IMG/VR virus record: IMGVR_UViG_3300028800_000015
Coordinates: 1 to 50,210 of that record
DNA from: a virus
Strand: one strand, 5' to 3'
Length of the DNA stretch: 50,210 nt
Shown: piece after piece, positions 1-50,210 of the stretch
Position numbering within the stretch: the stretch's first letter is position 1
How the letters are laid out: each line of letters starts with the position of its first letter
Position numbers and translations under genes: made by a program
The notes under the pieces: model-generated
What the model saw: the letters and a program-made list of their open reading frames with translations, nothing else
Database searches by the model: none
Told to the model about the DNA's origin: nothing

Positions 1-127
1 GCCAGGAGTCGCCACCGAAGACGATCGCGTTGAAGTTGGGGTCGTTGCTGTACGCCGCGGCAATGCGGATCTCCTGGCTGTCGTAGTCAGCCTTGACGAG
101 CGAGAATCCATCACGGGCGATCAGCGT
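1..127. repeat. Left copy of 127-bp terminal direct repeat
   Basis: These bases are identical to 50084-50210. They lie inside the DNA polymerase gene, whose frame continues through the join. The length equals a common maximum assembler k-mer, so the repeat most likely marks closure of a circular or permuted genome rather than a real terminal repeat. Confidence 0.95.
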
Positions 128-1279
128 CGAGCGAGTGCGCGGGTCGGTCTTCTTGAAAGTCTGGAGCGCGGGGCGCACGATCGACGATCGGCCGGTAATC
201 GCTGTGCCGGCCCAGATCTTCGGGTGCACGAAGCCGTTGGTATCCATGCCTCCGGTGATGTTCTGGAGAACAGTGCGTAGGTTCTTGCGCTCGCTCATCA
301 GCAGCATGTCTGCAAAGACCGTGCCGAGCTCGCTGTCCTCGTGCGCTTGGGCGTAGAGCGGTAGCGTCTCCTTGTCAAGCCTGACGTCGCCGCCTGGCGT
401 CTCAGCCAGGACGTGCTGAAGACCGTGACTGCGTAGCCAGTCGCCACGCTTGGGTGATAGTGCTGCGAAGCCGAAGGTCTCTTCGAGCCTTGATCGCGCG
501 CTGTCGTACTCGCCACCGACCTCCTTGAGCAGCTTGGCGGTGTATGGCTTGTCGACTCGCTGGCCGCGCCAACTGATCTCCGAGCACATGACTGCGACAC
601 GTTGCTCTCGTCGTGACAGGGGAGCCATCCCCTGCTCTCTAAGAATGCGCGCCAAGATGTCTAGGAAGCGTCGCACGTAGATCGCGTCGAGACCTCCGTA
701 TCGACCGAAGAACGGGTCAGTCAAAGGGATATTGGAGAATCCCCAGCCCTTCAGCTTCTTGCCAACACGGTATCCGACCGGGGCGAGCTGCTTGAAGCGC
801 TCCATCATCGCGGTCTCTGCTGCGACGAGACCCCCGTCGATGTGGCGAGCGGTCAGACTCTTCAGGTCGGTCTTACGTGCAGCCGGGAACGCCAGTCGAG
901 CCATCACCTGTGTGTCGAGCGATCGTTCGCCGAGCTCGATCCCGAACTCGCGGTGCGCCCAGCTCTCGTCATAGTTGGTGTGCGAGACGAAGCGTCGGCC
1001 AGGATTCTCCAAGTGCATTTCGATCTCGGCACGCCAGCGCTTGTCGTGCGGATCGAGACACCAGGCCATCCGGTGCGTACCGAACTGCACCATACGCAGT
1101 CGGGCGTTCGGCTCGTGCACGCCTTGCATTTCGTCGATAGCCGTGGTCTCGACGTCGTAGCCGAAGACGTCAGTGGCTTCGGTGAAACGTCGCCAGCGCT
1201 CGACGAGGTCCTGCCGGTACGGCGGCATGACGAAGATCTTGCATCGGTCGCCCGCGACCGTGGCTTCGTACAGTGGCAT
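1..1279 (-). CDS. polA: Family A DNA polymerase, N-terminal two thirds (continues at 49548-50210)
   Basis: This is the start of a 604-residue phage DNA polymerase I that copies the phage genome; the rest lies at the other end of the window, in the same frame across the circular join. Residues about 35-200 form a 3'-5' proofreading exonuclease: D42-x-E44 (Exo I), an Exo II region around N102 and D104, and Y194-x3-D198 (Exo III). Polymerase motif A is D398-Y-D-S-Q-E403-I-R405, with the metal-binding Asp and the motif A Glu kept. The ATG at 1277-1279 overlaps the stop of the upstream 67-residue gene (ATGA), showing translational coupling. There is no 5'-3' exonuclease domain, as is usual for phage enzymes of about 600 residues. 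Confidence 0.95.
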   Translation of the reverse strand, partial: MPLYEATVAGDRCKIFVMPPYRQDLVERWRRFTEATDVFGYDVETTAIDEMQGVHEPNARLRMVQFGTHRMAWCLDPHDKRWRAEIEMHLENPGRRFVSHTNYDESWAHREFGIELGERSLDTQVMARLAFPAARKTDLKSLTARHIDGGLVAAETAMMERFKQLAPVGYRVGKKLKGWGFSNIPLTDPFFGRYGGLDAIYVRRFLDILARILREQGMAPLSRREQRVAVMCSEISWRGQRVDKPYTAKLLKEVGGEYDSARSRLEETFGFAALSPKRGDWLRSHGLQHVLAETPGGDVRLDKETLPLYAQAHEDSELGTVFADMLLMSERKNLRTVLQNITGGMDTNGFVHPKIWAGTAITGRSSIVRPALQTFKKTDPRTRSTLIARDGFSLVKADYDSQEIRIAAAYSNDPNFNAIVFGGDSW

Positions 1280-1482
1280 CAGACGTGCTCGTGGTCTAGT
1301 TGCTCAGCAGCGTGTACGCGGTCGTGCCACGCCTTCCAGACCTTGGCGAGTGAGTCGGTCATGTTGGGCACGAACGTCAGTTCAGAGCCTGGCGGGCGCA
1401 TCGTTGCCATCGGCATGTGCCGGCGGTTGAGGTGTAGCAGGAGGTGATCGTTGCTCATCTGGTGTACGGACTTGACAGACAC
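1279..1482 (-). CDS. Small protein of unknown function upstream of polA
   Basis: This encodes 67 residues with no family I recognise. It is rich in His and Met near the start and has a Trp-x-x-Trp-His stretch near residue 50. The GTG start at 1480-1482 is supported by a strong AAGGAG seven bases upstream, and the stop overlaps the polA start as ATGA. Its coupling to polA suggests a replication-related role, but nothing in the sequence proves one. Confidence 0.75.
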   Translation of the reverse strand: MSVKSVHQMSNDHLLLHLNRRHMPMATMRPPGSELTFVPNMTDSLAKVWKAWHDRVHAAEQLDHEHV

Positions 1483-1487
1483 TCGAT

Positions 1488-1500
1488 CTCCTTAGAGTGG
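1488..1500 (-). promoter_or_regulatory. Start-associated leader motif (CTCTAAGGAG type)
   Basis: On the minus strand this reads CCACTCTAAGGAG and supplies the ribosome binding site of the 67-residue gene. Close copies precede starts at 4061 and 39080, and a variant precedes 37792. The extra conserved CTCT upstream of the Shine-Dalgarno core goes beyond a plain ribosome binding site. Confidence 0.5.
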
Positions 1501-1502
1501 TC

Positions 1503-1541
1503 GGAGGGTCGGCGCGGTGAACGCACGCGCGCCGACCCTCC
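1503..1541 (-). terminator. Perfect 14-bp hairpin between SSB-like gene and polA pair
   Basis: Arms 1503-1516 and 1528-1541 are perfect inverted repeats around an 11-base loop. No T-run follows on the minus strand, so it may be a partial terminator, an RNA stabiliser or a processing site. The hairpin after the major tail gene (16665-16703) has the same 14-bp stem and 11-base loop. Confidence 0.6.
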
Positions 1542-1552
1542 TCGCGAGACTT

Positions 1553-1574
1553 ACTAGCGTTCCAACTCGCTAGT
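1553..1574 (-). repeat. Inverted repeat over the SSB-like gene stop codon
   Basis: ACTAGCG (1553-1559) pairs with CGCTAGT (1568-1574) around an eight-base loop. The second arm contains the stop codon of the SSB-like gene. Together with the 1503-1541 hairpin it makes a tandem hairpin unit in the 87-base gap. Confidence 0.5.
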
Positions 1575-2187
1575 ACGCCTCGCCGCTCTGACCGTCGTCG
1601 ACAGCCCACGGGTCGTCAGCTTCGCCCGCATTGACTGCCTCTTCGGTCTCGCCGATCGTGCTGTCATCGCCAGCGAAAGGGTCGTCACCGAAGATGTCCT
1701 CTTCGGCCGCCTCTTCACTGTCCTCCTTGGCGCCGGCCTTCGCGAACGAGGTCGCCGACAGCTTGACGGTGCCCTCGTACGTCTCGCGCTTGGTGGTCAC
1801 CAGCACGGGCAGGCCCTGGACCTTGACGCCGCCGATGGAGACGATGTCGGTGGTCTTGTCCGGCTTGGTCACGACGCCTTCCTTGAGCGCCTTGGGGTTG
1901 ATCCCCATGGCAACCAGCGCCGCGTTGACGAACGGGCTCGACTTCTGAGTGAAGACGAGGTTGTGCCAGATCGGGTAGCCGTTGAACTTCTTCTTGTCGC
2001 CCGACTCGTCGATCTCGAAGATCACGACGATCATCAGGTTGCCACTGTTGGCCTTCTTCAGCCGCCAGAGCTTGGCCTTGGTGCGGTAGAGACCAGCCGG
2101 CGGCACAGGCCCGTCGTAGTTGCCGAAGCCAGCAGCCGGTGCAGCGTTGGGGTCGAAGTCCCCAACGTTGAGACGGATCTTAGGCAT
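1570..2187 (-). CDS. SSB-like protein with acidic C-terminal tail
   Basis: This 205-residue protein looks like a phage single-stranded DNA binding protein of the DUF669/OB-fold kind, which coats ssDNA in replication and recombination. Residues about 25-165 form the basic and hydrophobic core, with a run of Lys around residues 70-75. The last 45 or so residues are a long Asp/Glu-rich tail, as in SSBs that recruit partners. It overlaps the upstream Sak4-like ATPase gene by eight bases and follows a nuclease gene, so the three form a recombination module. AAGGAG sits four bases before the ATG. The family assignment is inferred from size, tail and context. Confidence 0.7.
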   Translation of the reverse strand: MPKIRLNVGDFDPNAAPAAGFGNYDGPVPPAGLYRTKAKLWRLKKANSGNLMIVVIFEIDESGDKKKFNGYPIWHNLVFTQKSSPFVNAALVAMGINPKALKEGVVTKPDKTTDIVSIGGVKVQGLPVLVTTKRETYEGTVKLSATSFAKAGAKEDSEEAAEEDIFGDDPFAGDDSTIGETEEAVNAGEADDPWAVDDGQSGEAY

Positions 2188-2935
2188 TGCTCTCCTTCTT
2201 GTCGGGGCGCGGTGCCGCCTCGGTGATGAGACGGTCGATCTTGGGGATCGTCGGCTCAGCCATCCCCTTCGGCGGGATCACGCCGTAGCGATCCTTGCCG
2301 AAGTACGGGCCGAAGCGACGGGCGATGAACTTGCGATGTTCGTTGCCCTCATCATCCATCTTCACGGCTAGGTAGCCGTAGAGGTGGACCGTCGAGCAGA
2401 CCCAGCGGCACATCGTCGTCGGGTCGGGCGTGCCGTTCTTGCCATAGATCATCGGCAGGATGATCTTGTTGCCGTCATCATCCTCGTCGGCCATCGTGTG
2501 GCAGAGGTACAGCACGTTGGAGTTGATGCCGTTGAGAGCGTTGACGGCGTTCTTGAACCGCGACTGCCAGACCTGGTGGTCTTGCATCATCGGGATCTCG
2601 TCGGGCATCTTGCCCTTGCTCTCGGGGTCGCGCTCGTCGAGAATCCCTTGCAACACAAGGGATTGCAGGCCGGTCAGCGTGTCGATTACGACCCACGGCG
2701 GGCGCAGTGATCCGTTGCGCAGTCGCTGGAGGATCTCGACGAAGTCGGGCCACGTCTCGCACTGGGCGAGCTTGGCCTTCGAGCCGTGACGCTTCGCGCT
2801 GATCGAGCCAGGCTCGGTCGCGATCATCAGTCCGTTGCTCGTGCCACCGAGGACCGTCTTGCCGGCGCCGGGGTCGGCGTAGACCAGCATGTTGATGGAC
2901 TCGGTGTACTCGTCGAGCCCGGTGATTGCAACCAT
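2180..2935 (-). CDS. Sak4-like RecA-fold ATPase
   Basis: This 251-residue protein is probably an ATPase of the Sak4/RecA-like group that supports single-strand annealing recombination in phages. It has a Walker A motif A-D-P-G-A-G-K26-T27 near the N-terminus and a Walker B strand W-V-V-I-D85, followed by a DDDG-containing loop and a motif-rich C-terminal half. I chose the ATG at 2935 because AGGAG lies eight bases upstream and the family starts close to Walker A. A start further upstream would overlap the nuclease gene. It lies between the Cas4/RecB-like nuclease and the SSB-like protein. Confidence 0.85.
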   Translation of the reverse strand: MVAITGLDEYTESINMLVYADPGAGKTVLGGTSNGLMIATEPGSISAKRHGSKAKLAQCETWPDFVEILQRLRNGSLRPPWVVIDTLTGLQSLVLQGILDERDPESKGKMPDEIPMMQDHQVWQSRFKNAVNALNGINSNVLYLCHTMADEDDDGNKIILPMIYGKNGTPDPTTMCRWVCSTVHLYGYLAVKMDDEGNEHRKFIARRFGPYFGKDRYGVIPPKGMAEPTIPKIDRLITEAAPRPDKKESNA

Positions 2936-2945
2936 CAGTGATCTC

Positions 2946-4061
2946 CTAGTCGTCTGCGGCTGACTTGCGATGGTCGGTGTAGGGATCGACCTGATCGTAC
3001 GTCTGGTCCCGGTACGAAGTCCAGTCGTCGCGCTGATCCTGAAGCTGGCACATGTCAAAGAACGCGCAGTCCCAAGAACAATCCTTCGTGGGCGTCTTGA
3101 TGATCGGGAGTAAACCGCGCTTGAACGCATCCATCTGAAGGTACTCGCGCTGGATGCGCTCGATCTGCGTGCGCCGCTCCTTGGCTGTGCGCCACACGAC
3201 CTCACGATGGAAGTTCGGCTTCGGCTGTGTCTTGCTGACTTCGCCCAGCACGGTGATGCCAGCCGCCTCGGCCGCTGCTTCGAGTTCCTTCGCGGTCATC
3301 TTCATGGTGGCACCAGGAAGGGCATCGACGTAGTGCTGCTTGGTCGGCTTGTTGGTGGCGAGACCGTCGGCGTCGACCGGGCGCTCGTCAGTGCGAGCCT
3401 TGCGCAAGAAGTTGTAGAGGATGCCGTCCAGCTTCATCCCTGGCTCGACAAGCCCTTGTGCAGCAAGCACATCGCCCGCCACGGCCCAGTACGAACCAGC
3501 CTGGTCATCGAGTGCGAGGTGGTTCGTCATAATCGCCTTGGCGGTCTTGTGGTCCCAGACCCACAGCGACTTGACGTTATCGCGCGCCTCGGCTTCGAGG
3601 TCCATTGCCACGAGGTCGAAGGTGCCGTTGTAGAGCACCATCGTCTCTCCGTTGTGCGTCTTGACAGGATGCGGAATCGGGATCTCGAAAGTCTGCTCGG
3701 CGCTGATGACGTGCCAGCGCTCATCCATGCCATAGGTATCGAGGTACGCACCGAGCATGTGCTCCCCGAGCTCGCGGGCGTCGAAGAAGTCGTCGCGGTC
3801 GTTGGCGTAGTTGTCCCCGTAGATCACGGCTTCGGTCTCGCCGGCATAGTCACGCCAGACCTGAAGTACGTTGCGACCGCGGGCGAGCCCTGGCTTGCTG
3901 TAGCGGTGTTGAAGCGCCAAGTGGATGCCTGTGCCGAACCAGAGTGCTCCGGGCTTCTGGTGCTTCGCCACGAGACCTTGTCGCCATGCCCAGCGCCAGC
4001 GTTGCTGGCATCGCTTGAAGTCGCGTCGCTCGCTGGTACGGAGGTGCGGTATTGCGGCCAT
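2946..4061 (-). CDS. Cas4/RecB-like PD-(D/E)XK exonuclease with cysteine cluster
   Basis: This is a 371-residue nuclease of the PDDEXK/RecB-Cas4 group, expected to resect DNA ends to make ssDNA for the Sak4-like ATPase and SSB. The active-site region shows G-T-F-D149-L and W-D170-H-K172-T. A cysteine cluster consists of C18 near the N-terminus and C328-x3-C332-x5-C338 near the C-terminus, a layout like the Fe-S clusters of Cas4 and AddB. The ATG at 4061 has AAGGAG four bases upstream. A GTG at 4133 with its own AGGAG could add 24 unconserved-looking residues. A structured 153-base leader precedes it. Confidence 0.88.
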   Translation of the reverse strand: MAAIPHLRTSERRDFKRCQQRWRWAWRQGLVAKHQKPGALWFGTGIHLALQHRYSKPGLARGRNVLQVWRDYAGETEAVIYGDNYANDRDDFFDARELGEHMLGAYLDTYGMDERWHVISAEQTFEIPIPHPVKTHNGETMVLYNGTFDLVAMDLEAEARDNVKSLWVWDHKTAKAIMTNHLALDDQAGSYWAVAGDVLAAQGLVEPGMKLDGILYNFLRKARTDERPVDADGLATNKPTKQHYVDALPGATMKMTAKELEAAAEAAGITVLGEVSKTQPKPNFHREVVWRTAKERRTQIERIQREYLQMDAFKRGLLPIIKTPTKDCSWDCAFFDMCQLQDQRDDWTSYRDQTYDQVDPYTDHRKSAADD

Positions 4062-4065
4062 GCTG

Positions 4066-4077
4066 CTCCTTAGAGAA
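4066..4077 (-). promoter_or_regulatory. Start-associated leader motif before the nuclease gene
   Basis: The minus strand reads TTCTCTAAGGAG directly before the ATG at 4061. It matches the leader motif at 1488-1500 and 39088-39100 and includes the ribosome binding site. Confidence 0.5.
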
Positions 4078-4084
4078 GGGGTCT

Positions 4085-4162
4085 GTGGCCGAGGGTGTTC
4101 ACTCTCGGGAGAAGTCACACCGGGTCGCGCCACATCGACGCGCTCCTATGCCCCTCGGCCAC
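4085..4162 (-). repeat. Long-range inverted repeat in the nuclease leader
   Basis: GTGGCCGAGGG (4085-4095) pairs perfectly with CCCTCGGCCAC (4152-4162) across 56 bases. A smaller near-match hairpin, CGAGGGT with ACTCTCG, lies inside. A six-codon open frame with its own AGGAG (ATG at 4133-4135, stop at 4115-4117) also sits in the loop. The arrangement resembles an attenuator or leader-peptide switch, but function is not shown. Confidence 0.5.
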
Positions 4163-4165
4163 TCA

Positions 4166-4206
4166 GTGCGCTATATTCGGGGACTGCTAGCGTCCCCGTA
4201 GCGCAC
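4166..4206 (-). terminator. Strong two-part hairpin after the 141-residue gene
   Basis: Outer arms GTGCGCTA (4166-4173) and TAGCGCAC (4199-4206) and inner arms GGGGAC (4179-4184) and GTCCCC (4192-4197) form a stable hairpin with a seven-base loop. It starts nine bases after the stop of the upstream gene. No poly-U tract follows, so it is probably a partial terminator or a processing hairpin. Confidence 0.55.
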
Positions 4207-4214
4207 AGGCTTGG

Positions 4215-4640
4215 TTAGTAGTCGTCCGGCTCGTTGGGGTCGCCCCACACGCCGTCGGTCTCGGTCAGGTCGACCGTGTCATCGCTACCTTCGCCGCCAG
4301 CGGCTTCGGTCTCAGCCGCGACCTCGTCGCCGTCGATGACCCAACCAGCCTCGTCGATGTCCTCGACGACGCTCGGGAGCTCGGTGATCGTGGCGAGTGG
4401 TGACTCGTCCTCGACGACGGCCGGCTTCGGCGGTGCGGCCTTCTTGGCCGGCGGGGGCGCAGTGGTCTTCTTCACGGGTGGTGAGGAAGGTGCGACGTTG
4501 CCTTGCAACGCAGCGCTGAGCGTCTCGTACTCCGAGCGGATCTCAGCCAGCCGCGCCGTGGCGCCGTCGGTGAACTCCTGGAGTGCCTCCTGGTACTGCG
4601 TGCTCTTGCGGAAGAGCTGCTCGATCGGTGCGAGTGCCAT
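4215..4640 (-). CDS. Hypothetical protein with coiled N-terminus and acidic tail
   Basis: This encodes about 141 residues of unknown function. The N-terminal 55 residues look helical, then come a Pro/Ala/Lys-rich linker (several PPAKK-like units) and an Asp/Glu-rich C-terminus ending in DDY. The acidic tail recalls SSB-type partner-recruiting tails, and the gene lies just before the recombination module. Two consecutive ATGs (4643 and 4640) are possible; I chose 4640 because AAGGAG would sit only one base from the first. The first ATG overlaps the HNH gene stop as ATGA. Confidence 0.7.
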   Translation of the reverse strand: MALAPIEQLFRKSTQYQEALQEFTDGATARLAEIRSEYETLSAALQGNVAPSSPPVKKTTAPPPAKKAAPPKPAVVEDESPLATITELPSVVEDIDEAGWVIDGDEVAAETEAAGGEGSDDTVDLTETDGVWGDPNEPDDY

Positions 4641-4984
4641 CATTCTCCTTGTGTGCGTTGACGTCGACAGTGATTGACATTGCACTCTCGACAGCGGTAG
4701 GACGGCGTTCCGTCCCGATTGTAGCCGTTGCGAACTAGGTTGCCAATAGTTCTAGCGTGCCCTGAAGGGCATACTGGAGATTGATCGTAACGGTGATGAC
4801 AGCTTAGGCACATTGCCTCGAAGTGCAACCAAGGATCAGTGCCATCAGTGTCGTGTAGTTGCGCCCACTCTCGTGCAAGAGCACCGCATCGACAGATCTC
4901 CTCTGCGGCACGTCCGCGCCACCGCTGTACGCGTGAGTGGTTAGTCGCGTACCCTGAGGGAGTCCAGATAGACAGACTTGGCAT
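4640..4984 (-). CDS. HNH-type endonuclease with C-terminal zinc motif
   Basis: This 114-residue protein matches the small HNH nucleases common in actinophages. It shows the N-terminal H-x2-V-x-R-x-R-G-R-A segment, then C-R-C-G-A, a REWAQLHD stretch and C-L-S-C-H-H-R-Y-D, which together form the metal-binding nuclease fold. A second cysteine set, C-P-S-G-H followed by C-R-E-C, resembles the C-terminal zinc ribbon of this family. AGGAG lies six bases before the ATG at 4984. It overlaps the end of the helicase gene by 44 bases. It may be a homing-type enzyme or take part in DNA processing. Confidence 0.8.
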   Translation of the reverse strand: MPSLSIWTPSGYATNHSRVQRWRGRAAEEICRCGALAREWAQLHDTDGTDPWLHFEAMCLSCHHRYDQSPVCPSGHARTIGNLVRNGYNRDGTPSYRCRECNVNHCRRQRTQGE

Positions 4985-6788
4985 AATCAACTCCTCGCGT
5001 GCCATCGAGCACGTACTTGGCGACGTTCTCACGAGCTGCTGCGATCCAAGCGACTTCCTCGTCGATCGTTCCGATAGTGCGAAGTCGGTGGATTGTCACG
5101 CTGTGGTTGCTGCTCGCGCGGTGCACGCGATCCTCGACCTGCTCGTCCTCGTCGGGAATGGTCGACTCGTCGAGCAGTACGAGGTCATCGGCGGCATCGA
5201 GAGTGATCGCCACACCGCCAGCCATACGGTTGAGGAAGTACACGCGCACGTCGTCGCGCGTCTGGAAGTTCTCAACCTGTTGAACTCGAACGGCTGTCGG
5301 CGTAGCGCCCGTGAGACGGTAGTTAGGTACACCAAGCGAGGTAAGACCCTCAGAGAAGGCATTGAGCAGTCGCGTCGAGCCGGACGTCACCACGATCTTG
5401 CCGACCTCTTCGGGTCCGCGCTCGCTGATGCCCTTGGGCGTATAGATCCCCAGCTCGATCAGCTTCTGCACGAGCCAGTCGAACTTCGGACTTTCAATCG
5501 TCGGGTGCAACTTGCCGTTAGCCATCTTGCAGAACGCAGCGGCGAGCTGACGCTTGCGGGTGTACTCGGCGAGCGCTCCGTTGGTGATGATCTCCTCGCC
5601 CGTGTCGAACTCGATCACGGCGTTCTTCACGAAGGAGTCGTACTGGCGCTTCTGCTTGTCGTTGGGCTTGAGCCACACGCCGAGAGGCGACTCTTCGTCA
5701 TCGGGGATCAGGTAGGTGCCGGCGTACTGCTTGGGCGGCAGGTCGGTGAGCACTTCGGCCTTGGTGCGTCGGAGCATTACCGTGCGGAGATCCCGAGCCA
5801 TCGCGGTGTCGCCGCCGTCGCGGAAGTCGCCGATCACGTAGTCGCTGTATCCGTCCGAACTGACCGAGAAGTACCGATCTGCCCAAGTCCAGAATGATGT
5901 GTACTCCTTTGGGCGTAGCCAGTTGAGCGTGCCCCAGAGATGCCGCGGCTTGCCGCGCATCGGCGTACCCGACAGGGCGATTCGCTGTGCTGGTGGAAGG
6001 CTCATCAGGCCACGCCTGAGCAGCGTTCCGTCACCCGGTGACCTGATGAGACCCCGATGGCTCTCGTCGACCACCTCGGCCGTCCAGGGCACGCTGAAGA
6101 GCTCGGGGTACTCGAAGTCCTCCTCGCGGGTGAGCCTGAGCATTTCGAGGTTGACCACGACGAAGACGTACGGCGCCGTCTTGCGCCGGACAGCGCTCAG
6201 GGCCACCTGGAGCGTCTGCTGGCGCTGCTCGCGCGTCCCGGTGGCAGTGAAGACCAGAGCGGTCGATCCGAGCCACTGGGCGATCTCCCGACGCCAAACG
6301 GAGTCGATAGCGACTGACGGGGCCGCCACGAGAATCGAGCCCTCTACGTGGCTCTCAGCGATGATCGCGAGCGTCTCGATCGTCTTACCCAGACCTGGTT
6401 GGTCAGCGAGCAGGAATGAGCCAGCGTGTGACCCCCACGCAGCGGCCACGCGCTGGTACGGGAGAAGAGCCTCGGCGATCCGGGGAGCACGGCCAGCGAG
6501 CTGCTGCGTGCCGACGTCAGCCAGGTGGGCGATATCGGTCAGCGCTCGAACCTTCGCCACCTCGTGATCGGTCCAGGCGCGTAGTTCAGGTGCCACCTCG
6601 ATCTGGCCGGCGAACGCCTTGCCAAGTGCTCGGCACGTCGGGAGATCGAGCGGGAACGTCCAGTGCGGCACGGGCTTCTTCTTGAACGCCGCGCCAGCCA
6701 CGCTCTTGCAGCGTCGTGAGGTGTCGTCGCCTGCCCAGCCAGTCAGCTTGACCCGGCCACGGGGCGACAGTTCGCACCTAACTGGCAT
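4941..6788 (-). CDS. SNF2/superfamily 2 DNA helicase
   Basis: This 615-residue protein is an SF2 helicase of the SNF2 (DEAD/H-like) type that uses ATP to move along or remodel DNA. It has Walker A D-Q-P-G-L-G-K135-T136, the motif II box D241-E-S-H244, motif III L-S-G-T-P, and a C-terminal RecA lobe ending in motif VI around R-V-H-R near residue 557. The N-terminal 100 residues are a basic accessory region. The ATG at 6788 overlaps the upstream small gene by 11 bases, and AGAGG lies nine bases before it. It sits in the early operon with replication and recombination genes. Confidence 0.93.
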   Translation of the reverse strand: MPVRCELSPRGRVKLTGWAGDDTSRRCKSVAGAAFKKKPVPHWTFPLDLPTCRALGKAFAGQIEVAPELRAWTDHEVAKVRALTDIAHLADVGTQQLAGRAPRIAEALLPYQRVAAAWGSHAGSFLLADQPGLGKTIETLAIIAESHVEGSILVAAPSVAIDSVWRREIAQWLGSTALVFTATGTREQRQQTLQVALSAVRRKTAPYVFVVVNLEMLRLTREEDFEYPELFSVPWTAEVVDESHRGLIRSPGDGTLLRRGLMSLPPAQRIALSGTPMRGKPRHLWGTLNWLRPKEYTSFWTWADRYFSVSSDGYSDYVIGDFRDGGDTAMARDLRTVMLRRTKAEVLTDLPPKQYAGTYLIPDDEESPLGVWLKPNDKQKRQYDSFVKNAVIEFDTGEEIITNGALAEYTRKRQLAAAFCKMANGKLHPTIESPKFDWLVQKLIELGIYTPKGISERGPEEVGKIVVTSGSTRLLNAFSEGLTSLGVPNYRLTGATPTAVRVQQVENFQTRDDVRVYFLNRMAGGVAITLDAADDLVLLDESTIPDEDEQVEDRVHRASSNHSVTIHRLRTIGTIDEEVAWIAAARENVAKYVLDGTRGVDYAKSVYLDSLRVRD

Positions 6789-6960
6789 CGGCGAACGCCT
6801 CTTCTTGCTCGACGGCGTCGCCTCGGCGTAGTGCGGCCTTGCGAAGCTGATCGAGCGGGACCATGCGGACGGTCACGTTCGACTCGCCGCGCTTCGCTAG
6901 TCGCTCGGGATAACGGCTCTTGCCGCGGGCGTCGTGACGGGTGTTGTGCTTGCGGCTCAT
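6778..6960 (-). CDS. Small basic protein upstream of helicase
   Basis: This encodes 60 residues rich in Arg, Lys and His in the first half and acidic at the end. No family was recognised. The second of two consecutive ATGs is chosen because GGAGG stands four bases before it. The first ATG overlaps the preceding stop as ATGA. It overlaps the helicase start by 11 bases, so the two are probably translated together. Confidence 0.7.
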   Translation of the reverse strand: MSRKHNTRHDARGKSRYPERLAKRGESNVTVRMVPLDQLRKAALRRGDAVEQEEAFADAS

Positions 6961-7379
6961 CATGCCTCCGGTAGCTTGTCGGACCAGTCGTGATGCAGTA
7001 CGCCGGTAACACCAGCGACGCCGATGCCTTCGAGCACGTCGCGGAAGATCTCCAGGCACCGCACGACGGCGGCTGTGGCCGCCTCCATCACCTGGTCGTC
7101 GGTGAGCGCTCGGTCGGTTGGGATGACCGTGCGCTCCTTGCCTGTGATGATCTGGCGGCCGAGACCCTTGTTGGCGAAGTTGGGGAACTCGGTCGTCACA
7201 ATCACGGCGTTGACGAGGCTAGAGCGGTTGACGCTGATGCGGACGATGCGCGGCTTGTCGCCCCGGCTGAACCAGGTCACCGCACCACCCTCGGACTCGC
7301 CGAGGTAGAGGAAGTCCGTCTTGTTCAGCCCAGCACACACCGCCTCGGCGGCCACCTTCTGCATCGTGATGTCGGTCAC
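6960..7379 (-). CDS. Hypothetical early protein (139 residues)
   Basis: The product is a soluble 139-residue protein with a mixed strand and helix pattern and no family I recognise. It has no membrane segment. The GTG start at 7379 shares a base with the TAG of the preceding gene, as expected for coupled genes, but the Shine-Dalgarno is weak. An internal ATG five codons in is a possible alternative. It is the third gene after the early promoter. Confidence 0.75.
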   Translation of the reverse strand: MTDITMQKVAAEAVCAGLNKTDFLYLGESEGGAVTWFSRGDKPRIVRISVNRSSLVNAVIVTTEFPNFANKGLGRQIITGKERTVIPTDRALTDDQVMEAATAAVVRCLEIFRDVLEGIGVAGVTGVLHHDWSDKLPEA

Positions 7380-7672
7380 TACTCAACCTTCCTGATCGCC
7401 CGGAGCCGAACGGCTCGGAAGCCGCCTTCGGCGCCAGCACTGACGAACTCGATGCAGCGGATCTTCCGCCCATCGGAGCGGACGCCACGGGTAACACGGG
7501 TCAGTTTGGCGTCGTGAGCAGGCAGACGGGCGGATTCCCGCTTCTCGCTCATGGTATTGACCCAAGTGATCTCGCGTCCAGCGAGCGCTTCGATGATCTC
7601 CTCATCGGTCATGTCGCGCCAGATGTTCTCGCCACGACGGATAGCGCTCGCGTTCAGGCTGCTGCGCTTCAC
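7379..7672 (-). CDS. Hypothetical early protein (97 residues)
   Basis: This is a 97-residue basic protein of unknown function. Residues about 20-35 contain an acidic helix (D-E-E-I-I-E-A-L), and the C-terminal half is rich in Arg and Val and probably forms strands. It overlaps its neighbours at both ends, so it belongs to the early operon. Confidence 0.7.
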   Translation of the reverse strand: MKRSSLNASAIRRGENIWRDMTDEEIIEALAGREITWVNTMSEKRESARLPAHDAKLTRVTRGVRSDGRKIRCIEFVSAGAEGGFRAVRLRAIRKVE

Positions 7673-7803
7673 TCGATGGCGTCGAGGTCAGCCTCGACGA
7701 AGTACCGCTCGCTGATGTCGGCGTAGTCCGGCTCGACAAGCTCGTCGACTGGGCCGGATGACGGGCGCTCTCGGAGCACTCGGTCGATGTCTGATGGTGC
7801 CAC
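7669..7803 (-). CDS. First small gene after the early promoter
   Basis: This encodes a 44-residue acidic protein of unknown function. I chose the GTG at 7803 because AGGAG lies seven bases upstream and the promoter at 7831-7859 leaves a leader of about 20 bases. A longer reading up to 7917 would run through the promoter and terminator. It overlaps the next gene by four bases. Confidence 0.65.
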   Translation of the reverse strand: MAPSDIDRVLRERPSSGPVDELVEPDYADISERYFVEADLDAIE

Positions 7804-7830
7804 GGTGGCACTCCTCCCTGTGAGGAGATC

Positions 7831-7859
7831 AAGGTAACGCCTTGCAAAGTCCTTGTCAA
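7831..7859 (-). promoter_or_regulatory. Sigma-70-like early promoter
   Basis: On the minus strand, TTGACA (7854-7859) is followed by a 17-base spacer and TACCTT (7831-7836). The spacing is ideal, the -35 is perfect and the -10 keeps T1, A2 and T6. It stands between the hairpin after the endolysin gene and the first early gene, so it probably drives the whole replication block. Confidence 0.75.
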
Positions 7860-7861
7860 GT

Positions 7862-7903
7862 GTCGACCGGCCCGGAGCTAACGGCTCATACGGGCCGGTC
7901 GAC
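7862..7903 (-). terminator. Strong hairpin after the endolysin gene
   Basis: GTCGACCGGCCCG (7862-7874) pairs perfectly with CGGGCCGGTCGAC (7891-7903). Inside the 16-base loop GAGC and GCTC can extend the stem. No long T-run follows on the minus strand. Its place between the last lysis gene and the early promoter makes it the likely end of the late transcript. Confidence 0.7.
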
Positions 7904-7939
7904 GTCCCCGCGGCCACCGCCTAGCCGCGAAGTTCGATC

Positions 7940-8680
7940 CTACTTGAGAACGCCCTGGATTGCCTTCTGCGCGGCTTCCAGTTCTGCGCGGGCCTTGTCG
8001 GTCGGCCCGTGCTTGCGCCTCGGGAGTGCCGTCGCCAGGTGATGGGCGGCGTGAGCTGATCGAGGCGAGAGGTTGGTCTTCTTGGGAGGCTTGGGCGCCG
8101 GCTGAGGCTTGCCCCCGATCAAGACCGGACCATCCTTGCCCCACGCATAGAACGGCTGAAGGGTGATGTCGGTGTCGTAGCCGTTGCCCACACCGTTCTG
8201 GTAGAGGATGCAGCGCTTGTGCTTGCTGACCTTGCCAGAGGACCAGGCGAGCGTCTGCCACGCCACGGCGCGCGGGTGCCGGTGGAGCACAGCCTCGACG
8301 ACGTCGATGCCGGCGTAGGGGCCGCTCGGGTACCAGGCACCGGGAATGATCCCGTGGAAGTAGGGGAGTACGTCGCTCGGGCTCGCGTCGAAGTCGACGG
8401 CGTAGAAGATCGGGCACTGATGCGGGTAGCCGAGCGTACGCATCGCCTTCTCCATGGCGTCGAGATCGGCCAGGCCAGCGATGGCGCCTTCAGCGGCCCG
8501 CTGTGCAGTCGACTCGAACGCCATCACGATTGCCTTACCCTCGTGGTGAAGCGCTGCGACCTCGGCTGGCGTAATCAGCTTCGAGGCAGTACCGCCGACG
8601 CCATAACGCACGACAGCGACGACATCGGCCGGGATGGGCGGGCGCTCGAAGGAGTAGTCGATCAGCTTGGCCGCGGTCAC
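7940..8680 (-). CDS. Endolysin, DUF1906 glycoside-hydrolase-like
   Basis: This 246-residue protein resembles the Rv2525c/DUF1906 glycoside-hydrolase-like fold used as a lysin in actinophages, expected to degrade host peptidoglycan at the end of infection. Diagnostic parts are the N-terminal LIDYSFERPP strand, a VRYGVGG segment, FYAVDFDAS (the acidic active-site region of TIM-barrel lysins) and YQNGVGNGYDTDI near residue 170. The last 60 residues are a Pro/Lys/His-rich linker and a helical tail that could bind the cell wall. The GTG start overlaps the holin-like stop (GTGA). It is followed by a strong hairpin. Confidence 0.82.
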   Translation of the reverse strand: MTAAKLIDYSFERPPIPADVVAVVRYGVGGTASKLITPAEVAALHHEGKAIVMAFESTAQRAAEGAIAGLADLDAMEKAMRTLGYPHQCPIFYAVDFDASPSDVLPYFHGIIPGAWYPSGPYAGIDVVEAVLHRHPRAVAWQTLAWSSGKVSKHKRCILYQNGVGNGYDTDITLQPFYAWGKDGPVLIGGKPQPAPKPPKKTNLSPRSAHAAHHLATALPRRKHGPTDKARAELEAAQKAIQGVLK

Positions 8681-9051
8681 TGGGGATCACCCGTGATGAC
8701 TGCGCCAGCCGCAACCGCCGAGGCAGTTTGCTCGACTGCCGGTTCGACGAAGCCCATGTTGACGTGGAGCTTCGCGAGTTCGGCTTCGCCGAGACTGACG
8801 GCCACGCTCTTGTTGGCCTTGAAGTACGCCGTGAGGGTCGTCTTCAGGGCCGAGAGCACGCCGGACGACAACGGGAGAACTACGGTCAGAATCGCCTTCT
8901 GACGGCCGCTCGCGTGTGCTAAGTCAGCAAGATGTAGACCGCTGGCGGCCCACAAGGTGACAACTAGCGGGGCGCCGGCCTGCCAGATGGTATGCAGCGC
9001 GCGGCTCAGCAAGTCGTCGAGGAACGTCTTGAGGTCTTCGTCTTCAGCCAT
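8677..9051 (-). CDS. Holin-like membrane protein
   Basis: This 124-residue protein probably forms the membrane lesion that releases the endolysin. Two hydrophobic segments can be seen, around residues 18-45 and 52-75, with an acidic N-terminus (MAEDEDLKTFLDD) and an Ala/Val-rich C-terminus. Layout and place directly upstream of the endolysin fit the r1t-type holins of actinophages. AGGAG lies six bases before the ATG. The holin call is by size, topology and context. Confidence 0.75.
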   Translation of the reverse strand: MAEDEDLKTFLDDLLSRALHTIWQAGAPLVVTLWAASGLHLADLAHASGRQKAILTVVLPLSSGVLSALKTTLTAYFKANKSVAVSLGEAELAKLHVNMGFVEPAVEQTASAVAAGAVITGDPQ

Positions 9052-9060
9052 GAACGGCTC

Positions 9061-9384
9061 CTAGGTAGCAGGCGCGGCGATATGCGGTCGGGGATGGTGC
9101 CGCTCCAGGTAGTCTACGCGAGTCTCCAGCACGGCGTGGTCCTGAGCGAGCTCGTACTGGCCCTCGACGAGACCGCTGAGGCGCTCACCGACGTCGGTGC
9201 GGAGGACTTCCAGGGCGGCTGACAGTTCCTTGGTGGCGGTCGTATTCGCTTCCACCGCAACGATTAGAGCGCGGTCTGCGCCACCTCGATGATAGAACCA
9301 GCGGATACACGCGGCCACCAATGTCAGGACGGCGCCAGAAGCCAGAATCAGCGAGGTGGCGTCTTGAGGGGTCATGCCGACCAT
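9061..9384 (-). CDS. Single-pass membrane protein with coiled coil (lysis cassette)
   Basis: This encodes about 107 residues. A single transmembrane helix lies near residues 10-30 and is followed by W-F-Y-H-R-R-like positive residues, then a long heptad-rich helical region. Such proteins often sit beside holins in actinophages and may be a second holin or a lysis regulator. The start is uncertain: ATGs at 9384 and 9375 both lack a clear Shine-Dalgarno. It begins 11 bases after the preceding tail gene. Confidence 0.65.
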   Translation of the reverse strand: MVGMTPQDATSLILASGAVLTLVAACIRWFYHRGGADRALIVAVEANTTATKELSAALEVLRTDVGERLSGLVEGQYELAQDHAVLETRVDYLERHHPRPHIAAPAT

Positions 9385-9394
9385 TCTATGGCGA

Positions 9395-12064
9395 TTACTC
9401 GCTGGTTGCGTCGGCAAAGCCTCCGAGGGAGGAATACGCCCTGAACTTGTACTCGTAGAGGACGTTGCTGGCGGGGGTGTAATCGGTGAACTCGATGTAT
9501 CCATCCCCATCTTCAGTCAGCGAAATGCCCTCGGCAATCCGAATCTCAGGAGTCCCATTGGTCACATCGGTGCGGAAGACATCGACGCTCGTGGTGGGGT
9601 TAGGGTCATCGGAGAGCAGCACCTTGAAGGAGATCAGACCGTTGTCGTCGTCCTCGGTGACGCTCTCGATCGTCGGCGTTCCCGGTGGGTTGAGGTTCAG
9701 GGTGAAGTCGACGCTGGCTGTCGGACTCTGGAGTCCCTTGCTCGCGACCGAACTCGCCGAGATCGTCAGGCTCTTCGGGCCGGCATCAGTAACACCGAGA
9801 CCGTCGTAGTTGGTCGTCGGCGTATCAGGCAGGAAGACGGCGACCGAACCACCGTTGCTGTCCGTCCACGGTTGCGAAACAGAGCCCGTGTACGGGTAGT
9901 CGCCAGGACCATCTGGAGTGTTGGCAAAGTCGAAGTAGTGCGCGATGTTGGCGAGCGTCGCCGGGTCAGCGGCTGCGCCAATCGAGATCAGCACGGCGTT
10001 GATGAAGTGCACCTCGGTGCCAGCCGGGGTATCGCTCGGGATCACCATGAGCTGACTGGAGTCGCTCTGGGCTTGAGCGATCAGTTCGATCCGCTGCCAG
10101 GTGTCGATCGCACCGCCGAGGTCAGTGGTGTCACCGTAGACGAACGGCTGGCTGTCTCCAGCATTGCCGAGACCGATCTGCACTTCGAGGTCATTGGTGA
10201 CGTGTTCGGCGACTCCGACCACCATGGAGTACCACTCACCCGGCTGCGTGTCGAAGACGTATGACGCGGCCTGGAGGATGGTGTCACCGCCTCCCCACGC
10301 CACGGTCATCGACTGCGAGCCTTCCTGCGGCGTGATCGAAGCACTGCGCCCGAGTGTTGCAACCTCAGCGGTCCAGAGGCTCGTGTCAGTGTCGAATGTC
10401 GGGTTGGCACAGAGGTTCGTGCGACCGTCGTCGTAGTCGACCTGCTGCTCGATGTTGCCGTCAGAATCGAACAGGGTGAGCCGGCTCAAGATGTCGGGCG
10501 AGCTCGGGTCGGGAGTCCAGTCCGTATCGAACGGCTCGGTGCTGACGTCGGAGTCAGCGACCGGAAGGTTGATCGTCGGTGCGGCTGCGAGTGCCTCGGC
10601 CTTGAAGGTGATGGTCGAGTATGCGCTGACGTCGCCGTCCTGGTCGTACGCCCGGATGCGCAGCTTGTAGGTGTTGCCGCTCGTGAACGTGCCAGTGCTG
10701 ACCGTGTGGTTCGTCGTGTGGCCGCCACCGCCGGCAATGATCGACGTCCACGTCGAGCCACCATCGTCGCTGTAGTCGAGGTCGACGGCCGCCTGCCGAG
10801 CGCTGGCGACCTGGCTACTGAACTCCCAGTCGATCTCCAGTGACTGGTTGCTGTCGATCGTGAGCCCGTCGACCGGGTTGGTGAAGATCGGAGGGTCGGG
10901 TGGCTGCTGGTACTGCACCTGTGCGTGCCCGTTGGGTACGCCGACCTTCTTGTGGGGCGAGACGAGTGGCTGGTTGACCGGGTAGATCCCCGCGAGCGAG
11001 ACCTTGCTAGTGGCGTCCGGGTCGATGTAGTTCGAGCCACCGCCACCGCCCGCCGAGCCCGAGTAGCCCGAGCCACCGAACGATCCGGTGTAGCCTCCAG
11101 CTCCACCGCCGCCGCCGTACAGACCACCACCGCCTCCACCGCCGCCAGGATTGATGGCAGTCGCGTCGATGTCCGCACCGTCGCCTCCGTCGCCCAGCGA
11201 TCCGGGCGAGCCGGCGAATCCACCCGAGCCAGCCGTACCTCCAGGGCCGCCGGCTGCTGAGCCACCGCCTTGACCGGCTGACCCAGCGACGAGAGTGCCG
11301 TCTCCAGAGTCGTGTGTGGCCCCTCGGCCGCCGTTCTGGGCAGATCCGCCCACCCGACTACCGCCAGGGCCGCCATAGCCACCGCCGACGCCTCCTGGCG
11401 TCGGGATGAAGTCGTTGCTGACGCCTGTGGCGCCGTCTTCGTACATTCCGTACGGAAACGGACTCTTCGGCTGCGCGCTGACCGAGTTGGGGTTTGGCCC
11501 GATGGTCACGCCGTACGCCGAGCCGCCTCCACCGCCAGCCACGGCCTTGCGGTTGGCGAGCGCCGTGCCGCCCTGGCGCACATCGGTCGCGCCACCGCCC
11601 CCACCGCCTCCCTGAGCCACGTCTGTGCCGCTGGCAAGCCCACCGCCATCGCCACCGCCGTTGTAGCCTCCAGGGCCGCCGTGGGCCTTGCTGAGACCCC
11701 AGCCGCCGTGGCCGCCCCCGCCACCGACGTAGACGTGCCACACGGCGCCTGGAGTGGTGTCAAAGACACCCTCGACGTAGCCAGGGAGGGATCGAGGGTT
11801 GACGCCATTCGGTAGGCCGACGCTGCCTGTCTCATCGCCGCGGGCGCAGTCACCGAGCTGCTTGACGGATGCGGCCCGAGAGTCGGGTGGGAAGTTGCCG
11901 GCGCCACTCTGCCCAGAGACCGAGGTCTTGTTCTTGGCTACGGGGTGGCCGGCCAGACCGCCTGGCGCTCCCCAGAGCCGCCAGAGGATCGAGGTGATGC
12001 CTGACGGCACCGACCAGTTCTGAACGGCGCCCGAGAAACTGAAGTCCTTCGTAACCTTCGCCAC
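9395..12064 (-). CDS. Glycine-rich minor tail protein
   Basis: This 889-residue protein is a probable tail-tip or host-binding protein. Residues about 110-360 are extremely Gly-rich, with runs of G and GGAGGY-like units as in phage adhesin tips that bear polyglycine sandwich domains. The second half contains beta-sandwich repeats resembling fibronectin type III or Ig-like modules (PXXPTI.. and ..YSDDGGSTW.. segments). It lies after the tape measure and two other tail genes, where minor tail proteins are expected. The exact receptor role is inferred. Confidence 0.8.
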   Translation of the reverse strand: MAKVTKDFSFSGAVQNWSVPSGITSILWRLWGAPGGLAGHPVAKNKTSVSGQSGAGNFPPDSRAASVKQLGDCARGDETGSVGLPNGVNPRSLPGYVEGVFDTTPGAVWHVYVGGGGGHGGWGLSKAHGGPGGYNGGGDGGGLASGTDVAQGGGGGGGATDVRQGGTALANRKAVAGGGGGSAYGVTIGPNPNSVSAQPKSPFPYGMYEDGATGVSNDFIPTPGGVGGGYGGPGGSRVGGSAQNGGRGATHDSGDGTLVAGSAGQGGGSAAGGPGGTAGSGGFAGSPGSLGDGGDGADIDATAINPGGGGGGGGLYGGGGGAGGYTGSFGGSGYSGSAGGGGGSNYIDPDATSKVSLAGIYPVNQPLVSPHKKVGVPNGHAQVQYQQPPDPPIFTNPVDGLTIDSNQSLEIDWEFSSQVASARQAAVDLDYSDDGGSTWTSIIAGGGGHTTNHTVSTGTFTSGNTYKLRIRAYDQDGDVSAYSTITFKAEALAAAPTINLPVADSDVSTEPFDTDWTPDPSSPDILSRLTLFDSDGNIEQQVDYDDGRTNLCANPTFDTDTSLWTAEVATLGRSASITPQEGSQSMTVAWGGGDTILQAASYVFDTQPGEWYSMVVGVAEHVTNDLEVQIGLGNAGDSQPFVYGDTTDLGGAIDTWQRIELIAQAQSDSSQLMVIPSDTPAGTEVHFINAVLISIGAAADPATLANIAHYFDFANTPDGPGDYPYTGSVSQPWTDSNGGSVAVFLPDTPTTNYDGLGVTDAGPKSLTISASSVASKGLQSPTASVDFTLNLNPPGTPTIESVTEDDDNGLISFKVLLSDDPNPTTSVDVFRTDVTNGTPEIRIAEGISLTEDGDGYIEFTDYTPASNVLYEYKFRAYSSLGGFADATSE

Positions 12065-12068
12065 GGGC

Positions 12069-13268
12069 TCAGTCTCCCACGTCGGGTACGGTCATCAGGG
12101 TCCAGTCCATGTCGGACTGCCCATCTAGCGGAAGACTCCACTGTAGGGCCTGCACTCGACGCGCGGGATCGAACGCGACTGGCACGAGGATCAGGTTGGG
12201 GTCGTTGAGCTGAATCTGGTCGTACTGCCAGGCCAGCGGGAACGGGCTCGTCGAGATCGTGAAGGTCTCGGCTGGCGCCAGGTCAAGGGTGATCTGCTGG
12301 ACTGCCAGAGCCACGAGGCTGTCGTAGTCGACGGCGTCGACGAAGTAGATCGAGCGGATCACGAAGGGCCGATTGACCGTCGAAGTGATGTTGCGCGGGC
12401 TCGTGTCGATGTAGGTGAACTGCGTCTCGCCTTCAACCGGCTCGGTCGTCAGACCGGACATGATGAACTGCCAGTAGTTGGGGACGTCGTAGGTGTCCTG
12501 GTAGCTCGTCCGAGCCTCGGCGACGATGTTGTGCTCGTCAGTGAGATCGAACGTCCATTCAGGATCGAGGTCGACGGGCGAGACGTATGGCGTCATCTGG
12601 AACGTGCCGTCCCAGTCAACCCAGAGCGGGGCGTAGCCGATCGAGTTGAGCACGTCGTTGACGATTGTCAGGTAGGTGTTGGTGCCGTTCGTCGAGTTGT
12701 ACGGGTCCTGCTGCCCGGACGGCCAGACCATGTCCTTCGGCGGCGTCTTCGATGTCGGGGTGAAGGTGACTGCGACGCCAGGAAGCACGGCGACGATGAG
12801 ATCGACCATCGCCTGGAGTGGGTCAGAGCCAGCCGCGAGCATGTATGAGTCGCCGAGCTCCTGATTGAGCAGGTAGTTGAGGTCGTAGCCCTGGAAGGTT
12901 TGCACGGTGGGCGCGGCCGAGTTGTCGTACGTCGGCGACTGCAACGAGTAGACACCGAGGTTGAACTGGGCGACGTCACCCGTGTCCGGGTTGGTGAGCG
13001 TCATGTACGGCGCAGCGAGCTCGGCCAGGTAGTTGAGTGGGCAGTTGGTGTCGAAGAGCAGCGTGCACGATCCCTGCACAGTGGCTGTCGAGTCCCGGCC
13101 AATCGTCGAGCCCTCAGTCATGTACTCGGTGATGTCGTCGATCAGCGCCAGCGCGGACGTCAGCCGGGTGCAACCGTAGGCGATCGCCAGCGTCGGGGTG
13201 CTCGTCAGTAGCGCTGTGACGATGGCGTCATCGAGCGCAGCACGAGGACCGTCTAGCAACGGTTGCAT
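12069..13268 (-). CDS. Minor tail (baseplate hub-like) protein
   Basis: This 399-residue protein is expected at the tail tip. It shows the mixed beta pattern of phage tail hub proteins, with GYDLNYLLNQELGDSY and LPLAWQYDQIQL-like segments that are common in siphovirus baseplate proteins. The ATG overlaps the preceding stop as ATGA, with GAGG seven bases upstream. Order after the tape measure (137, 399, 889 residues) matches the usual Dit, hub and adhesin order. Confidence 0.75.
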   Translation of the reverse strand: MQPLLDGPRAALDDAIVTALLTSTPTLAIAYGCTRLTSALALIDDITEYMTEGSTIGRDSTATVQGSCTLLFDTNCPLNYLAELAAPYMTLTNPDTGDVAQFNLGVYSLQSPTYDNSAAPTVQTFQGYDLNYLLNQELGDSYMLAAGSDPLQAMVDLIVAVLPGVAVTFTPTSKTPPKDMVWPSGQQDPYNSTNGTNTYLTIVNDVLNSIGYAPLWVDWDGTFQMTPYVSPVDLDPEWTFDLTDEHNIVAEARTSYQDTYDVPNYWQFIMSGLTTEPVEGETQFTYIDTSPRNITSTVNRPFVIRSIYFVDAVDYDSLVALAVQQITLDLAPAETFTISTSPFPLAWQYDQIQLNDPNLILVPVAFDPARRVQALQWSLPLDGQSDMDWTLMTVPDVGD

Positions 13269-13681
13269 CAGACCGCCTCGTCGTAGGTGACCGCCTGAAA
13301 CACAAGGGCGGCGTCGGTCTTCAGGGTGTCGTATGCCACACCCGAGAGCGGAATGTCGGTGATGACGAGATCGAGGAATGAGCCGTACACACGCCGGCCG
13401 TACGAGTCTCGGAACAGACAGGTCTGGCCAATCATCGACTTCAGCGCTTGGACCTGCGTCCAGGTGAGCGCCCGCACCGCAAGTGATTCGATCTGCGTCT
13501 GTGCTGTGCCAGTGATGAGCCGGGTGACAAAGTTGGCGTACGAACGGAATGATCCTTCGAGCTGGATCTCGTCGGTGCGCGCGCCGCCGCCACCCGTGCC
13601 GCCAGATGAGCCAGCGATCACGGGCGCATCGAGCGCCGACACAGCGCTGATGAACACACGGTCCAAAGTGACACTCGGCAT
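13268..13681 (-). CDS. Tail protein after the tape measure (Dit-like position)
   Basis: This is a 137-residue tail protein of mainly beta character, with a Gly-rich loop near residue 30. A middle segment, Q-A-L-K-S-M-I-G-Q-T-C, precedes R-D-S-Y-G-R-R-V-Y-G, a pattern often found in phage tail-tip proteins. AGGA lies seven bases before the ATG. Its place between tape measure and hub suggests a distal tail or joining function. Confidence 0.65.
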   Translation of the reverse strand: MPSVTLDRVFISAVSALDAPVIAGSSGGTGGGGARTDEIQLEGSFRSYANFVTRLITGTAQTQIESLAVRALTWTQVQALKSMIGQTCLFRDSYGRRVYGSFLDLVITDIPLSGVAYDTLKTDAALVFQAVTYDEAV

Positions 13682-13685
13682 TGGT

Positions 13686-15881
13686 CTATCCTGCCCGTCC
13701 AGCTATCACGACAGCAAGACCCGCTTGAGTCTGTGCCTTCTCGAACTTCCGACCGATCTTCTCGCCAACACCCTCAGCGGTCGCCTTGGGCGCCACGAGT
13801 AGAGTGGCGTGGATCTGGTGCAGTGCGTCGCGTACCTGTGCGAGCATCCTCGTCTGGGCATTGGCGCTCTTCGAGAGCACCGTGTCCTTGTCGAGCGGCA
13901 GGATCGCCTCGGGGCCATCCTCACCAACGACTGCCGTGGTTGCACGGTTCACGACGCCGCCGGCTGCGAGGTGCGGGATCTGCGGCATCGAGAAGCCCTT
14001 GCCACCCAGACCTGGAATCCAGCCGGGGAGGTGGAAGGAGAGCTTGCCGACTGTGTCGTCCCAAGCGCTCGCGATCAGGTTGAACGCCATCTTCCATGGG
14101 GCAAAGATGATGCTAGCGAGATCCTTGAACGCCGTCACAACCAGACCTGGCAAGTCCTTGACCCAGCCTTCGATCGTCTTGAAGTGCTTGACGATCTCGT
14201 AGACGGCTAGCGCCACCGGCCCGAGCAGGACGGCGCCAATCAGCATCCAGTGCTTCTTGATGAAGTCGAAGACGTCGATCGCAACGCGCTCGACGGCGTG
14301 GAAGCCATCCTTCAGACCTCGCCAGACCCAGTCATAGAAGGTCATCAGTCCGCGCCAGTGCTTGATGATCTCGTAGACCGCGAGACCGAGCAGCGCGATT
14401 GCGGCCACGACGAGAGCAATCGGGCCGAGAATCGCGATCCAGTCGACGGCCGCCGCTGCGGCCCATGCGTCCTGTGCCGCCTGGATCGTCCAGATAGTCG
14501 CTCGAAGCACGAGCATTTCAGCTCGAAGTGCAGCGATCTTGATGCGCTGTGCGTCGATCGAGATATTGAACAGTCCCATCACCTTCGTGGCGACCTTCGT
14601 CGCCGAGTTCCAAGCACCGACTGCGGCAGTCCAGCCCTTCTGGAGCGCAGTGACGGTCTTGATCGCCAGCGCCAGCGGGCCGAGCGCGATGACCAGAGCG
14701 TCGACGACAGGCACCGGCAGGTTCGCGATCAAGTCACTCAGCAGACGAAGCCCGAGCAGTGTCGGGCCGCCGAGCGGGGCGAGCGCCTGGAGCAGATGGA
14801 AGACCGCGCCAGCGATAGCCAGCAGGGTGTGGCCGACTTCAGGTCCACTGGTCTTCACGTACGCCAGCAGCGACTTGATCTCGCCGTTGGCGGCTGTGGC
14901 ACTCCAGTGGGCGAAGGACTTGGAGAGACCATCGACGTTCTTCAGCATCCCCTGAGCGGCCGGATCGAAGTCCTCGATCAGCGCGAGAGTGCCCCTGGCG
15001 AAGTTGCCGAGCAGATTGGTCAGTTCGCGCATGTCGGGGACGACGTTCTTCTCGACCAGCGCCAGGAACTTCGCCATCGCCGGCCCGCCGAGACCCTTGT
15101 TCAGTGAGTTGACGGACGACAGCACTGCTTGAGCGGTCTTGTCGATCAGCGGTTCGATGATCGGGAGCACTCGGGCGGCCGTATTGAACGCAGCAGTCAT
15201 CACGGCGAAGACCGGGCCGGCCGTGTCAGCCTTGACCTGCTTCACGACGGCCAGGAGGTGCTGGTACGCCGAGGCAGCAACGCCAGCAGGTCCAGCCAGA
15301 CCGGCCTGAGCCTTCTGGAGAGCCACGATCGCTGCCTGGTACTCGGCTGGCGTCTTGGCGTTGAACGCCGCCTGCTGTGCAGCGGCCACAGCCTTGAGGC
15401 TGGCTTGCATGTCGGTGAAGTCGCTCTTCGCCACCAAGGCAAAGGGGCCGATCGCCGCCGCGGCCTGAGCGATGCCGCTCGTGAAGCCACCGATGCCAGC
15501 CGTCAGCAGTGCCATGAGGGGCGAAACGGTCGGTGCGAGGGTGGCGATGCTTGACACCAGCAGACCGACACCCTCGTGAGCATCAGAGGCGTTCTTGCCG
15601 ACAGCTCGCTCTTCGGCCGAGATCCGGGCCAGTGACTCCTCGGCTGGCTTCGAGTTGACCTTCGGGGTGATCGTCGGTGACTCGCTAGAGAGCGCGTCAC
15701 TCTCGGCTGCGATCTTCTCCAGCCCGTCCTGAGCCGGCCGAATGTCAGCGTCGACGCGCTTGGTGATCTTGGACTTCTCGAACTCGGCGCCCTGCTTCTT
15801 CGCCATCGCGAGACCCTGCGTGTACGGGTCTCGATCGAGCTCCATCGAGGCGATGATGGAGCCAGCGTCAAAGTCCGCCAC
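13686..15881 (-). CDS. Tape measure protein
   Basis: This 731-residue protein sets tail length and is injected with the DNA. The N-terminal 120 residues are a charged helical region, followed by Ala-rich helices, at least two strongly hydrophobic stretches (about residues 105-150 and 440-540), Trp-rich segments, and a C-terminal PEAILPLDKD motif that is typical of actinophage tape measures. It begins with GTG shortly after the tail chaperone frameshift product. The length predicts a tail of the order of 100 nm by the usual 0.15 nm per residue rule. Confidence 0.92.
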   Translation of the reverse strand: MADFDAGSIIASMELDRDPYTQGLAMAKKQGAEFEKSKITKRVDADIRPAQDGLEKIAAESDALSSESPTITPKVNSKPAEESLARISAEERAVGKNASDAHEGVGLLVSSIATLAPTVSPLMALLTAGIGGFTSGIAQAAAAIGPFALVAKSDFTDMQASLKAVAAAQQAAFNAKTPAEYQAAIVALQKAQAGLAGPAGVAASAYQHLLAVVKQVKADTAGPVFAVMTAAFNTAARVLPIIEPLIDKTAQAVLSSVNSLNKGLGGPAMAKFLALVEKNVVPDMRELTNLLGNFARGTLALIEDFDPAAQGMLKNVDGLSKSFAHWSATAANGEIKSLLAYVKTSGPEVGHTLLAIAGAVFHLLQALAPLGGPTLLGLRLLSDLIANLPVPVVDALVIALGPLALAIKTVTALQKGWTAAVGAWNSATKVATKVMGLFNISIDAQRIKIAALRAEMLVLRATIWTIQAAQDAWAAAAAVDWIAILGPIALVVAAIALLGLAVYEIIKHWRGLMTFYDWVWRGLKDGFHAVERVAIDVFDFIKKHWMLIGAVLLGPVALAVYEIVKHFKTIEGWVKDLPGLVVTAFKDLASIIFAPWKMAFNLIASAWDDTVGKLSFHLPGWIPGLGGKGFSMPQIPHLAAGGVVNRATTAVVGEDGPEAILPLDKDTVLSKSANAQTRMLAQVRDALHQIHATLLVAPKATAEGVGEKIGRKFEKAQTQAGLAVVIAGRAG

Positions 15882-15891
15882 GCCACACCGC

Positions 15892-16172
15892 CTAGTCCTT
15901 CGTTGGGCGCGGCTTCAGCTTGACCGTGCGCTCCTTGAAGCCGGCACGAGCAAACTGGCCGCGCTTCGCGTGCGCAAGATCTGAGCCTGCCTGCTTCACC
16001 GGAGCGGTGCCGCCAGACAGGATGCCCTGCTCCCTGAAGCCGTCCAAGTACATCTTACGATGCCACCATGGGAGCGCGTTCCACTCATCGACGCTCAGAG
16101 AGAGGTATCGACGAGCCAGGTAGTATTCGAGTCGGGCGCCGCGCCCGCCACTGACTTGCTCGTAGCGGGCGT
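15892..16172 (-). CDS. Tail assembly chaperone gpT-like extension (made by -1 frameshift)
   Basis: This frame has no credible start of its own and continues the preceding chaperone in the -1 frame. It reads LDARYEQVSGGRGARLEYYL and onward through a W-N-A-L-P-W-W-H segment to a basic end at 15892, a pattern typical of the C-terminal part of actinophage tail chaperones. The slip must occur between the -1-frame stop at 16201-16203 and the zero-frame stop at 16173. The fusion product chaperones the tape measure, which starts directly after it. Confidence 0.75.
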
Positions 16173-16631
16173 CTAGGCTTCCGGGTTGAGCAGGACCCCG
16201 CTAAGCCAGCCAATGAACATCTGCTGTGCGCGCCACGGCAGATCCGTCAGGTCTTCCACGCTTGGGGTGCCAGAGCAGCAGTCGGCGATCGCCTGGACGA
16301 TGGCCTTCTCAGCCTTCTCGGCCTTGCGAATGTCGTCCTTGGTGGGCTCGGCTAACGCCGTGAGAAGCTGCTTGACGTCAGCCGTGTCAGCGTCGACGGC
16401 CAGGTTCTCCAGTGCCGGTCGAAGCGCCGATCGCATTGCCGCTTGGAGTTCCTTGATCTGCGTGCTCGACGGTTCGGGGATCACGCCGTGTGAGTCGACG
16501 TACGGACGGAAGTCGTAGTTGAGAGCGTCCAGTTCATCTTCGAGGACGAAGGACGTGGAGACCGGCGCCTTGGCAGGGACAGCCGGTACGGCTGCCTTGG
16601 TGGGTGGGCGGTTGGTTGCTCGGTTGGACAT
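16173..16631 (-). CDS. Tail assembly chaperone (gpG-like)
   Basis: This 152-residue protein is the short tail assembly chaperone, with a Pro/Ala-rich N-terminus and a helical remainder. It lies between the major tail protein and the tape measure, the fixed position of gpG/gpT. GAGGAG is five bases before the ATG. Near its end, C-CCG-GAA (16179-16185) is in the right register for a -1 slip and is the best candidate site, although it is not a perfect heptamer. Confidence 0.85.
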   Translation of the reverse strand: MSNRATNRPPTKAAVPAVPAKAPVSTSFVLEDELDALNYDFRPYVDSHGVIPEPSSTQIKELQAAMRSALRPALENLAVDADTADVKQLLTALAEPTKDDIRKAEKAEKAIVQAIADCCSGTPSVEDLTDLPWRAQQMFIGWLSGVLLNPEA

Positions 16632-16664
16632 GAACTCTCCTCTGGGGCGGATAGAAGATGAAGA

Positions 16665-16703
16665 CTACGACGAGGGTCTGCTTGTAGCCGACCCTCGTCG
16701 TAG
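16665..16703 (-). terminator. Perfect 14-bp hairpin after the major tail gene
   Basis: CTACGACGAGGGTC (16665-16678) pairs with GACCCTCGTCGTAG (16690-16703) around 11 bases. It lies five bases after the major tail stop. It probably reduces transcription into the less abundant chaperone and tape measure genes. Confidence 0.65.
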
Positions 16704-16707
16704 GGAC

Positions 16708-17547
16708 TCAGCCAGTGGCTGCTTCGGTGAACTCGATGACCTGGATCTGACTCGGCTTGCACAGAGTCTGGAAGGCGACCGGGTACATTCGCTTGTCGGC
16801 CGCGCGCCGGAACGACGTCGAGGTCTCGGAGAGCTGCGACCACTTCGGCGCGTAGATCCACCGCGGGAAGTCGTCAGCGTTCGAGGTGACCAGCAGCACG
16901 GCGTAGTAGAGGATCTCGTCGGTCAGCGAGATCGTGTCGAAGCCCGGACTGTCGGCACCAGCCGCAGTCGACTCGACCGTGGCGTTGTACGCCAGGGCCA
17001 GAGTTCGGGTGATGTCCTCGGACAGCGCACCCTGGAGCTCGACACCCTGCGAGGAGATCGTCTCGCCGACCGGAGTCGACTGCTCCTCGATCTGGATGAC
17101 GTTGGTGTTCTTGCTGGTGGCGTACTGCCAGCCCTGGTCGGTCGCGCCGGTCGGGGTCCACAGTCCGCCAGTCAGCGAGCCGACGCCACCCGTGAACGCC
17201 GAGGCGTGCAGAGTGTCGTACTCGCTCAGCGCGATGGTGAACGGACTGGAGCCGCCAGTCACCGTGTACTGCGTGCCGGCGGGGGTCAGCGCGTTCAGCG
17301 CGTCTGCGATGTCCGAAGCCGTGGACGTGTGGTCGAGCGAAGTCGTCTCGTTGCCGTGCGAGTCGGTCAGCGTGAACGCAGTGACACCAGACGCGACTGC
17401 CAGCGTGTAGGTGAAGAAGACGCTGAGGTCGAAGGGGTCGTCGAGGTTCGCTGTGGTCGGGTCCGGCATCGGGGTGTTCTCTGCGGCCCAGAAGACGGCC
17501 GCTTGGCCGACGACGACGTTGTTCGCGTCGTAGAGCTCACCGATCAT
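16708..17547 (-). CDS. Major tail protein
   Basis: This protein of 279 residues forms the tail tube. It is a beta-rich protein with FFTYTLAVASGVTAF in the N-terminal half and WIYAPKWSQLSE and YPVAFQTL near the end, typical of actinophage tail tube subunits. It sits between the tail terminator region and the chaperones. I chose the ATG at 17547, directly after the TGA of the preceding gene; a TTG at 17559 is possible but would leave no room for a ribosome binding site. Confidence 0.85.
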   Translation of the reverse strand: MIGELYDANNVVVGQAAVFWAAENTPMPDPTTANLDDPFDLSVFFTYTLAVASGVTAFTLTDSHGNETTSLDHTSTASDIADALNALTPAGTQYTVTGGSSPFTIALSEYDTLHASAFTGGVGSLTGGLWTPTGATDQGWQYATSKNTNVIQIEEQSTPVGETISSQGVELQGALSEDITRTLALAYNATVESTAAGADSPGFDTISLTDEILYYAVLLVTSNADDFPRWIYAPKWSQLSETSTSFRRAADKRMYPVAFQTLCKPSQIQVIEFTEAATG

Positions 17548-17548
17548 G

Positions 17549-17818
17549 TCAGTTGCCAATCCTCAGTAGTACCCCGCAACGGCGGGCCGCGTCGTGGATG
17601 GCGTCGAGCGCTTCGTGCGCGAAGTGCTGAGCCGTCCTGGTCACCCTGATCGTACTACCATCGGGCGCCTTGACGCTCAGCGCTGTGGCGTGCACAGGGC
17701 CAGCGATCGAGACCTGGACGGTCTCGGCTGGCGGCTCGGGAGTGGCTGCCTTGGGCTCGGCGTCGGCGTCGGCCAGTGCCTCTTCGAGACTGAGCCGGGA
17801 ATCAGATACAGCGGCCAT
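17549..17818 (-). CDS. Small protein between tail terminator and tail tube genes
   Basis: This encodes 89 residues: an acidic Ala-rich first third, then a beta segment and a helix ending in RRCGVLLRIGN. The family is not recognised. GGAG stands nine bases before the ATG at 17818. In this position similar phages carry small connector or tail completion proteins, but the sequence does not decide. Confidence 0.65.
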   Translation of the reverse strand: MAAVSDSRLSLEEALADADAEPKAATPEPPAETVQVSIAGPVHATALSVKAPDGSTIRVTRTAQHFAHEALDAIHDAARRCGVLLRIGN

Positions 17819-17824
17819 GGTCAA

Positions 17825-18259
17825 TCACTCCGTCTTCGCTTCGGTGATGTACGAGCAGGTGAAGTTGTAGCGCTCGCTGGCGTCATACGAGTATAGCGTC
17901 GGGCGCCCACCCGTCCGGGTGATGTAGAGCACCTTTGCCGTGCCGATGACGGTGTTCTTCACGACGTCTGTGAGAATCTTGTCAAGATCGAGAGCCAGAT
18001 TCTCTGCGTCTTGGTAGTTTCGGGTCAGCCCGAGCACTCGCGCGCTGATGAACGGCCGGTCGTAGAGCTGCTCGGTCGTGAAGCCAGCGCCGGCACCGAT
18101 CGTCAGGAAGATCAGCCGGTTGGGCGACAGCTTCATCAGTTGGTCGGTGGGCGGACCAGGGTCGATCACTGGGAACTGGGTATCGCTCGTGTCACCGTAC
18201 GTCCCGAGTGCCACGAGAGCGTCGCTCACGTAAGACTTGACATCGCTGAAGCGGAGCAC
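17825..18259 (-). CDS. Probable tail terminator protein
   Basis: This 144-residue alpha/beta protein has the size, position and pattern of phage tail terminators: an N-terminal helix, LIFLTIGAGAGF, and a C-terminal strand pair with SYDASERYNFTCSY. Tail terminators cap the tail tube and join it to the head. It lies upstream of the tail tube gene and downstream of the connectors. The call is by position and pattern. Confidence 0.65.
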   Translation of the reverse strand: MLRFSDVKSYVSDALVALGTYGDTSDTQFPVIDPGPPTDQLMKLSPNRLIFLTIGAGAGFTTEQLYDRPFISARVLGLTRNYQDAENLALDLDKILTDVVKNTVIGTAKVLYITRTGGRPTLYSYDASERYNFTCSYITEAKTE

Positions 18260-18268
18260 GTCTACAGC

Positions 18269-18733
18269 CTAGCGCCTGCGGGCGTATCGGCCGCGCTCGA
18301 CGATCCGCGAGATCCGGCTCTTCAGCTTGAGTTCGTCCTCGGTCAGACGGGCAACGCGCGGTGGCCGGTCGTAGGTCTTCTTGCCCTCTTCGGTGACCGT
18401 CGGGTGGCCGGACTTCGCCAGGTCGTCAAACTCCCGCGGAGCTAGGATCTCGACCTGATCGCTGAGGTGCTCCATGTTCTCGACCATCGCGTCATGCAAC
18501 CGCGAGCCTTCGTGATCCACGAGTCCGTTGGCGAGATTGCGGACGTACTTCTCGGAGTTGCTGAACAGAGGGTCGCGGAGGTAGTGAGCCTGGCCGCCGT
18601 CAGGGTGCTCAAAGTCGTCTCCTTCGTGCTGGTAGTGCGCGTAGACCTGGTCGACCTCTACAGCGCCGACCATCCTGCCCTTGCCGGTCTGCTCGATGAG
18701 GAAGTCGAGTCGCTTGCCGAGAGTACCTCTCAC
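18269..18733 (-). CDS. Head-tail connector region protein
   Basis: This encodes about 154 residues with a VRGTLGKRLDF start, a charged middle with YAHYQHEGDDFEHP, and a Lys/Arg-rich end. The GTG at 18733 overlaps the upstream stop as GTGA, which is why it is preferred over a GTG 12 codons further upstream that lacks a ribosome binding site. It sits in the neck region between the DUF1320-like connector and the tail terminator. Confidence 0.65.
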   Translation of the reverse strand: MRGTLGKRLDFLIEQTGKGRMVGAVEVDQVYAHYQHEGDDFEHPDGGQAHYLRDPLFSNSEKYVRNLANGLVDHEGSRLHDAMVENMEHLSDQVEILAPREFDDLAKSGHPTVTEEGKKTYDRPPRVARLTEDELKLKSRISRIVERGRYARRR

Positions 18734-19299
18734 CAGTTCGATCCCATGCCACCGGGGATATCCGGCCACAGCGGCCAGTCCGGCGTGATCGGCTGGAGAT
18801 TCCAGTCAGCCGCATCGAACAGATCCCCTGCGTAGTACGGGTTGACCGGGGCGCCAGCACCAGTCGCGGCGTTCGGCGTGGTGTTCTCGGGGATCTGGAG
18901 GGTGGCCTGGCCCTTGCTGACGCCAACTAGCGCCGACATGGTGGCGTTGTAGCGCCGAGCGACCGGGTCATCGTCGGTGAAGTCGAGGCTCTTGCGAACG
19001 ACCAGTGTGGCGTTGTACGCCGCGATGTTGCGGGACCAGTAGTCGATCGGGTGCGGCACCGAGCCGTCGGGTGCGCCGTCACCCTGAACATCATCAGTCG
19101 CCGGGATCACCAGCGCGACAGGGACGGCGTAATACTTCGCGATGTACGAGTCGATGACGGCGTCCGCCTCAGCGATGGCGTCTTCGAGCTGCGCATCGCT
19201 GAGGTCGGCGCCTGTCCCGCTCGGGGGGTCGGGTGGAGCTGATCCGTCAGTCCCTGGATTGAGGGCATTGCGCACCATCGTGGGAGTCGAGTACGCCAT
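18730..19299 (-). CDS. Head-tail connector protein (DUF1320-like)
   Basis: This 189-residue protein has features of the DUF1320/gp36 connector family: A-Y-S-T-P at the start, LSDAQLEDAIAEADAVIDSYI and DYWSRNIAAYNATLVVRKS, after which small helices close the fold. Connectors of this type join the portal to the tail. AAGG lies seven bases before the ATG. The C-terminal PPP/PVNPYYAGD tail is probably disordered. Confidence 0.75.
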   Translation of the reverse strand: MAYSTPTMVRNALNPGTDGSAPPDPPSGTGADLSDAQLEDAIAEADAVIDSYIAKYYAVPVALVIPATDDVQGDGAPDGSVPHPIDYWSRNIAAYNATLVVRKSLDFTDDDPVARRYNATMSALVGVSKGQATLQIPENTTPNAATGAGAPVNPYYAGDLFDAADWNLQPITPDWPLWPDIPGGMGSNW

Positions 19300-19314
19300 G
19301 CCTCAACCTTACTA

Positions 19315-19680
19315 CTAGGACTTCGCGAGCGCCTCTGCTGATGCCGCCGCGACCTGCGGGTTGACCTTGGTGAACATGTCCTCGTTCTCCAGGTCAGCGA
19401 ACGGGTCCGCGCTGACTGCGGCCGGCGTGGGGAGCGCCTCGTCGAGCAGAGCCGCGACCGGGTCGTCGAAGCCATGGAACGCTCGCGCAACGGTCATCGC
19501 GTTGCTCGGGACCGTTCCCGGCTTCCCGATGGCCTTGGCCGCCTTGAGCGCGCGGATCTGACTGTTCTGGTGGTCGCCCTTGACGATTCCACCCTTGAGG
19601 ATGCGCCGGACCTGGTTCTTGCCAGGGCCAGTGCGGACCATCACTGCGGACACGAGCACTTCGTACTCTCGGACTGCCAT
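19315..19680 (-). CDS. Hypothetical protein after the major capsid gene
   Basis: This encodes 121 residues. The N-terminal half is basic (GPGKNQVRRILKGG) with an early strand, and the C-terminal half has A-L-L-D-E-A and an Ala-rich tail. No family was recognised. The ATG at 19680 follows GAAGGG. A hairpin at 19711-19746 separates it from the major capsid gene, so it is likely made in smaller amounts. Its place suggests a head completion role. Confidence 0.7.
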   Translation of the reverse strand: MAVREYEVLVSAVMVRTGPGKNQVRRILKGGIVKGDHQNSQIRALKAAKAIGKPGTVPSNAMTVARAFHGFDDPVAALLDEALPTPAAVSADPFADLENEDMFTKVNPQVAAASAEALAKS

Positions 19681-19710
19681 CGTCTTACCCTTCGTTGGGT
19701 TGTGCATGGA

Positions 19711-19746
19711 ATCGGGCCGGCCGATCTGATGATCGACCGGCCCGAT
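19711..19746 (-). terminator. Hairpin downstream of the major capsid gene
   Basis: ATCGGGCCGG-C-CGATC (19711-19726) pairs with GATCG-A-CCGGCCCGAT (19731-19746) with one mismatch and a four-base loop. It lies 18 bases past the capsid stop. No T-run follows, so it may be an attenuator or mRNA stabiliser for the most abundant transcript. Confidence 0.65.
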
Positions 19747-19763
19747 CGGGTTGTGCGCTCGGC

Positions 19764-20849
19764 TTACGCCGGGTTGGTGCTGTGGTCCGGGTCGCTCGAC
19801 GGGCTCGGGGTCACCAGCGGCGCCACGCCACCGGAGACACCGCTCAAGTCGACGCTGTGGCCGCCGATGGTCACGCTGTCCGCGCCACCCGCGTCCGCGT
19901 TGCCGTTGACGCCAGCGATGAACACCGCCGCCAGAGGCTGGTCGAGGTAGATGGCCGAGGCGCGAGTGGTGTCGGTACGCCATGACTCACGGGGGCCACC
20001 GTTGGGGCCGTTGCCCTCGCCGTACATCGGCGTGGCGCTCAGCGGACGCTCGTCCGCGATCCCACCAACGACCTTGCGCTGGAGCACGACCGCACACGAG
20101 GGCGCGTAGGTCGAGAGCCGCCACGAAGTGACGACGTCCAGCGTGAGGAACTTGTTGGGGAGCTTGCCGGTGTACTGCAAGTTCTCGTCCGCGATGTTGC
20201 CGATGTAGGGCTTGGTGACCTCGTCGCTGTCGAGGAAGTCGGTCTCGGTCTCGGTGCTGATGATGAGCGTGTCCGCGATGTAGCCGAACTTCTGCTTGTT
20301 GCCACCAGTCGAGCCGTCCGCGCCCACGTTCTTCACGAGGTAGCGGGCGCCGTTGACGTCCTGACGAATGTGCGAGCCGTCGCCGCCCCAAGCGTTGTCG
20401 GTCACGAGGACCTGCACCTGAGAGTTGGCGACGAGAGCTGAGAAGAACGCATCTTCCCACGCTCGTACCATCGTGTTGCGGATCTGCGTGATCTGCGTGT
20501 TGACGACGTCGACCTGGTTGCGGTCACGCATCGTCTTCGAGACTCGCAGGCCGAGAGCCCGACGAACCACACGGGCGACCAACGGAGTGCCGAGGCTTCC
20601 GTTGGTGACCGGGATCTCGCCGTACTCTTCGAGCACGGCCGGGTCGTCGTTGCTGAACAGCGGGGTGCTCTGGTAGTACAGCACCGCACCGGACGGCGCG
20701 TCCTGACCCGTGCGAAGGACAGAGTCCACGAGGAACATCTGGTCCATCATGTCGAGGATGCGCCGAGGGATCAGGGTCGGGCTCTTGAGGAGCGAGTTGA
20801 CCGTGATCCGCGGGCCATCCTGCACGCTGATGATCGTGGTACCAGCCAT
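19764..20849 (-). CDS. Major capsid protein
   Basis: This 361-residue protein is the probable major capsid subunit of HK97 type. It has RILDMMDQMFLVDSVL, LGLRVSKTMRDRN and AVVLQRKVVGGIADERPL segments, which match actinophage capsids, and its position after protease/scaffold and decoration genes fits. The C-terminus is Gly/Ser/Pro-rich and may be flexible. AAGGA lies eight bases before the ATG, and a hairpin follows the stop. Confidence 0.87.
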   Translation of the reverse strand: MAGTTIISVQDGPRITVNSLLKSPTLIPRRILDMMDQMFLVDSVLRTGQDAPSGAVLYYQSTPLFSNDDPAVLEEYGEIPVTNGSLGTPLVARVVRRALGLRVSKTMRDRNQVDVVNTQITQIRNTMVRAWEDAFFSALVANSQVQVLVTDNAWGGDGSHIRQDVNGARYLVKNVGADGSTGGNKQKFGYIADTLIISTETETDFLDSDEVTKPYIGNIADENLQYTGKLPNKFLTLDVVTSWRLSTYAPSCAVVLQRKVVGGIADERPLSATPMYGEGNGPNGGPRESWRTDTTRASAIYLDQPLAAVFIAGVNGNADAGGADSVTIGGHSVDLSGVSGGVAPLVTPSPSSDPDHSTNPA

Positions 20850-20888
20850 GTCTTCTGTCCTTGTCCGTATCTGTTCCGAGCCGGCCGG

Positions 20889-21374
20889 TTAGGCCAGCTT
20901 GATGAGCTTGACGAGTGCGACGACGCCACCAGCCGTACCGCCTGGCTGGACGCAGATGCCGCACACTGCCTCTTCGGCGTCGGTCCCGCTGACCCACTTA
21001 CGAGCAGAGCCCGAAGCAGCAGCACAGACCCGGTCGCCGTAGTTGACCGCGCCGGCCGCGAAGAGAATCGGCACGACCCCGTTGCTGAAGACCGCAGTCT
21101 GCGGCGTCGGGATGCCGGTGTTCGCGAACGGGAAGTTCTGCGAGTCGGTGCCAGCCGCAGCAGCGGCCTGGTTGGCCGCCGTGACGCAGGACTTCTGCGA
21201 GACACCGAGCACGTTGACGGCCGCGTCAGTCGCGACCTTGATGCCCTGGAGGCTCGGGTCGGTCGTGGCCGTGGTCGACGGGATGACGAAGACGCCGGCC
21301 GCGAGGTTCGCGTCGACTGCCTCGAAAACGTCGTCCGCGCCGCGGCTGCGGCGCTGGATCGAGGTGACTGCCAT
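20889..21374 (-). CDS. Capsid decoration protein-like
   Basis: This 161-residue protein is Ala- and Gly-rich with several short strands, typical of small decoration proteins (DUF2190-like) that bind the outer capsid. It lies directly upstream of the major capsid gene. AGGA is seven bases before the ATG. It has five cysteines, which is unusual for a phage head protein and could stabilise the particle. Confidence 0.65.
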   Translation of the reverse strand: MAVTSIQRRSRGADDVFEAVDANLAAGVFVIPSTTATTDPSLQGIKVATDAAVNVLGVSQKSCVTAANQAAAAAGTDSQNFPFANTGIPTPQTAVFSNGVVPILFAAGAVNYGDRVCAAASGSARKWVSGTDAEEAVCGICVQPGGTAGGVVALVKLIKLA

Positions 21375-21409
21375 GGTGTTGTCCTATCTCGTCTCTGGTC
21401 TCGGCTGGC

Positions 21410-22639
21410 CTAGCGGCCGAACTGGTTGTCCCACGCCTCAAGCATTTCGGCGTCGGGGTCCTCGTCGCCCGAGACCGAGCCGTAGTGGCCGACCTCGTTG
21501 GACATGTCGATGGTGCCCTCGGCCGCCGTCAGGAACTGACGCAGCACGTCAGCGACGTTGACGTCGGCTTCGCCCGAGTTGCTCAGGTCGATGACGACGT
21601 CGTCGGGCCGATTGAGGATCGGCTCGGCCAGGTCGAGGAGGTGCGGAGGCACACCCTTGCCAAGCGCGACGTCGCGGAACGCGGTCCACTCGGCGTCGGC
21701 CATCCGGCGCAGCGCCTCACGGGCACGGGCGTCGGCCGCCGTCGCGAGCGAGTTGGCGAGCTCGATCTCTCGGGTGTCGCCACTGGCGTTGGCGCGACGC
21801 TGGCGCCGCCTGCTGAGGTCGCTCACGTCGGGCTCTCCGTCCGGGTCGTCGTCGTCGTCCAGATCCGCGTCACCGAGATCGGTGTCGGCATCTGCATCTG
21901 CATCGTCGTCGTCATCGTACTCAGAATCGGCGCCGTCTGCGTCGTCCGAGTCGCTGTCGAGGTCGTTCAGGTCGATGCCGAAGTGCTCGGCCCACGCATC
22001 GAGCTCGGTGCCGGACATTTCGTCGATGTCCGTCTCGGTGTAGTCGTCGATGTTCGCCTTGAACTCAGGCTTGCGGAGCTTCGTGCGCATCGGATTCTCC
22101 TGGTCGCTGTAGGTGTGCTGTGACAAGTCAAGCACACGTTCGCCGTCGTACGTCGAGAGGTCGACTGGCTTCCACGGCTCCATGCCAGTCACCTGTGGGT
22201 CGAGTGTCCCGAGCACATGAACGAGCTTGGGGCCATCGGGGTCTTCGCGGATTCGTGCGCTGACACCGAGATTCGGGTTGCGCACGACGGCCCGAGCATC
22301 GCGCCGGCTGTCGAACTCCAGCTTGCCGTACAACCCTGGCTTCTCACCGGGCGCGGCTAGCCGCAGAGCAGTGACCTGTGCGCGGTAGCGCTCCGGGTCC
22401 ATTGTGTGGGCGTTGTCCTTGTCCGCTAGCAAGAACGGCGTCTGGTCCATGTGCTTCGCCTGGTACGCCTCGATTAGCTTCGAGAGGTAGGCGTGACTGA
22501 AGTCGACGGTGGATCGCTTGCCAGTACGAGTGGTGTACTCGATCGTCTTCTCGGGCAGGATCTGCTTCCAGTAGACGAGCTTCGACTCGCGGCTGAAGTC
22601 GCTGGTGACGGCGGGCGTCAGGAGCTGTCGGTTCTTCAC
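21410..22639 (-). CDS. Head maturation protease fused to scaffold-like region
   Basis: This 409-residue protein resembles the capsid maturation protease plus scaffold proteins of actinophages. Residues about 45-170 carry the protease domain with HAYLSKLIEAYQAKHMDQTPF, LLADKDNAHTM and NLGVSARI. A long Asp/Glu-rich stretch (about residues 225-270) and a helical C-terminus follow, as expected for scaffold that is digested on maturation. The GTG start has no clear Shine-Dalgarno. Confidence 0.75.
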   Translation of the reverse strand: MKNRQLLTPAVTSDFSRESKLVYWKQILPEKTIEYTTRTGKRSTVDFSHAYLSKLIEAYQAKHMDQTPFLLADKDNAHTMDPERYRAQVTALRLAAPGEKPGLYGKLEFDSRRDARAVVRNPNLGVSARIREDPDGPKLVHVLGTLDPQVTGMEPWKPVDLSTYDGERVLDLSQHTYSDQENPMRTKLRKPEFKANIDDYTETDIDEMSGTELDAWAEHFGIDLNDLDSDSDDADGADSEYDDDDDADADADTDLGDADLDDDDDPDGEPDVSDLSRRRQRRANASGDTREIELANSLATAADARAREALRRMADAEWTAFRDVALGKGVPPHLLDLAEPILNRPDDVVIDLSNSGEADVNVADVLRQFLTAAEGTIDMSNEVGHYGSVSGDEDPDAEMLEAWDNQFGR

Positions 22640-22674
22640 GCCGTAATCGTACGACGATGAGCGACTACCGTGCG

Positions 22675-23796
22675 TTACTTGGCCTTCTCCTGACGGAGTA
22701 ACTCCTTGGTCGCTGCGATCTGTCGCCGTACCTGATCCTTGTTAGACGTGAAGGCTAGTTGACGCTGGAAACTAGCGAGATTGCCTTCCAGCAACTTGAT
22801 CCGCGTGGCACTTGGACCTTCCTTTGACTCCTGGCTCGATGACAGCCGACCCTTGATGTGCTGACGAACCTCTGCGTCTGAGAACGCCGGCTTACCGTTG
22901 TGGATGCGTGACTGCGCAACGCGAGCCTCGGCAAGAGAGCCAGGGACGTGCACGTTGACCTTGCGGCCCTTGGTGTCGTGGCCGACGATGATGTGCCCCG
23001 CAACACCCTGGTACGTCTTCGGCGTGACGCGAGTGCGAGCCTCGCCATCCTTCGGCGCCTTCGGTGCTTGGAGAGGCTTCGGCGCGAATCGAGATTCGCC
23101 CTTGAAGTCCTTGCCCGTCTCGGAGTCCGGCTTGAGGTGACGCTCGACGCCGTTGACGTCGCGGTACGAGACGTGACCGTCCGGGTGCTTCTGCGCCGCG
23201 AGGGTCTTGCCACCGATCTCGATGTGGCCGGCCACCGGCTTGCCACCGCTCGGCAGACGTTCCCCTGGCGTGACGCCGCCATTGAGAGCCTTGACCCGCT
23301 GCTCTTGGGTCATGCCGGGACGTACGGCCGCCTTGTTGGGGTTGTTGTCCCGACGGTGGAGTTCCTGGATCGCCGCAGTACCACTGTCGTTGTTGCGGTT
23401 GAGGTAGGCGTGGTCGAGCAGCTCCTTGTCGGTCATCGAACCGTAGTCAGGATTCGAGCGGTTGAGCATCCGGGTCGGGACCTGGAGTCGCTGGCCTTCA
23501 GTTTCGATGTGCGACTCGGGCTCCATGAGCCCACCGTCCTCGTCCACCGACCGGGACATCGGGGTGACCTTGTCGACCTTGGCGTGGTGGTTCGGCGGCA
23601 TCTTCGCCATATTGCTCGGAACGTGCAGCTTACCCGCGCGATCCTTGTGCAGATGCACCGTGATTCCTGAGCCACCGCCCACCTTGTGGTGCGACTTCAG
23701 AGCGACAGCAGCGGCGTTCTCGGGAATGTAGCCGTGCTTCCACTTCGAGCCATCCTTGCCGAGATCAATGACCTCGACGAAACGCTCCTGGCTCAT
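22675..23796 (-). CDS. Head-region protein with N-terminal WKHGYIP tag
   Basis: This is a 373-residue hydrophilic protein of unknown enzymatic function. It begins with R5-F6-V-E-V-I10-D11-L12 and then W19-K-H-G-Y-I-P25, a signature shared with the 568-residue neighbour. The middle is rich in Gly, Pro, His and Lys with repeated G-H-I-E/V-I-G-like strands around residues 180-270, and the end is a charged helix. The ATG overlaps the 66-residue gene stop. It probably enters the capsid as an internal or ejected protein, but no catalytic motif is visible. Confidence 0.75.
   Translation of the reverse strand: MSQERFVEVIDLGKDGSKWKHGYIPENAAAVALKSHHKVGGGSGITVHLHKDRAGKLHVPSNMAKMPPNHHAKVDKVTPMSRSVDEDGGLMEPESHIETEGQRLQVPTRMLNRSNPDYGSMTDKELLDHAYLNRNNDSGTAAIQELHRRDNNPNKAAVRPGMTQEQRVKALNGGVTPGERLPSGGKPVAGHIEIGGKTLAAQKHPDGHVSYRDVNGVERHLKPDSETGKDFKGESRFAPKPLQAPKAPKDGEARTRVTPKTYQGVAGHIIVGHDTKGRKVNVHVPGSLAEARVAQSRIHNGKPAFSDAEVRQHIKGRLSSSQESKEGPSATRIKLLEGNLASFQRQLAFTSNKDQVRRQIAATKELLRQEKAK
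23723..23742. repeat. 20-base identical repeat encoding the WKHGYIP signature (copy 1)
   Basis: The bases 23723-23742 are identical to 25602-25621. They encode WKHGYIP in both the 373- and 568-residue genes. Identity at DNA level suggests recent duplication, gene conversion or strong constraint. Confidence 0.85.
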
Positions 23797-23993
23797 GGCT
23801 TGCCCTTCAGGTTCTTGACTCGACGCCGCGCTGCTTGGACCAGCGTAGACGACTTCGGCTTCAGCCGCTCGGCCGACCTGGAGACGAGAGTGCCCGTGAT
23901 CGTGTCCGGAGGTACACAGCCCGTCGACCGGCCGGCTTCGATCTCCTTGGCGAGATTGATCTCAGCGGCGCACCGTTGCTCGACTGTGCTCAC
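23793..23993 (-). CDS. Small basic protein between tagged head proteins
   Basis: This encodes 66 residues, with an N-terminal helix (E-Q-R-C-A-A-E-I-N-L-A-K-E-I-E) and a basic C-terminus ending in KGKP. The family is unknown. The GTG start at 23993 overlaps the stop of the metallopeptidase gene (GTGA), and its own stop overlaps the next start (ATGA). Such tight coupling to both tagged proteins would fit a partner, chaperone or immunity-like role, which is only inferred. Confidence 0.65.
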   Translation of the reverse strand: MSTVEQRCAAEINLAKEIEAGRSTGCVPPDTITGTLVSRSAERLKPKSSTLVQAARRRVKNLKGKP

Positions 23994-25696
23994 TTCTTCC
24001 AGCCCTTCTCGGCGATGATGGCGTCGATCGCCTTGGCGATCGGCTCGAACTCCTCTGGGGTCCACTGAGAGAAGCCCTGCAAGTCATTATCCTTCGATCC
24101 ACGCAGAGATACAAGGTCCTTGATCTCAGACTGCATCTTGGGATCACCAGAGCGGGTGGCGATGTACTGTGCGTAGGCGCGTGCCCACTGCTCGTGTGGC
24201 TGGAGCATGTAGCCGGCGTAGGTGAGACCGCTTCCCTGAACTCGACCGCTCATCCGGTAGCCGCCCTTGCCAGTGCGCTCGCGGTCTCGCAGTTCCTTGA
24301 TCTCGGTCGAGTCGGAGATCGCCTTCCACCAGTTCTGCCAGGTGGTCGGAACGTCGCCAGCGTCCGAGCGGGTAGCTCCGAGCATCGAGAAGGTCGGAGA
24401 GTGCAGCGCCGCGCGGGTGCTCATGTAGTGAACGCGCCGGTTGACGGGGCGATCCGTCCCAGCGTCGCTGTGGAGCGGAATGTGGTCGAGCCAGTGACCG
24501 ACCTCGTGAGCCATCGTCGTAGCCTGGTGGTCGCCTTCAGTCGAGAGCGCGATGTTGTCTGCGGCCGGGTTGTTGGCGTGCCACGAATAACGTCCGTAGA
24601 AGCCGCGGGCGTTGCTCTTCTTCAGTGGAATCGGCACGAGCTCGCCGTCGCTGTGGACCTTGTCGATCGCCGCGAGCGCACGGCGGGCTCCGTCGTTGAT
24701 GACGTTGCTTGCCTTCGGAATGTTTATCGACTTCGAGACCGGATCGCCCTGCTTCGAGACGGACGCATACGCCGCCGCCTGGCGACTGCGCTCTGCCTCG
24801 GCACGGGTCCGCTTCGCCTCGCGCTTGTTGACGTAGTTCAGCACGCCGTGCTTGTCAGCGCCGAGGTCAATCGCCTGCTGAAGCACCTCTGGCGGCCACT
24901 GGTAGTCGTTGCGACCGTACTTCTCGGTTGCGTCGTCCAAGAACTTCTGGAGCTTGGCCGCCTGCTCGGGATCTTCCCGCTTCGCTCGCGCGGCTTCACG
25001 CGCTTGGCGGTCGGCGTACTGCTTCTCGATCCTACGTTGGTTCGAGAGCGTCGCCGCCACCTCGCGCTTTTCGAGGTCCTGCTTGTTCGCGCGGGTGTAG
25101 AGCTGCTCGTGTGCCGCGATGCGTTGCGCTGCGTACTCCTCCGGGGTGCTTGCACCGCCGTACGGATGGAACGGTTGCTCGCCGCTCTTGTGCCGAGCCA
25201 GCGCACGGTTGATGTTGTCTCGGATCGCCTGGTCACGCTCTTCGATCTGCTGGCGCACCTTCACGTGAAGGGCAGCACGTTCGTCTCCGAGACGTGCCAG
25301 GTGCTCCAGCTTGCCGTCCGAGATCTTGTGGTAGCCGCCCTGCTCCCTGACGCTCTTCTGAAGTGACTTGATGTAGACAGCCTTCGTGACCTTCTTGCCC
25401 TGGACAGAGAACTCACCAGTCTCGGGCTCGGATGGCTTCGGTGCCGTCGGTGGCATAGCCTCCTTGGGCTTGACCTTCTCGACGGGCGACAGACCGAGTT
25501 CGTGCTGTCCCGGTTCGAGATTCCAGTGCTTGGCGCCGGCTCCGAAGAGCTTCTTCGCCAGTGCACCCTTGCGATTGGCGAGAGCCGTGGCTCGATCGAG
25601 CGGAATGTAGCCGTGCTTCCAGTGGTACGCCGTGCCGGCGACGTGGTGCTTGTTGACAGCCGCCAGGTCGATGAAGCGCTCGATGCCGCGAGCCAT
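23990..25696 (-). CDS. Internal-head protein with HEVGH metallopeptidase domain
   Basis: This 568-residue protein combines an N-terminal head-region signature with a zinc metallopeptidase motif. Residues 7-11 (RFIDL) and 26-32 (WKHGYIP) match the 373-residue neighbour. Residues about 125-330 are a long Arg/Glu/Gln/Ala-rich helical region, probably coiled coil. H397-E398-V-G-H401 (24494-24508), followed by W-L-D-H405, is a zincin HExxH site. GGGAG lies eight bases before the ATG. It is a good candidate for a protein packaged and ejected into the host, or a MuF-type effector. Its substrate is unknown; a third metal ligand was not identified with confidence. Confidence 0.8.
   Translation of the reverse strand: MARGIERFIDLAAVNKHHVAGTAYHWKHGYIPLDRATALANRKGALAKKLFGAGAKHWNLEPGQHELGLSPVEKVKPKEAMPPTAPKPSEPETGEFSVQGKKVTKAVYIKSLQKSVREQGGYHKISDGKLEHLARLGDERAALHVKVRQQIEERDQAIRDNINRALARHKSGEQPFHPYGGASTPEEYAAQRIAAHEQLYTRANKQDLEKREVAATLSNQRRIEKQYADRQAREAARAKREDPEQAAKLQKFLDDATEKYGRNDYQWPPEVLQQAIDLGADKHGVLNYVNKREAKRTRAEAERSRQAAAYASVSKQGDPVSKSINIPKASNVINDGARRALAAIDKVHSDGELVPIPLKKSNARGFYGRYSWHANNPAADNIALSTEGDHQATTMAHEVGHWLDHIPLHSDAGTDRPVNRRVHYMSTRAALHSPTFSMLGATRSDAGDVPTTWQNWWKAISDSTEIKELRDRERTGKGGYRMSGRVQGSGLTYAGYMLQPHEQWARAYAQYIATRSGDPKMQSEIKDLVSLRGSKDNDLQGFSQWTPEEFEPIAKAIDAIIAEKGWKK
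25602..25621. repeat. 20-base identical repeat encoding the WKHGYIP signature (copy 2)
   Basis: This is the second exact copy of the sequence at 23723-23742, lying at the start of the 568-residue gene. Confidence 0.85.
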
Positions 25697-25698
25697 GG

Positions 25699-26226
25699 CT
25701 AGTTCTCCCGAGAGAGGTTCAGCGAAGCCGCCGCTGCGCTGGCCTGGACTCGTACTGATCGGCTGGCGTTACGGATGCTGGCCTTCGTCGATGACGCCTG
25801 GCGCATCGCGCGCAGTCGTGCGTCACTGTTCTGCGACTTGGTGCGGTAGGCCGACCGGGCGGCCTTGTTTGTCGACCGCATCGCCTTGCCGCGGGTCACT
25901 CGTGCAACCCGAATGGCCTTGGCCGCCGCCGCGCGAGTTCGCGCCTGCTGTGCCGCCAGACTAGCGGCCGATGCTGTCGCAACCGACTTCTTCGGTGTGG
26001 CCGGTGCCTTGACGACAGGTGTCACTACGTTCGCGGGTGGCGGGGTGGACTGCCACGGCGTCGCGGCTGTCGGCGCAGCCGCCGACGAGACCATCGGCGC
26101 GGGCGCAGCAGCCGGTGCGGAAGCAACGGGTGCCGGCCCTGCTGGCTTCTTCTTGCCCGTCTTGGGCCGCGTCTGATCGAACGCAACCCAGCTCAGGTCT
26201 CGGAAGAGCCTCTGGGGCCGAGCCAT
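25699..26226 (-). CDS. Basic Ala/Pro-rich head-region protein
   Basis: This 175-residue protein has a short N-terminal segment (RLFRDLSWVAFDQ) resembling the R-F-I-D-L start of its neighbours, then a Pro/Ala/Val-rich disordered linker, then a strongly basic Ala/Arg/Lys helical part. Its charge suggests DNA binding inside the capsid, but no fold is recognised. It lies two bases upstream of the metallopeptidase gene. The ribosome binding site is weak. Confidence 0.65.
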   Translation of the reverse strand: MARPQRLFRDLSWVAFDQTRPKTGKKKPAGPAPVASAPAAAPAPMVSSAAAPTAATPWQSTPPPANVVTPVVKAPATPKKSVATASAASLAAQQARTRAAAAKAIRVARVTRGKAMRSTNKAARSAYRTKSQNSDARLRAMRQASSTKASIRNASRSVRVQASAAAASLNLSREN

Positions 26227-26859
26227 CTACTTCTTCTTGGGTCGGAGCGAGACTCCACTGGAAGCCGCCTTGACGAACTTCTTCTTGCCGTACTTGCGCC
26301 GGCCGATCCAAGCAGCGAGCGCGCCGGGGTTGCTGGCACCCTTGGCCTTGAGCTGACTGGAGAGCTTGCCGAAGCCGACGTAGGAGAGGTCGATCAGCGG
26401 AGCGACTTCTGCGTACGCCAGCGACGTCTCGTTGCCCTTCGGCTCATGGTTCTTGAGCGCCGCCTTGGCCGCTGCCTTCTTCAGCTTGATGCGCTTGCCA
26501 CCCTTGCCGAACGGCGCAGCCTGCTTGCCGCCGAAGTTCGCGATGCCTGCCATGTCTACCGTCCTTGAGTGATCGTGCACTGCGGCCTTCGCACGTAGCG
26601 CAGCCCATTGTGCCAGAGCAGCCGTAGCCGCTGCTCGAACGGCCGGATTCTTGCTGGTTGCCGCCCAGACCTCCATGCGTGACTTCGCCTCGGCGATGTC
26701 ACTACTGGTGACGTGGCCGCCGTGCTTGCGGGCGATCCCACGAGCCACACCGCGCACGTACGGAGGCAAGCCGCCGTTCTTCGCGACCCAGTTGTCGCTC
26801 TTGCTGGTGCTCAGCGGGGATTCGTCGATCGGTCGGCCGCCAGGAGAGATCCCGGCCAT
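26227..26859 (-). CDS. Head-region protein with DNWVAKNGGLPPYV motif
   Basis: This 210-residue protein has two modules. Residues about 20-95 carry DNWVAKNGGLPPYVRGVARG and a helical A-T-A-A-L-A-Q-W end, a module I know from Streptomyces phage head-region proteins. The second half has IDLSYVGFGKL, then ALAAWIGRRKYGKKKF and a basic tail, another module of those proteins. Function is not established; it may be packaged or bind DNA. The next gene follows without a gap. No strong Shine-Dalgarno is seen. Confidence 0.7.
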   Translation of the reverse strand: MAGISPGGRPIDESPLSTSKSDNWVAKNGGLPPYVRGVARGIARKHGGHVTSSDIAEAKSRMEVWAATSKNPAVRAAATAALAQWAALRAKAAVHDHSRTVDMAGIANFGGKQAAPFGKGGKRIKLKKAAAKAALKNHEPKGNETSLAYAEVAPLIDLSYVGFGKLSSQLKAKGASNPGALAAWIGRRKYGKKKFVKAASSGVSLRPKKK

Positions 26860-26861
26860 GG

Positions 26862-27131
26862 CTACGACGTCAGAACGCCGGCAGAGACAAGCAACGCCTG
26901 AAGAGCATTGATGTGCGCGTTGAGCGACGCGAAGTTCTCGTTCGCGTCGGCCGCTGTGTGCGCCGCCGTGTCAGATCGAACAGCCACCAGAGTCGAACCA
27001 GGCGTGCCAGTCGTCGAGTCGGTCAGATGTGCTGGCTCTGCCTGCGGATCGACGGGTCCGCCACCAGGGCCGTTGTCGATCGCCTTGGCGATGGAAACAC
27101 CATCGAGGTGCATGGGCTTGGTACGGGCCAT
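26862..27131 (-). CDS. Probable head fibre or decoration protein
   Basis: This encodes 89 residues, with a DSTTGTPGSTL segment followed by a helix with A-D-A-N-E-N-F-A-S-L-N-A-H-I-N-A-L, a layout seen in small head fibre proteins of actinophages. AGGAG is seven bases before the ATG. Position among head genes supports a virion role. Confidence 0.55.
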   Translation of the reverse strand: MARTKPMHLDGVSIAKAIDNGPGGGPVDPQAEPAHLTDSTTGTPGSTLVAVRSDTAAHTAADANENFASLNAHINALQALLVSAGVLTS

Positions 27132-27167
27132 GATCGAACTCCTAGGTCTCTGTCCGGCTAGCGTACC

Positions 27168-28076
27168 TCAGTCGAGGTAGCCTGCGGTCGGACGGTCATC
27201 GAACTCCGGGTGCTCGGTGAAGAACGTCAGCAGCGTTGCACAGTGCCACATGACAGCCGCCAGGTGTGACGAGCCGAGCTCGGTGTCGAAGTTCTCGCCG
27301 TTCCACCAGGCGATCGCGTGCCGCTGAAGAGCAGCGTACGACTTGCTCCACTCGAAGCCCTGGCGCCAGTTGTTCGGTGGGTACTTCTCTGCCGTACGCC
27401 CGTAATGCTCGGCCAGCGCGGTCAGTGCCTCGGCCGGGATCAGGTCGTGCCGAGCGAGCTTGACGCCCTTGAGTCCACCCGTGACTGACTTCGAGATCCA
27501 CTCACCGTGGATGATCTGGGCGACCGGCTCGGCCTTCTCCTCGACGAACACGTCTTCGGCGCAGCAGTCGGCTGTCAGGCAGTCACAACCATGCAGTGCC
27601 TCGTCGAGACTGAGGATCGGAATGTGGATCGCTGTGGCAAGAGCCGTCTCAGCGAGAGCACCACTGGAGTCACGCCAGCCGTCCAGCACGACGACAGCAT
27701 CGGCGTACTTGGCGATCCACTGTGTGTCGTCAGCCAGCGCCTCGCGCACACTGAAGCCCTCACGTTCGGCGACTTCGTACTCATTACCGGTATCGGACTT
27801 CTCGAAGCCGTTGCCGTAGACCATCCGGTCACGCTCGGCGGGCGAGAAGACGTGGTAGCCAGCAGCGCGGAGCTTCGCCGCTCCTGCGTCGAACGCCGGG
27901 AAGTTGAAGTCGGGCAGACCGCGCATCGGGCCGGCGAGATAAACCTTCCTGATGCCAGCGATTGTCTTCGGGCAACCAGTGCGGTCAGTCGGAGAAGTCG
28001 TGATCGACGTGAGATCCTGGTACTCGGTTGCGCTCGTACTGGCGACGGGCTTCTGCTGCTTCTGCTTGCGCGGCAT
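27168..28076 (-). CDS. Fusion of DUF4406 deoxyribosyltransferase-like and DUF5664 dNTP diphosphohydrolase-like domains
   Basis: This 302-residue protein appears to join two nucleotide enzymes. Residues about 43-160 match DUF4406, related to nucleoside 2-deoxyribosyltransferases: YLAGPMRG (46-53), NFPAF, a D132-G-W segment and the putative nucleophile E143 in S-G-A-L-A-E. Residues about 203-295 match DUF5664, the family that includes MazZ-type dATP/dGTP diphosphohydrolases: KLARHDLIPAEAL, KYPPNNWRQG, RHAIAWWNGE261-x2-D264 and HLAAVMW. A Cys-rich linker (C164, C166, C171, C172) connects them. Such a protein could reshape purine deoxynucleotide pools. No PurZ partner was found. GAGG lies seven bases before the ATG. 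Confidence 0.78.
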   Translation of the reverse strand: MPRKQKQQKPVASTSATEYQDLTSITTSPTDRTGCPKTIAGIRKVYLAGPMRGLPDFNFPAFDAGAAKLRAAGYHVFSPAERDRMVYGNGFEKSDTGNEYEVAEREGFSVREALADDTQWIAKYADAVVVLDGWRDSSGALAETALATAIHIPILSLDEALHGCDCLTADCCAEDVFVEEKAEPVAQIIHGEWISKSVTGGLKGVKLARHDLIPAEALTALAEHYGRTAEKYPPNNWRQGFEWSKSYAALQRHAIAWWNGENFDTELGSSHLAAVMWHCATLLTFFTEHPEFDDRPTAGYLD

Positions 28077-28281
28077 CCTTGGTCCTCTTCTCGATCTCGC
28101 GGTTGATGTACCAGACGGCCTTGCGAAGATCCTCGATCGCGTCGGACTTCAGGTCGCAGCGCCAGATGTACTTGACGGCGTTGCCGAGGTTGAAGTTCAT
28201 GTGCTCGACGACGGCGATGCACTCGACACCACTCGGGTGCCCTGCGTAGTGCTGAGGATGGTTGACGGCATCGTCAGACAA
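27985..28281 (-). CDS. DUF3310 family protein
   Basis: This 98-residue protein matches DUF3310: VNHPQHYAGHPSGVECI near the N-terminus and NFNLGNAVKYIWRCDLKSDAIEDLRKA in the middle, then a charged helix. The family is often annotated as a nucleotide kinase-like protein but its role is unproven. The TTG start at 28281 has AAGGAG seven bases upstream; ATG starts upstream would run into the phosphoesterase gene. It overlaps the fusion gene by 92 bases in another frame, a large overlap for this genome. Confidence 0.8.
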   Translation of the reverse strand: MSDDAVNHPQHYAGHPSGVECIAVVEHMNFNLGNAVKYIWRCDLKSDAIEDLRKAVWYINREIEKRTKDAAQAEAAEARRQYERNRVPGSHVDHDFSD

Positions 28282-29329
28282 CGTACTGCTCCTTCTCCAG
28301 TCCGATCTCTTCGGGCTTCGCCAGGAAGATCTTGTACTGGCTCGCGACGTGGCCGGACTCGGGCTCGATAAAGTGCAGTCGCTGACTCGGAAGAGCCGCC
28401 GCCGCCATGCCGTCTCGGGCGTAACGGTTGTCACTTTCGGTCGAGCCAGTCTGGTAGACCGCGCCGATTCCGTTCGCCATGGCCCACTCGGCGTGGTTGT
28501 GATAGTGGCCGACGTAGACGTCGCGGAAGGGCCAGTTGTACGCACCAGAACGCCAGCGGTTGCAGTGGTTGACGATCGTCATGGGCGACGCGAAGCCGCC
28601 TCGGCCGATCTCGTCGCCGTGGATCAGCAGCGCGCGGTAGTTACCGATCTCGATGCGCTGGATATCCTCGGACGTGTCCGACCAGGTGACGTGACCGAGG
28701 TCTGCGCAGAACGCCGACGCCAGCTTGTACGTCATCCGGTCGGCGTTGTCGCTCTTCGGTACTGCATCGCGCTTCGAGCCGAGCCGGCCGTGGTTGCCCC
28801 ACTCACCGATGACTGTGACGTCGTGGTACTCGGCCGCCGCGAAGCGCACGACGTGCTCGATCAGCCGCGCCACGTAGACGTACTGGTCGAAGAGCTCCTT
28901 GTCGATCTCGTACGGTTGCGTCGGGAAGTTGAACAGACCCTCGATCATGTCACCGCCGAGAGCGATCGTCACAGCGTCGACAGGGTGGTCAGCGCGCTGG
29001 ATCTCGGTGATCCGGTGTGCCTTCGACAAGAAGAGCTTGACGCGAGCCGTCATCACCTCGGAGTTGTACGAGGTGGTCAGCTTCGAGCCTTGCCAATCGG
29101 TGAGGTGCCACAGGCTGTGTTCAGGCTTGCCCTTCTTGGTGCTGCGCCGCGGGCGGACGATCTTCTCGGGCGGCCCGAACGCTGACGCCGCTGCCAGAGC
29201 GCCTTCGTACGCTGCCTCGGCGAGCGTTGCCTTCTTGTCCTTGGCCTTGGCGAGTTGCTGCGCCATCAGCCGCATGGCCTGGCGCATCTGCTGGCGATCA
29301 AGGTCATCGTCCAAGCGCAACGACTCCAT
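28274..29329 (-). CDS. Calcineurin-like metallophosphoesterase
   Basis: This 351-residue enzyme belongs to the metallophosphoesterase superfamily, which hydrolyses phosphodiesters or phosphomonoesters with two metal ions. The metal ligand motifs appear in order: H-L-T-D-W-Q-G, G-G-D-M-I-E-G, G-E-W-G-N-H-G-R, H-G-D-E-I-G and V-G-H-Y-H-N-H. A helical N-terminal 50 residues precedes the domain. The GNHGR variant and nearby gene content recall MRE11-like nucleases, but the substrate is unknown. GAGG is seven bases before the ATG. It sits unusually among head genes. Confidence 0.85.
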   Translation of the reverse strand: MESLRLDDDLDRQQMRQAMRLMAQQLAKAKDKKATLAEAAYEGALAAASAFGPPEKIVRPRRSTKKGKPEHSLWHLTDWQGSKLTTSYNSEVMTARVKLFLSKAHRITEIQRADHPVDAVTIALGGDMIEGLFNFPTQPYEIDKELFDQYVYVARLIEHVVRFAAAEYHDVTVIGEWGNHGRLGSKRDAVPKSDNADRMTYKLASAFCADLGHVTWSDTSEDIQRIEIGNYRALLIHGDEIGRGGFASPMTIVNHCNRWRSGAYNWPFRDVYVGHYHNHAEWAMANGIGAVYQTGSTESDNRYARDGMAAAALPSQRLHFIEPESGHVASQYKIFLAKPEEIGLEKEQYVV

Positions 29330-29331
29330 GC

Positions 29332-29601
29332 CTAGTCCTCCCGGTAGCAGTTACACAGCTCGCTGCGATGCTTGTTGATTGCATCGCTACTAACGCGAGA
29401 GACCTTCCTTGAGAGTACGGGCGAAAGTTGCGCCGCGCTCCACTTCGGATTGTCGATCGCGGCCCGGATCTCGGCCGAGTTCGGATGGTCCTTCAGCATC
29501 ATACCGACAGGACAGAGTTGCTTCGGTGGGGCGGCGAGAAGTTCGACGAGCTCGGGGTCATCGGTGTAGTTCCCGACGGAGTGCAGCGGTGGTCGAGCCA
29601 T
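29332..29601 (-). CDS. Small HTH-like DNA-binding protein
   Basis: This 89-residue protein has a Pro-rich start, then C-P-V-G and a predicted helix-turn-helix: EIRAAIDNPKWSAAQLSPVL followed by a helix ending in A-I-N-K-H-R, and a C-x-C end. Such proteins occur in actinophages as HTH regulators, and a link to packaging is conceivable because of the location near terminase and portal. GGGAG lies eight bases before the ATG. The regulatory role is inferred. Confidence 0.6.
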   Translation of the reverse strand: MARPPLHSVGNYTDDPELVELLAAPPKQLCPVGMMLKDHPNSAEIRAAIDNPKWSAAQLSPVLSRKVSRVSSDAINKHRSELCNCYRED

Positions 29602-29628
29602 GGAGGAATCTCCCTAGAGACGGCGATG

Positions 29629-30366
29629 TCAAGCGGTCTTGCGAGGATACAACCTACGACCTGACGTGTCCAGCAGAATCGGCTTCACGGCGTCATTGAC
29701 CCAGCCAGCGCCAGGGATCGGCGGACCAGCCGTACAGCCGCAGTTGGGGTGAACCGCACCGGGCCAGCCGAGGACGGTGCCCTGGCTCGCGCGGAAGTTG
29801 TGGCCGTTGGCCTTGATGCACTCGATCTCGTTGTTCAGTAATGGATCGAGGTACCAGCCGAGCACGTCACCGAAGAACTGGACGGCCTTGTCAACGTCGA
29901 GTGCCGCCTTCATGCGGCCAGCCTGAGCAGCACGGTGGCGCTCGTAGAGCAGGCTCTCCTGGCTCAGCGCCGCCCGGTGCGGCTTGCCTTCCTTCTCGGC
30001 CTTCTCCAGCCTCTCAGCCGCCGCCAGGACGTACGCAGCGCGCATCATCAGCTCTTGCTGCGCCGCCGCCGCTTCTGCCGGTCCAGCGCCTTCTGCGGCT
30101 GGTGCGTGGGCACTCTCGCGTGCCAGCCCAGCGACTGCCAACAGGTTCGGCATCGAGATCTTCGGAAAGAGTGATGAGAGTGCTGACGCCAGACCGACTG
30201 TCGTCGCCGCTGTCAGTAGCAGCAGCGCGATGTCTCGGATCTTATGGTTGTCCTGCGGGGGTGGCTTGACCGTGTGAGTCGCCTGGATTGGCGTCGTCTG
30301 CGGCCCTTGTGACTCGGTGGCAACAGGGCCAGCCAGGTCGATCTCATGGAAGCCGACGCGAGTCAC
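29629..30366 (-). CDS. MuF-like head morphogenesis protein
   Basis: This 245-residue protein resembles the C-terminal part of phage Mu F-like minor head proteins, which bind the portal. It has a NEIECIKANGH segment and H-P-N-C-G-C-T-A near residue 213, the family's metal-like signature. A hydrophobic stretch near residues 45-75 could be a membrane-active or buried helix. The N-terminus contains F-H-E-I-D10-L-A, resembling the signatures of downstream head proteins. The GTG overlaps the upstream stop (GTGA). Confidence 0.75.
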   Translation of the reverse strand: MTRVGFHEIDLAGPVATESQGPQTTPIQATHTVKPPPQDNHKIRDIALLLLTAATTVGLASALSSLFPKISMPNLLAVAGLARESAHAPAAEGAGPAEAAAAQQELMMRAAYVLAAAERLEKAEKEGKPHRAALSQESLLYERHRAAQAGRMKAALDVDKAVQFFGDVLGWYLDPLLNNEIECIKANGHNFRASQGTVLGWPGAVHPNCGCTAGPPIPGAGWVNDAVKPILLDTSGRRLYPRKTA

Positions 30367-30575
30367 TCGCCGTCCTCTGTTGCGAGCGCATCTGCATCCT
30401 CGGCATCCTCATCTTCTGTGGCGTAGCCAGCCGCCACCTGGTCCTTCAGCATCGAGCGGTACGCCTGGTTGGCGCGCTTGCGAAGGTCATCGAGAATGTC
30501 CGGGTTGTACGCCGAGGAGACGGCTACCTCGACCTTGCCGTTGGCTGAATCCTCGATCGTGACCTTGATGCTCAT
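30363..30575 (-). CDS. Small acidic protein between portal and MuF
   Basis: This encodes 70 residues: a beta-rich N-terminus, a helix with DDLRKRANQAYRSML, and an acidic tail of Glu/Asp/Ala. The family is unknown. The ATG overlaps the portal stop (ATGA) and its own stop overlaps the MuF start (GTGA), so it is tightly coupled to both. Confidence 0.7.
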   Translation of the reverse strand: MSIKVTIEDSANGKVEVAVSSAYNPDILDDLRKRANQAYRSMLKDQVAAGYATEDEDAEDADALATEDGE

Positions 30576-32134
30576 GCGAGCACCGGAGCACCGACGAGTG
30601 ACTTGGCTGACGGAGGCGCGGGCGCGGGCGCCACAACCGGAGCAGGTGCGGGTGCGGCCGGCGGAATCGAGCCCTTCGTCGCAGGCTTCGCGAGCTTGCC
30701 TGTCTGCAACGCCGACGCCGCCGCCTGAGTGGCGCCAGCGATCGCCGCCGTACCCTGCCCGACCGGACTGGCACCAGCAGCACTAGCCTGTGCCGCCGCT
30801 GCCTGAGCCTTGGCCGCCGCCGCCTCGAAGTCCTTCTCGACCTGTGCACCGTCGAGACCGATGTAGTTGCCGACGAGAGCCGCAAGCTGGCCGATGAAGG
30901 TGTCAGGGATCAGAGCGCTCGCGCTCCGGGCCATCACCATCTTCTCCAGCAGGTCGACGCTGATCTGCTTGTCGATGTCGTTGAGCGGCTCGAACTTGTA
31001 GTACGGCACGGGCGCCGTCTTGCCGAAGTTGGCGCGCACCAATGGAGCGAACAGGTCGTTACGGACGCTGTACTCGATCTCGCGGGTCTTTGCCTCCTCC
31101 ATCTGGAGGAAGAAGTCGCTGGCGTCCGACGACAGTGCGTACGAACCAGTTCCCGCCGCCGCTGAGTCGGTGAGGTTCAGGAAGCCAGCGAGGCAAGCAG
31201 AGGTACCAGCGTTGTCGAGCCACTGGATCGCCTGCATGAACTGATCGGCACCCTTACCGCTGACATCGAGCTGTGTGATGCCGACAGAGTCGACACCGTT
31301 GGGTACGGCGACAGGGATGACGCCGCTGCTCTTCAGCTTCGCGATCTGACGCGCCACCTGGCTCGCCACTGCGATGTCGTTGGCCTGGACAACCGTCCGC
31401 GGCAGTGACACGTTCTCCAAGAACTGAAACCAGAGGAAGAGGATCTTCTGCTTGGTCTTCCAGGCCCAGTAGGCGATCTCCATGTCGGAGGTACCGTTCA
31501 GCGGGTCGCGCCGAGTGCCGTGGATATAGACGAAGGCTCGCGGCGCCTTGATCTGGATGGGCCAGTGACCCTTCGTGATCTCGGGGCCGACGTAGTACGC
31601 CTCCTGCTCAAAGCCGGCGAAGCCGCCGTGCTTCGGGTGACGCATCAGACGGCACGTTGTCTGCGGGCGCCACGCGACCTTGTCATACACGACCTTGCCC
31701 TCGAACTGGCCGGTGCCCTTGGCCCAGACCTTCTCGAAGTACGCGCGCTTGTAGGTGAAGCCGGTCGTCATGCGGTCGACGATCATGTGCAGCGGGTCCT
31801 TGGACCCTCCTGCGAAGTGGTCGGCTTCCCAGTAGTTGTTCAGCCAGTCACAGATGGTGTTGTTGGTGTCACCTGTGCCGGGGACGATCGAGCGAGTGGC
31901 GGACATGACGGGGAGGACCAGCACGTTTTCGAGCTGACGCGCCTTGTAGTCCTTCTGCATCATTTCAAAGAGGTCGCGAGCCTCCCAGTCACCGTAGTCG
32001 AAGATCAGCCCGTCGCGGTAGCCGAACATCAGGCGATCGAACCAACCGAACGATGAGCCCTCTTCCTTACCGAAGTCGCCCTTGTTTGGCAAGCGGAGGC
32101 TGTCGTCCTTGACGAGCTTCAGAACGTTAGCCAC
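30572..32134 (-). CDS. Portal protein (DUF935-like)
   Basis: This 520-residue protein is the probable portal, the dodecameric ring through which DNA enters and leaves the head. Features fit the DUF935 (Mu gp29-like) portals: an early GWFDRLMFGYRDG, WRPQTTCRLMRHPKHGG, WKTKQKILFLWFQFLENVS and a helical, Ala/Pro-rich C-terminus from about residue 425. AGGAG is six bases before the GTG. It overlaps the large terminase gene by eight bases and precedes MuF, the classic order. Confidence 0.87.
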   Translation of the reverse strand: MANVLKLVKDDSLRLPNKGDFGKEEGSSFGWFDRLMFGYRDGLIFDYGDWEARDLFEMMQKDYKARQLENVLVLPVMSATRSIVPGTGDTNNTICDWLNNYWEADHFAGGSKDPLHMIVDRMTTGFTYKRAYFEKVWAKGTGQFEGKVVYDKVAWRPQTTCRLMRHPKHGGFAGFEQEAYYVGPEITKGHWPIQIKAPRAFVYIHGTRRDPLNGTSDMEIAYWAWKTKQKILFLWFQFLENVSLPRTVVQANDIAVASQVARQIAKLKSSGVIPVAVPNGVDSVGITQLDVSGKGADQFMQAIQWLDNAGTSACLAGFLNLTDSAAAGTGSYALSSDASDFFLQMEEAKTREIEYSVRNDLFAPLVRANFGKTAPVPYYKFEPLNDIDKQISVDLLEKMVMARSASALIPDTFIGQLAALVGNYIGLDGAQVEKDFEAAAAKAQAAAAQASAAGASPVGQGTAAIAGATQAAASALQTGKLAKPATKGSIPPAAPAPAPVVAPAPAPPSAKSLVGAPVLA

Positions 32135-33938
32135 GTGGGTCTCCTAGCAGGTCGCCTCGCAAGCCGCCAGCGCCTCGGAAGTCGCTGCCAGTACCGCCGA
32201 ATCCTGGTGCGGCTGCGAGGTCGTTGTCGCCGAACGGATCATACCCACCATAGCGCACAGGCTGCGCTCCCTCCCCGCTCATGTCTCCCCACTCCAGCGG
32301 GTCGATAGTCTGCTGGATCGCCTCGACCCAGAACGCCTGGATCACGGCGTCAGCGCGGTCAGTCGACCGGCCGAGCCGCTTGCGGGCCTTGTCCTTGCCT
32401 TCGACCTGGATGATCGCGTTGGCGTGGATCTCGTACTGGAGACAGGACAGCTCGTGGATCAGTCGTTCGTCATCAGGTAAGCAGATGTTCGAGCCGCGGC
32501 TTGGATCGAGCAGCTCGCGCATGTGCCACCAAGCGGCCGAGCGGTCGTTACGGAAGCGGAACTGGCCGGTCAGATCCCTGCGGTGGCTCTGGGCGCCAGC
32601 GATGAAAGCGTGTGCGCGGCCCTGGATCGTGCCGTCGCGAGCGTAGCGACGCAGAGCGTCGTACACGCCAGCACCGACGCCGATGCCGTCTACGACCGCT
32701 AGTGACTTCGGCTCCTGAAGGAACGGGGCGACGTTGTCGGCGATCTCCATGGTGTCCGCCACCCGATAGGCGTGCAGCGGCTCGATGATGTTGGCGTAGC
32801 GCACTGCCACGATCGTCTCGTCCTCGCCACCGTAGGCAACGTCGACCCCGACGACCTTCCGACCGGTACCGTCTGCGCGCTGCCAGGTGGTCAGGTCGCC
32901 TTGACCATCCATGGCATCGTGCCATCGCTCGACAGCTCGCTGGACCCAGCCGAGCGGGATGACACCGTCACTGGACTCCAGCGGGAAGTTGCCACGTACC
33001 TTGGCCGTGAAGATCGGGCTTGCCTGTGCACGCCGAGCGACGATCTCACCAAGTTCGTCTGGGGCGTGATCGAGCGCCGCAGTGTCGGGGATGCCACACC
33101 AGGACCGGATGCGCTCCTCGACCCAGAGCGGGGAGATCAGAAGCGGACGAAGGCGTAGCGGCACCCTCTCCTCACTGAACGGGATACCCTCGTGTCGCAT
33201 CAGTGCTGCTAGCAACGGATACTTGGGATTCGCCGGGTCATCGCCGATGATGGCGTCCTTGGTCATGTTCGGCGACCGCAGTCCGTCGAGGTGGATGACG
33301 TTCCAGATGCTGCCTGGCTTGCAGACCTCAGCGAAGTGCGAGCCAGGGTGGTCCGGGTTGCCGATAGCGAGCACTCGACAGTCTTCGTTGGTGACGAGAG
33401 CATCGACCTGGTCGAAGAGATCAGACATCACACCGCACGCCTCGTCGATGACTACCAGCACGTAGCGCTCGTGGATTCCTTGGAACGCACTCTGCTCGTA
33501 ATCAGCCGGCTTACGTCCGTACCCGATGAGCTGCGAACCGATGTACCAGGTCGGGTAACCGGCGCGGTTGATCCGACCGGGCAGCTTGTGCTTGCTGTGC
33601 AGCTTGCCGACCTCTCGCCACATGATCGCCGAGACCTGTGCCGCTGTGGGCGCTGTCGAGACGACGAACGCTTCACCGGGAGGATGGCTGTCGATCCACC
33701 AGGTGATGATGTTCGCCGCGATAAAGGACTTGCCGAGGTCGTGAGCGCTGTACGCGGCCGTGTACCGATTCTTGGCTACGCTCCTCGCGATCTGGCGCTG
33801 TGCTGACCAGAGGAAGCCCTTCGTACGGTCTCTTACCCATGCGATCGGACGCGAGACGTAGTTACTCTTGGGGTTGTAGCGGTCAGCCAGCGCAGCGAAT
33901 GGCTGTGCTTGGTTCGAACTCAGCTCGGTGACGGTCAC
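32127..33938 (-). CDS. Terminase large subunit
   Basis: This 603-residue protein is the DNA packaging motor. Walker A is degenerate, A-H-D-L-G-K70-S71, and Walker B is V-L-V-V-I-D-E-A about 90 residues later. The nuclease domain shows G-V-D-V-A-Y-G-G-E-D-E and a later S-T-D-R-A-D-A-V. The last 40 residues are Gly/Asp/Pro-rich. The start is uncertain: the GTG at 33938 is used, a TTG lies one codon before it, and neither has a strong ribosome binding site. The small terminase lies about 11 kb upstream in transcription order, an unusual separation. Confidence 0.92.
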   Translation of the reverse strand: MTVTELSSNQAQPFAALADRYNPKSNYVSRPIAWVRDRTKGFLWSAQRQIARSVAKNRYTAAYSAHDLGKSFIAANIITWWIDSHPPGEAFVVSTAPTAAQVSAIMWREVGKLHSKHKLPGRINRAGYPTWYIGSQLIGYGRKPADYEQSAFQGIHERYVLVVIDEACGVMSDLFDQVDALVTNEDCRVLAIGNPDHPGSHFAEVCKPGSIWNVIHLDGLRSPNMTKDAIIGDDPANPKYPLLAALMRHEGIPFSEERVPLRLRPLLISPLWVEERIRSWCGIPDTAALDHAPDELGEIVARRAQASPIFTAKVRGNFPLESSDGVIPLGWVQRAVERWHDAMDGQGDLTTWQRADGTGRKVVGVDVAYGGEDETIVAVRYANIIEPLHAYRVADTMEIADNVAPFLQEPKSLAVVDGIGVGAGVYDALRRYARDGTIQGRAHAFIAGAQSHRRDLTGQFRFRNDRSAAWWHMRELLDPSRGSNICLPDDERLIHELSCLQYEIHANAIIQVEGKDKARKRLGRSTDRADAVIQAFWVEAIQQTIDPLEWGDMSGEGAQPVRYGGYDPFGDNDLAAAPGFGGTGSDFRGAGGLRGDLLGDPRG

Positions 33939-33958
33939 CAAGCGATTGTAAGTCCTAG

Positions 33959-34027
33959 CGGGGCACCGAGGACTCGAACCTCGGACTTCGGGAGCGACCC
34001 GAGCGACCTACCGTTGGCCTATACCCC
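33959..34027 (-). tRNA. tRNA-like gene (anticodon probably CGC)
   Basis: The minus strand folds as a cloverleaf of 69 bases. The acceptor stem pairs GGGGTAT with GTGCCCC (including G-U pairs), the D stem GGCC with GGTC, the anticodon stem CTCGG with CCGAA, and the T arm CGAGG-TTCGAGT-CCTCG is canonical. The loop centre reads CGC after T33, which would be Ala. There is only one base between acceptor and D stem, a three-base variable loop and an unusual base after the anticodon, so it could be a divergent or decayed tRNA. It sits just upstream of the terminase start. Confidence 0.55.
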
Positions 34028-34036
34028 TCCTGATGG

Positions 34037-34870
34037 CTAGGCGCGACAGGCGCCGTAGTCACCAGGCTTCGCAGCGCGATGGCGAACTAGCACATGGCCG
34101 TTACCGCGCAGAATCTCCATCCGGGTTGAGCCGAGCACGTGAACGTACTGCGTGTGAACGACTCGGCCGGCGAGCACGTGGCGCACGAGCTGGTGTGTCG
34201 CGTGATCGAAGAACGACGTGTACCTGAAGATGAACGTCACCTCGGCAGTCGAATGGCCGTTGTTGAAGTTGGCCCGGTAGAACGGGTCACCACACGGTCC
34301 CTCGAATGATGCCTTCGGCTTGCGAACGTTGACAGTCGGTGGCGGCGTCGGAGTGACGGTGATCGTCACGGTCGGCGCTGGCTTCGGCGTCGCGGTCACG
34401 GTCGCCGTTGCTGTCGTAGTCGGCCCCGGTACGGTGACAGTCGGACCAGGCACAGGAACGCTCACCGTCGGACCCGGAACAGGGACTGAGACGGTCGGGC
34501 CTGGCGCTGGATTGCACGCCGAATACGGATTGACGTACTGACTGGCGTAGTACGTCGTGCCACGATTGTTGCCCTGCGTCGCGGTCTCAGTGATGTACCA
34601 GATCGAGCCGCTCTGGTCGCCGGGAACGAACGTCGTCGTCGTGAACTTCACGCCGCTGGTGTTCGTCGGTGCCGGCTGGACACCGCTTGGCTTCGTGGTT
34701 GTTGCGACGCCCCACAGTGGTGTATCGCCACTGTTGAGATACGCCGTCCAGGTGATCTGGACGCCGCACTCGGCGCTGCTGGTGATCCCGTTGGTGACAC
34801 ACGCGAACGCAACGCCACCGACGAGCACCGACGCCAGCGCGGCGCTGACGATTGTGATGATTCGCCTCAC
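34037..34870 (-). CDS. Secreted protein with PGPTV repeats
   Basis: This 277-residue protein has a signal peptide: a basic start (MRRIIT), a hydrophobic core (VSAALASVLVGGVAFA) and a small-residue cleavage region. Two Cys pairs follow in a beta domain. Residues about 132-195 are a repeat tract of PGPTVSV/VTV and T/P-rich units, like bacterial cell-wall spacer regions, then a second domain ending in GDYGACRA. The GTG at 34870 has GGAG seven bases upstream. It is likely a moron exported by the infected cell and may change its surface or bind the wall. Confidence 0.75.
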   Translation of the reverse strand: MRRIITIVSAALASVLVGGVAFACVTNGITSSAECGVQITWTAYLNSGDTPLWGVATTTKPSGVQPAPTNTSGVKFTTTTFVPGDQSGSIWYITETATQGNNRGTTYYASQYVNPYSACNPAPGPTVSVPVPGPTVSVPVPGPTVTVPGPTTTATATVTATPKPAPTVTITVTPTPPPTVNVRKPKASFEGPCGDPFYRANFNNGHSTAEVTFIFRYTSFFDHATHQLVRHVLAGRVVHTQYVHVLGSTRMEILRGNGHVLVRHRAAKPGDYGACRA

Positions 34871-35061
34871 AGGTCTGCTCCGTTCCTTCGTAGGGTGGAT
34901 CTGAGATTGAGCACCGCGCGCTTGTCGCCCGGTGTGCTGCCAGTGAAGATGGGCATACCTCCCTTGGGACTTAGCAAGCGGTAGTGACCGTTCTTCAGGG
35001 TTATGGACCAGCCCTGGTCGGACAGTTTGTTGAGGATCTCCTGGAGCGATCCTCGCTTCAT
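34867..35061 (-). CDS. HicA-like small protein
   Basis: This 64-residue protein looks like the HicA mRNA-interferase fold: an N-terminal helix (LQEILNKLSDQGWSI), a strand with G-H-Y-R-L-L containing the likely catalytic His, and S-T-P-G-D-K-R-A ahead of a C-terminal helix with R-R-N-G. No HicB-like antitoxin is next to it. The start overlaps the glycosyltransferase stop (ATGA). Related lone genes occur in actinophages; whether this one cleaves RNA is unknown. Confidence 0.7.
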   Translation of the reverse strand: MKRGSLQEILNKLSDQGWSITLKNGHYRLLSPKGGMPIFTGSTPGDKRAVLNLRSTLRRNGADL

Positions 35062-35999
35062 TGCGAGTAGGCCCACGACTCGATGAACAGTCCACCTGGC
35101 GGTGGTCGAAGAGCGTCCGCCATCTTGGCGTAGTGCCTTGCAGTAGCGGAGCGACCTGATGCCAGGTGCAGATGCTGGAGCTGACGCATAGGTTCAGCGC
35201 GTTCCCAGTTCGTCAGTTCAACCGCCTCTTCGAGCCAGTGCTGAGCCTCGTTGTTGTCGACGCCCATCAGTAACTTGCCGAGTTCGTATGCGGCCTGTGC
35301 AGTCTCTGGCTTCCAGCCATCGGTGCATCCCAGCCGTTCCCGGTACATAGTTCGTGCCATGTCAAGGTCACCGAGATCTCGGTACTCGTTGGCGATGTAG
35401 AAGAGGGTCCGCGGACTCTCGTCGCCATCATCGAGCATCGACGACATGATGCGAAGGTTGCGACGTGGATCTGACGGCTTCCCGTTTGGCCGGTGCTCGA
35501 CCCAGACGGTCTTGTTGCGTACCGACCGACCATAGGCGACTGCGATGGTCTCGTGCACGCGACCTTCCCAGCGCAGACCAGCTTCGCGCCGAATCAACCG
35601 CTCGCGGTCAAAGCAAAGAGTGACTTCGCCGAGAGCGCCGATCATGCGGTATTCGCAAGAGACTGCGTCGATGATGTTGGCCGACATGACCGCACTACGG
35701 CTCAGCATCGAGTTGATCGCCATGGCTGCCTCAGTCGGCAAGTGGTCGTCAGCATCGAGCCACAGAATCCAGTCGCTGGTGCAGAACTCGAAGGACAGAT
35801 TGCGTGCCCACGCGAAGTCATCACGCCACGCCGTTGTCGCGACCTCGGCGCCGTACTCCTCGGCGATCTCCACCGTGGCATCCGTCGAACCAGTGTCGAG
35901 GACAACGAGCTCATCACAGCAGATGCTCGCTTCTTCGAGCACGTTGGCAATCCTGTCCGCCTCATTACGGACGATCATGGCGAGACTCAGGGTCGGCAT
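35058..35999 (-). CDS. Family 2 glycosyltransferase with TPR-like C-terminus
   Basis: This 313-residue protein belongs to the GT2 (GT-A fold) glycosyltransferases that move a sugar from a nucleotide donor. It shows A-M-I-V-R-N-E-A at the start, L-D-T-G-S-T-D-A-T around residue 35 and the metal-binding L-D82-A-D84-D85. The C-terminal 110 residues have helical repeats with Y-R-D-L-G-D-L-D-M-A-R and similar TPR-like units. It has no membrane segment. It may glycosylate virion proteins, DNA bases or a host target; context does not decide. It overlaps both neighbours. Confidence 0.85.
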   Translation of the reverse strand: MPTLSLAMIVRNEADRIANVLEEASICCDELVVLDTGSTDATVEIAEEYGAEVATTAWRDDFAWARNLSFEFCTSDWILWLDADDHLPTEAAMAINSMLSRSAVMSANIIDAVSCEYRMIGALGEVTLCFDRERLIRREAGLRWEGRVHETIAVAYGRSVRNKTVWVEHRPNGKPSDPRRNLRIMSSMLDDGDESPRTLFYIANEYRDLGDLDMARTMYRERLGCTDGWKPETAQAAYELGKLLMGVDNNEAQHWLEEAVELTNWERAEPMRQLQHLHLASGRSATARHYAKMADALRPPPGGLFIESWAYSQ

Positions 36000-36184
36000 G
36001 GACAACTCGATCCGCGCTTGTGCGCCTCCTCGTTGGGGTCGGGCAACGTGCCGACGCGATGAAACCACTCGCGGTCGATCAGAGTCTGCTGGCGCCGACC
36101 TGTCGCCGGCCGATCGAGCCAGTCACGAAGGTTCTCAGCGGCGTGCTCGGGCACGCGAAGCACGACGGTAACGAAGTGATCCAT
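35987..36184 (-). CDS. Small hypothetical protein (65 residues)
   Basis: This encodes 65 residues with a strand-rich start (MDHFVTVVLRVPE), a helix, and a C-terminal S-S-C-P-C motif. Its family is unknown. The ATG overlaps the upstream stop (ATGA) with GGAG seven bases before it. It overlaps the glycosyltransferase start by 13 bases. Confidence 0.65.
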   Translation of the reverse strand: MDHFVTVVLRVPEHAAENLRDWLDRPATGRRQQTLIDREWFHRVGTLPDPNEEAHKRGSSCPCRP

Positions 36185-36468
36185 CAGGACGCTCCAAAGG
36201 TTCGTAGTCCAGGCGCCGAGCGTACGTGCGTCAAGCGCCAGGTGCGGCTGGAGCGCTTGCGATGGCCGCACTCAGTACAGACGTCACCCGGCGCCGAGCC
36301 GAAGTCAAGGATGCCGAGGCTCTCTAAGAAGACCGCCGATGCATCGAGAGCTGCTTCGCTGTACGGCGACTCGGCCAGGATCGACTGCCGGGTAGCGGTG
36401 CGCTTCGGCTTGTGTCGAAGGCTGTCGATGAGCCAGCCAGTGCAAGGCTGGCGAGTGGACTCAATCAT
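36184..36468 (-). CDS. Small hypothetical protein with zinc-like motif (94 residues)
   Basis: This 94-residue basic protein has a helical first half (SILAESPYSEAALDASAVFL) and a C-x2-C-G-H cluster near residue 66, suggesting metal binding. No family was recognised. GGAGGAG lies ten bases before the ATG. It is coupled to its neighbours by overlaps. Confidence 0.65.
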   Translation of the reverse strand: MIESTRQPCTGWLIDSLRHKPKRTATRQSILAESPYSEAALDASAVFLESLGILDFGSAPGDVCTECGHRKRSSRTWRLTHVRSAPGLRTFGAS

Positions 36469-36835
36469 CGGGTGTGGTCTCCTCCGGGCGAAGGTCGCCA
36501 CGACGCTCTGCGGCGATCAAGCGGTCAAGTTCCGCGACGATGAGAGCACCAGCGCGGATTAGGTTCTCTTTGCGGCTCCGAGGCTTGAAAGTTCCAGGTC
36601 CCCAGGGCCAGACCTGAGTCCAGAGTACATCACGCCAACGACTCGGCACCAGCGCGTAGCACGCCGCCGCTGCTGAAAGTTCACCGTTGACGTACCTGGC
36701 GTCGGCCGTCGGATGGTGTCCTTCGACGATCCGCTGGCGCTCTCGCTCGCGACGGACCAGCTCAAGACCTTGGTCGGGACCTTTGAGGTCCAAACCGAGG
36801 TGCACCTTGCGCTGGTGCGTGTACTTGCGCGTCAT
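36461..36835 (-). CDS. Conserved phage-type hypothetical protein (WPWGPG..KPR type)
   Basis: This 124-residue protein belongs to a type common in phages, with R-R-E-R-E-R-Q near residue 30, a helix with GELSAAAACYAL, W-P-W-G-P-G-T-F-K-P-R-S and ENLIRAGALIVAELDRL. No function is established for it. The ATG overlaps the upstream stop (ATGA); its ribosome binding site is weak. Confidence 0.75.
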   Translation of the reverse strand: MTRKYTHQRKVHLGLDLKGPDQGLELVRRERERQRIVEGHHPTADARYVNGELSAAAACYALVPSRWRDVLWTQVWPWGPGTFKPRSRKENLIRAGALIVAELDRLIAAERRGDLRPEETTPDD

Positions 36836-37002
36836 CAGAACACACTCGCAATGATGGCCCACGTCACGCCGATCACGCCGATGATGAAGCAGACGCCGAA
36901 GAGAAACTCATCAGCGCTCGACGCCGGCCGCCGTGGCTTGCTGCTCGTGACGAAGAACGGCCCCGGTAGGCCGAATCCGAACCTAACCCTCATCGTCGTC
37001 AT
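36835..37002 (-). CDS. Small membrane protein (55 residues)
   Basis: This encodes about 55 residues, with a basic first half and a C-terminal hydrophobic helix (FGVCFIIGVIGVTWAIIASVF), so it is a tail-anchored type of single-pass protein. The start may be 37002 or 36993. Function is unknown; such small membrane proteins in phages can alter host envelope or superinfection. Confidence 0.6.
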   Translation of the reverse strand: MTTMRVRFGFGLPGPFFVTSSKPRRPASSADEFLFGVCFIIGVIGVTWAIIASVF

Positions 37003-37165
37003 CACTCCCTTCGTATACCCAGTCGCCGAGGTCACCCTCGGCGCGGTCAGTCAGTTCTGCGGCGTAATCCCGCTCGGGTGCGGGGTCGAGCCGGTCACAT
37101 GTCGTCTCGCCGATGTAGACGTGATAGCCCGTCGGGTCACCGCAGTGCGGACAGAGGTCGTTCAC
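36983..37165 (-). CDS. Small acidic protein with CPHC motif (60 residues)
   Basis: This 60-residue acidic protein has C-P-H-C-G-D near the start and another Cys later, so it may bind zinc. It ends in DDDDEG. The GTG at 37165 overlaps the upstream stop (GTGA). The family is unknown. Confidence 0.6.
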   Translation of the reverse strand: MNDLCPHCGDPTGYHVYIGETTCDRLDPAPERDYAAELTDRAEGDLGDWVYEGSDDDDEG

Positions 37166-37335
37166 TTGATCCGCCGCCACATCGACGAGATCGAGCGATC
37201 CTCGGCCTGCATCGTCAGCTTGAGTACGTCCCCGTTGGGCATGACGACGATGTTCCAAGAGACTGCGTACGCCTCCAGAGCATCCTGGCTTGCATCGACG
37301 TACTCGCCGACCTCGACGGCGATGGTGACGGCCAT
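37162..37335 (-). CDS. Small hypothetical protein (57 residues)
   Basis: This encodes 57 residues of mixed strand and helix, with Y-A-V-S-W-N-I-V-V-M in the middle. The ATG overlaps the upstream stop (ATGA), and there is no strong ribosome binding site, so it depends on coupling. The family is unknown. Confidence 0.55.
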   Translation of the reverse strand: MAVTIAVEVGEYVDASQDALEAYAVSWNIVVMPNGDVLKLTMQAEDRSISSMWRRIK

Positions 37336-37592
37336 CAGGAACACACCAGACACGTGCGGTCGCCGTAGGTCATGCCGTCGTAGGGCTCGTTGCAGTTCCA
37401 CGCGCTGATCGTGTGGGTCGCTGGCATCGCTGCGCGCGCTTCTTGCGCGTAGACCGAACCGATGATCCGACGGTCGACCTCAGAATCGAGGTCTAGCGTC
37501 AGGTACGGAGCGCCACCTGATGGTGAGCTCTTGACGAGCGCCTCGCGCATCCCTCGCGCCTCGGCGACTGTTGGCGTCCGACGGGTGGTCAT
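37335..37592 (-). CDS. Small hypothetical protein with cysteine end (85 residues)
   Basis: This 85-residue protein has a helical start (TVAEARGMREAL), a central P-Y-L-T-L-D-L strand, and a C-terminal C-N-E-P-Y...C-L-V-C-S cluster which may bind metal. GAGG is seven bases before the ATG at 37592, which overlaps the upstream stop (ATGA). Confidence 0.6.
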   Translation of the reverse strand: MTTRRTPTVAEARGMREALVKSSPSGGAPYLTLDLDSEVDRRIIGSVYAQEARAAMPATHTISAWNCNEPYDGMTYGDRTCLVCS

Positions 37593-37792
37593 CGCACGTC
37601 CTCGAAGTCGTTCCAGCCTTGCGGGCGAGGTTTGCGGACTGGCGCTGCGGGGAGTTGTGTCGCGATCCGAGCCGACTCGGTGTTGGCGGCCCACTCCTCG
37701 ACCATATGGTCGAGGACTGGGAACTGGCCTGGCTTGTGATCGTGAATGACGATCGTTCCACCGGCTGCGGTGTGGATCTCGACTGTGTTCAT
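37589..37792 (-). CDS. Small hypothetical protein (67 residues)
   Basis: This encodes 67 residues with a strand-rich start (TVEIHTAAGGTIVIHDH) and a Pro/Arg-rich end. AAGGAG stands five bases before the ATG, within a CTCTGAAGGAG leader like those before other starts. It is the first gene after the 80-base gap 37793-37872. Confidence 0.65.
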   Translation of the reverse strand: MNTVEIHTAAGGTIVIHDHKPGQFPVLDHMVEEWAANTESARIATQLPAAPVRKPRPQGWNDFEDVR

Positions 37793-37795
37793 CTT

Positions 37796-37837
37796 GGCTC
37801 CTTCAGAGGTTCTTGCTTGTACCTCTATTATCGGCCG
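37796..37837 (-). promoter_or_regulatory. Leader with possible -10 element and small hairpin
   Basis: The minus strand has GATAAT followed by AGAGGT-10 bases-ACCTCT, which can form a hairpin, then CTGAAGGAG. No good -35 lies 17 bases upstream of GATAAT, so promoter activity is doubtful. The rest of this gap shows nothing else clear. Confidence 0.3.
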
Positions 37838-37872
37838 CTGGACTGCCGACTGATAGGGCCGTTCGAGTGATT

Positions 37873-38061
37873 CTAGGACTTTCCAAGTCCTGCTGGCACA
37901 TGGACCGCGTCGTTCATCATCATGCACGTAACGCAGACCCACCAAGCGTGTAACGGCTCGCCGTGCTTTGAGGCTTCGGCGTTGCGCGCCGTGGTGGCGT
38001 ACACGCCTTCCTCGTCAGTGAGCGGATCACGGCAAACTGTGCACGGGTGGGTCTGCGCCAC
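37873..38061 (-). CDS. Small zinc-binding-like protein (62 residues)
   Basis: This 62-residue protein has C-T-V-C near residue 7 and C-V-T-C near residue 43, forming a probable four-cysteine zinc site. AAGGG is eight bases before the GTG. Its 3' end contains the palindrome AGGACTT-TCC-AAGTCCT (37875-37891), which could act as a small terminator. Confidence 0.65.
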   Translation of the reverse strand: MAQTHPCTVCRDPLTDEEGVYATTARNAEASKHGEPLHAWWVCVTCMMMNDAVHVPAGLGKS

Positions 38062-38065
38062 GGGT

Positions 38066-38458
38066 CTAGCCCTTCTCGACGCGGCCGTACTTGTTCAGCT
38101 TCGGCGGCCGAGGTGCGAGCGGGACATCGAGCAGCAGTCGCTGGCGTCGGTCAGCCAGACGAATCTCCCTAGCTGCTCGGCGGTCCTTCTGCTCCTCGGT
38201 GAGCGGCTTGCCACGGGCGATTGCCGCCACGAGCGCGCGCTTCTGGCTGAACGAGCGCCGGCCACGATGGACGCCAGCCCGACGCAGCATGGCGCGATTC
38301 GGCACGTACGTGCGGCTCTGCTCATCCTCGATCAGCGCCGCGAGCGCCTTTGCCGTCTGCTTACGCTTCGGCAACTCGGCCAGCCGCACGTTCGCGCGGG
38401 CGATCTGCTTCTGCGTCGGCTTCTCTCGGACCTTCGGATCAGCGGTGAGTCCCAGCAT
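38066..38458 (-). CDS. Basic hypothetical protein (130 residues)
   Basis: This 130-residue protein is strongly basic (many Arg and Lys) and helical throughout, and could bind nucleic acid. It has no recognised family. The ATG overlaps the upstream stop (ATGA) with GGTGG close by. It ends in Y-G-R-V-E-K-G. Confidence 0.65.
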   Translation of the reverse strand: MLGLTADPKVREKPTQKQIARANVRLAELPKRKQTAKALAALIEDEQSRTYVPNRAMLRRAGVHRGRRSFSQKRALVAAIARGKPLTEEQKDRRAAREIRLADRRQRLLLDVPLAPRPPKLNKYGRVEKG

Positions 38459-38907
38459 CAGACCACCGGCTCGGCTGTCGGGCACCAGTACAGCGAGCCC
38501 TCGTCGGCGAACTGGCAGAGGTTCTGCCACGTCCGAGCCTCGTTGCCGCCACGCGGGCCTGTGGTGTACCAGGAGTCGCGGCACTTGACGGCACCGTAGG
38601 AGTACGTACCACCTTGTGGGAAAGTGTGCGTGAAGACGACAACAGTGCCCTCGTCATAGACGTCCTGCGGGAGCGATTCGAGGTACGCAGCGCGCGCACG
38701 AGCCTTCGCGGCTTCCGCATCGAGACTGGCCGCACGTCGGAGGTGCTCCTCGGCCGCAGTGTTGTCGATCGGCTTGACAATGTCGTAGACAATCGTGCCA
38801 CAGCCGTTGGCTAGCGGCCGGTCAAAGTGAACATGCCGCGTGCCAGCCGCGATGCACAAGGCACTGCCGGGACAACTGACTTCCTTCACTTGGGGGTTGA
38901 GCGCCAT
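38458..38907 (-). CDS. Hypothetical protein (149 residues)
   Basis: This encodes 149 residues with several Cys (C-P-G-S-A-L-C-I-A, later C-G-T, C-R-D and W-C-P-T), a central Ala/Arg helix, and beta segments around V-V-V-F-T-H-T-F. It has no recognised family. The start is the second of two consecutive ATGs because GGGAGG is only one base from the first. Confidence 0.65.
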   Translation of the reverse strand: MALNPQVKEVSCPGSALCIAAGTRHVHFDRPLANGCGTIVYDIVKPIDNTAAEEHLRRAASLDAEAAKARARAAYLESLPQDVYDEGTVVVFTHTFPQGGTYSYGAVKCRDSWYTTGPRGGNEARTWQNLCQFADEGSLYWCPTAEPVV

Positions 38908-39080
38908 CATTCCTCCCAGTAGTGGTTGCCGACGAACGGAGTCGGCTCGGCTGTGAACTCGACGTATCCGTCGTCGAAGACGTCGTGCATCCCCTCGAAC
39001 GTACGAGCTGCGCGCGAGAACGCCATGCCAGTGATGATGCCGCAAGCGAAGAACGCTACGGCGAGGATGAAACTGAGCAA
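38907..39080 (-). CDS. Small membrane protein with TTG start (57 residues)
   Basis: This 57-residue protein starts at TTG (39078-39080) six bases after a strong AGGAGG. It opens with a hydrophobic helix (LLSFILAVAFFACGIITGM), followed by a short soluble tail ending in N-H-Y-W-E-E. Its stop overlaps the next start region. It may be exported or membrane-anchored; its function is unknown. Confidence 0.6.
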   Translation of the reverse strand: MLSFILAVAFFACGIITGMAFSRAARTFEGMHDVFDDGYVEFTAEPTPFVGNHYWEE

Positions 39081-39087
39081 GGTGACC

Positions 39088-39100
39088 CTCCTTTAGAGTG
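39088..39100 (-). promoter_or_regulatory. Start-associated leader motif downstream of the methyltransferase gene
   Basis: The minus strand reads CACTCTAAAGGAG and serves the TTG start at 39080. It is a close copy of the motifs at 1488-1500 and 4066-4077. Confidence 0.5.
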
Positions 39101-39114
39101 AGAACTGTAAGGTA

Positions 39115-40389
39115 TCAGACTCGGCCGTCGACGGCAACCAGCCTCTTCGCCAGCCACTCAAAGACTGGCACCGCGACGGAGTTACCCATCATGCGGTAGC
39201 GGTGGCTATCGGCCATTTCGCGGCCATCGTGGCCGTAGCGCGTCCAGTCATCAGGGAAGCCCTGAAGCCGCTCGCACTCCCGCGGGGTGAGACGTCGCAC
39301 TCCAGTCTCCAGTGAGCCAGGATCGGCGATCAGCGTCGTTGCGCGCACGTCTCCGGTGTTGTCTGCGAGGTTGAGAGTGTTGGCGAAGTCCTCCTCGACC
39401 CACGTCTCGAAGTCTTCGGTGTTCTGCGCACGTCGGCCCTTGCGAAACGTCGCGACCAAGTTGTCCGTACCGTCACCGCGAGGTGAACTGTGGCCGTGAT
39501 GGCCCATGCTTGCCGTCAGGGTCGATGCCACCTCACGACTCGCAGCGATCAGATGACCAGCTTGCGCCATGCCGTCGCTGACTCCTTGAGTCGTCAGCGC
39601 TCCAGTGACGAGCAACTGGCCGCCAGCAGCGCCTTCGGCATCGACTCGATAACCGCGCTTGCCGCCGCCCTGTAGGGTCGAAGTCACCTCGGAAGTAACG
39701 AGCAACTGACCAGCCACGGCCGTCTTGTCGTCGATACCAGCCGTCGTGAGTGTGGTCGCTACTTCTCGGGTCGGCTGGCTACGATGCGTAGCGCTTGGTC
39801 CAGCAGCGGTGGCAGAGTCCGGCCGCGCCGAGTGGCGCGAAGGAGGATTCCCTTGCACGCTCTCGTTGAGAGCCAATACTTCAGCGGCACTTCGGACGTC
39901 TCCACGACGTCCGACAAGGACGACACGACGGCGTCGTTGGGCCACTCCGAAATACTGCGCGTCGAGCACGCGCCAGGCGACGCCATACCCGAGGTCGGCC
40001 ATCGTTGCAACGACGGTGCCCATGTCCCGTCCGCCGCTCGAAGTAAGCGCGCCTGCAACGTTTTCCCAGACGAACCAGTCCGGCTGGCACTCGTCGACGA
40101 CGCGGGCGTAGTCGAAGAAGAGGCTGCTGCGTGAGCCATCCAGTCCAGCTCTTGCTCCAGCCACGCTGAGGTCTTGGCAGGGTGTGCCGCCGATGATGAC
40201 ATCGGCGCTACCTCGTCGGACATGGGTCTCCTTCAGGTCAGAAGCGATGTGAACGGTCGGCCAGTGATGGCGCAGCACCGACTGACAGTGCTTGTCCCAC
40301 TCGACCTGACCAATGATCGTGGCGCCAGCGCGCTCGAAGCCGAGGTCGATGCCACCGACACCGGAGCACAGTGATCCGACTCGCAGCAT
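39115..40389 (-). CDS. C5 cytosine DNA methyltransferase
   Basis: This 424-residue enzyme methylates cytosine at C5, probably to protect phage DNA from host restriction. The motifs occur in order: motif I around L7-C-S-G-V-G-G, motif IV G-G-T-P-C71-Q with the catalytic Cys, motif VI F-V-W-E109-N110-V, motif VIII Q-R-R-R-R-V-V-L-V-G and motif X G-N-S-V-A-V-P. Residues about 180-340 carry repeated E-V-A-T/S-T-L-T and T-S-T-L-Q-G-G-G units. No partner restriction nuclease is present. The ATG overlaps the upstream stop (ATGA). Confidence 0.93.
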   Translation of the reverse strand: MLRVGSLCSGVGGIDLGFERAGATIIGQVEWDKHCQSVLRHHWPTVHIASDLKETHVRRGSADVIIGGTPCQDLSVAGARAGLDGSRSSLFFDYARVVDECQPDWFVWENVAGALTSSGGRDMGTVVATMADLGYGVAWRVLDAQYFGVAQRRRRVVLVGRRGDVRSAAEVLALNESVQGNPPSRHSARPDSATAAGPSATHRSQPTREVATTLTTAGIDDKTAVAGQLLVTSEVTSTLQGGGKRGYRVDAEGAAGGQLLVTGALTTQGVSDGMAQAGHLIAASREVASTLTASMGHHGHSSPRGDGTDNLVATFRKGRRAQNTEDFETWVEEDFANTLNLADNTGDVRATTLIADPGSLETGVRRLTPRECERLQGFPDDWTRYGHDGREMADSHRYRMMGNSVAVPVFEWLAKRLVAVDGRV

Positions 40390-40535
40390 CAGTCGACCCA
40401 CTCGACCGTCGGGAGCGGCACCGTCGGATGGGTCTCGCTCGACTCGTGCTGGACGATGACCTCAACGGCCAGCGCCTCCAGTTCGTCGGTATCGAGTGAG
40501 GAGACATCGAAGGTGAAGACGATGTGTGTGGTCAT
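40389..40535 (-). CDS. Small acidic protein upstream of methyltransferase (48 residues)
   Basis: This 48-residue protein has a strand start (MTTHIVFTFDV), a D-T-D-E-L-E-A-L helix and a P-T-V-P-L-P end. GGAGGA lies seven bases before the ATG. It overlaps both neighbours. The family is unknown. Confidence 0.6.
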   Translation of the reverse strand: MTTHIVFTFDVSSLDTDELEALAVEVIVQHESSETHPTVPLPTVEWVD

Positions 40536-40636
40536 CGGGACTTCCTCCGACGGACGGTCTCGGCGACTGTGTAGCAGAAGAACTGCCACGAGCAGTAGAA
40601 CACGCCGAGGAGGATGGCGAGTGATGCGGTTATCAT
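40532..40636 (-). CDS. Tiny membrane protein (34 residues)
   Basis: This 34-residue frame has a hydrophobic helix (ITASLAILLGVFYCSWQFFCYT) and a basic end (RRRKSR). The ATG at 40636 has AAGGAG ten bases upstream and its TGA overlaps the next ATG. It is the first gene after the strong promoter at 40666-40694. Confidence 0.55.
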   Translation of the reverse strand: MITASLAILLGVFYCSWQFFCYTVAETVRRRKSR

Positions 40637-40665
40637 CTGGTCTGGTCTCCTTCGTTGAGGACTTC

Positions 40666-40694
40666 AGGATAGGTCACCAGCGAAGGTCTGTCAA
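40666..40694 (-). promoter_or_regulatory. Sigma-70-like promoter of the accessory block
   Basis: The minus strand has TTGACA (40689-40694), a 17-base spacer and TATCCT (40666-40671). Inverted heptamers AGGACTT (40658-40664) and AAGTCCT (40693-40699) bracket it and could form an operator. It lies right after the fibre gene stop and ahead of the first accessory gene. Confidence 0.78.
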
Positions 40695-40712
40695 GTCCTA
40701 GACCAAAGATTC

Positions 40713-42725
40713 TCAGCCGATCCAGACGAGCGGAGCCACGCCGGTTCGGGAGCTCGGCGGGGTGATGCTGCCTGGCGTGCCACCAGAGGCATTGATAGTG
40801 GCCGAGTTGTCCGGCAACAACGTACTCGGTGCTGAGACACCAATCAAGATCTCAGAACCGCTAGAGCACGTGACGCCGACCCAGTAATGACCGGCTGGAA
40901 TCGTGATGGATGCCGACGGGGTCGTCCAGGCGATCTTCTGGACACCAGTAGTGGCCGCCACCGAGCCAGTCTGCGCGATGATCGTCGTGCCATCGTCGCT
41001 GTAGATCGTGACCCGCAGGTTGCCATTCGCGGTCGAGTTGTCGACGTAGACGTGGCCGGATACGACTGGTGCGAGCAGCGTGTAACCGACCGTCGCCATG
41101 TTCGTCGCACCTGGCGTGATCGTTGCGGTAGCTCCAGGTACCGTTGACAACCCGTACGGTGCCGTCAGGGTCAGCGCAGTGAACGATCCGGTCGGACCCG
41201 TTGGCCCGGTGGGTCCGGTGGGGCCTGTCGGTCCAGTAGGTCCGGTTGGGCCGGTCGCGCCAGCAGCTCCGGTCGCGCCTCCCATCACGATGATGTGGTC
41301 GTGGTCACCGTTGGCCCACGTGCCGGACGACGCCAGAACCGAGACGGCGACCGATCCGTACGTCGTGTCGTCGGTCACGGCGCCAGTCGTCTTGACGTAC
41401 ATTTCGTGGATCGGGTTGAAGTCGGTGCTGATACCGATGATCGAGCCGATCGGCAGGTTCTTGATGAGCGTCGTGCAGTTCGAGCCAGATCCGTTGGTAT
41501 AGCTGATGTTCAACCGCGTCACCGACGCGAGCGTGGTGTTGTCGAACTTGAACTGACCCGATCCAGGGTCGGTGTTGGCCGTATCGGTCGAGTAGACGTA
41601 CTTCAGGCCCGCGGCGCCGTTGAGCGCTGCGAAGAAACTGATGGCGTCGGCGGCCGTGAAGGTGCCACCGCTCGCGGCGACCGAGAACGTCAGTTCGACC
41701 CAGCCACTGTTGACCGCAACCACTGAGACGGTCACAACGAGCTCGCTGCCAGGCGTGGTGGCGTCCTGACCCACGAGCACCGACGACGGTCCCGCTAGTA
41801 GTGAGAGCCAGCCGGTCATGTCGGTACCACTGGCGTCGAGCGTCGAGAACGCTGCGTGCGTTGCCGACCCTGGCGTTGCGTTGTCGAGCCGGAAGTTGCC
41901 CGAGCCGGGGTCGGCCATCACCGTGCTCGACTGGAAGTTCCAGACCAGGCCGCCGGCTACGCCAGTGGCGCCTGTCGGCCCTGTCGGCCCTGTCGGCCCT
42001 GTCGGCCCTGTCGGCCCTGTCGGGCCAGTACCTCCAGTTGGGCCGGTAGGCCCAGTCGGACCCGTTGGTCCTGTAGGTCCCGTAGGGCCTGTTGCTCCAG
42101 TGCCACCTGTCGGGCCTGTCGGTCCCGTTGGACCAGTCGGCCCTGTAGGGCCAGTCGGTCCTGTCGGACCCGCAACCGTCGATGCCGCTCCTGTTGGTCC
42201 AGTCGGACCCGTAGGTCCAGTGGGTCCTGTTGCACCGTCAGCTCCCGTCGGTCCAGGCACCGTCGAGTCGGCGCCGGTCGGTCCAGTGGGTCCGGTCGGC
42301 CCCGTCGGGCCAGTTGGCCCGCCAGAAGGCCCCGTCGGCCCGGTCGGGCCTTGGAATCCGGCCTGAAGCACGCCGAAGTCGTCGTAGATCTGCCAGCCGC
42401 GCGCGTTGTAGATCGCGGTCCAGCCGGCGTGCAGCGTGAACTGCGACCAGATGTTCTCCGGGTCGGTTCCGTTCTGGTAGAACGCGATCGCCTCGTCATC
42501 ACTGCCCGTGTTAACCAGCGTGATCTCGTTGACGAGCGAGACGTGGCCGCTCGGGCTCGTGTAGACCGTCGTCGGGCCAGTCGGAAGCATGAACGGCGCC
42601 GCGAGCAGCTCGAACGCATCCGATCCGCCAGCCGACGGCACCTGATCGCCGCTGATCGTGCACGCCACGACGTCGGCGTCGGTGCACGAGGCAGCGAGGG
42701 TGTCGGCCGCAGCTAGGGTGCGCAT
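40713..42725 (-). CDS. Collagen-like tail fibre protein
   Basis: This 670-residue protein is a probable fibre or receptor-binding protein. It has a beta N-terminal domain, a long GPT triplet tract (about residues 125-265), a beta domain, a second short GPT tract (about residues 485-510) and a beta C-terminal domain ending in [11 protein letters not shown] collagen repeats form trimeric rods in phage fibres. The DNA of the first tract contains perfect 9-bp repeats. No good ribosome binding site is seen before the ATG. Confidence 0.85.
41971..42027. repeat. Perfect 9-bp tandem repeats in the fibre gene
   Basis: The unit GGCCCTGTC is repeated about six times in succession, encoding GPT triplets. 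Codons are identical here but vary elsewhere in the tract, so this part looks recently expanded and prone to slippage. Confidence 0.8.
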
Positions 42726-42737
42726 TTCACCAGTCTC

Positions 42738-43487
42738 TCACGCTGACATGAAGAACGAGAACGTGCGGCTACCAGCTCCAGAAGGCCCGGTCGGGCCGGT
42801 TGGACCCGTTGGCCCGGTCGCACCGCCTCCAGAACCACTCCCGATCCAGAGAATGTTGACGACGAGCACCGCGTCGTCGGTGCCGTTGCCGTTCGTGTGC
42901 ACCGTGAACGTCGGCGCACCACCAGAAGTGACCGGCACGAAGACCGATGACGTCTCGACTGGCGAGAACGTGGCGCCGGACACGCCGATGACCGTGCCGC
43001 CAGGCGTCGGCGAGACGAACATGTCGCCGCTGTCGAGCGTGCACCAGAACGTGACCGCCTGGCCGTCGCTCAGGTCGCCGCCGCGGTGGTCGTAGGTCAC
43101 CGTGTAGATGTAGACGCCGTCGCGGCTGGCATCGAAGTCCGGGTTGCCGGCGTCGAACGCCGTGTAGGCGTAGTCGCCGTCCTCGCTGATGTTCAGCGTG
43201 AACTGCTGCCAGGTCGTGTCTAGTGCCGGCGGCGTCGGTCCCGAGCTGCTCGCGTCCGAACTGGCCCAGACGATGTAGAGCTGACTGCCGAACCGCTGGC
43301 ACTGGACGCGGTCGTTGATGCTCGGTGCGATGTAGCCTGGCGCGACCGCCGTGACCGGCGTCGTCGAGCCGTCGAGCGTGACCTGAACCGTCGGCGTGAC
43401 CTGTGTGATCGTCCCCGGCACCAACAGCGTTGGCGCTGAGCGCTTCTGCGCGACGCTCTTCGGCCGCGGCCGAGGGTTGGTTGCCAT
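42738..43487 (-). CDS. Fibre or baseplate protein with short collagen-like tail
   Basis: This 249-residue protein has an OB-like beta segment near the N-terminus (VPGTITQVTPTVQVTL and onwards to YIAPSINDRVQCQRFG), a jelly-roll-like middle, and a C-terminal [13 protein letters not shown] tract followed by R-T-F-S-F-F. The last part resembles tail-tip proteins that anchor fibres. It lies directly upstream of the collagen-like fibre gene. No strong ribosome binding site is seen. Confidence 0.7.
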   Translation of the reverse strand: MATNPRPRPKSVAQKRSAPTLLVPGTITQVTPTVQVTLDGSTTPVTAVAPGYIAPSINDRVQCQRFGSQLYIVWASSDASSSGPTPPALDTTWQQFTLNISEDGDYAYTAFDAGNPDFDASRDGVYIYTVTYDHRGGDLSDGQAVTFWCTLDSGDMFVSPTPGGTVIGVSGATFSPVETSSVFVPVTSGGAPTFTVHTNGNGTDDAVLVVNILWIGSGSGGGATGPTGPTGPTGPSGAGSRTFSFFMSA

Positions 43488-43499
43488 GGTCGGCCCAGT

Positions 43500-43973
43500 C
43501 TACGACGTCGGTACCAGTGCGAAGCCGCCAGGGTTGAAGTAGTAGGCCGTCGACGAGGCGTTCTTGCCTGTGACCGTCAGCTTGACGATGTGCGCGCCTG
43601 CTCCCAGCTCAAGGTCGCCGAAGCCGCCGAAGACCGCCGCCTTCTCGGCGCCGGACTGTGCGAAGGTGTCGATCTCCGAACCGACGTTGGTGCCGTCGAC
43701 GCTGACCTGGATCTTGGCCGCGTCTGCCTCGCAGCGCATGAAGATGAACAGTCGGTACGTGGCCGCCGACGTCGACACCGTCCACGCAATGTGGTCGCCG
43801 ATGGCTGGCGTGCCGCTCTGGTAGCGGTTGCCGCCTGTCTCGGTGTTCGGCGGCGTCAGTCCGTTGTCGTTCGTCGGCGTCGAGCCGGCGTCCGGCGCGC
43901 GGAGGTAGTCGACGAACTGACTAATCTCGCCGCCAGCGAACGGAGTGTTCGACTCGTAGACGATGGCGGGCAC
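43500..43973 (-). CDS. Carbohydrate-binding-like tail protein (157 residues)
   Basis: This 157-residue protein is nearly all beta, with a TYRLFIFMRC and IVKLTVTGKN pattern typical of jelly-roll carbohydrate-binding modules (CBM-like). It may bind cell-wall sugars as part of the fibre complex. GAGG lies seven bases before the GTG, which overlaps the upstream TAG by one base. Confidence 0.6.
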   Translation of the reverse strand: MPAIVYESNTPFAGGEISQFVDYLRAPDAGSTPTNDNGLTPPNTETGGNRYQSGTPAIGDHIAWTVSTSAATYRLFIFMRCEADAAKIQVSVDGTNVGSEIDTFAQSGAEKAAVFGGFGDLELGAGAHIVKLTVTGKNASSTAYYFNPGGFALVPTS

Positions 43974-44272
43974 TACTGGTCCTCGATATCGCCGATGGCG
44001 ACTTCCAGCACGTCGACCGACGGCGTGCCGCTGGCCGAGACCGCGTAGACGTGGTCGTGCACGCCGAGCGGGAACGCCAGGTGCGCGCCGCTGATGATCT
44101 GAAACGCTGGCGTCGTCTCGGCGTCGAAGCCGACGGCCGAGGTGACGAGCGAAACGGTGATCGACTCGTCGATATTGTCGACGATGATCGAGCGTCCGGC
44201 CACTCCCGCGAGCGCGTCGAGCTGAACCGGCGTCGAGTCGTTCAGTGCTACGACCGCGATGTTGATTGCCAT
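43973..44272 (-). CDS. Small beta-rich tail-associated protein (99 residues)
   Basis: This 99-residue protein is beta-rich with few charges (MAINIAVVALNDSTPVQL and A-H-L-A-F-P-L-G-V-H-D-H-V-Y-A-V), like small fibre-associated or capsid-cementing proteins. It is placed just upstream of the CBM-like protein. The ribosome binding site is weak. Confidence 0.6.
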   Translation of the reverse strand: MAINIAVVALNDSTPVQLDALAGVAGRSIIVDNIDESITVSLVTSAVGFDAETTPAFQIISGAHLAFPLGVHDHVYAVSASGTPSVDVLEVAIGDIEDQ

Positions 44273-44320
44273 GCGCTCAGGGTAGCGATATTGCGGCTTG
44301 CGTGCTATCGGGATTGCTGG

Positions 44321-44506
44321 TCAGCTCAGATCGAGCGTCGAGACCGGCTTGTCCTGCTCAGCGGCCATCAGCAGTGCCTGGTCTCGTACGTCGCACGTCG
44401 GTGAGCACGGCTCGAAGAGCAAAGTCCTGACGCCGTCGATGATGTCGCACCAGAAACGGCAACCACACGGTGCGACGTAGTCGTCCGGTACGTTCTCAGT
44501 CGCCAT
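44321..44506 (-). CDS. Cysteine-rich small protein (61 residues)
   Basis: This encodes 61 residues with five cysteines (C-G-C-R-F-W-C and later C-S-P-T-C), probably a zinc-binding fold. GGAGG is nine bases before the ATG. No family was recognised. The gap 44273-44320 holds only a weak imperfect inverted repeat. Confidence 0.65.
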   Translation of the reverse strand: MATENVPDDYVAPCGCRFWCDIIDGVRTLLFEPCSPTCDVRDQALLMAAEQDKPVSTLDLS

Positions 44507-44756
44507 TTCGCAGTGCCTCCAGCTCGGTTGATCGTGGATGATGCTTCGCGCACCATGGCGTGCCGTCGACTCGATGCCGGCCGAGCATCAGACAGCCTCG
44601 GCGATGGCAGTTGTGGTGCGCGTACCACAGCACCGCAAGCATCGCGACCTCGATCAGTCGTTCCAGGATGCTCGCGAAACCGCTCCAGAAGCCGTACCAC
44701 ACGCCACTGACGTTTGACGAGCCGGTCCACCACAAGATCCAGTGCAAGAACGACAC
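44496..44756 (-). CDS. Membrane protein with cysteine/histidine tail (86 residues)
   Basis: This 86-residue protein has a Trp-rich N-terminal hydrophobic segment (FLHWILWW), a second one (LIEVAMLAVLWYAHH) and a C-terminal Cys/His cluster (C-H-R-R-G-C and C-A-K-H-H-P). This layout is known from actinophage membrane proteins of unknown function. The GTG at 44756 has GGAGG seven bases upstream. It could act in superinfection exclusion or lysis control. Confidence 0.65.
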   Translation of the reverse strand: MSFLHWILWWTGSSNVSGVWYGFWSGFASILERLIEVAMLAVLWYAHHNCHRRGCLMLGRHRVDGTPWCAKHHPRSTELEALRNGD

Positions 44757-44806
44757 GACGTCACCTCCGGTATGCAATCTGTACCTCATCAGGGTACGGA
44801 TTGCGC

Positions 44807-44834
44807 CGTGGCTGGCGCTAACGCCATCGCCACG
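44807..44834 (-). terminator. Hairpin in the 153-base gap upstream of the membrane protein gene
   Basis: CGTGGC-TGGCG-CTAA-CGCCA-TC-GCCACG folds into an 11-bp stem with a small bulge. A second weaker hairpin, GTACC with GGTAC, follows at about 44780-44797. Nothing else was found in 44757-44909. Confidence 0.55.
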
Positions 44835-44909
44835 GTTGATCGTCTGCTCGACGCCAGCGCCAACCGATCCGTACCTGTTGTCGTCCACAGGCGAGATATA
44901 GCCGTATCG

Positions 44910-45122
44910 TCACAGTGGCTCAATCGACGGATGCAGCACGGTCGACGTCGCTGGCAACCAGATCCAGCCGCCGTAGACGCCGACGTTGCCGATGCCGACC
45001 TCGATCTGCCAGCGCTTCAGGTACACGCGCACCGGCCACGACGAACGCCGCGTGATCCGCGAGCGCGCCGTGAACCGGCCGCCGTACAGCCACAGCCGTC
45101 GACTGCGAATCTTGACCCTCAT
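44910..45122 (-). CDS. Small basic protein (70 residues)
   Basis: This 70-residue protein is rich in Arg, Trp and Tyr in the first half (RSRRLWLYGGRF, W-P-V-R-V-Y-L-K-R-W) and Gly/Val-rich afterwards. It is probably a beta protein; its family is unknown. The ATG overlaps the upstream stop (ATGA). Confidence 0.55.
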   Translation of the reverse strand: MRVKIRSRRLWLYGGRFTARSRITRRSSWPVRVYLKRWQIEVGIGNVGVYGGWIWLPATSTVLHPSIEPL

Positions 45123-45280
45123 TCGTCGCTCGCCGCCTTCATCAGTGCCGAAACCTCGTCTGTGGTGATGGCGCAGTACACCGCGATCTGGTTGATCGAC
45201 CAGCCGGCGATGTAGAGCGCCTCGATGAACGAAGCCGCGGCGTCGATCTCACGCTGCTCCTGTTCAGTCCTCACCGTCAT
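45119..45280 (-). CDS. Small helical protein (53 residues)
   Basis: This 53-residue acidic protein starts at ATG 45280, with GAGG nine bases upstream. It shows E-Q-E-Q-R-E and then a pattern (W-S-I-N-Q-I-A-V-Y-C-A-I-T-T-D-E-V) resembling a short helix-turn-helix. A DNA-binding role is possible. It overlaps the terminase small subunit gene by 17 bases. Confidence 0.6.
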   Translation of the reverse strand: MTVRTEQEQREIDAAASFIEALYIAGWSINQIAVYCAITTDEVSALMKAASDE

Positions 45281-45944
45281 CGACCATTTCCTCGAACCAC
45301 TCGGCGTCTTCGTCGACTCGCTCGCGCGCCTGCTTGATCTCGGCGTTGCGACCGGCCGCGCCAGGCATGTTCCCCAGCTCTTGGAAGATGATCGCACGTA
45401 CCGACGGGTTGGCCGAGTCGTGACCCAGCTTCGCCAGGATCGCCACCATCGCCGACTCGAAGACCGTCGCCTGGTTCTGTGCGATCTCCAGCCGCTTGTG
45501 GTCCAGCCGCGCGCCGAGCCAGATCTTCTCGATCGCCAGCAGGTGCTGTCGCTCACGGAACTGGAGCTCGACGAGCGCGTTGACGCGCGCGCCGTAGCCG
45601 GTGTCGATGCCAGGCCACTCGGTGGCGTTCTTGACGTCCTCGCTGATCTTGCCCCAGACGAGCTCCTCGTCGGTCAAGCCACCGATCGCTCGATCGAGGT
45701 AGGCGATGCGGCTCACCGTTCGCAGGAACTCGTCCTCGAACGCCGCAACCGGGTCACGCAGCGATGAGTCGATCGGCAGTCGAGCCATCCCGAGCGTCAG
45801 TCGCTTCAAGAGCTGCTTGTTCTTCGAGACCCTCGTCGCGGCGCCGTGCCGCTCGCAGACGTCCATGCCTTGCACGGCTGGCTTCGGGCAGCGGCCCTGC
45901 TCCTTGTGGACCGCCTTGCATTGCGGCGCCTCGACGTCAGCCAT
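45264..45944 (-). CDS. Probable terminase small subunit
   Basis: This 226-residue protein has the layout of small terminase-like proteins of actinophages: an N-terminal C-K-A-V-H-K-E-Q-G-R-C-P-K-P and V-C-E-R-H-G-A-A-T zinc-like module, then long helices with FRERQHLLAIEKIWL. It would recognise phage DNA and start packaging with the large subunit. It is 11 kb away from the large terminase and opens the fibre block. The ATG at 45944 has no strong ribosome binding site. A nearby alternative role as a DNA-binding regulator cannot be excluded. Confidence 0.65.
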   Translation of the reverse strand: MADVEAPQCKAVHKEQGRCPKPAVQGMDVCERHGAATRVSKNKQLLKRLTLGMARLPIDSSLRDPVAAFEDEFLRTVSRIAYLDRAIGGLTDEELVWGKISEDVKNATEWPGIDTGYGARVNALVELQFRERQHLLAIEKIWLGARLDHKRLEIAQNQATVFESAMVAILAKLGHDSANPSVRAIIFQELGNMPGAAGRNAEIKQARERVDEDAEWFEEMVDDGED

Positions 45945-46122
45945 GACGGTCACAGTACGCCGCGAGACACTCCAGAATCCACCGGCGTCGGGCGAACGCC
46001 AGCCGAGCAGCGGTCCTGACGACGTGCGCCTCCTCGTCACGCGCGTCGATGAAAGTGCGGCTGGCGGTCGGTCGTGGCTCTCCAGCAGCCGTCGTCTCGG
46101 CCGTCTCGGACGGTGTGCTCAT
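45937..46122 (-). CDS. Small helical protein at the head of the fibre block (61 residues)
   Basis: This encodes 61 residues, Glu/Thr/Ala-rich first and then a basic amphipathic helix (AARLAFARRRWILECLA). A strong GGAGGAG is five bases before the ATG. It is the first gene after the 185-base gap and overlaps the terminase small subunit gene. The family is unknown. Confidence 0.65.
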   Translation of the reverse strand: MSTPSETAETTAAGEPRPTASRTFIDARDEEAHVVRTAARLAFARRRWILECLAAYCDRHG

Positions 46123-46307
46123 CGCTGCTCCTCCATCGTTTGTCCCGAGATCCCTACTTTATGTTGACAACCGCTCCTCACTCTATAGGGGTTACAGTAC
46201 GCTTGTACTATTTCCCCTTGTGTGCAAAAGAAGAGGAAGAAAAGTAGGTACTTCCCAGTTCTGAGCGTGATCCTGTCCCGAGTAGTCCTCACTTGCCCCT
46301 AGACGAA
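46123..46307. promoter_or_regulatory. AT-richer intergenic region between replication and fibre blocks
   Basis: This 185-base gap ends the replication block and precedes the fibre block. It has AGTAC-GCTT-GTACT (46196-46209), a near-palindrome GTTGACAAC (about 46163), GGAAG/CTTCC arms (46234-46254) and TATA-like stretches. No pair of -35 and -10 boxes with 17-base spacing was found on the minus strand. A promoter or operator is expected here by position. Confidence 0.45.
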
Positions 46308-48674
46308 TCACGTCGAAATACGCCTCTTCACCAGCCTGACGTCCCGCCAGCAGTTCAACTTCTGGTCTGTCCCCGCTTCTCGCCTCTGTACTGTCCCGTC
46401 TACTGCCCCACAAGCACGCAGCTTCCGACCCAGTCCTTCGATCGTCCCGACGGTGCCACCAGTCGATGCGCAGACGTCTCGCCAGCGGTCGTAGACCTCT
46501 TGCTTGGACACCCTCGCGCCGACCTCTCGAACCAGGTGCACAGCCGCAAACGCACCGACCGGGTTGGTTGACGCACGCAGCTCTGCTCGCTCGCGTTCGC
46601 CCGACGCCGGCACGGTGAACTTGCCCTCGCGGATCAGCCGGTCACGGCCGTCGAGCGCCCAGTCCAGGATCGCGCCGAGCAGCCGGGGATCTCCGGTCAG
46701 CCGCTCAGCCAGGCCGACGTCCTCACGACCGAGCCACGAGCGCTTGAGCGCCAGGATCACGAACCTGCCGACAAGCGCCTCGGAGGAGTCGACCAGGTCG
46801 GGCAGCTCGTTCGAGACGATCATCACGCGGGCGTCCAGCTTGCCGACCCACGGGTCCTTGTACTTGCGTGGAGCCTGTACGACGTTCTCACCCGTGATGT
46901 TGAGCAGTCGCTCGACCGCGACCGACTGCTCGTTGACCCGGCCGGTGAAGCGGGCGTCACCGATCACGCCGAGACTCTTGCCGATCAGCGATGCGATGCC
47001 GAAGGTCGAGCCGAGCTGCGTGAGCGTGATGCCGGTGAGCTGGTGCTTGCCGAGCAGCGCAGCGATCACAGCCTCGATCACACCCTTGCCTGCTCGGGGT
47101 GGCCCCACGAGCATCATCATCTTCTGGAGGTGGGTCTCACCCGATGCGAGATAGCCGATCCACTCTTGCAGCAGGTCGATCTCGGCCGCACCCTCGCGCC
47201 AGAGCGAGTTCAGGAAGGTCATCCACGGGTCCAGGATCACCGCACGGTCGTCTGCGGTCATCGAGCGGTACTCGTAGGGCAAGATGCGCTGGCCGAAGTG
47301 CTCAGGGGTCGTTGGGCGCAGTTCTCGGGTGTTCAGGTCGAGCAGACCGTTGAGGCACGCGACCCAACGGCCACGCTCCTCAGCCTCGGTGGGATCACGA
47401 CCGTCGATGATCCAGTCGTCGGGCTCGACGTCGTCCTCCAGCAGCACCGCGCGCGTCAGCATCGACTCGACGTCATTGAGTCGCTTGGGCGTCTGGACCC
47501 ACGGCACCGTCTGCGAGTCATCGCCCTTGCATCGAGCGCCACGCAGAGCGATCGAGAGGTCCCGCGACAGGTGCGAGTCGGGCAGCTTGCGCCAGTAGCC
47601 GACCTCGGTGTAGTGCCACCAGTCGCCACGCCAGCGCACGAGCGTCGAGCACGTACGCCGCGGCCCTCCGTCGTGGTCGCTGACACTCGTCAGGTAGAAG
47701 CGGGCGAGGAACTCGTCAGCCACCAACTGCGGCATCGACGGCGGCGGCCACAAACCCTCTGGCAGCTCGGAGCGACCGACGGGCGCGATCTCGACCGCGT
47801 CATCCTCGGCTTCCTGTGAGATCTCGCGGAGCACCTCGACCGACTCCGACACGACGGCCTTCAGCTTCGCGCCTTGCTCCAGGTGATCGTAGAGATCGGC
47901 ACCCTTGGCGACGCCGATGCCCTTGACAATGCGCACCTTCAAGCCTCGCTCGCGTAGCGCGTTGTGCCAGCGCAGCGCCCAGCGGATCGAGGAGACATCG
48001 TTGTCGCGCATGATCGTGACTCGTGCACCGTTGCCGTTCGCCAGGGCGTCGATCATCGACGCGAGCGGTAGACGTTGGGCGCCACCGTGCGCCGTGGTGA
48101 AGACGAGCGGGGCGTTGTGCTGTGCCGCGTACGCCGTGCCGATGTCAGCGCACTTCTCACCCTCGACCAGCCAGACGTCCTTGCCTTCCCACGCAGCAGC
48201 GAGCACTTGCGGCAGGTTGTAGAGCACGCGCGTGACGTTCTTCGGCAGGCCGGTGTGCGCCTTGCCGTTCTTGTCGTACCAGCTCGGCTGGATCTCCTTT
48301 CGTACGTGGTCGACTGTGCCCTCTTCACCACCCTTGGCTTCGCCCGCTACCCACTGATCGGTGCGCTTGACGAAGTAGGAGAGCGTGCCGTCGGGGCCGT
48401 AGTAGTTGTAGCGGAACTTCTTGGTGCCGTTGAAGGTGTCCGCGTCCATGCCGAGCGAGTTGAGCAGATCGGCATAGGTGCAGCCAGCGAAGCAGTTCAT
48501 CACCACAGGCCAGACATCGCCGCGCTCGATGCCGAAGGACTGCACGTCGTCGTCGTGGTGCGGACACTGCCACTCATTGCCGTCGCCGCGGCGTGAACCG
48601 AGAGCGGTCAGCGTGCGCTCGACCAGCAGGAACGGGTCAGCCGGTGGCGCCCACGGCGTGAGGTCGAAGGTCAC
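46308..48674 (-). CDS. Bifunctional primase-helicase (SF3 helicase)
   Basis: This 788-residue protein combines primer synthesis and DNA unwinding. A zinc site (C37-x2-H40 and C61-x3-C65) is followed by a TOPRIM-like region around residues 165-215 (VEGEKCAD and MRDND), then a D5-type SF3 helicase with Walker A G-P-P-R-A-G-K530-G, a Walker B-like I-G-D-A-R and the sensor V-M-I-V-S-N-E-L-P. The C-terminal 100 residues form a winged-helix-like region. It overlaps the upstream small gene by four bases and ends the replication block. Confidence 0.93.
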   Translation of the reverse strand: MTFDLTPWAPPADPFLLVERTLTALGSRRGDGNEWQCPHHDDDVQSFGIERGDVWPVVMNCFAGCTYADLLNSLGMDADTFNGTKKFRYNYYGPDGTLSYFVKRTDQWVAGEAKGGEEGTVDHVRKEIQPSWYDKNGKAHTGLPKNVTRVLYNLPQVLAAAWEGKDVWLVEGEKCADIGTAYAAQHNAPLVFTTAHGGAQRLPLASMIDALANGNGARVTIMRDNDVSSIRWALRWHNALRERGLKVRIVKGIGVAKGADLYDHLEQGAKLKAVVSESVEVLREISQEAEDDAVEIAPVGRSELPEGLWPPPSMPQLVADEFLARFYLTSVSDHDGGPRRTCSTLVRWRGDWWHYTEVGYWRKLPDSHLSRDLSIALRGARCKGDDSQTVPWVQTPKRLNDVESMLTRAVLLEDDVEPDDWIIDGRDPTEAEERGRWVACLNGLLDLNTRELRPTTPEHFGQRILPYEYRSMTADDRAVILDPWMTFLNSLWREGAAEIDLLQEWIGYLASGETHLQKMMMLVGPPRAGKGVIEAVIAALLGKHQLTGITLTQLGSTFGIASLIGKSLGVIGDARFTGRVNEQSVAVERLLNITGENVVQAPRKYKDPWVGKLDARVMIVSNELPDLVDSSEALVGRFVILALKRSWLGREDVGLAERLTGDPRLLGAILDWALDGRDRLIREGKFTVPASGERERAELRASTNPVGAFAAVHLVREVGARVSKQEVYDRWRDVCASTGGTVGTIEGLGRKLRACGAVDGTVQRREAGTDQKLNCWRDVRLVKRRIST

Positions 48675-48847
48675 TGGCCCTCCACTCGACTCTTCGGTCC
48701 AATGCCTGCCTGGTAGATCTCCTTCAGTTCGTGCGTTAGCCGCTGGTGCACCAAGCGCAGTCGCCTGAGTGCAGGGTCGGGCGAACGATCAGTGTCGCGC
48801 ACGACCATCGTCAGATTGCAGACCTTGCAGTACCACCGTGGCTTCAC
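48671..48847 (-). CDS. Small CxxC protein before the primase-helicase (58 residues)
   Basis: This 58-residue protein has W-Y-C-K-V-C near the start, a probable half zinc site, and a long basic helix. The GTG overlaps the resolvase stop (GTGA), with GGAG six bases before it. Such small partners of primases are common but unproven. Confidence 0.65.
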   Translation of the reverse strand: MKPRWYCKVCNLTMVVRDTDRSPDPALRRLRLVHQRLTHELKEIYQAGIGPKSRVEGQ

Positions 48848-49551
48848 TTGGCACTCCACCTCGGATCGAAGATCTCGGGCCACGCGGCCTTGCGCAGTGC
48901 AGCATCACCTCGACAGCGACGCAGGAACGTGACGGCGTGGCGCGTGGCGTCGACCGCGTGCGGCAGACCTGGCACGTAGAGCTGCGCAACCTTGAGCCGC
49001 TCATCGGTTGCGGTCGACATCGCGAGGCTTGCGCCTTGAACGAAGGGCCAACGGGCGCGCGATCCGGCACACAGTTCGAGCGTCGTCATCATCGCGTTGA
49101 GTGCGACCGGCGAGAGCGTCTCGCGCTTGGCGTCGCGCGTTCGCAAGATGAAGTCCTCGTGACCCCACGCAGCTTCTGGATGGGCTTCGAGCACACCGCG
49201 CATCTGAACCGCCTGACGGATCAGCAGCGCCTGTAGCGGTGATGCTGGCCCACCTCGGTAGCGCCCGTTGCCCTTGAGTACGGTGAACATGTCGCCGGCC
49301 GGACCGTAGCCGCGCTGGCGTTGCTCAGCGTCCTCGCTCAAGCGCTTGGCTTCCCACGGGACGGGGTCGCAGCCTTCTAGCACTCGCGCGTGGTTGCCGA
49401 GCTGCGCCCACCACTTCGTCTTGACGACGTTGCGCAGTCCAGCCCAGTCGGGCGAACCTTCGCCGGACAACCACTCGGGCTTGACCGACAGAACGCAGAC
49501 CCCAGTGGTAAGACCCGGATCTACCCAGATGATCGTGGCGGCGTTGCTCAA
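48844..49551 (-). CDS. RuvC-like Holliday junction resolvase
   Basis: This 235-residue protein has an RNase H-like fold similar to RuvC: W-V-D11-P-G-L-T-T-G near the start, a central W-G-H-E-D-F-I, and a C-terminal H-A-V-D-A-T-R-H with the last acidic ligand. It would resolve branched DNA made during replication and recombination before packaging. The TTG at 49551 overlaps the polymerase stop (TTGA) with AAGGAG eight bases upstream; a GTG at 49575 is possible. Confidence 0.8.
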   Translation of the reverse strand: MSNAATIIWVDPGLTTGVCVLSVKPEWLSGEGSPDWAGLRNVVKTKWWAQLGNHARVLEGCDPVPWEAKRLSEDAEQRQRGYGPAGDMFTVLKGNGRYRGGPASPLQALLIRQAVQMRGVLEAHPEAAWGHEDFILRTRDAKRETLSPVALNAMMTTLELCAGSRARWPFVQGASLAMSTATDERLKVAQLYVPGLPHAVDATRHAVTFLRRCRGDAALRKAAWPEIFDPRWSAK

Positions 49552-50210
49552 GAGGAGATCTCCTTGCCTGACCACCGATGGCCGAGCACCTCGGCCGTGG
49601 CAGTGAACGGAACGTGCTTGATCTTAGCGGTCATCGCGCGCTCCAACACAGCGCACGCCTCTTCCTCTTGGCCGTGTGGCACTTCGAGCACGATCTCATC
49701 GTGAATGTGCAGCCAGATTCGATGCGCCCAGCCGGCATCGGCCAGGTTGACGAGAGCATCGCCGAGCAGGTCGCGCCCGGTGGACTGGATGGCATAGTTA
49801 CCCATTGCATAGGGTCGGAATGGATCACGCGGGATGACGCGACCCCACGGGTTGACGATCTCGTTGGCTGTCGCCATCTTGTCGCGCCAGTTGACGTACA
49901 CACGGTAGGTGCGATTCCACGCCAGCCACATTGCCTTGGCTTCGGCAATAGGGATCTTCAGCATCAATGCGATGCGCTTGGGGCCAGCTCCGAACTGGAT
50001 GGCGTAGTTCAGCGTCTTGGCGATCTTCTCGCGCTGGTACTCGGTGAAGTTCTCACCGAAGAGTCCGCGTGCGGTGATGTCGTGCCAGGAGTCGCCACCG
50101 AAGACGATCGCGTTGAAGTTGGGGTCGTTGCTGTACGCCGCGGCAATGCGGATCTCCTGGCTGTCGTAGTCAGCCTTGACGAGCGAGAATCCATCACGGG
50201 CGATCAGCGT
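49548..50210 (-). CDS. polA: Family A DNA polymerase, C-terminal third (starts at 1-1279)
   Basis: This is the rest of the 604-residue polymerase, continuing in frame from position 1 through the circular join; 50084-50210 duplicates 1-127. It contains motif B, with K449 and Y453 in A-K-T-L-N-Y-A-I-Q-F-G, and motif C with H554-D-E. Tyr453 aligns with E. coli Phe762, as in T7 polymerase. It ends overlapping the resolvase start. Confidence 0.95.
   Translation of the reverse strand, partial: TLIARDGFSLVKADYDSQEIRIAAAYSNDPNFNAIVFGGDSWHDITARGLFGENFTEYQREKIAKTLNYAIQFGAGPKRIALMLKIPIAEAKAMWLAWNRTYRVYVNWRDKMATANEIVNPWGRVIPRDPFRPYAMGNYAIQSTGRDLLGDALVNLADAGWAHRIWLHIHDEIVLEVPHGQEEEACAVLERAMTAKIKHVPFTATAEVLGHRWSGKEISS
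50084..50210. repeat. Right copy of 127-bp terminal direct repeat
   Basis: This is identical to 1-127 and marks closure of the molecule. If it is an assembly overlap, one copy should be dropped, which gives a genome of 50,083 bases. Confidence 0.95.

Follow-up and report, generated by a model that had tools for sequence, protein, structure and literature searches.

The gene at positions 23990-25696 (minus strand) of the 50,210-base virus record analysed here, referred to below as the window, encodes a 568-residue protein that is best explained as a gluzincin-type effector, loaded into the capsid by means of an N-terminal tag and ejected together with the DNA, a reading to which we give a probability of about 0.6. 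The protein, which starts at an ATG codon, carries the tag IDLA...YHWKHGYIPL at residues 9-33 (25598-25672), recognised from the sequence and from tag searches; a linker at residues 111-310 (24767-25366), a candidate for the coiled-coil-like region of the preliminary description, in which A, E, K, R, Q and L make up 60% and G and P 8% of the residues by composition count; and a zincin domain at residues 313-568 (23993-24760), supported by a 62-sequence alignment, AlphaFold and Foldseek (all on the minus strand). GC content by codon position in the open reading frame (0.65/0.45/0.80) is as usual for the coding DNA of the window. The length of the product and the presence of HEVGH at residues 397-401, followed by W402, L403, D404 and H405, had been noted in a preliminary description of this DNA and were confirmed from the sequence, as was its claim that the protein starts with the same signature as its neighbour: comparison of the zincin N-terminus with the 373-residue product of 22675-23796 (minus strand; tag core WKHGYIP at 23722-23742) yields the common pattern IDL...WKHGYIP.

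A Conserved Zincin-Like Domain

An HExxH motif arises by chance in 6% of proteins of the same composition, as estimated by shuffling, and HEVGH alone is therefore not significant; that it is a chance motif was ruled out by its conservation in 62 homologues. By tblastn, residues 313-568 were linked to 'head morphogenesis' proteins encoded by two Akkermansia phages. An iterated search over viral contigs recovered nine loci at first; the confirmed relatives later numbered 156, and 80 of these were retained. Retrieval required either of two patterns, HE[IVL]GH[YWM][VLI]D or [WF]AR[AS]YAQ[FY], neither of which contains E502. Across the 62 aligned domains, H348, H397, E398, G400, H401, E502, A505, R506, Y508, Q510, W545 and F550 are invariant. 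HEVGH (24494-24508, minus strand) thereby keeps its H, E, G and H in every homologue and supplies two predicted zinc ligands and the predicted catalytic Glu, and E502 (24191-24193, minus strand), with which an E-x-[WFY]-A-R-x-Y helix begins, is likely to be the third zinc ligand. Of the features expected of a gluzincin, an HExxH motif and a Glu on a downstream helix, the predicted third ligand, are present.

At the level of whole families, the protein gave no match above cut-off in Pfam, PHROG or NCBIfam, chance-level matches only against PDB sequences, and nothing at E <= 1 with the Pfam family ATLF (lethal factor type); a DNA-level search of phages likewise returned no match. Its score to Pfam LPD1 was 14.9 bits, below the curated cut-off of 27, and this weak similarity lies around the E502 helix.

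Predicted Structure

With the family alignment as input, AlphaFold modelled the zincin domain with a pLDDT of 89.0 and a pTM of 0.90, placing HEVGH in helix 79-93 and E502 at the start of a separate helix, 188-204 (domain numbering). Just three Foldseek matches fall below E 0.001, all of them viral 'head morphogenesis' proteins, the best with an E-value of 1.1e-12 and a TM-score of 0.72. The list of PDB folds is headed by zincins (anthrax lethal factor, oligoendopeptidase F, MATCAP and M61), although these matches are weak, all with E >= 0.014. The metallopeptidase activity proposed in the preliminary description thus gains a confident zincin-like model and a conserved third ligand, with the same reservation about the PDB matches. 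As modelled, domain 313-568 represents a zincin-like family that has no close relative among solved structures.

These fold neighbours also bear on the notion of a cell-wall or envelope endopeptidase that aids DNA entry, a wall target having been suggested in the preliminary description. Wall-degrading enzymes can ride in phage heads as well as tails; however, the domain matches wall peptidases neither in fold nor in family, its PDB neighbours are protein-cleaving zincins, and the gene sits with the head rather than the tail tip, all of which makes such a function highly improbable.

Domain Architecture of the Relatives

In relatives, the zincin domain mostly lies C-terminal to MuF head-morphogenesis or portal modules. 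Phage_Mu_F is present in 39 of the 60 full-length relatives, with Phage_min_cap2 in three, Portal_Mu in two and Phage_portal in one; LPD1 matches at E <= 0.01 occur in 17/60, and the WKHG tag in 1/60, namely the window copy itself. MuF proteins sit in the head, the one of SPP1 binds the portal, and some bear toxin domains (PMC5576092); a metallopeptidase domain was reported in 20% of putative MuF toxins (PMC5576092).

The window protein had been described as a possible effector of the MuF or polyvalent kind, a suggestion that stands in part. As in MuF polymorphic toxins, the same toxin-type domain is found C-terminally behind other delivery modules (MuF, min_cap2 and portal) in most relatives; however, neither PF04233 nor PF06152 matches the window protein, MuF being encoded by a separate gene (29629-30366). 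Polyvalent proteins would carry two or more effector domains per chain, whereas family searches recognise a single domain here.

Head-Gene Neighbourhood and Probable Host

The gene lies within a head module whose members are all on the minus strand. The large terminase subunit (32127-33941; phrog_2) is followed by the portal protein (30572-32134; Portal_Mu, by family and homology matches), the MuF-type head protein (29629-30366; 32% identity, E 7e-27, to LazerLemon gp7, a 'capsid morphogenesis protein'), a protein (26227-26859) that phmmer finds similar to the N-terminal portion of tagged effectors from the related loci L061, L067 and L081, the tagged genes, a putative prohead protease-scaffold (21410-22639), a scaffold-like head protein (20889-21374; phrog_673) and the major capsid protein (19764-20849; phrog_1650 and homology). 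For the major capsid and portal proteins of the window, identities to the counterparts in Gordonia and Streptomyces phages are about 41% and 36%, so that the host is probably an actinobacterium. The earlier placement of the gene between a capsid protease and MuF-like genes holds as regards MuF, and portal, terminase, scaffold-like and major capsid genes are also close by, whereas the 'protease' is only putative: 21410-22639 has a conserved H78, a GVSARI motif with S127 and an acidic C-terminal part, but no match in family databases. A comparison through Gordonia phage Blueberry gp4 gave no support for its identity as a protease.

The order terminase, portal, MuF, tagged gene(s), putative protease-scaffold, scaffold-like protein and major capsid protein characterises the loci of the window's lineage, and the succession from portal through MuF, tagged gene(s) and putative protease-scaffold to capsid is found in L004, L061, L067 and Streptomyces phage LazerLemon. 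In other lineages with the tag, SPP1-type portals or HK97-type capsids share the contig with the tagged genes, for the most part no more than a few kb away; because no PF04233 match was found in these records, a general partnership between tag and MuF is not claimed.

In LazerLemon, a cultured relative, the slot of the window's tagged genes is occupied by gp8 (1,175 residues), which bears a tag variant, LPPGATGWKHGWIPVDD, near residue 132 and whose C-terminus is an ADP-ribosyltransferase domain (E 3.5e-13). A second tag-like stretch, FRYKHGWILINP, lies ahead of that domain (L055:2371-5898). L003 and L004, which share the tag and the gene position with the window, end in a different zincin that is distant kin by profile comparison (probability 84%). 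This exchange of C-termini is an ill fit for an essential step, and so counts against a peptidase for assembly or maturation that would trim itself, the tag, MuF, the portal or the scaffold, whether within the prohead or in the producing cell, and would not be an effector in the next host. Such a peptidase finds precedent in the zincin-like peptidases of polyvalent proteins that were proposed to process their own polypeptide, e.g., DdrB of phage P1 (PMC5512222), and the fusion of the domain to portal or MuF in relatives speaks for it, but the window already has a separate putative prohead protease-scaffold. On balance we consider this role unlikely.

A further sequence feature links the head genes. 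A motif of the type [IV][DE]L[SAG] is seen near the N-terminus of MuF and of both tagged proteins (23990-25696 and 22675-23796) and recurs in 21410-22639. The pattern [IV][DEQ]L[SAG], chosen post hoc after the data had been inspected, is found in each of six homologues of the putative protease-scaffold three to five times, where 0.16-0.26 would be expected; in 11 of 49 tagged proteins it lies no more than 25 residues upstream of the tag. It may be a site of prohead-protease processing or, alternatively, of docking.

Elsewhere in the window, the interval that separates the tagged genes from the MuF gene (27168-29601) contains open reading frames of 89, 351 and 302 residues of non-structural appearance; a tRNA-Ala gene (anticodon CGC; 33958-34027) lies directly upstream of the terminase gene; and a collagen-like repeat protein (40713-42725), a C5 cytosine methylase (39115-40401) and a family-2 glycosyltransferase (35058-36068) are encoded.

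The WKHG Tag on Other Proteins

Tag searches returned 55 distinct open reading frames, 49 of which remained after removal of L057, L073 and L082 (CYGWKHGWIPW) and the 42-residue frame L080, all probably unrelated, as well as a fragment (L043) and a near-duplicate of L081 (L083). The tag lies within the first 35 residues in 39/49 and farther than that from the predicted start in the remaining 10/49. In its consensus, W-K-H-G-[WY]-I-P, the residues W, H, G, I and P were fixed, or nearly so, by the search pattern, and K stands for K or R. The Pfam families found behind or beside the tag include DUF7178 (five), ADPrib_exo_Tox and Gln_amidase (four each) and LigT/2'-5' RNA ligase (two), besides Zeta toxin, GNAT, PARP and ParB_N, and the tagged frames are often near portal or capsid genes. 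In contrast to these effector-type domains, 53 untagged frames of the same loci, taken as a control, gave matches to structural and replication families (portal, MuF, capsid, scaffold, terminase, HNH and others; 25 of 36 families listed). A third type of zincin occurs in L015 and L019, where profile comparison restricts the similarity to the surroundings of HExxH. Short basic proteins (L042 and L058) are tagged non-effectors. Some contigs carry up to four tagged genes; L020 and L038 have four WKHGWIP-tagged genes each, some directly adjoining, which suggests effector arrays. A tagged papain-fold protein (L011:333-1118) bears LPGKHDQDSHG soon after the tag, perhaps a second head-associated motif.

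Searched alone by tblastn against phages, the tag yielded nothing at E 10; its shortness is the probable cause, given that LazerLemon gp8 bears a variant of it. In a bacterial genome collection the tag is rare, with two confirmed loci, both in one MAG. This scarcity, together with the lack of a tyrosine integrase in the window and in LazerLemon, argues against a particle-borne polymorphic toxin that disables or kills competitor cells. Integrases do occur in some tagged phages, and a 66-residue open reading frame (23793-23993, minus strand) whose GTG start overlaps the zincin stop codon is a possible accessory or immunity gene, so that an immunity protein might be encoded directly downstream; even so, we regard a function in competition as rather improbable. 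An argument from prophage lifestyle was dropped, integrases being present in four of nine records.

Proposed Mechanism and Implications

From the conservation, the model, the gene order, the MuF fusions among relatives and the presence of the tag on further effector-type proteins we infer zinc binding, catalysis, tag-driven packaging, ejection and a target for the zincin protein along the following lines. In domain 313-568, zinc would be held by H397, H401 and E502, and E398 would serve as the catalytic base. Within the prohead, the tag would attach the protein to the portal, MuF or scaffold, standing in for the MuF module that bears the zincin domain elsewhere and playing a role like that of the T4 capsid-targeting sequence. 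The effector would then leave the head together with the DNA and, soon after infection begins, cut a bacterial protein, in the service of takeover or counter-defence.

More broadly, there is an even chance, in our estimation, that actinobacterial phages use W-K-H-G-[WY]-I-P as a signal for loading the capsid and that it defines a polymorphic set of head-packaged effectors independent of MuF; the window zincin would then be a domain that moves between MuF-fused and tag-fused delivery. Against this, the tag might be a shared structural element with another role; its position farther inside ten of the 49 proteins and the tagged non-effectors also speak against the signal. If the loading signal is real, a motif of about seven residues would predict which phage proteins travel in the head and enter actinobacteria, many 'hypothetical' genes located between those for portal and capsid would become testable effectors, and a natural loading tag for phage-mediated protein delivery would be at hand, along with a source of host-takeover or anti-defence enzymes. 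Beyond the shared signature noted in the preliminary description, the spread of the tag over many unrelated proteins of effector type in other phages is the more novel part; domain 313-568 also defines a phage zincin family with no close solved structure.

Comparison with Known Systems

None of four tag motif strings was found in the open-access full texts covered (a coverage outside which most subscription papers and bioRxiv lie), and the nearest published systems found were MuF toxins, polyvalent proteins and the MuF-VIP2 fusions of Microbacterium phages; the window protein is therefore regarded as a variation on phage-head effectors whose loading signal may be new. MuF polymorphic toxins (PMC3482391; PMC5576092) resemble it as products of head-module genes with C-terminal toxin or metallopeptidase domains, and the relatives of domain 313-568 are themselves MuF fusions, whereas the window protein has the short N-terminal WKHGYIP tag instead and its MuF is a separate gene. 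With polyvalent proteins that contain zincin-like peptidase domains (PMC5512222) it shares an HExxH peptidase on a phage protein predicted to enter the host and a weak similarity to LPD1, but it differs in its single catalytic domain and in the sub-threshold LPD1 score. The MuF-VIP2 fusions of Microbacterium phages Percival and Goodman (PMC7302621) are likewise actinophage head genes with toxin-type enzymes, predicted to be virion components; in these, however, the toxin is an untagged ADP-ribosyltransferase fused to MuF.

Among peptidases, zincins of the anthrax lethal factor type (ATLF) are the top PDB fold neighbour and share HExxH and a downstream glutamate helix, but the similarity to the zincin domain stays at E >= 0.014 with a TM-score < 0.4, and the family match is lacking.

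In layout, the tagged proteins recall the T4 internal proteins and Alt, in which a short N-terminal capsid-targeting peptide is common to unrelated proteins that are ejected by a tailed phage (PMC9026906); the 49 tagged frames likewise place one short peptide, mostly N-terminal, before differing domains. Alt is an ADP-ribosyltransferase (PMC9026906), as is the C-terminus of LazerLemon gp8. The likeness is one of arrangement, with no sequence kinship claimed, and packaging and cleavage of WKHG proteins are putative. By this analogy, the WKHG tag putatively follows the logic of T4 capsid targeting: a short peptide, mostly at the N-terminus, common to unrelated enzymes and encoded within the head module.

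Follow-up and report, generated by a model that had tools for sequence, protein, structure and literature searches.

An open reading frame of a soil phage (27168-28076, minus strand, of the window, i.e. of the whole 50,210-nt stretch of DNA analysed) carries a DUF4406 domain and a DUF5664 domain in a single chain of 302 aa. The protein probably combines two enzymatic activities that degrade deoxynucleotides in two coupled steps. Such fusions are no isolated case; in most of the DUF4406 phage loci sampled, the domains were neighbours or fused. Our reading builds on the presence of both domains with intact active-site residues, the fold of the N-terminal half, the 61% identity of the C-terminal half to an assayed protein, the recurrent linkage of the domains and the absence of PurZ. 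From these we infer which reactions the fused protein catalyzes, that they are coupled, which bases are removed and to what end. In the literature searched, no description of the fusion or of a DUF4406-DUF5664 association was found. The combination of an NDT-type domain with a dNTP pyrophosphohydrolase is already known; new is DUF5664 as the partner.

Domains of the fused protein

The reading frame starts with ATG and is preceded by AGAGG. Alternative starts were not found, as no ATG, GTG or TTG occurs between M1 and Y46. Pfam searches matched both halves, DUF4406 (PF14359) in residues 44-155 (27612..27947, minus strand) with E 5.4e-17 and 62.4 bits against a cut-off of 22, and DUF5664 (dGTP_diPhyd_N, PF18909) in residues 200-295 (27192..27479, minus strand) with E 1.1e-29 and 102.7 bits against a cut-off of 27. 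The two-domain fusion proposed in the initial annotation is thus real. PF05014 (Nuc_deoxyrib_tr) matched the N-terminal half at 2e-4, under its Pfam cut-off. The PHROGs labels were nucleoside 2-deoxyribosyltransferase (phrog_355) for the N-terminal and dATP/dGTP pyrophosphohydrolase (phrog_801) for the C-terminal half. An AlphaFold2 model based on 79 aligned homologues showed two confident domains with pLDDT mostly 90-98 (mostly 90-97 in the N-domain), joined by a disordered, low-confidence linker at residues about 160-197. The fused chain recurs as an identical protein in IMG/VR record L002 and in several diverged relatives, and an assembly error is therefore excluded.

The C-terminal half was 61% identical over 105 aa to gp51 of Arthrobacter phage Wayne (ALY10775.1), which shares DUF5664, is without DUF4406 and is encoded beside a PurA-like (PurZ0) gene. 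Purified gp51 cleaves dATP with a kcat of 0.48/s, dUTP with 0.22/s and dGTP with 0.053/s, the products being monophosphates (PMC12884076). The earlier idea of an enzyme of the purine dNTP pool is supported, and the C-domain is a predicted dNTP pyrophosphohydrolase. Wayne gp51 has 90 extra N-terminal residues, which are not a second DUF5664 copy; we count this against the preferred explanation. All near-invariant residues of the family, K231, Y232, R252, H253, D264 and H271, were present and are kept in 52-56 of 56 homologues. H253, D264 and H271, together with the less conserved E261, form a conserved cluster (27264..27320, minus strand), with K231, Y232 and R252 just upstream of it in the protein. 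Of the two residues that had been singled out before, D264 held up (52/56), while E261 was less conserved (42/56); the other five near-invariant residues had not been named.

The label MazZ-like fits the C-terminal half by the measured activity of DUF5664 proteins, yet descent from MazZ is not supported at the sequence level. A profile search of PDB sequences with the C-terminal half gave no match and no MazZ, and the EExxE...ExxD pair of metal motifs was absent from residues 195-302, so that homology to MazZ was rejected at this level. With Foldseek the C-terminal half gave only insignificant PDB matches, including 2p06, 2oie and 7bgm (E 2-4), which we take to belong to the all-alpha NTP-PPase superfamily; the lack of a significant fold match also counts against the preferred explanation. 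A single-protein IMG/VR search with this half returned the same phage only. MazZ of cyanophage S-2L resembles DUF5664 proteins in converting purine (d)NTPs to (d)NMPs, but is a (d)GTP-specific enzyme with a MazG-HisE fold and the metal site that is missing here (PMC8342488).

Active site and predicted substrate of the DUF4406 domain

Foldseek matched the model of the N-terminal half to NDT structures and MilB with a probability of 1.00 and E about 1e-3, and on the strength of the model we assign it to the NDT/DNPH1/MilB fold. Conservation was counted in 117 homologues, all below 80% identity. Y46 (27939..27941, minus strand) at the position of the catalytic tyrosine (DmtZ Y6, DNPH1 Y24) was kept in 117/117. 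D117 (27726..27728, minus strand), the predicted acid/base residue, lies 26 residues before the nucleophile as does DmtZ N77 (116/117). E143 (27648..27650, minus strand) at the nucleophile position (DmtZ E103, DNPH1 E104) was glutamate in 115/117, in accord with the nucleophile assigned initially. Y46, D117 and E143 occupy the triad positions of the NDT superfamily (DmtZ Y6, N77 and E103). G139 was present in all 117 homologues and P79, which by Wayne numbering corresponds to the transferase-type Pro57, in 115. The equivalences of R52, D117 and P79 were derived from spacing and motif, not from a solved structure.

Two further residues bear on the substrate. R52 (27921..27923, minus strand; 98/117) is located six residues after the catalytic tyrosine like DNPH1 R30 and MilB R23, to which it corresponds by spacing. 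S137 (27666..27668, minus strand; 115/117) is found six residues before the nucleophile and matches the phosphate-binding serines S98 of DNPH1 and S97 of MilB; at this position the MilB alignment has a Ser, while the nucleoside deoxyribosyltransferase 7m5h has an Asp. The counterparts of S137 and R52 bind the 5'-phosphate or the base (PMC10603095). Therefore, the predicted substrate is a 2'-deoxynucleoside 5'-monophosphate and not a nucleoside. The N-domain looks like a dNMP N-glycosidase or a phosphodeoxyribosyltransferase, i.e. a transferase of deoxyribose-5-phosphate, and the earlier description as deoxyribosyltransferase-like gives way to that of a dNMP enzyme. The NMP N-glycosidases DNPH1/Rcl and MilB share the Tyr/Asp/Glu set (with Phe for Tyr in MilB), the Ser at -6 and the Arg at +6 (PMC10603095); however, their sequence identity to the N-terminal half is very low and they have no attached pyrophosphohydrolase.

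Two points count against the preferred explanation. DmtZ reads adenine via D12, and its D12R variant is inactive (PMC12884076). Because R52 stands in place of D12, dAMP may by analogy not be a substrate of the N-domain. In addition, no assayed DUF4406 domain was found in the published literature searched.

Relatives and linkage of the two domains

The closest analogue is DmtZ-DutZ of phage Wayne (ALY10777.1), in which an NDT-family domain is followed by a dNTP pyrophosphohydrolase in one chain (PMC12884076). It turns dATP into adenine via dAMP (PMC12884076). The N-terminal half of the fusion and DmtZ have in common the catalytic Tyr, the Glu and an S-x-G motif ahead of the Glu. On the other hand, neither half of the fusion showed BLAST similarity to DmtZ-DutZ, and in BLAST and profile comparisons of the N-terminal half with DmtZ nothing significant was found except the S-x-G-x-x-x-E stretch. 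The second domain of DmtZ-DutZ is a dUTPase (PF00692) in contrast to DUF5664 (PF18909), DmtZ has D12 in place of R52, and the Wayne genome possesses PurZ0, the window does not. The N-domain is a branch of the NDT superfamily separate from DmtZ, with the second domain exchanged for another pyrophosphohydrolase family. The "purine trans deoxyribosylase" of Stenotrophomonas virus Jojan60 (UPU15984.1) has DUF4406 and DUF5664 in one chain and in the same order as the fusion; it differs by the host group, Pseudomonadota, and by a longer linker, and its record names the function of the N-terminal half only.

The linkage was assessed in 80 IMG/VR loci collected starting from an alignment of DUF4406 only. 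With a local C-domain profile DUF5664 was located within about 5 kb in 39/80 loci, nine of them fused. A PF18909 search of the remaining 41 records matched 26, with 23 on the same strand at less than 5 kb, mostly 20-520 nt away. In total 62/80 DUF4406 loci had a same-strand DUF5664 at a distance of no more than 5 kb (60 without two matches below the Pfam cut-off); removal of near-copies left 53/69 non-redundant loci. In 24 control records picked by an unrelated methyltransferase, many of which are shorter and from different environments, the linkage was seen once.

Fusions existed in both orders. DUF4406 preceded DUF5664 in the window, L003, L004, L034, L046, L047, L058, L066, L072, L174, L176, L186, L188, L189, L191 and Jojan60; the reverse order was seen in L018, L020, L022, L023, L025, L027, L051 and L116. 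This implies at least two joining events, a conclusion that rests on the two orders, the tree of the DUF4406 domain having too few columns for counting fusion events. Judging from the existence of fusions, their two orders and the strong link in the neighbourhood, the domains may well catalyze successive steps of one reaction sequence. A further fusion partner of DUF4406, in L182 (4971-5954) and in L183, was a deoxynucleotide monophosphate kinase (PF21448, phrog_139); this suggests dNMP as the metabolite in common. In L032 (7998-8768) DUF4406 was fused to DUF6378, a domain that may also act on nucleotides. Gp113 of Mycobacterium phage Teaspoon (L040, 4321-4914) is a tandem of DUF5664 with an apparently degenerate first copy and a 4-nt overlap with the adjoining DUF4406 gene, which hints at DUF5664 acting as a dimer. 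The GC content was 63-69% in the fusions with DUF4406 first and 42-66% in separate pairs; a tie of fusion to high GC was thus rejected, and the pattern probably reflects the host group.

Proposed reaction, alternatives and genomic context

The window has identical direct terminal repeats of 127 bp (1-127 and 50084-50210) and the polA frame crosses the junction; therefore it represents a complete genome, assembled as a circle of about 50,083 bp. Its terminase was nearest to those of Streptomyces phages with about 43% identity. PurZ/PurZ0 (PF00709) was absent from this complete genome as well as from 41 phage records carrying DUF4406, 40 of which have the pair fused or adjacent while the other is the kinase fusion L182; a large part of these records may be incomplete genomes. 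The lone PF00709 match occurred in the bacterial genome of L034, where it is presumably the bacterium's own PurA.

We propose that the C-terminal DUF5664 domain would cleave a dNTP into dNMP and pyrophosphate, with dATP as the most likely substrate and dUTP and dGTP as further ones. The dNMP would bind to the N-terminal domain by its 5'-phosphate site and be attacked by E143 with release of the free base; the deoxyribose-5-phosphate would stay on the enzyme and then pass to water or, in part, to another base. Acting by itself, a pyrophosphohydrolase would be caught in a futile cycle with the dNMP kinases of the host; removal of the base makes the loss final. Pairing of both domains would thus prevent host kinases from rebuilding the dNTP, and the shift of the pool would become irreversible. 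The purpose would be pool balancing in replication with no base substitution. The pyrophosphohydrolase step and the coupled sequence have been demonstrated by others in relatives, and the precedent of DmtZ-DutZ supports the two-step reading.

The purpose may also be a cleaning of the pool or an exchange of bases, and these two are the main rivals of pool balancing. In a base exchange DUF5664 would supply the dNMP, DUF4406 would move its deoxyribose-5-phosphate to another base and a kinase would regenerate a dNTP, i.e. a salvage as carried out by DmtZ with the Z base. DmtZ performs both hydrolysis and transfer (PMC12884076), and the transferase-type proline P79 is kept in nearly all homologues. 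A DUF4406-dNMP kinase fusion exists, and a DUF3310 gene with the predicted PHROG label "nucleotide kinase" (27985..28281, minus strand) covers, in a different frame, about 92 nt at the start of the fusion. Yet no donor or acceptor base system was visible in this genome, PurZ is absent, and the P57A mutation of DmtZ left the balance of transfer and hydrolysis unaltered by HPLC (PMC12884076). We regard base exchange as rather unlikely. The DUF3310 gene showed no constant linkage in relatives.

If the fusion served in pool cleaning, it would clear non-canonical nucleotides such as dUTP/dUMP, hydroxymethyl-dUMP or damaged and methylated purine nucleotides before their incorporation into DNA. R52 and S137 agree with DNPH1, an enzyme that prefers hmdUMP as substrate, the DUF5664 protein of Wayne cuts dUTP, too (PMC12884076), and there was no recognisable dUTPase (PF00692) in the genome. 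But the Wayne protein is faster on dATP than on dUTP (PMC12884076), and the sole tie to modified nucleotides is the DNA methyltransferase gene at 39115-40401, the only base-modification candidate among the ORFs scanned with PHROGs; PADLOC matched it to type II and cytosine methylases, i.e. it is a possible cytosine methyltransferase. We hold pool cleaning to be quite improbable. Support of modified DNA, with 2-aminoadenine or another purine, would work like in Z-phages by depleting the normal purine dNTP, and would be in line with the PurZ0 neighbour of the closest C-half relative. Without PurZ in the complete genome or in the 41 DUF4406 phage records, and with no other base-replacement enzyme among the ORFs scanned, it is highly improbable. 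Z-DNA support was rejected as unlikely on account of the missing PurZ, just as the initial annotation had expected a purpose other than 2-aminoadenine DNA. Its suggestions of modified DNA or of starving a host defence found no positive evidence in the genome. PADLOC had no model for the fusion, which was rejected as a candidate defence or anti-defence gene.

We favor the view that the fusion dismantles dNTPs for pool balancing. Because the pair travels together in many unrelated phages without the known modified-DNA pathway, it is probably a common, overlooked phage route to nucleotide-pool control. Tentatively, and with somewhat less than even confidence, we extend this to a general scheme in which DUF4406 and DUF5664, fused or adjacent, are widespread in PurZ-less phages and accomplish an irreversible two-step dismantling of selected dNTPs for pool control or against the host, with the enzymes of Z-phages as one specialised offshoot. 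The data suggest that dNTP dismantling is much commoner in phages than the described Z-DNA cases. Many phage annotations list DUF4406 and DUF5664 under "unknown function" or under a misleading name; the function of DUF4406 is directly testable via one purified protein.

In the window the phrog_284 "exonuclease" gene (28274..29329, minus strand) may belong to the unit as its third member. A relative of this exonuclease/metallophosphoesterase type directly adjoins the DUF4406 gene or the fusion in several related phages (L004, L008, L176, L186 and L189). Elsewhere, the window contains one phage tRNA-Ala (CGC; 33958-34027) just upstream of the terminase gene, and a glycosyltransferase-like gene (35058-36068; phrog_13126, beta-1,4-glycosyltransferase).
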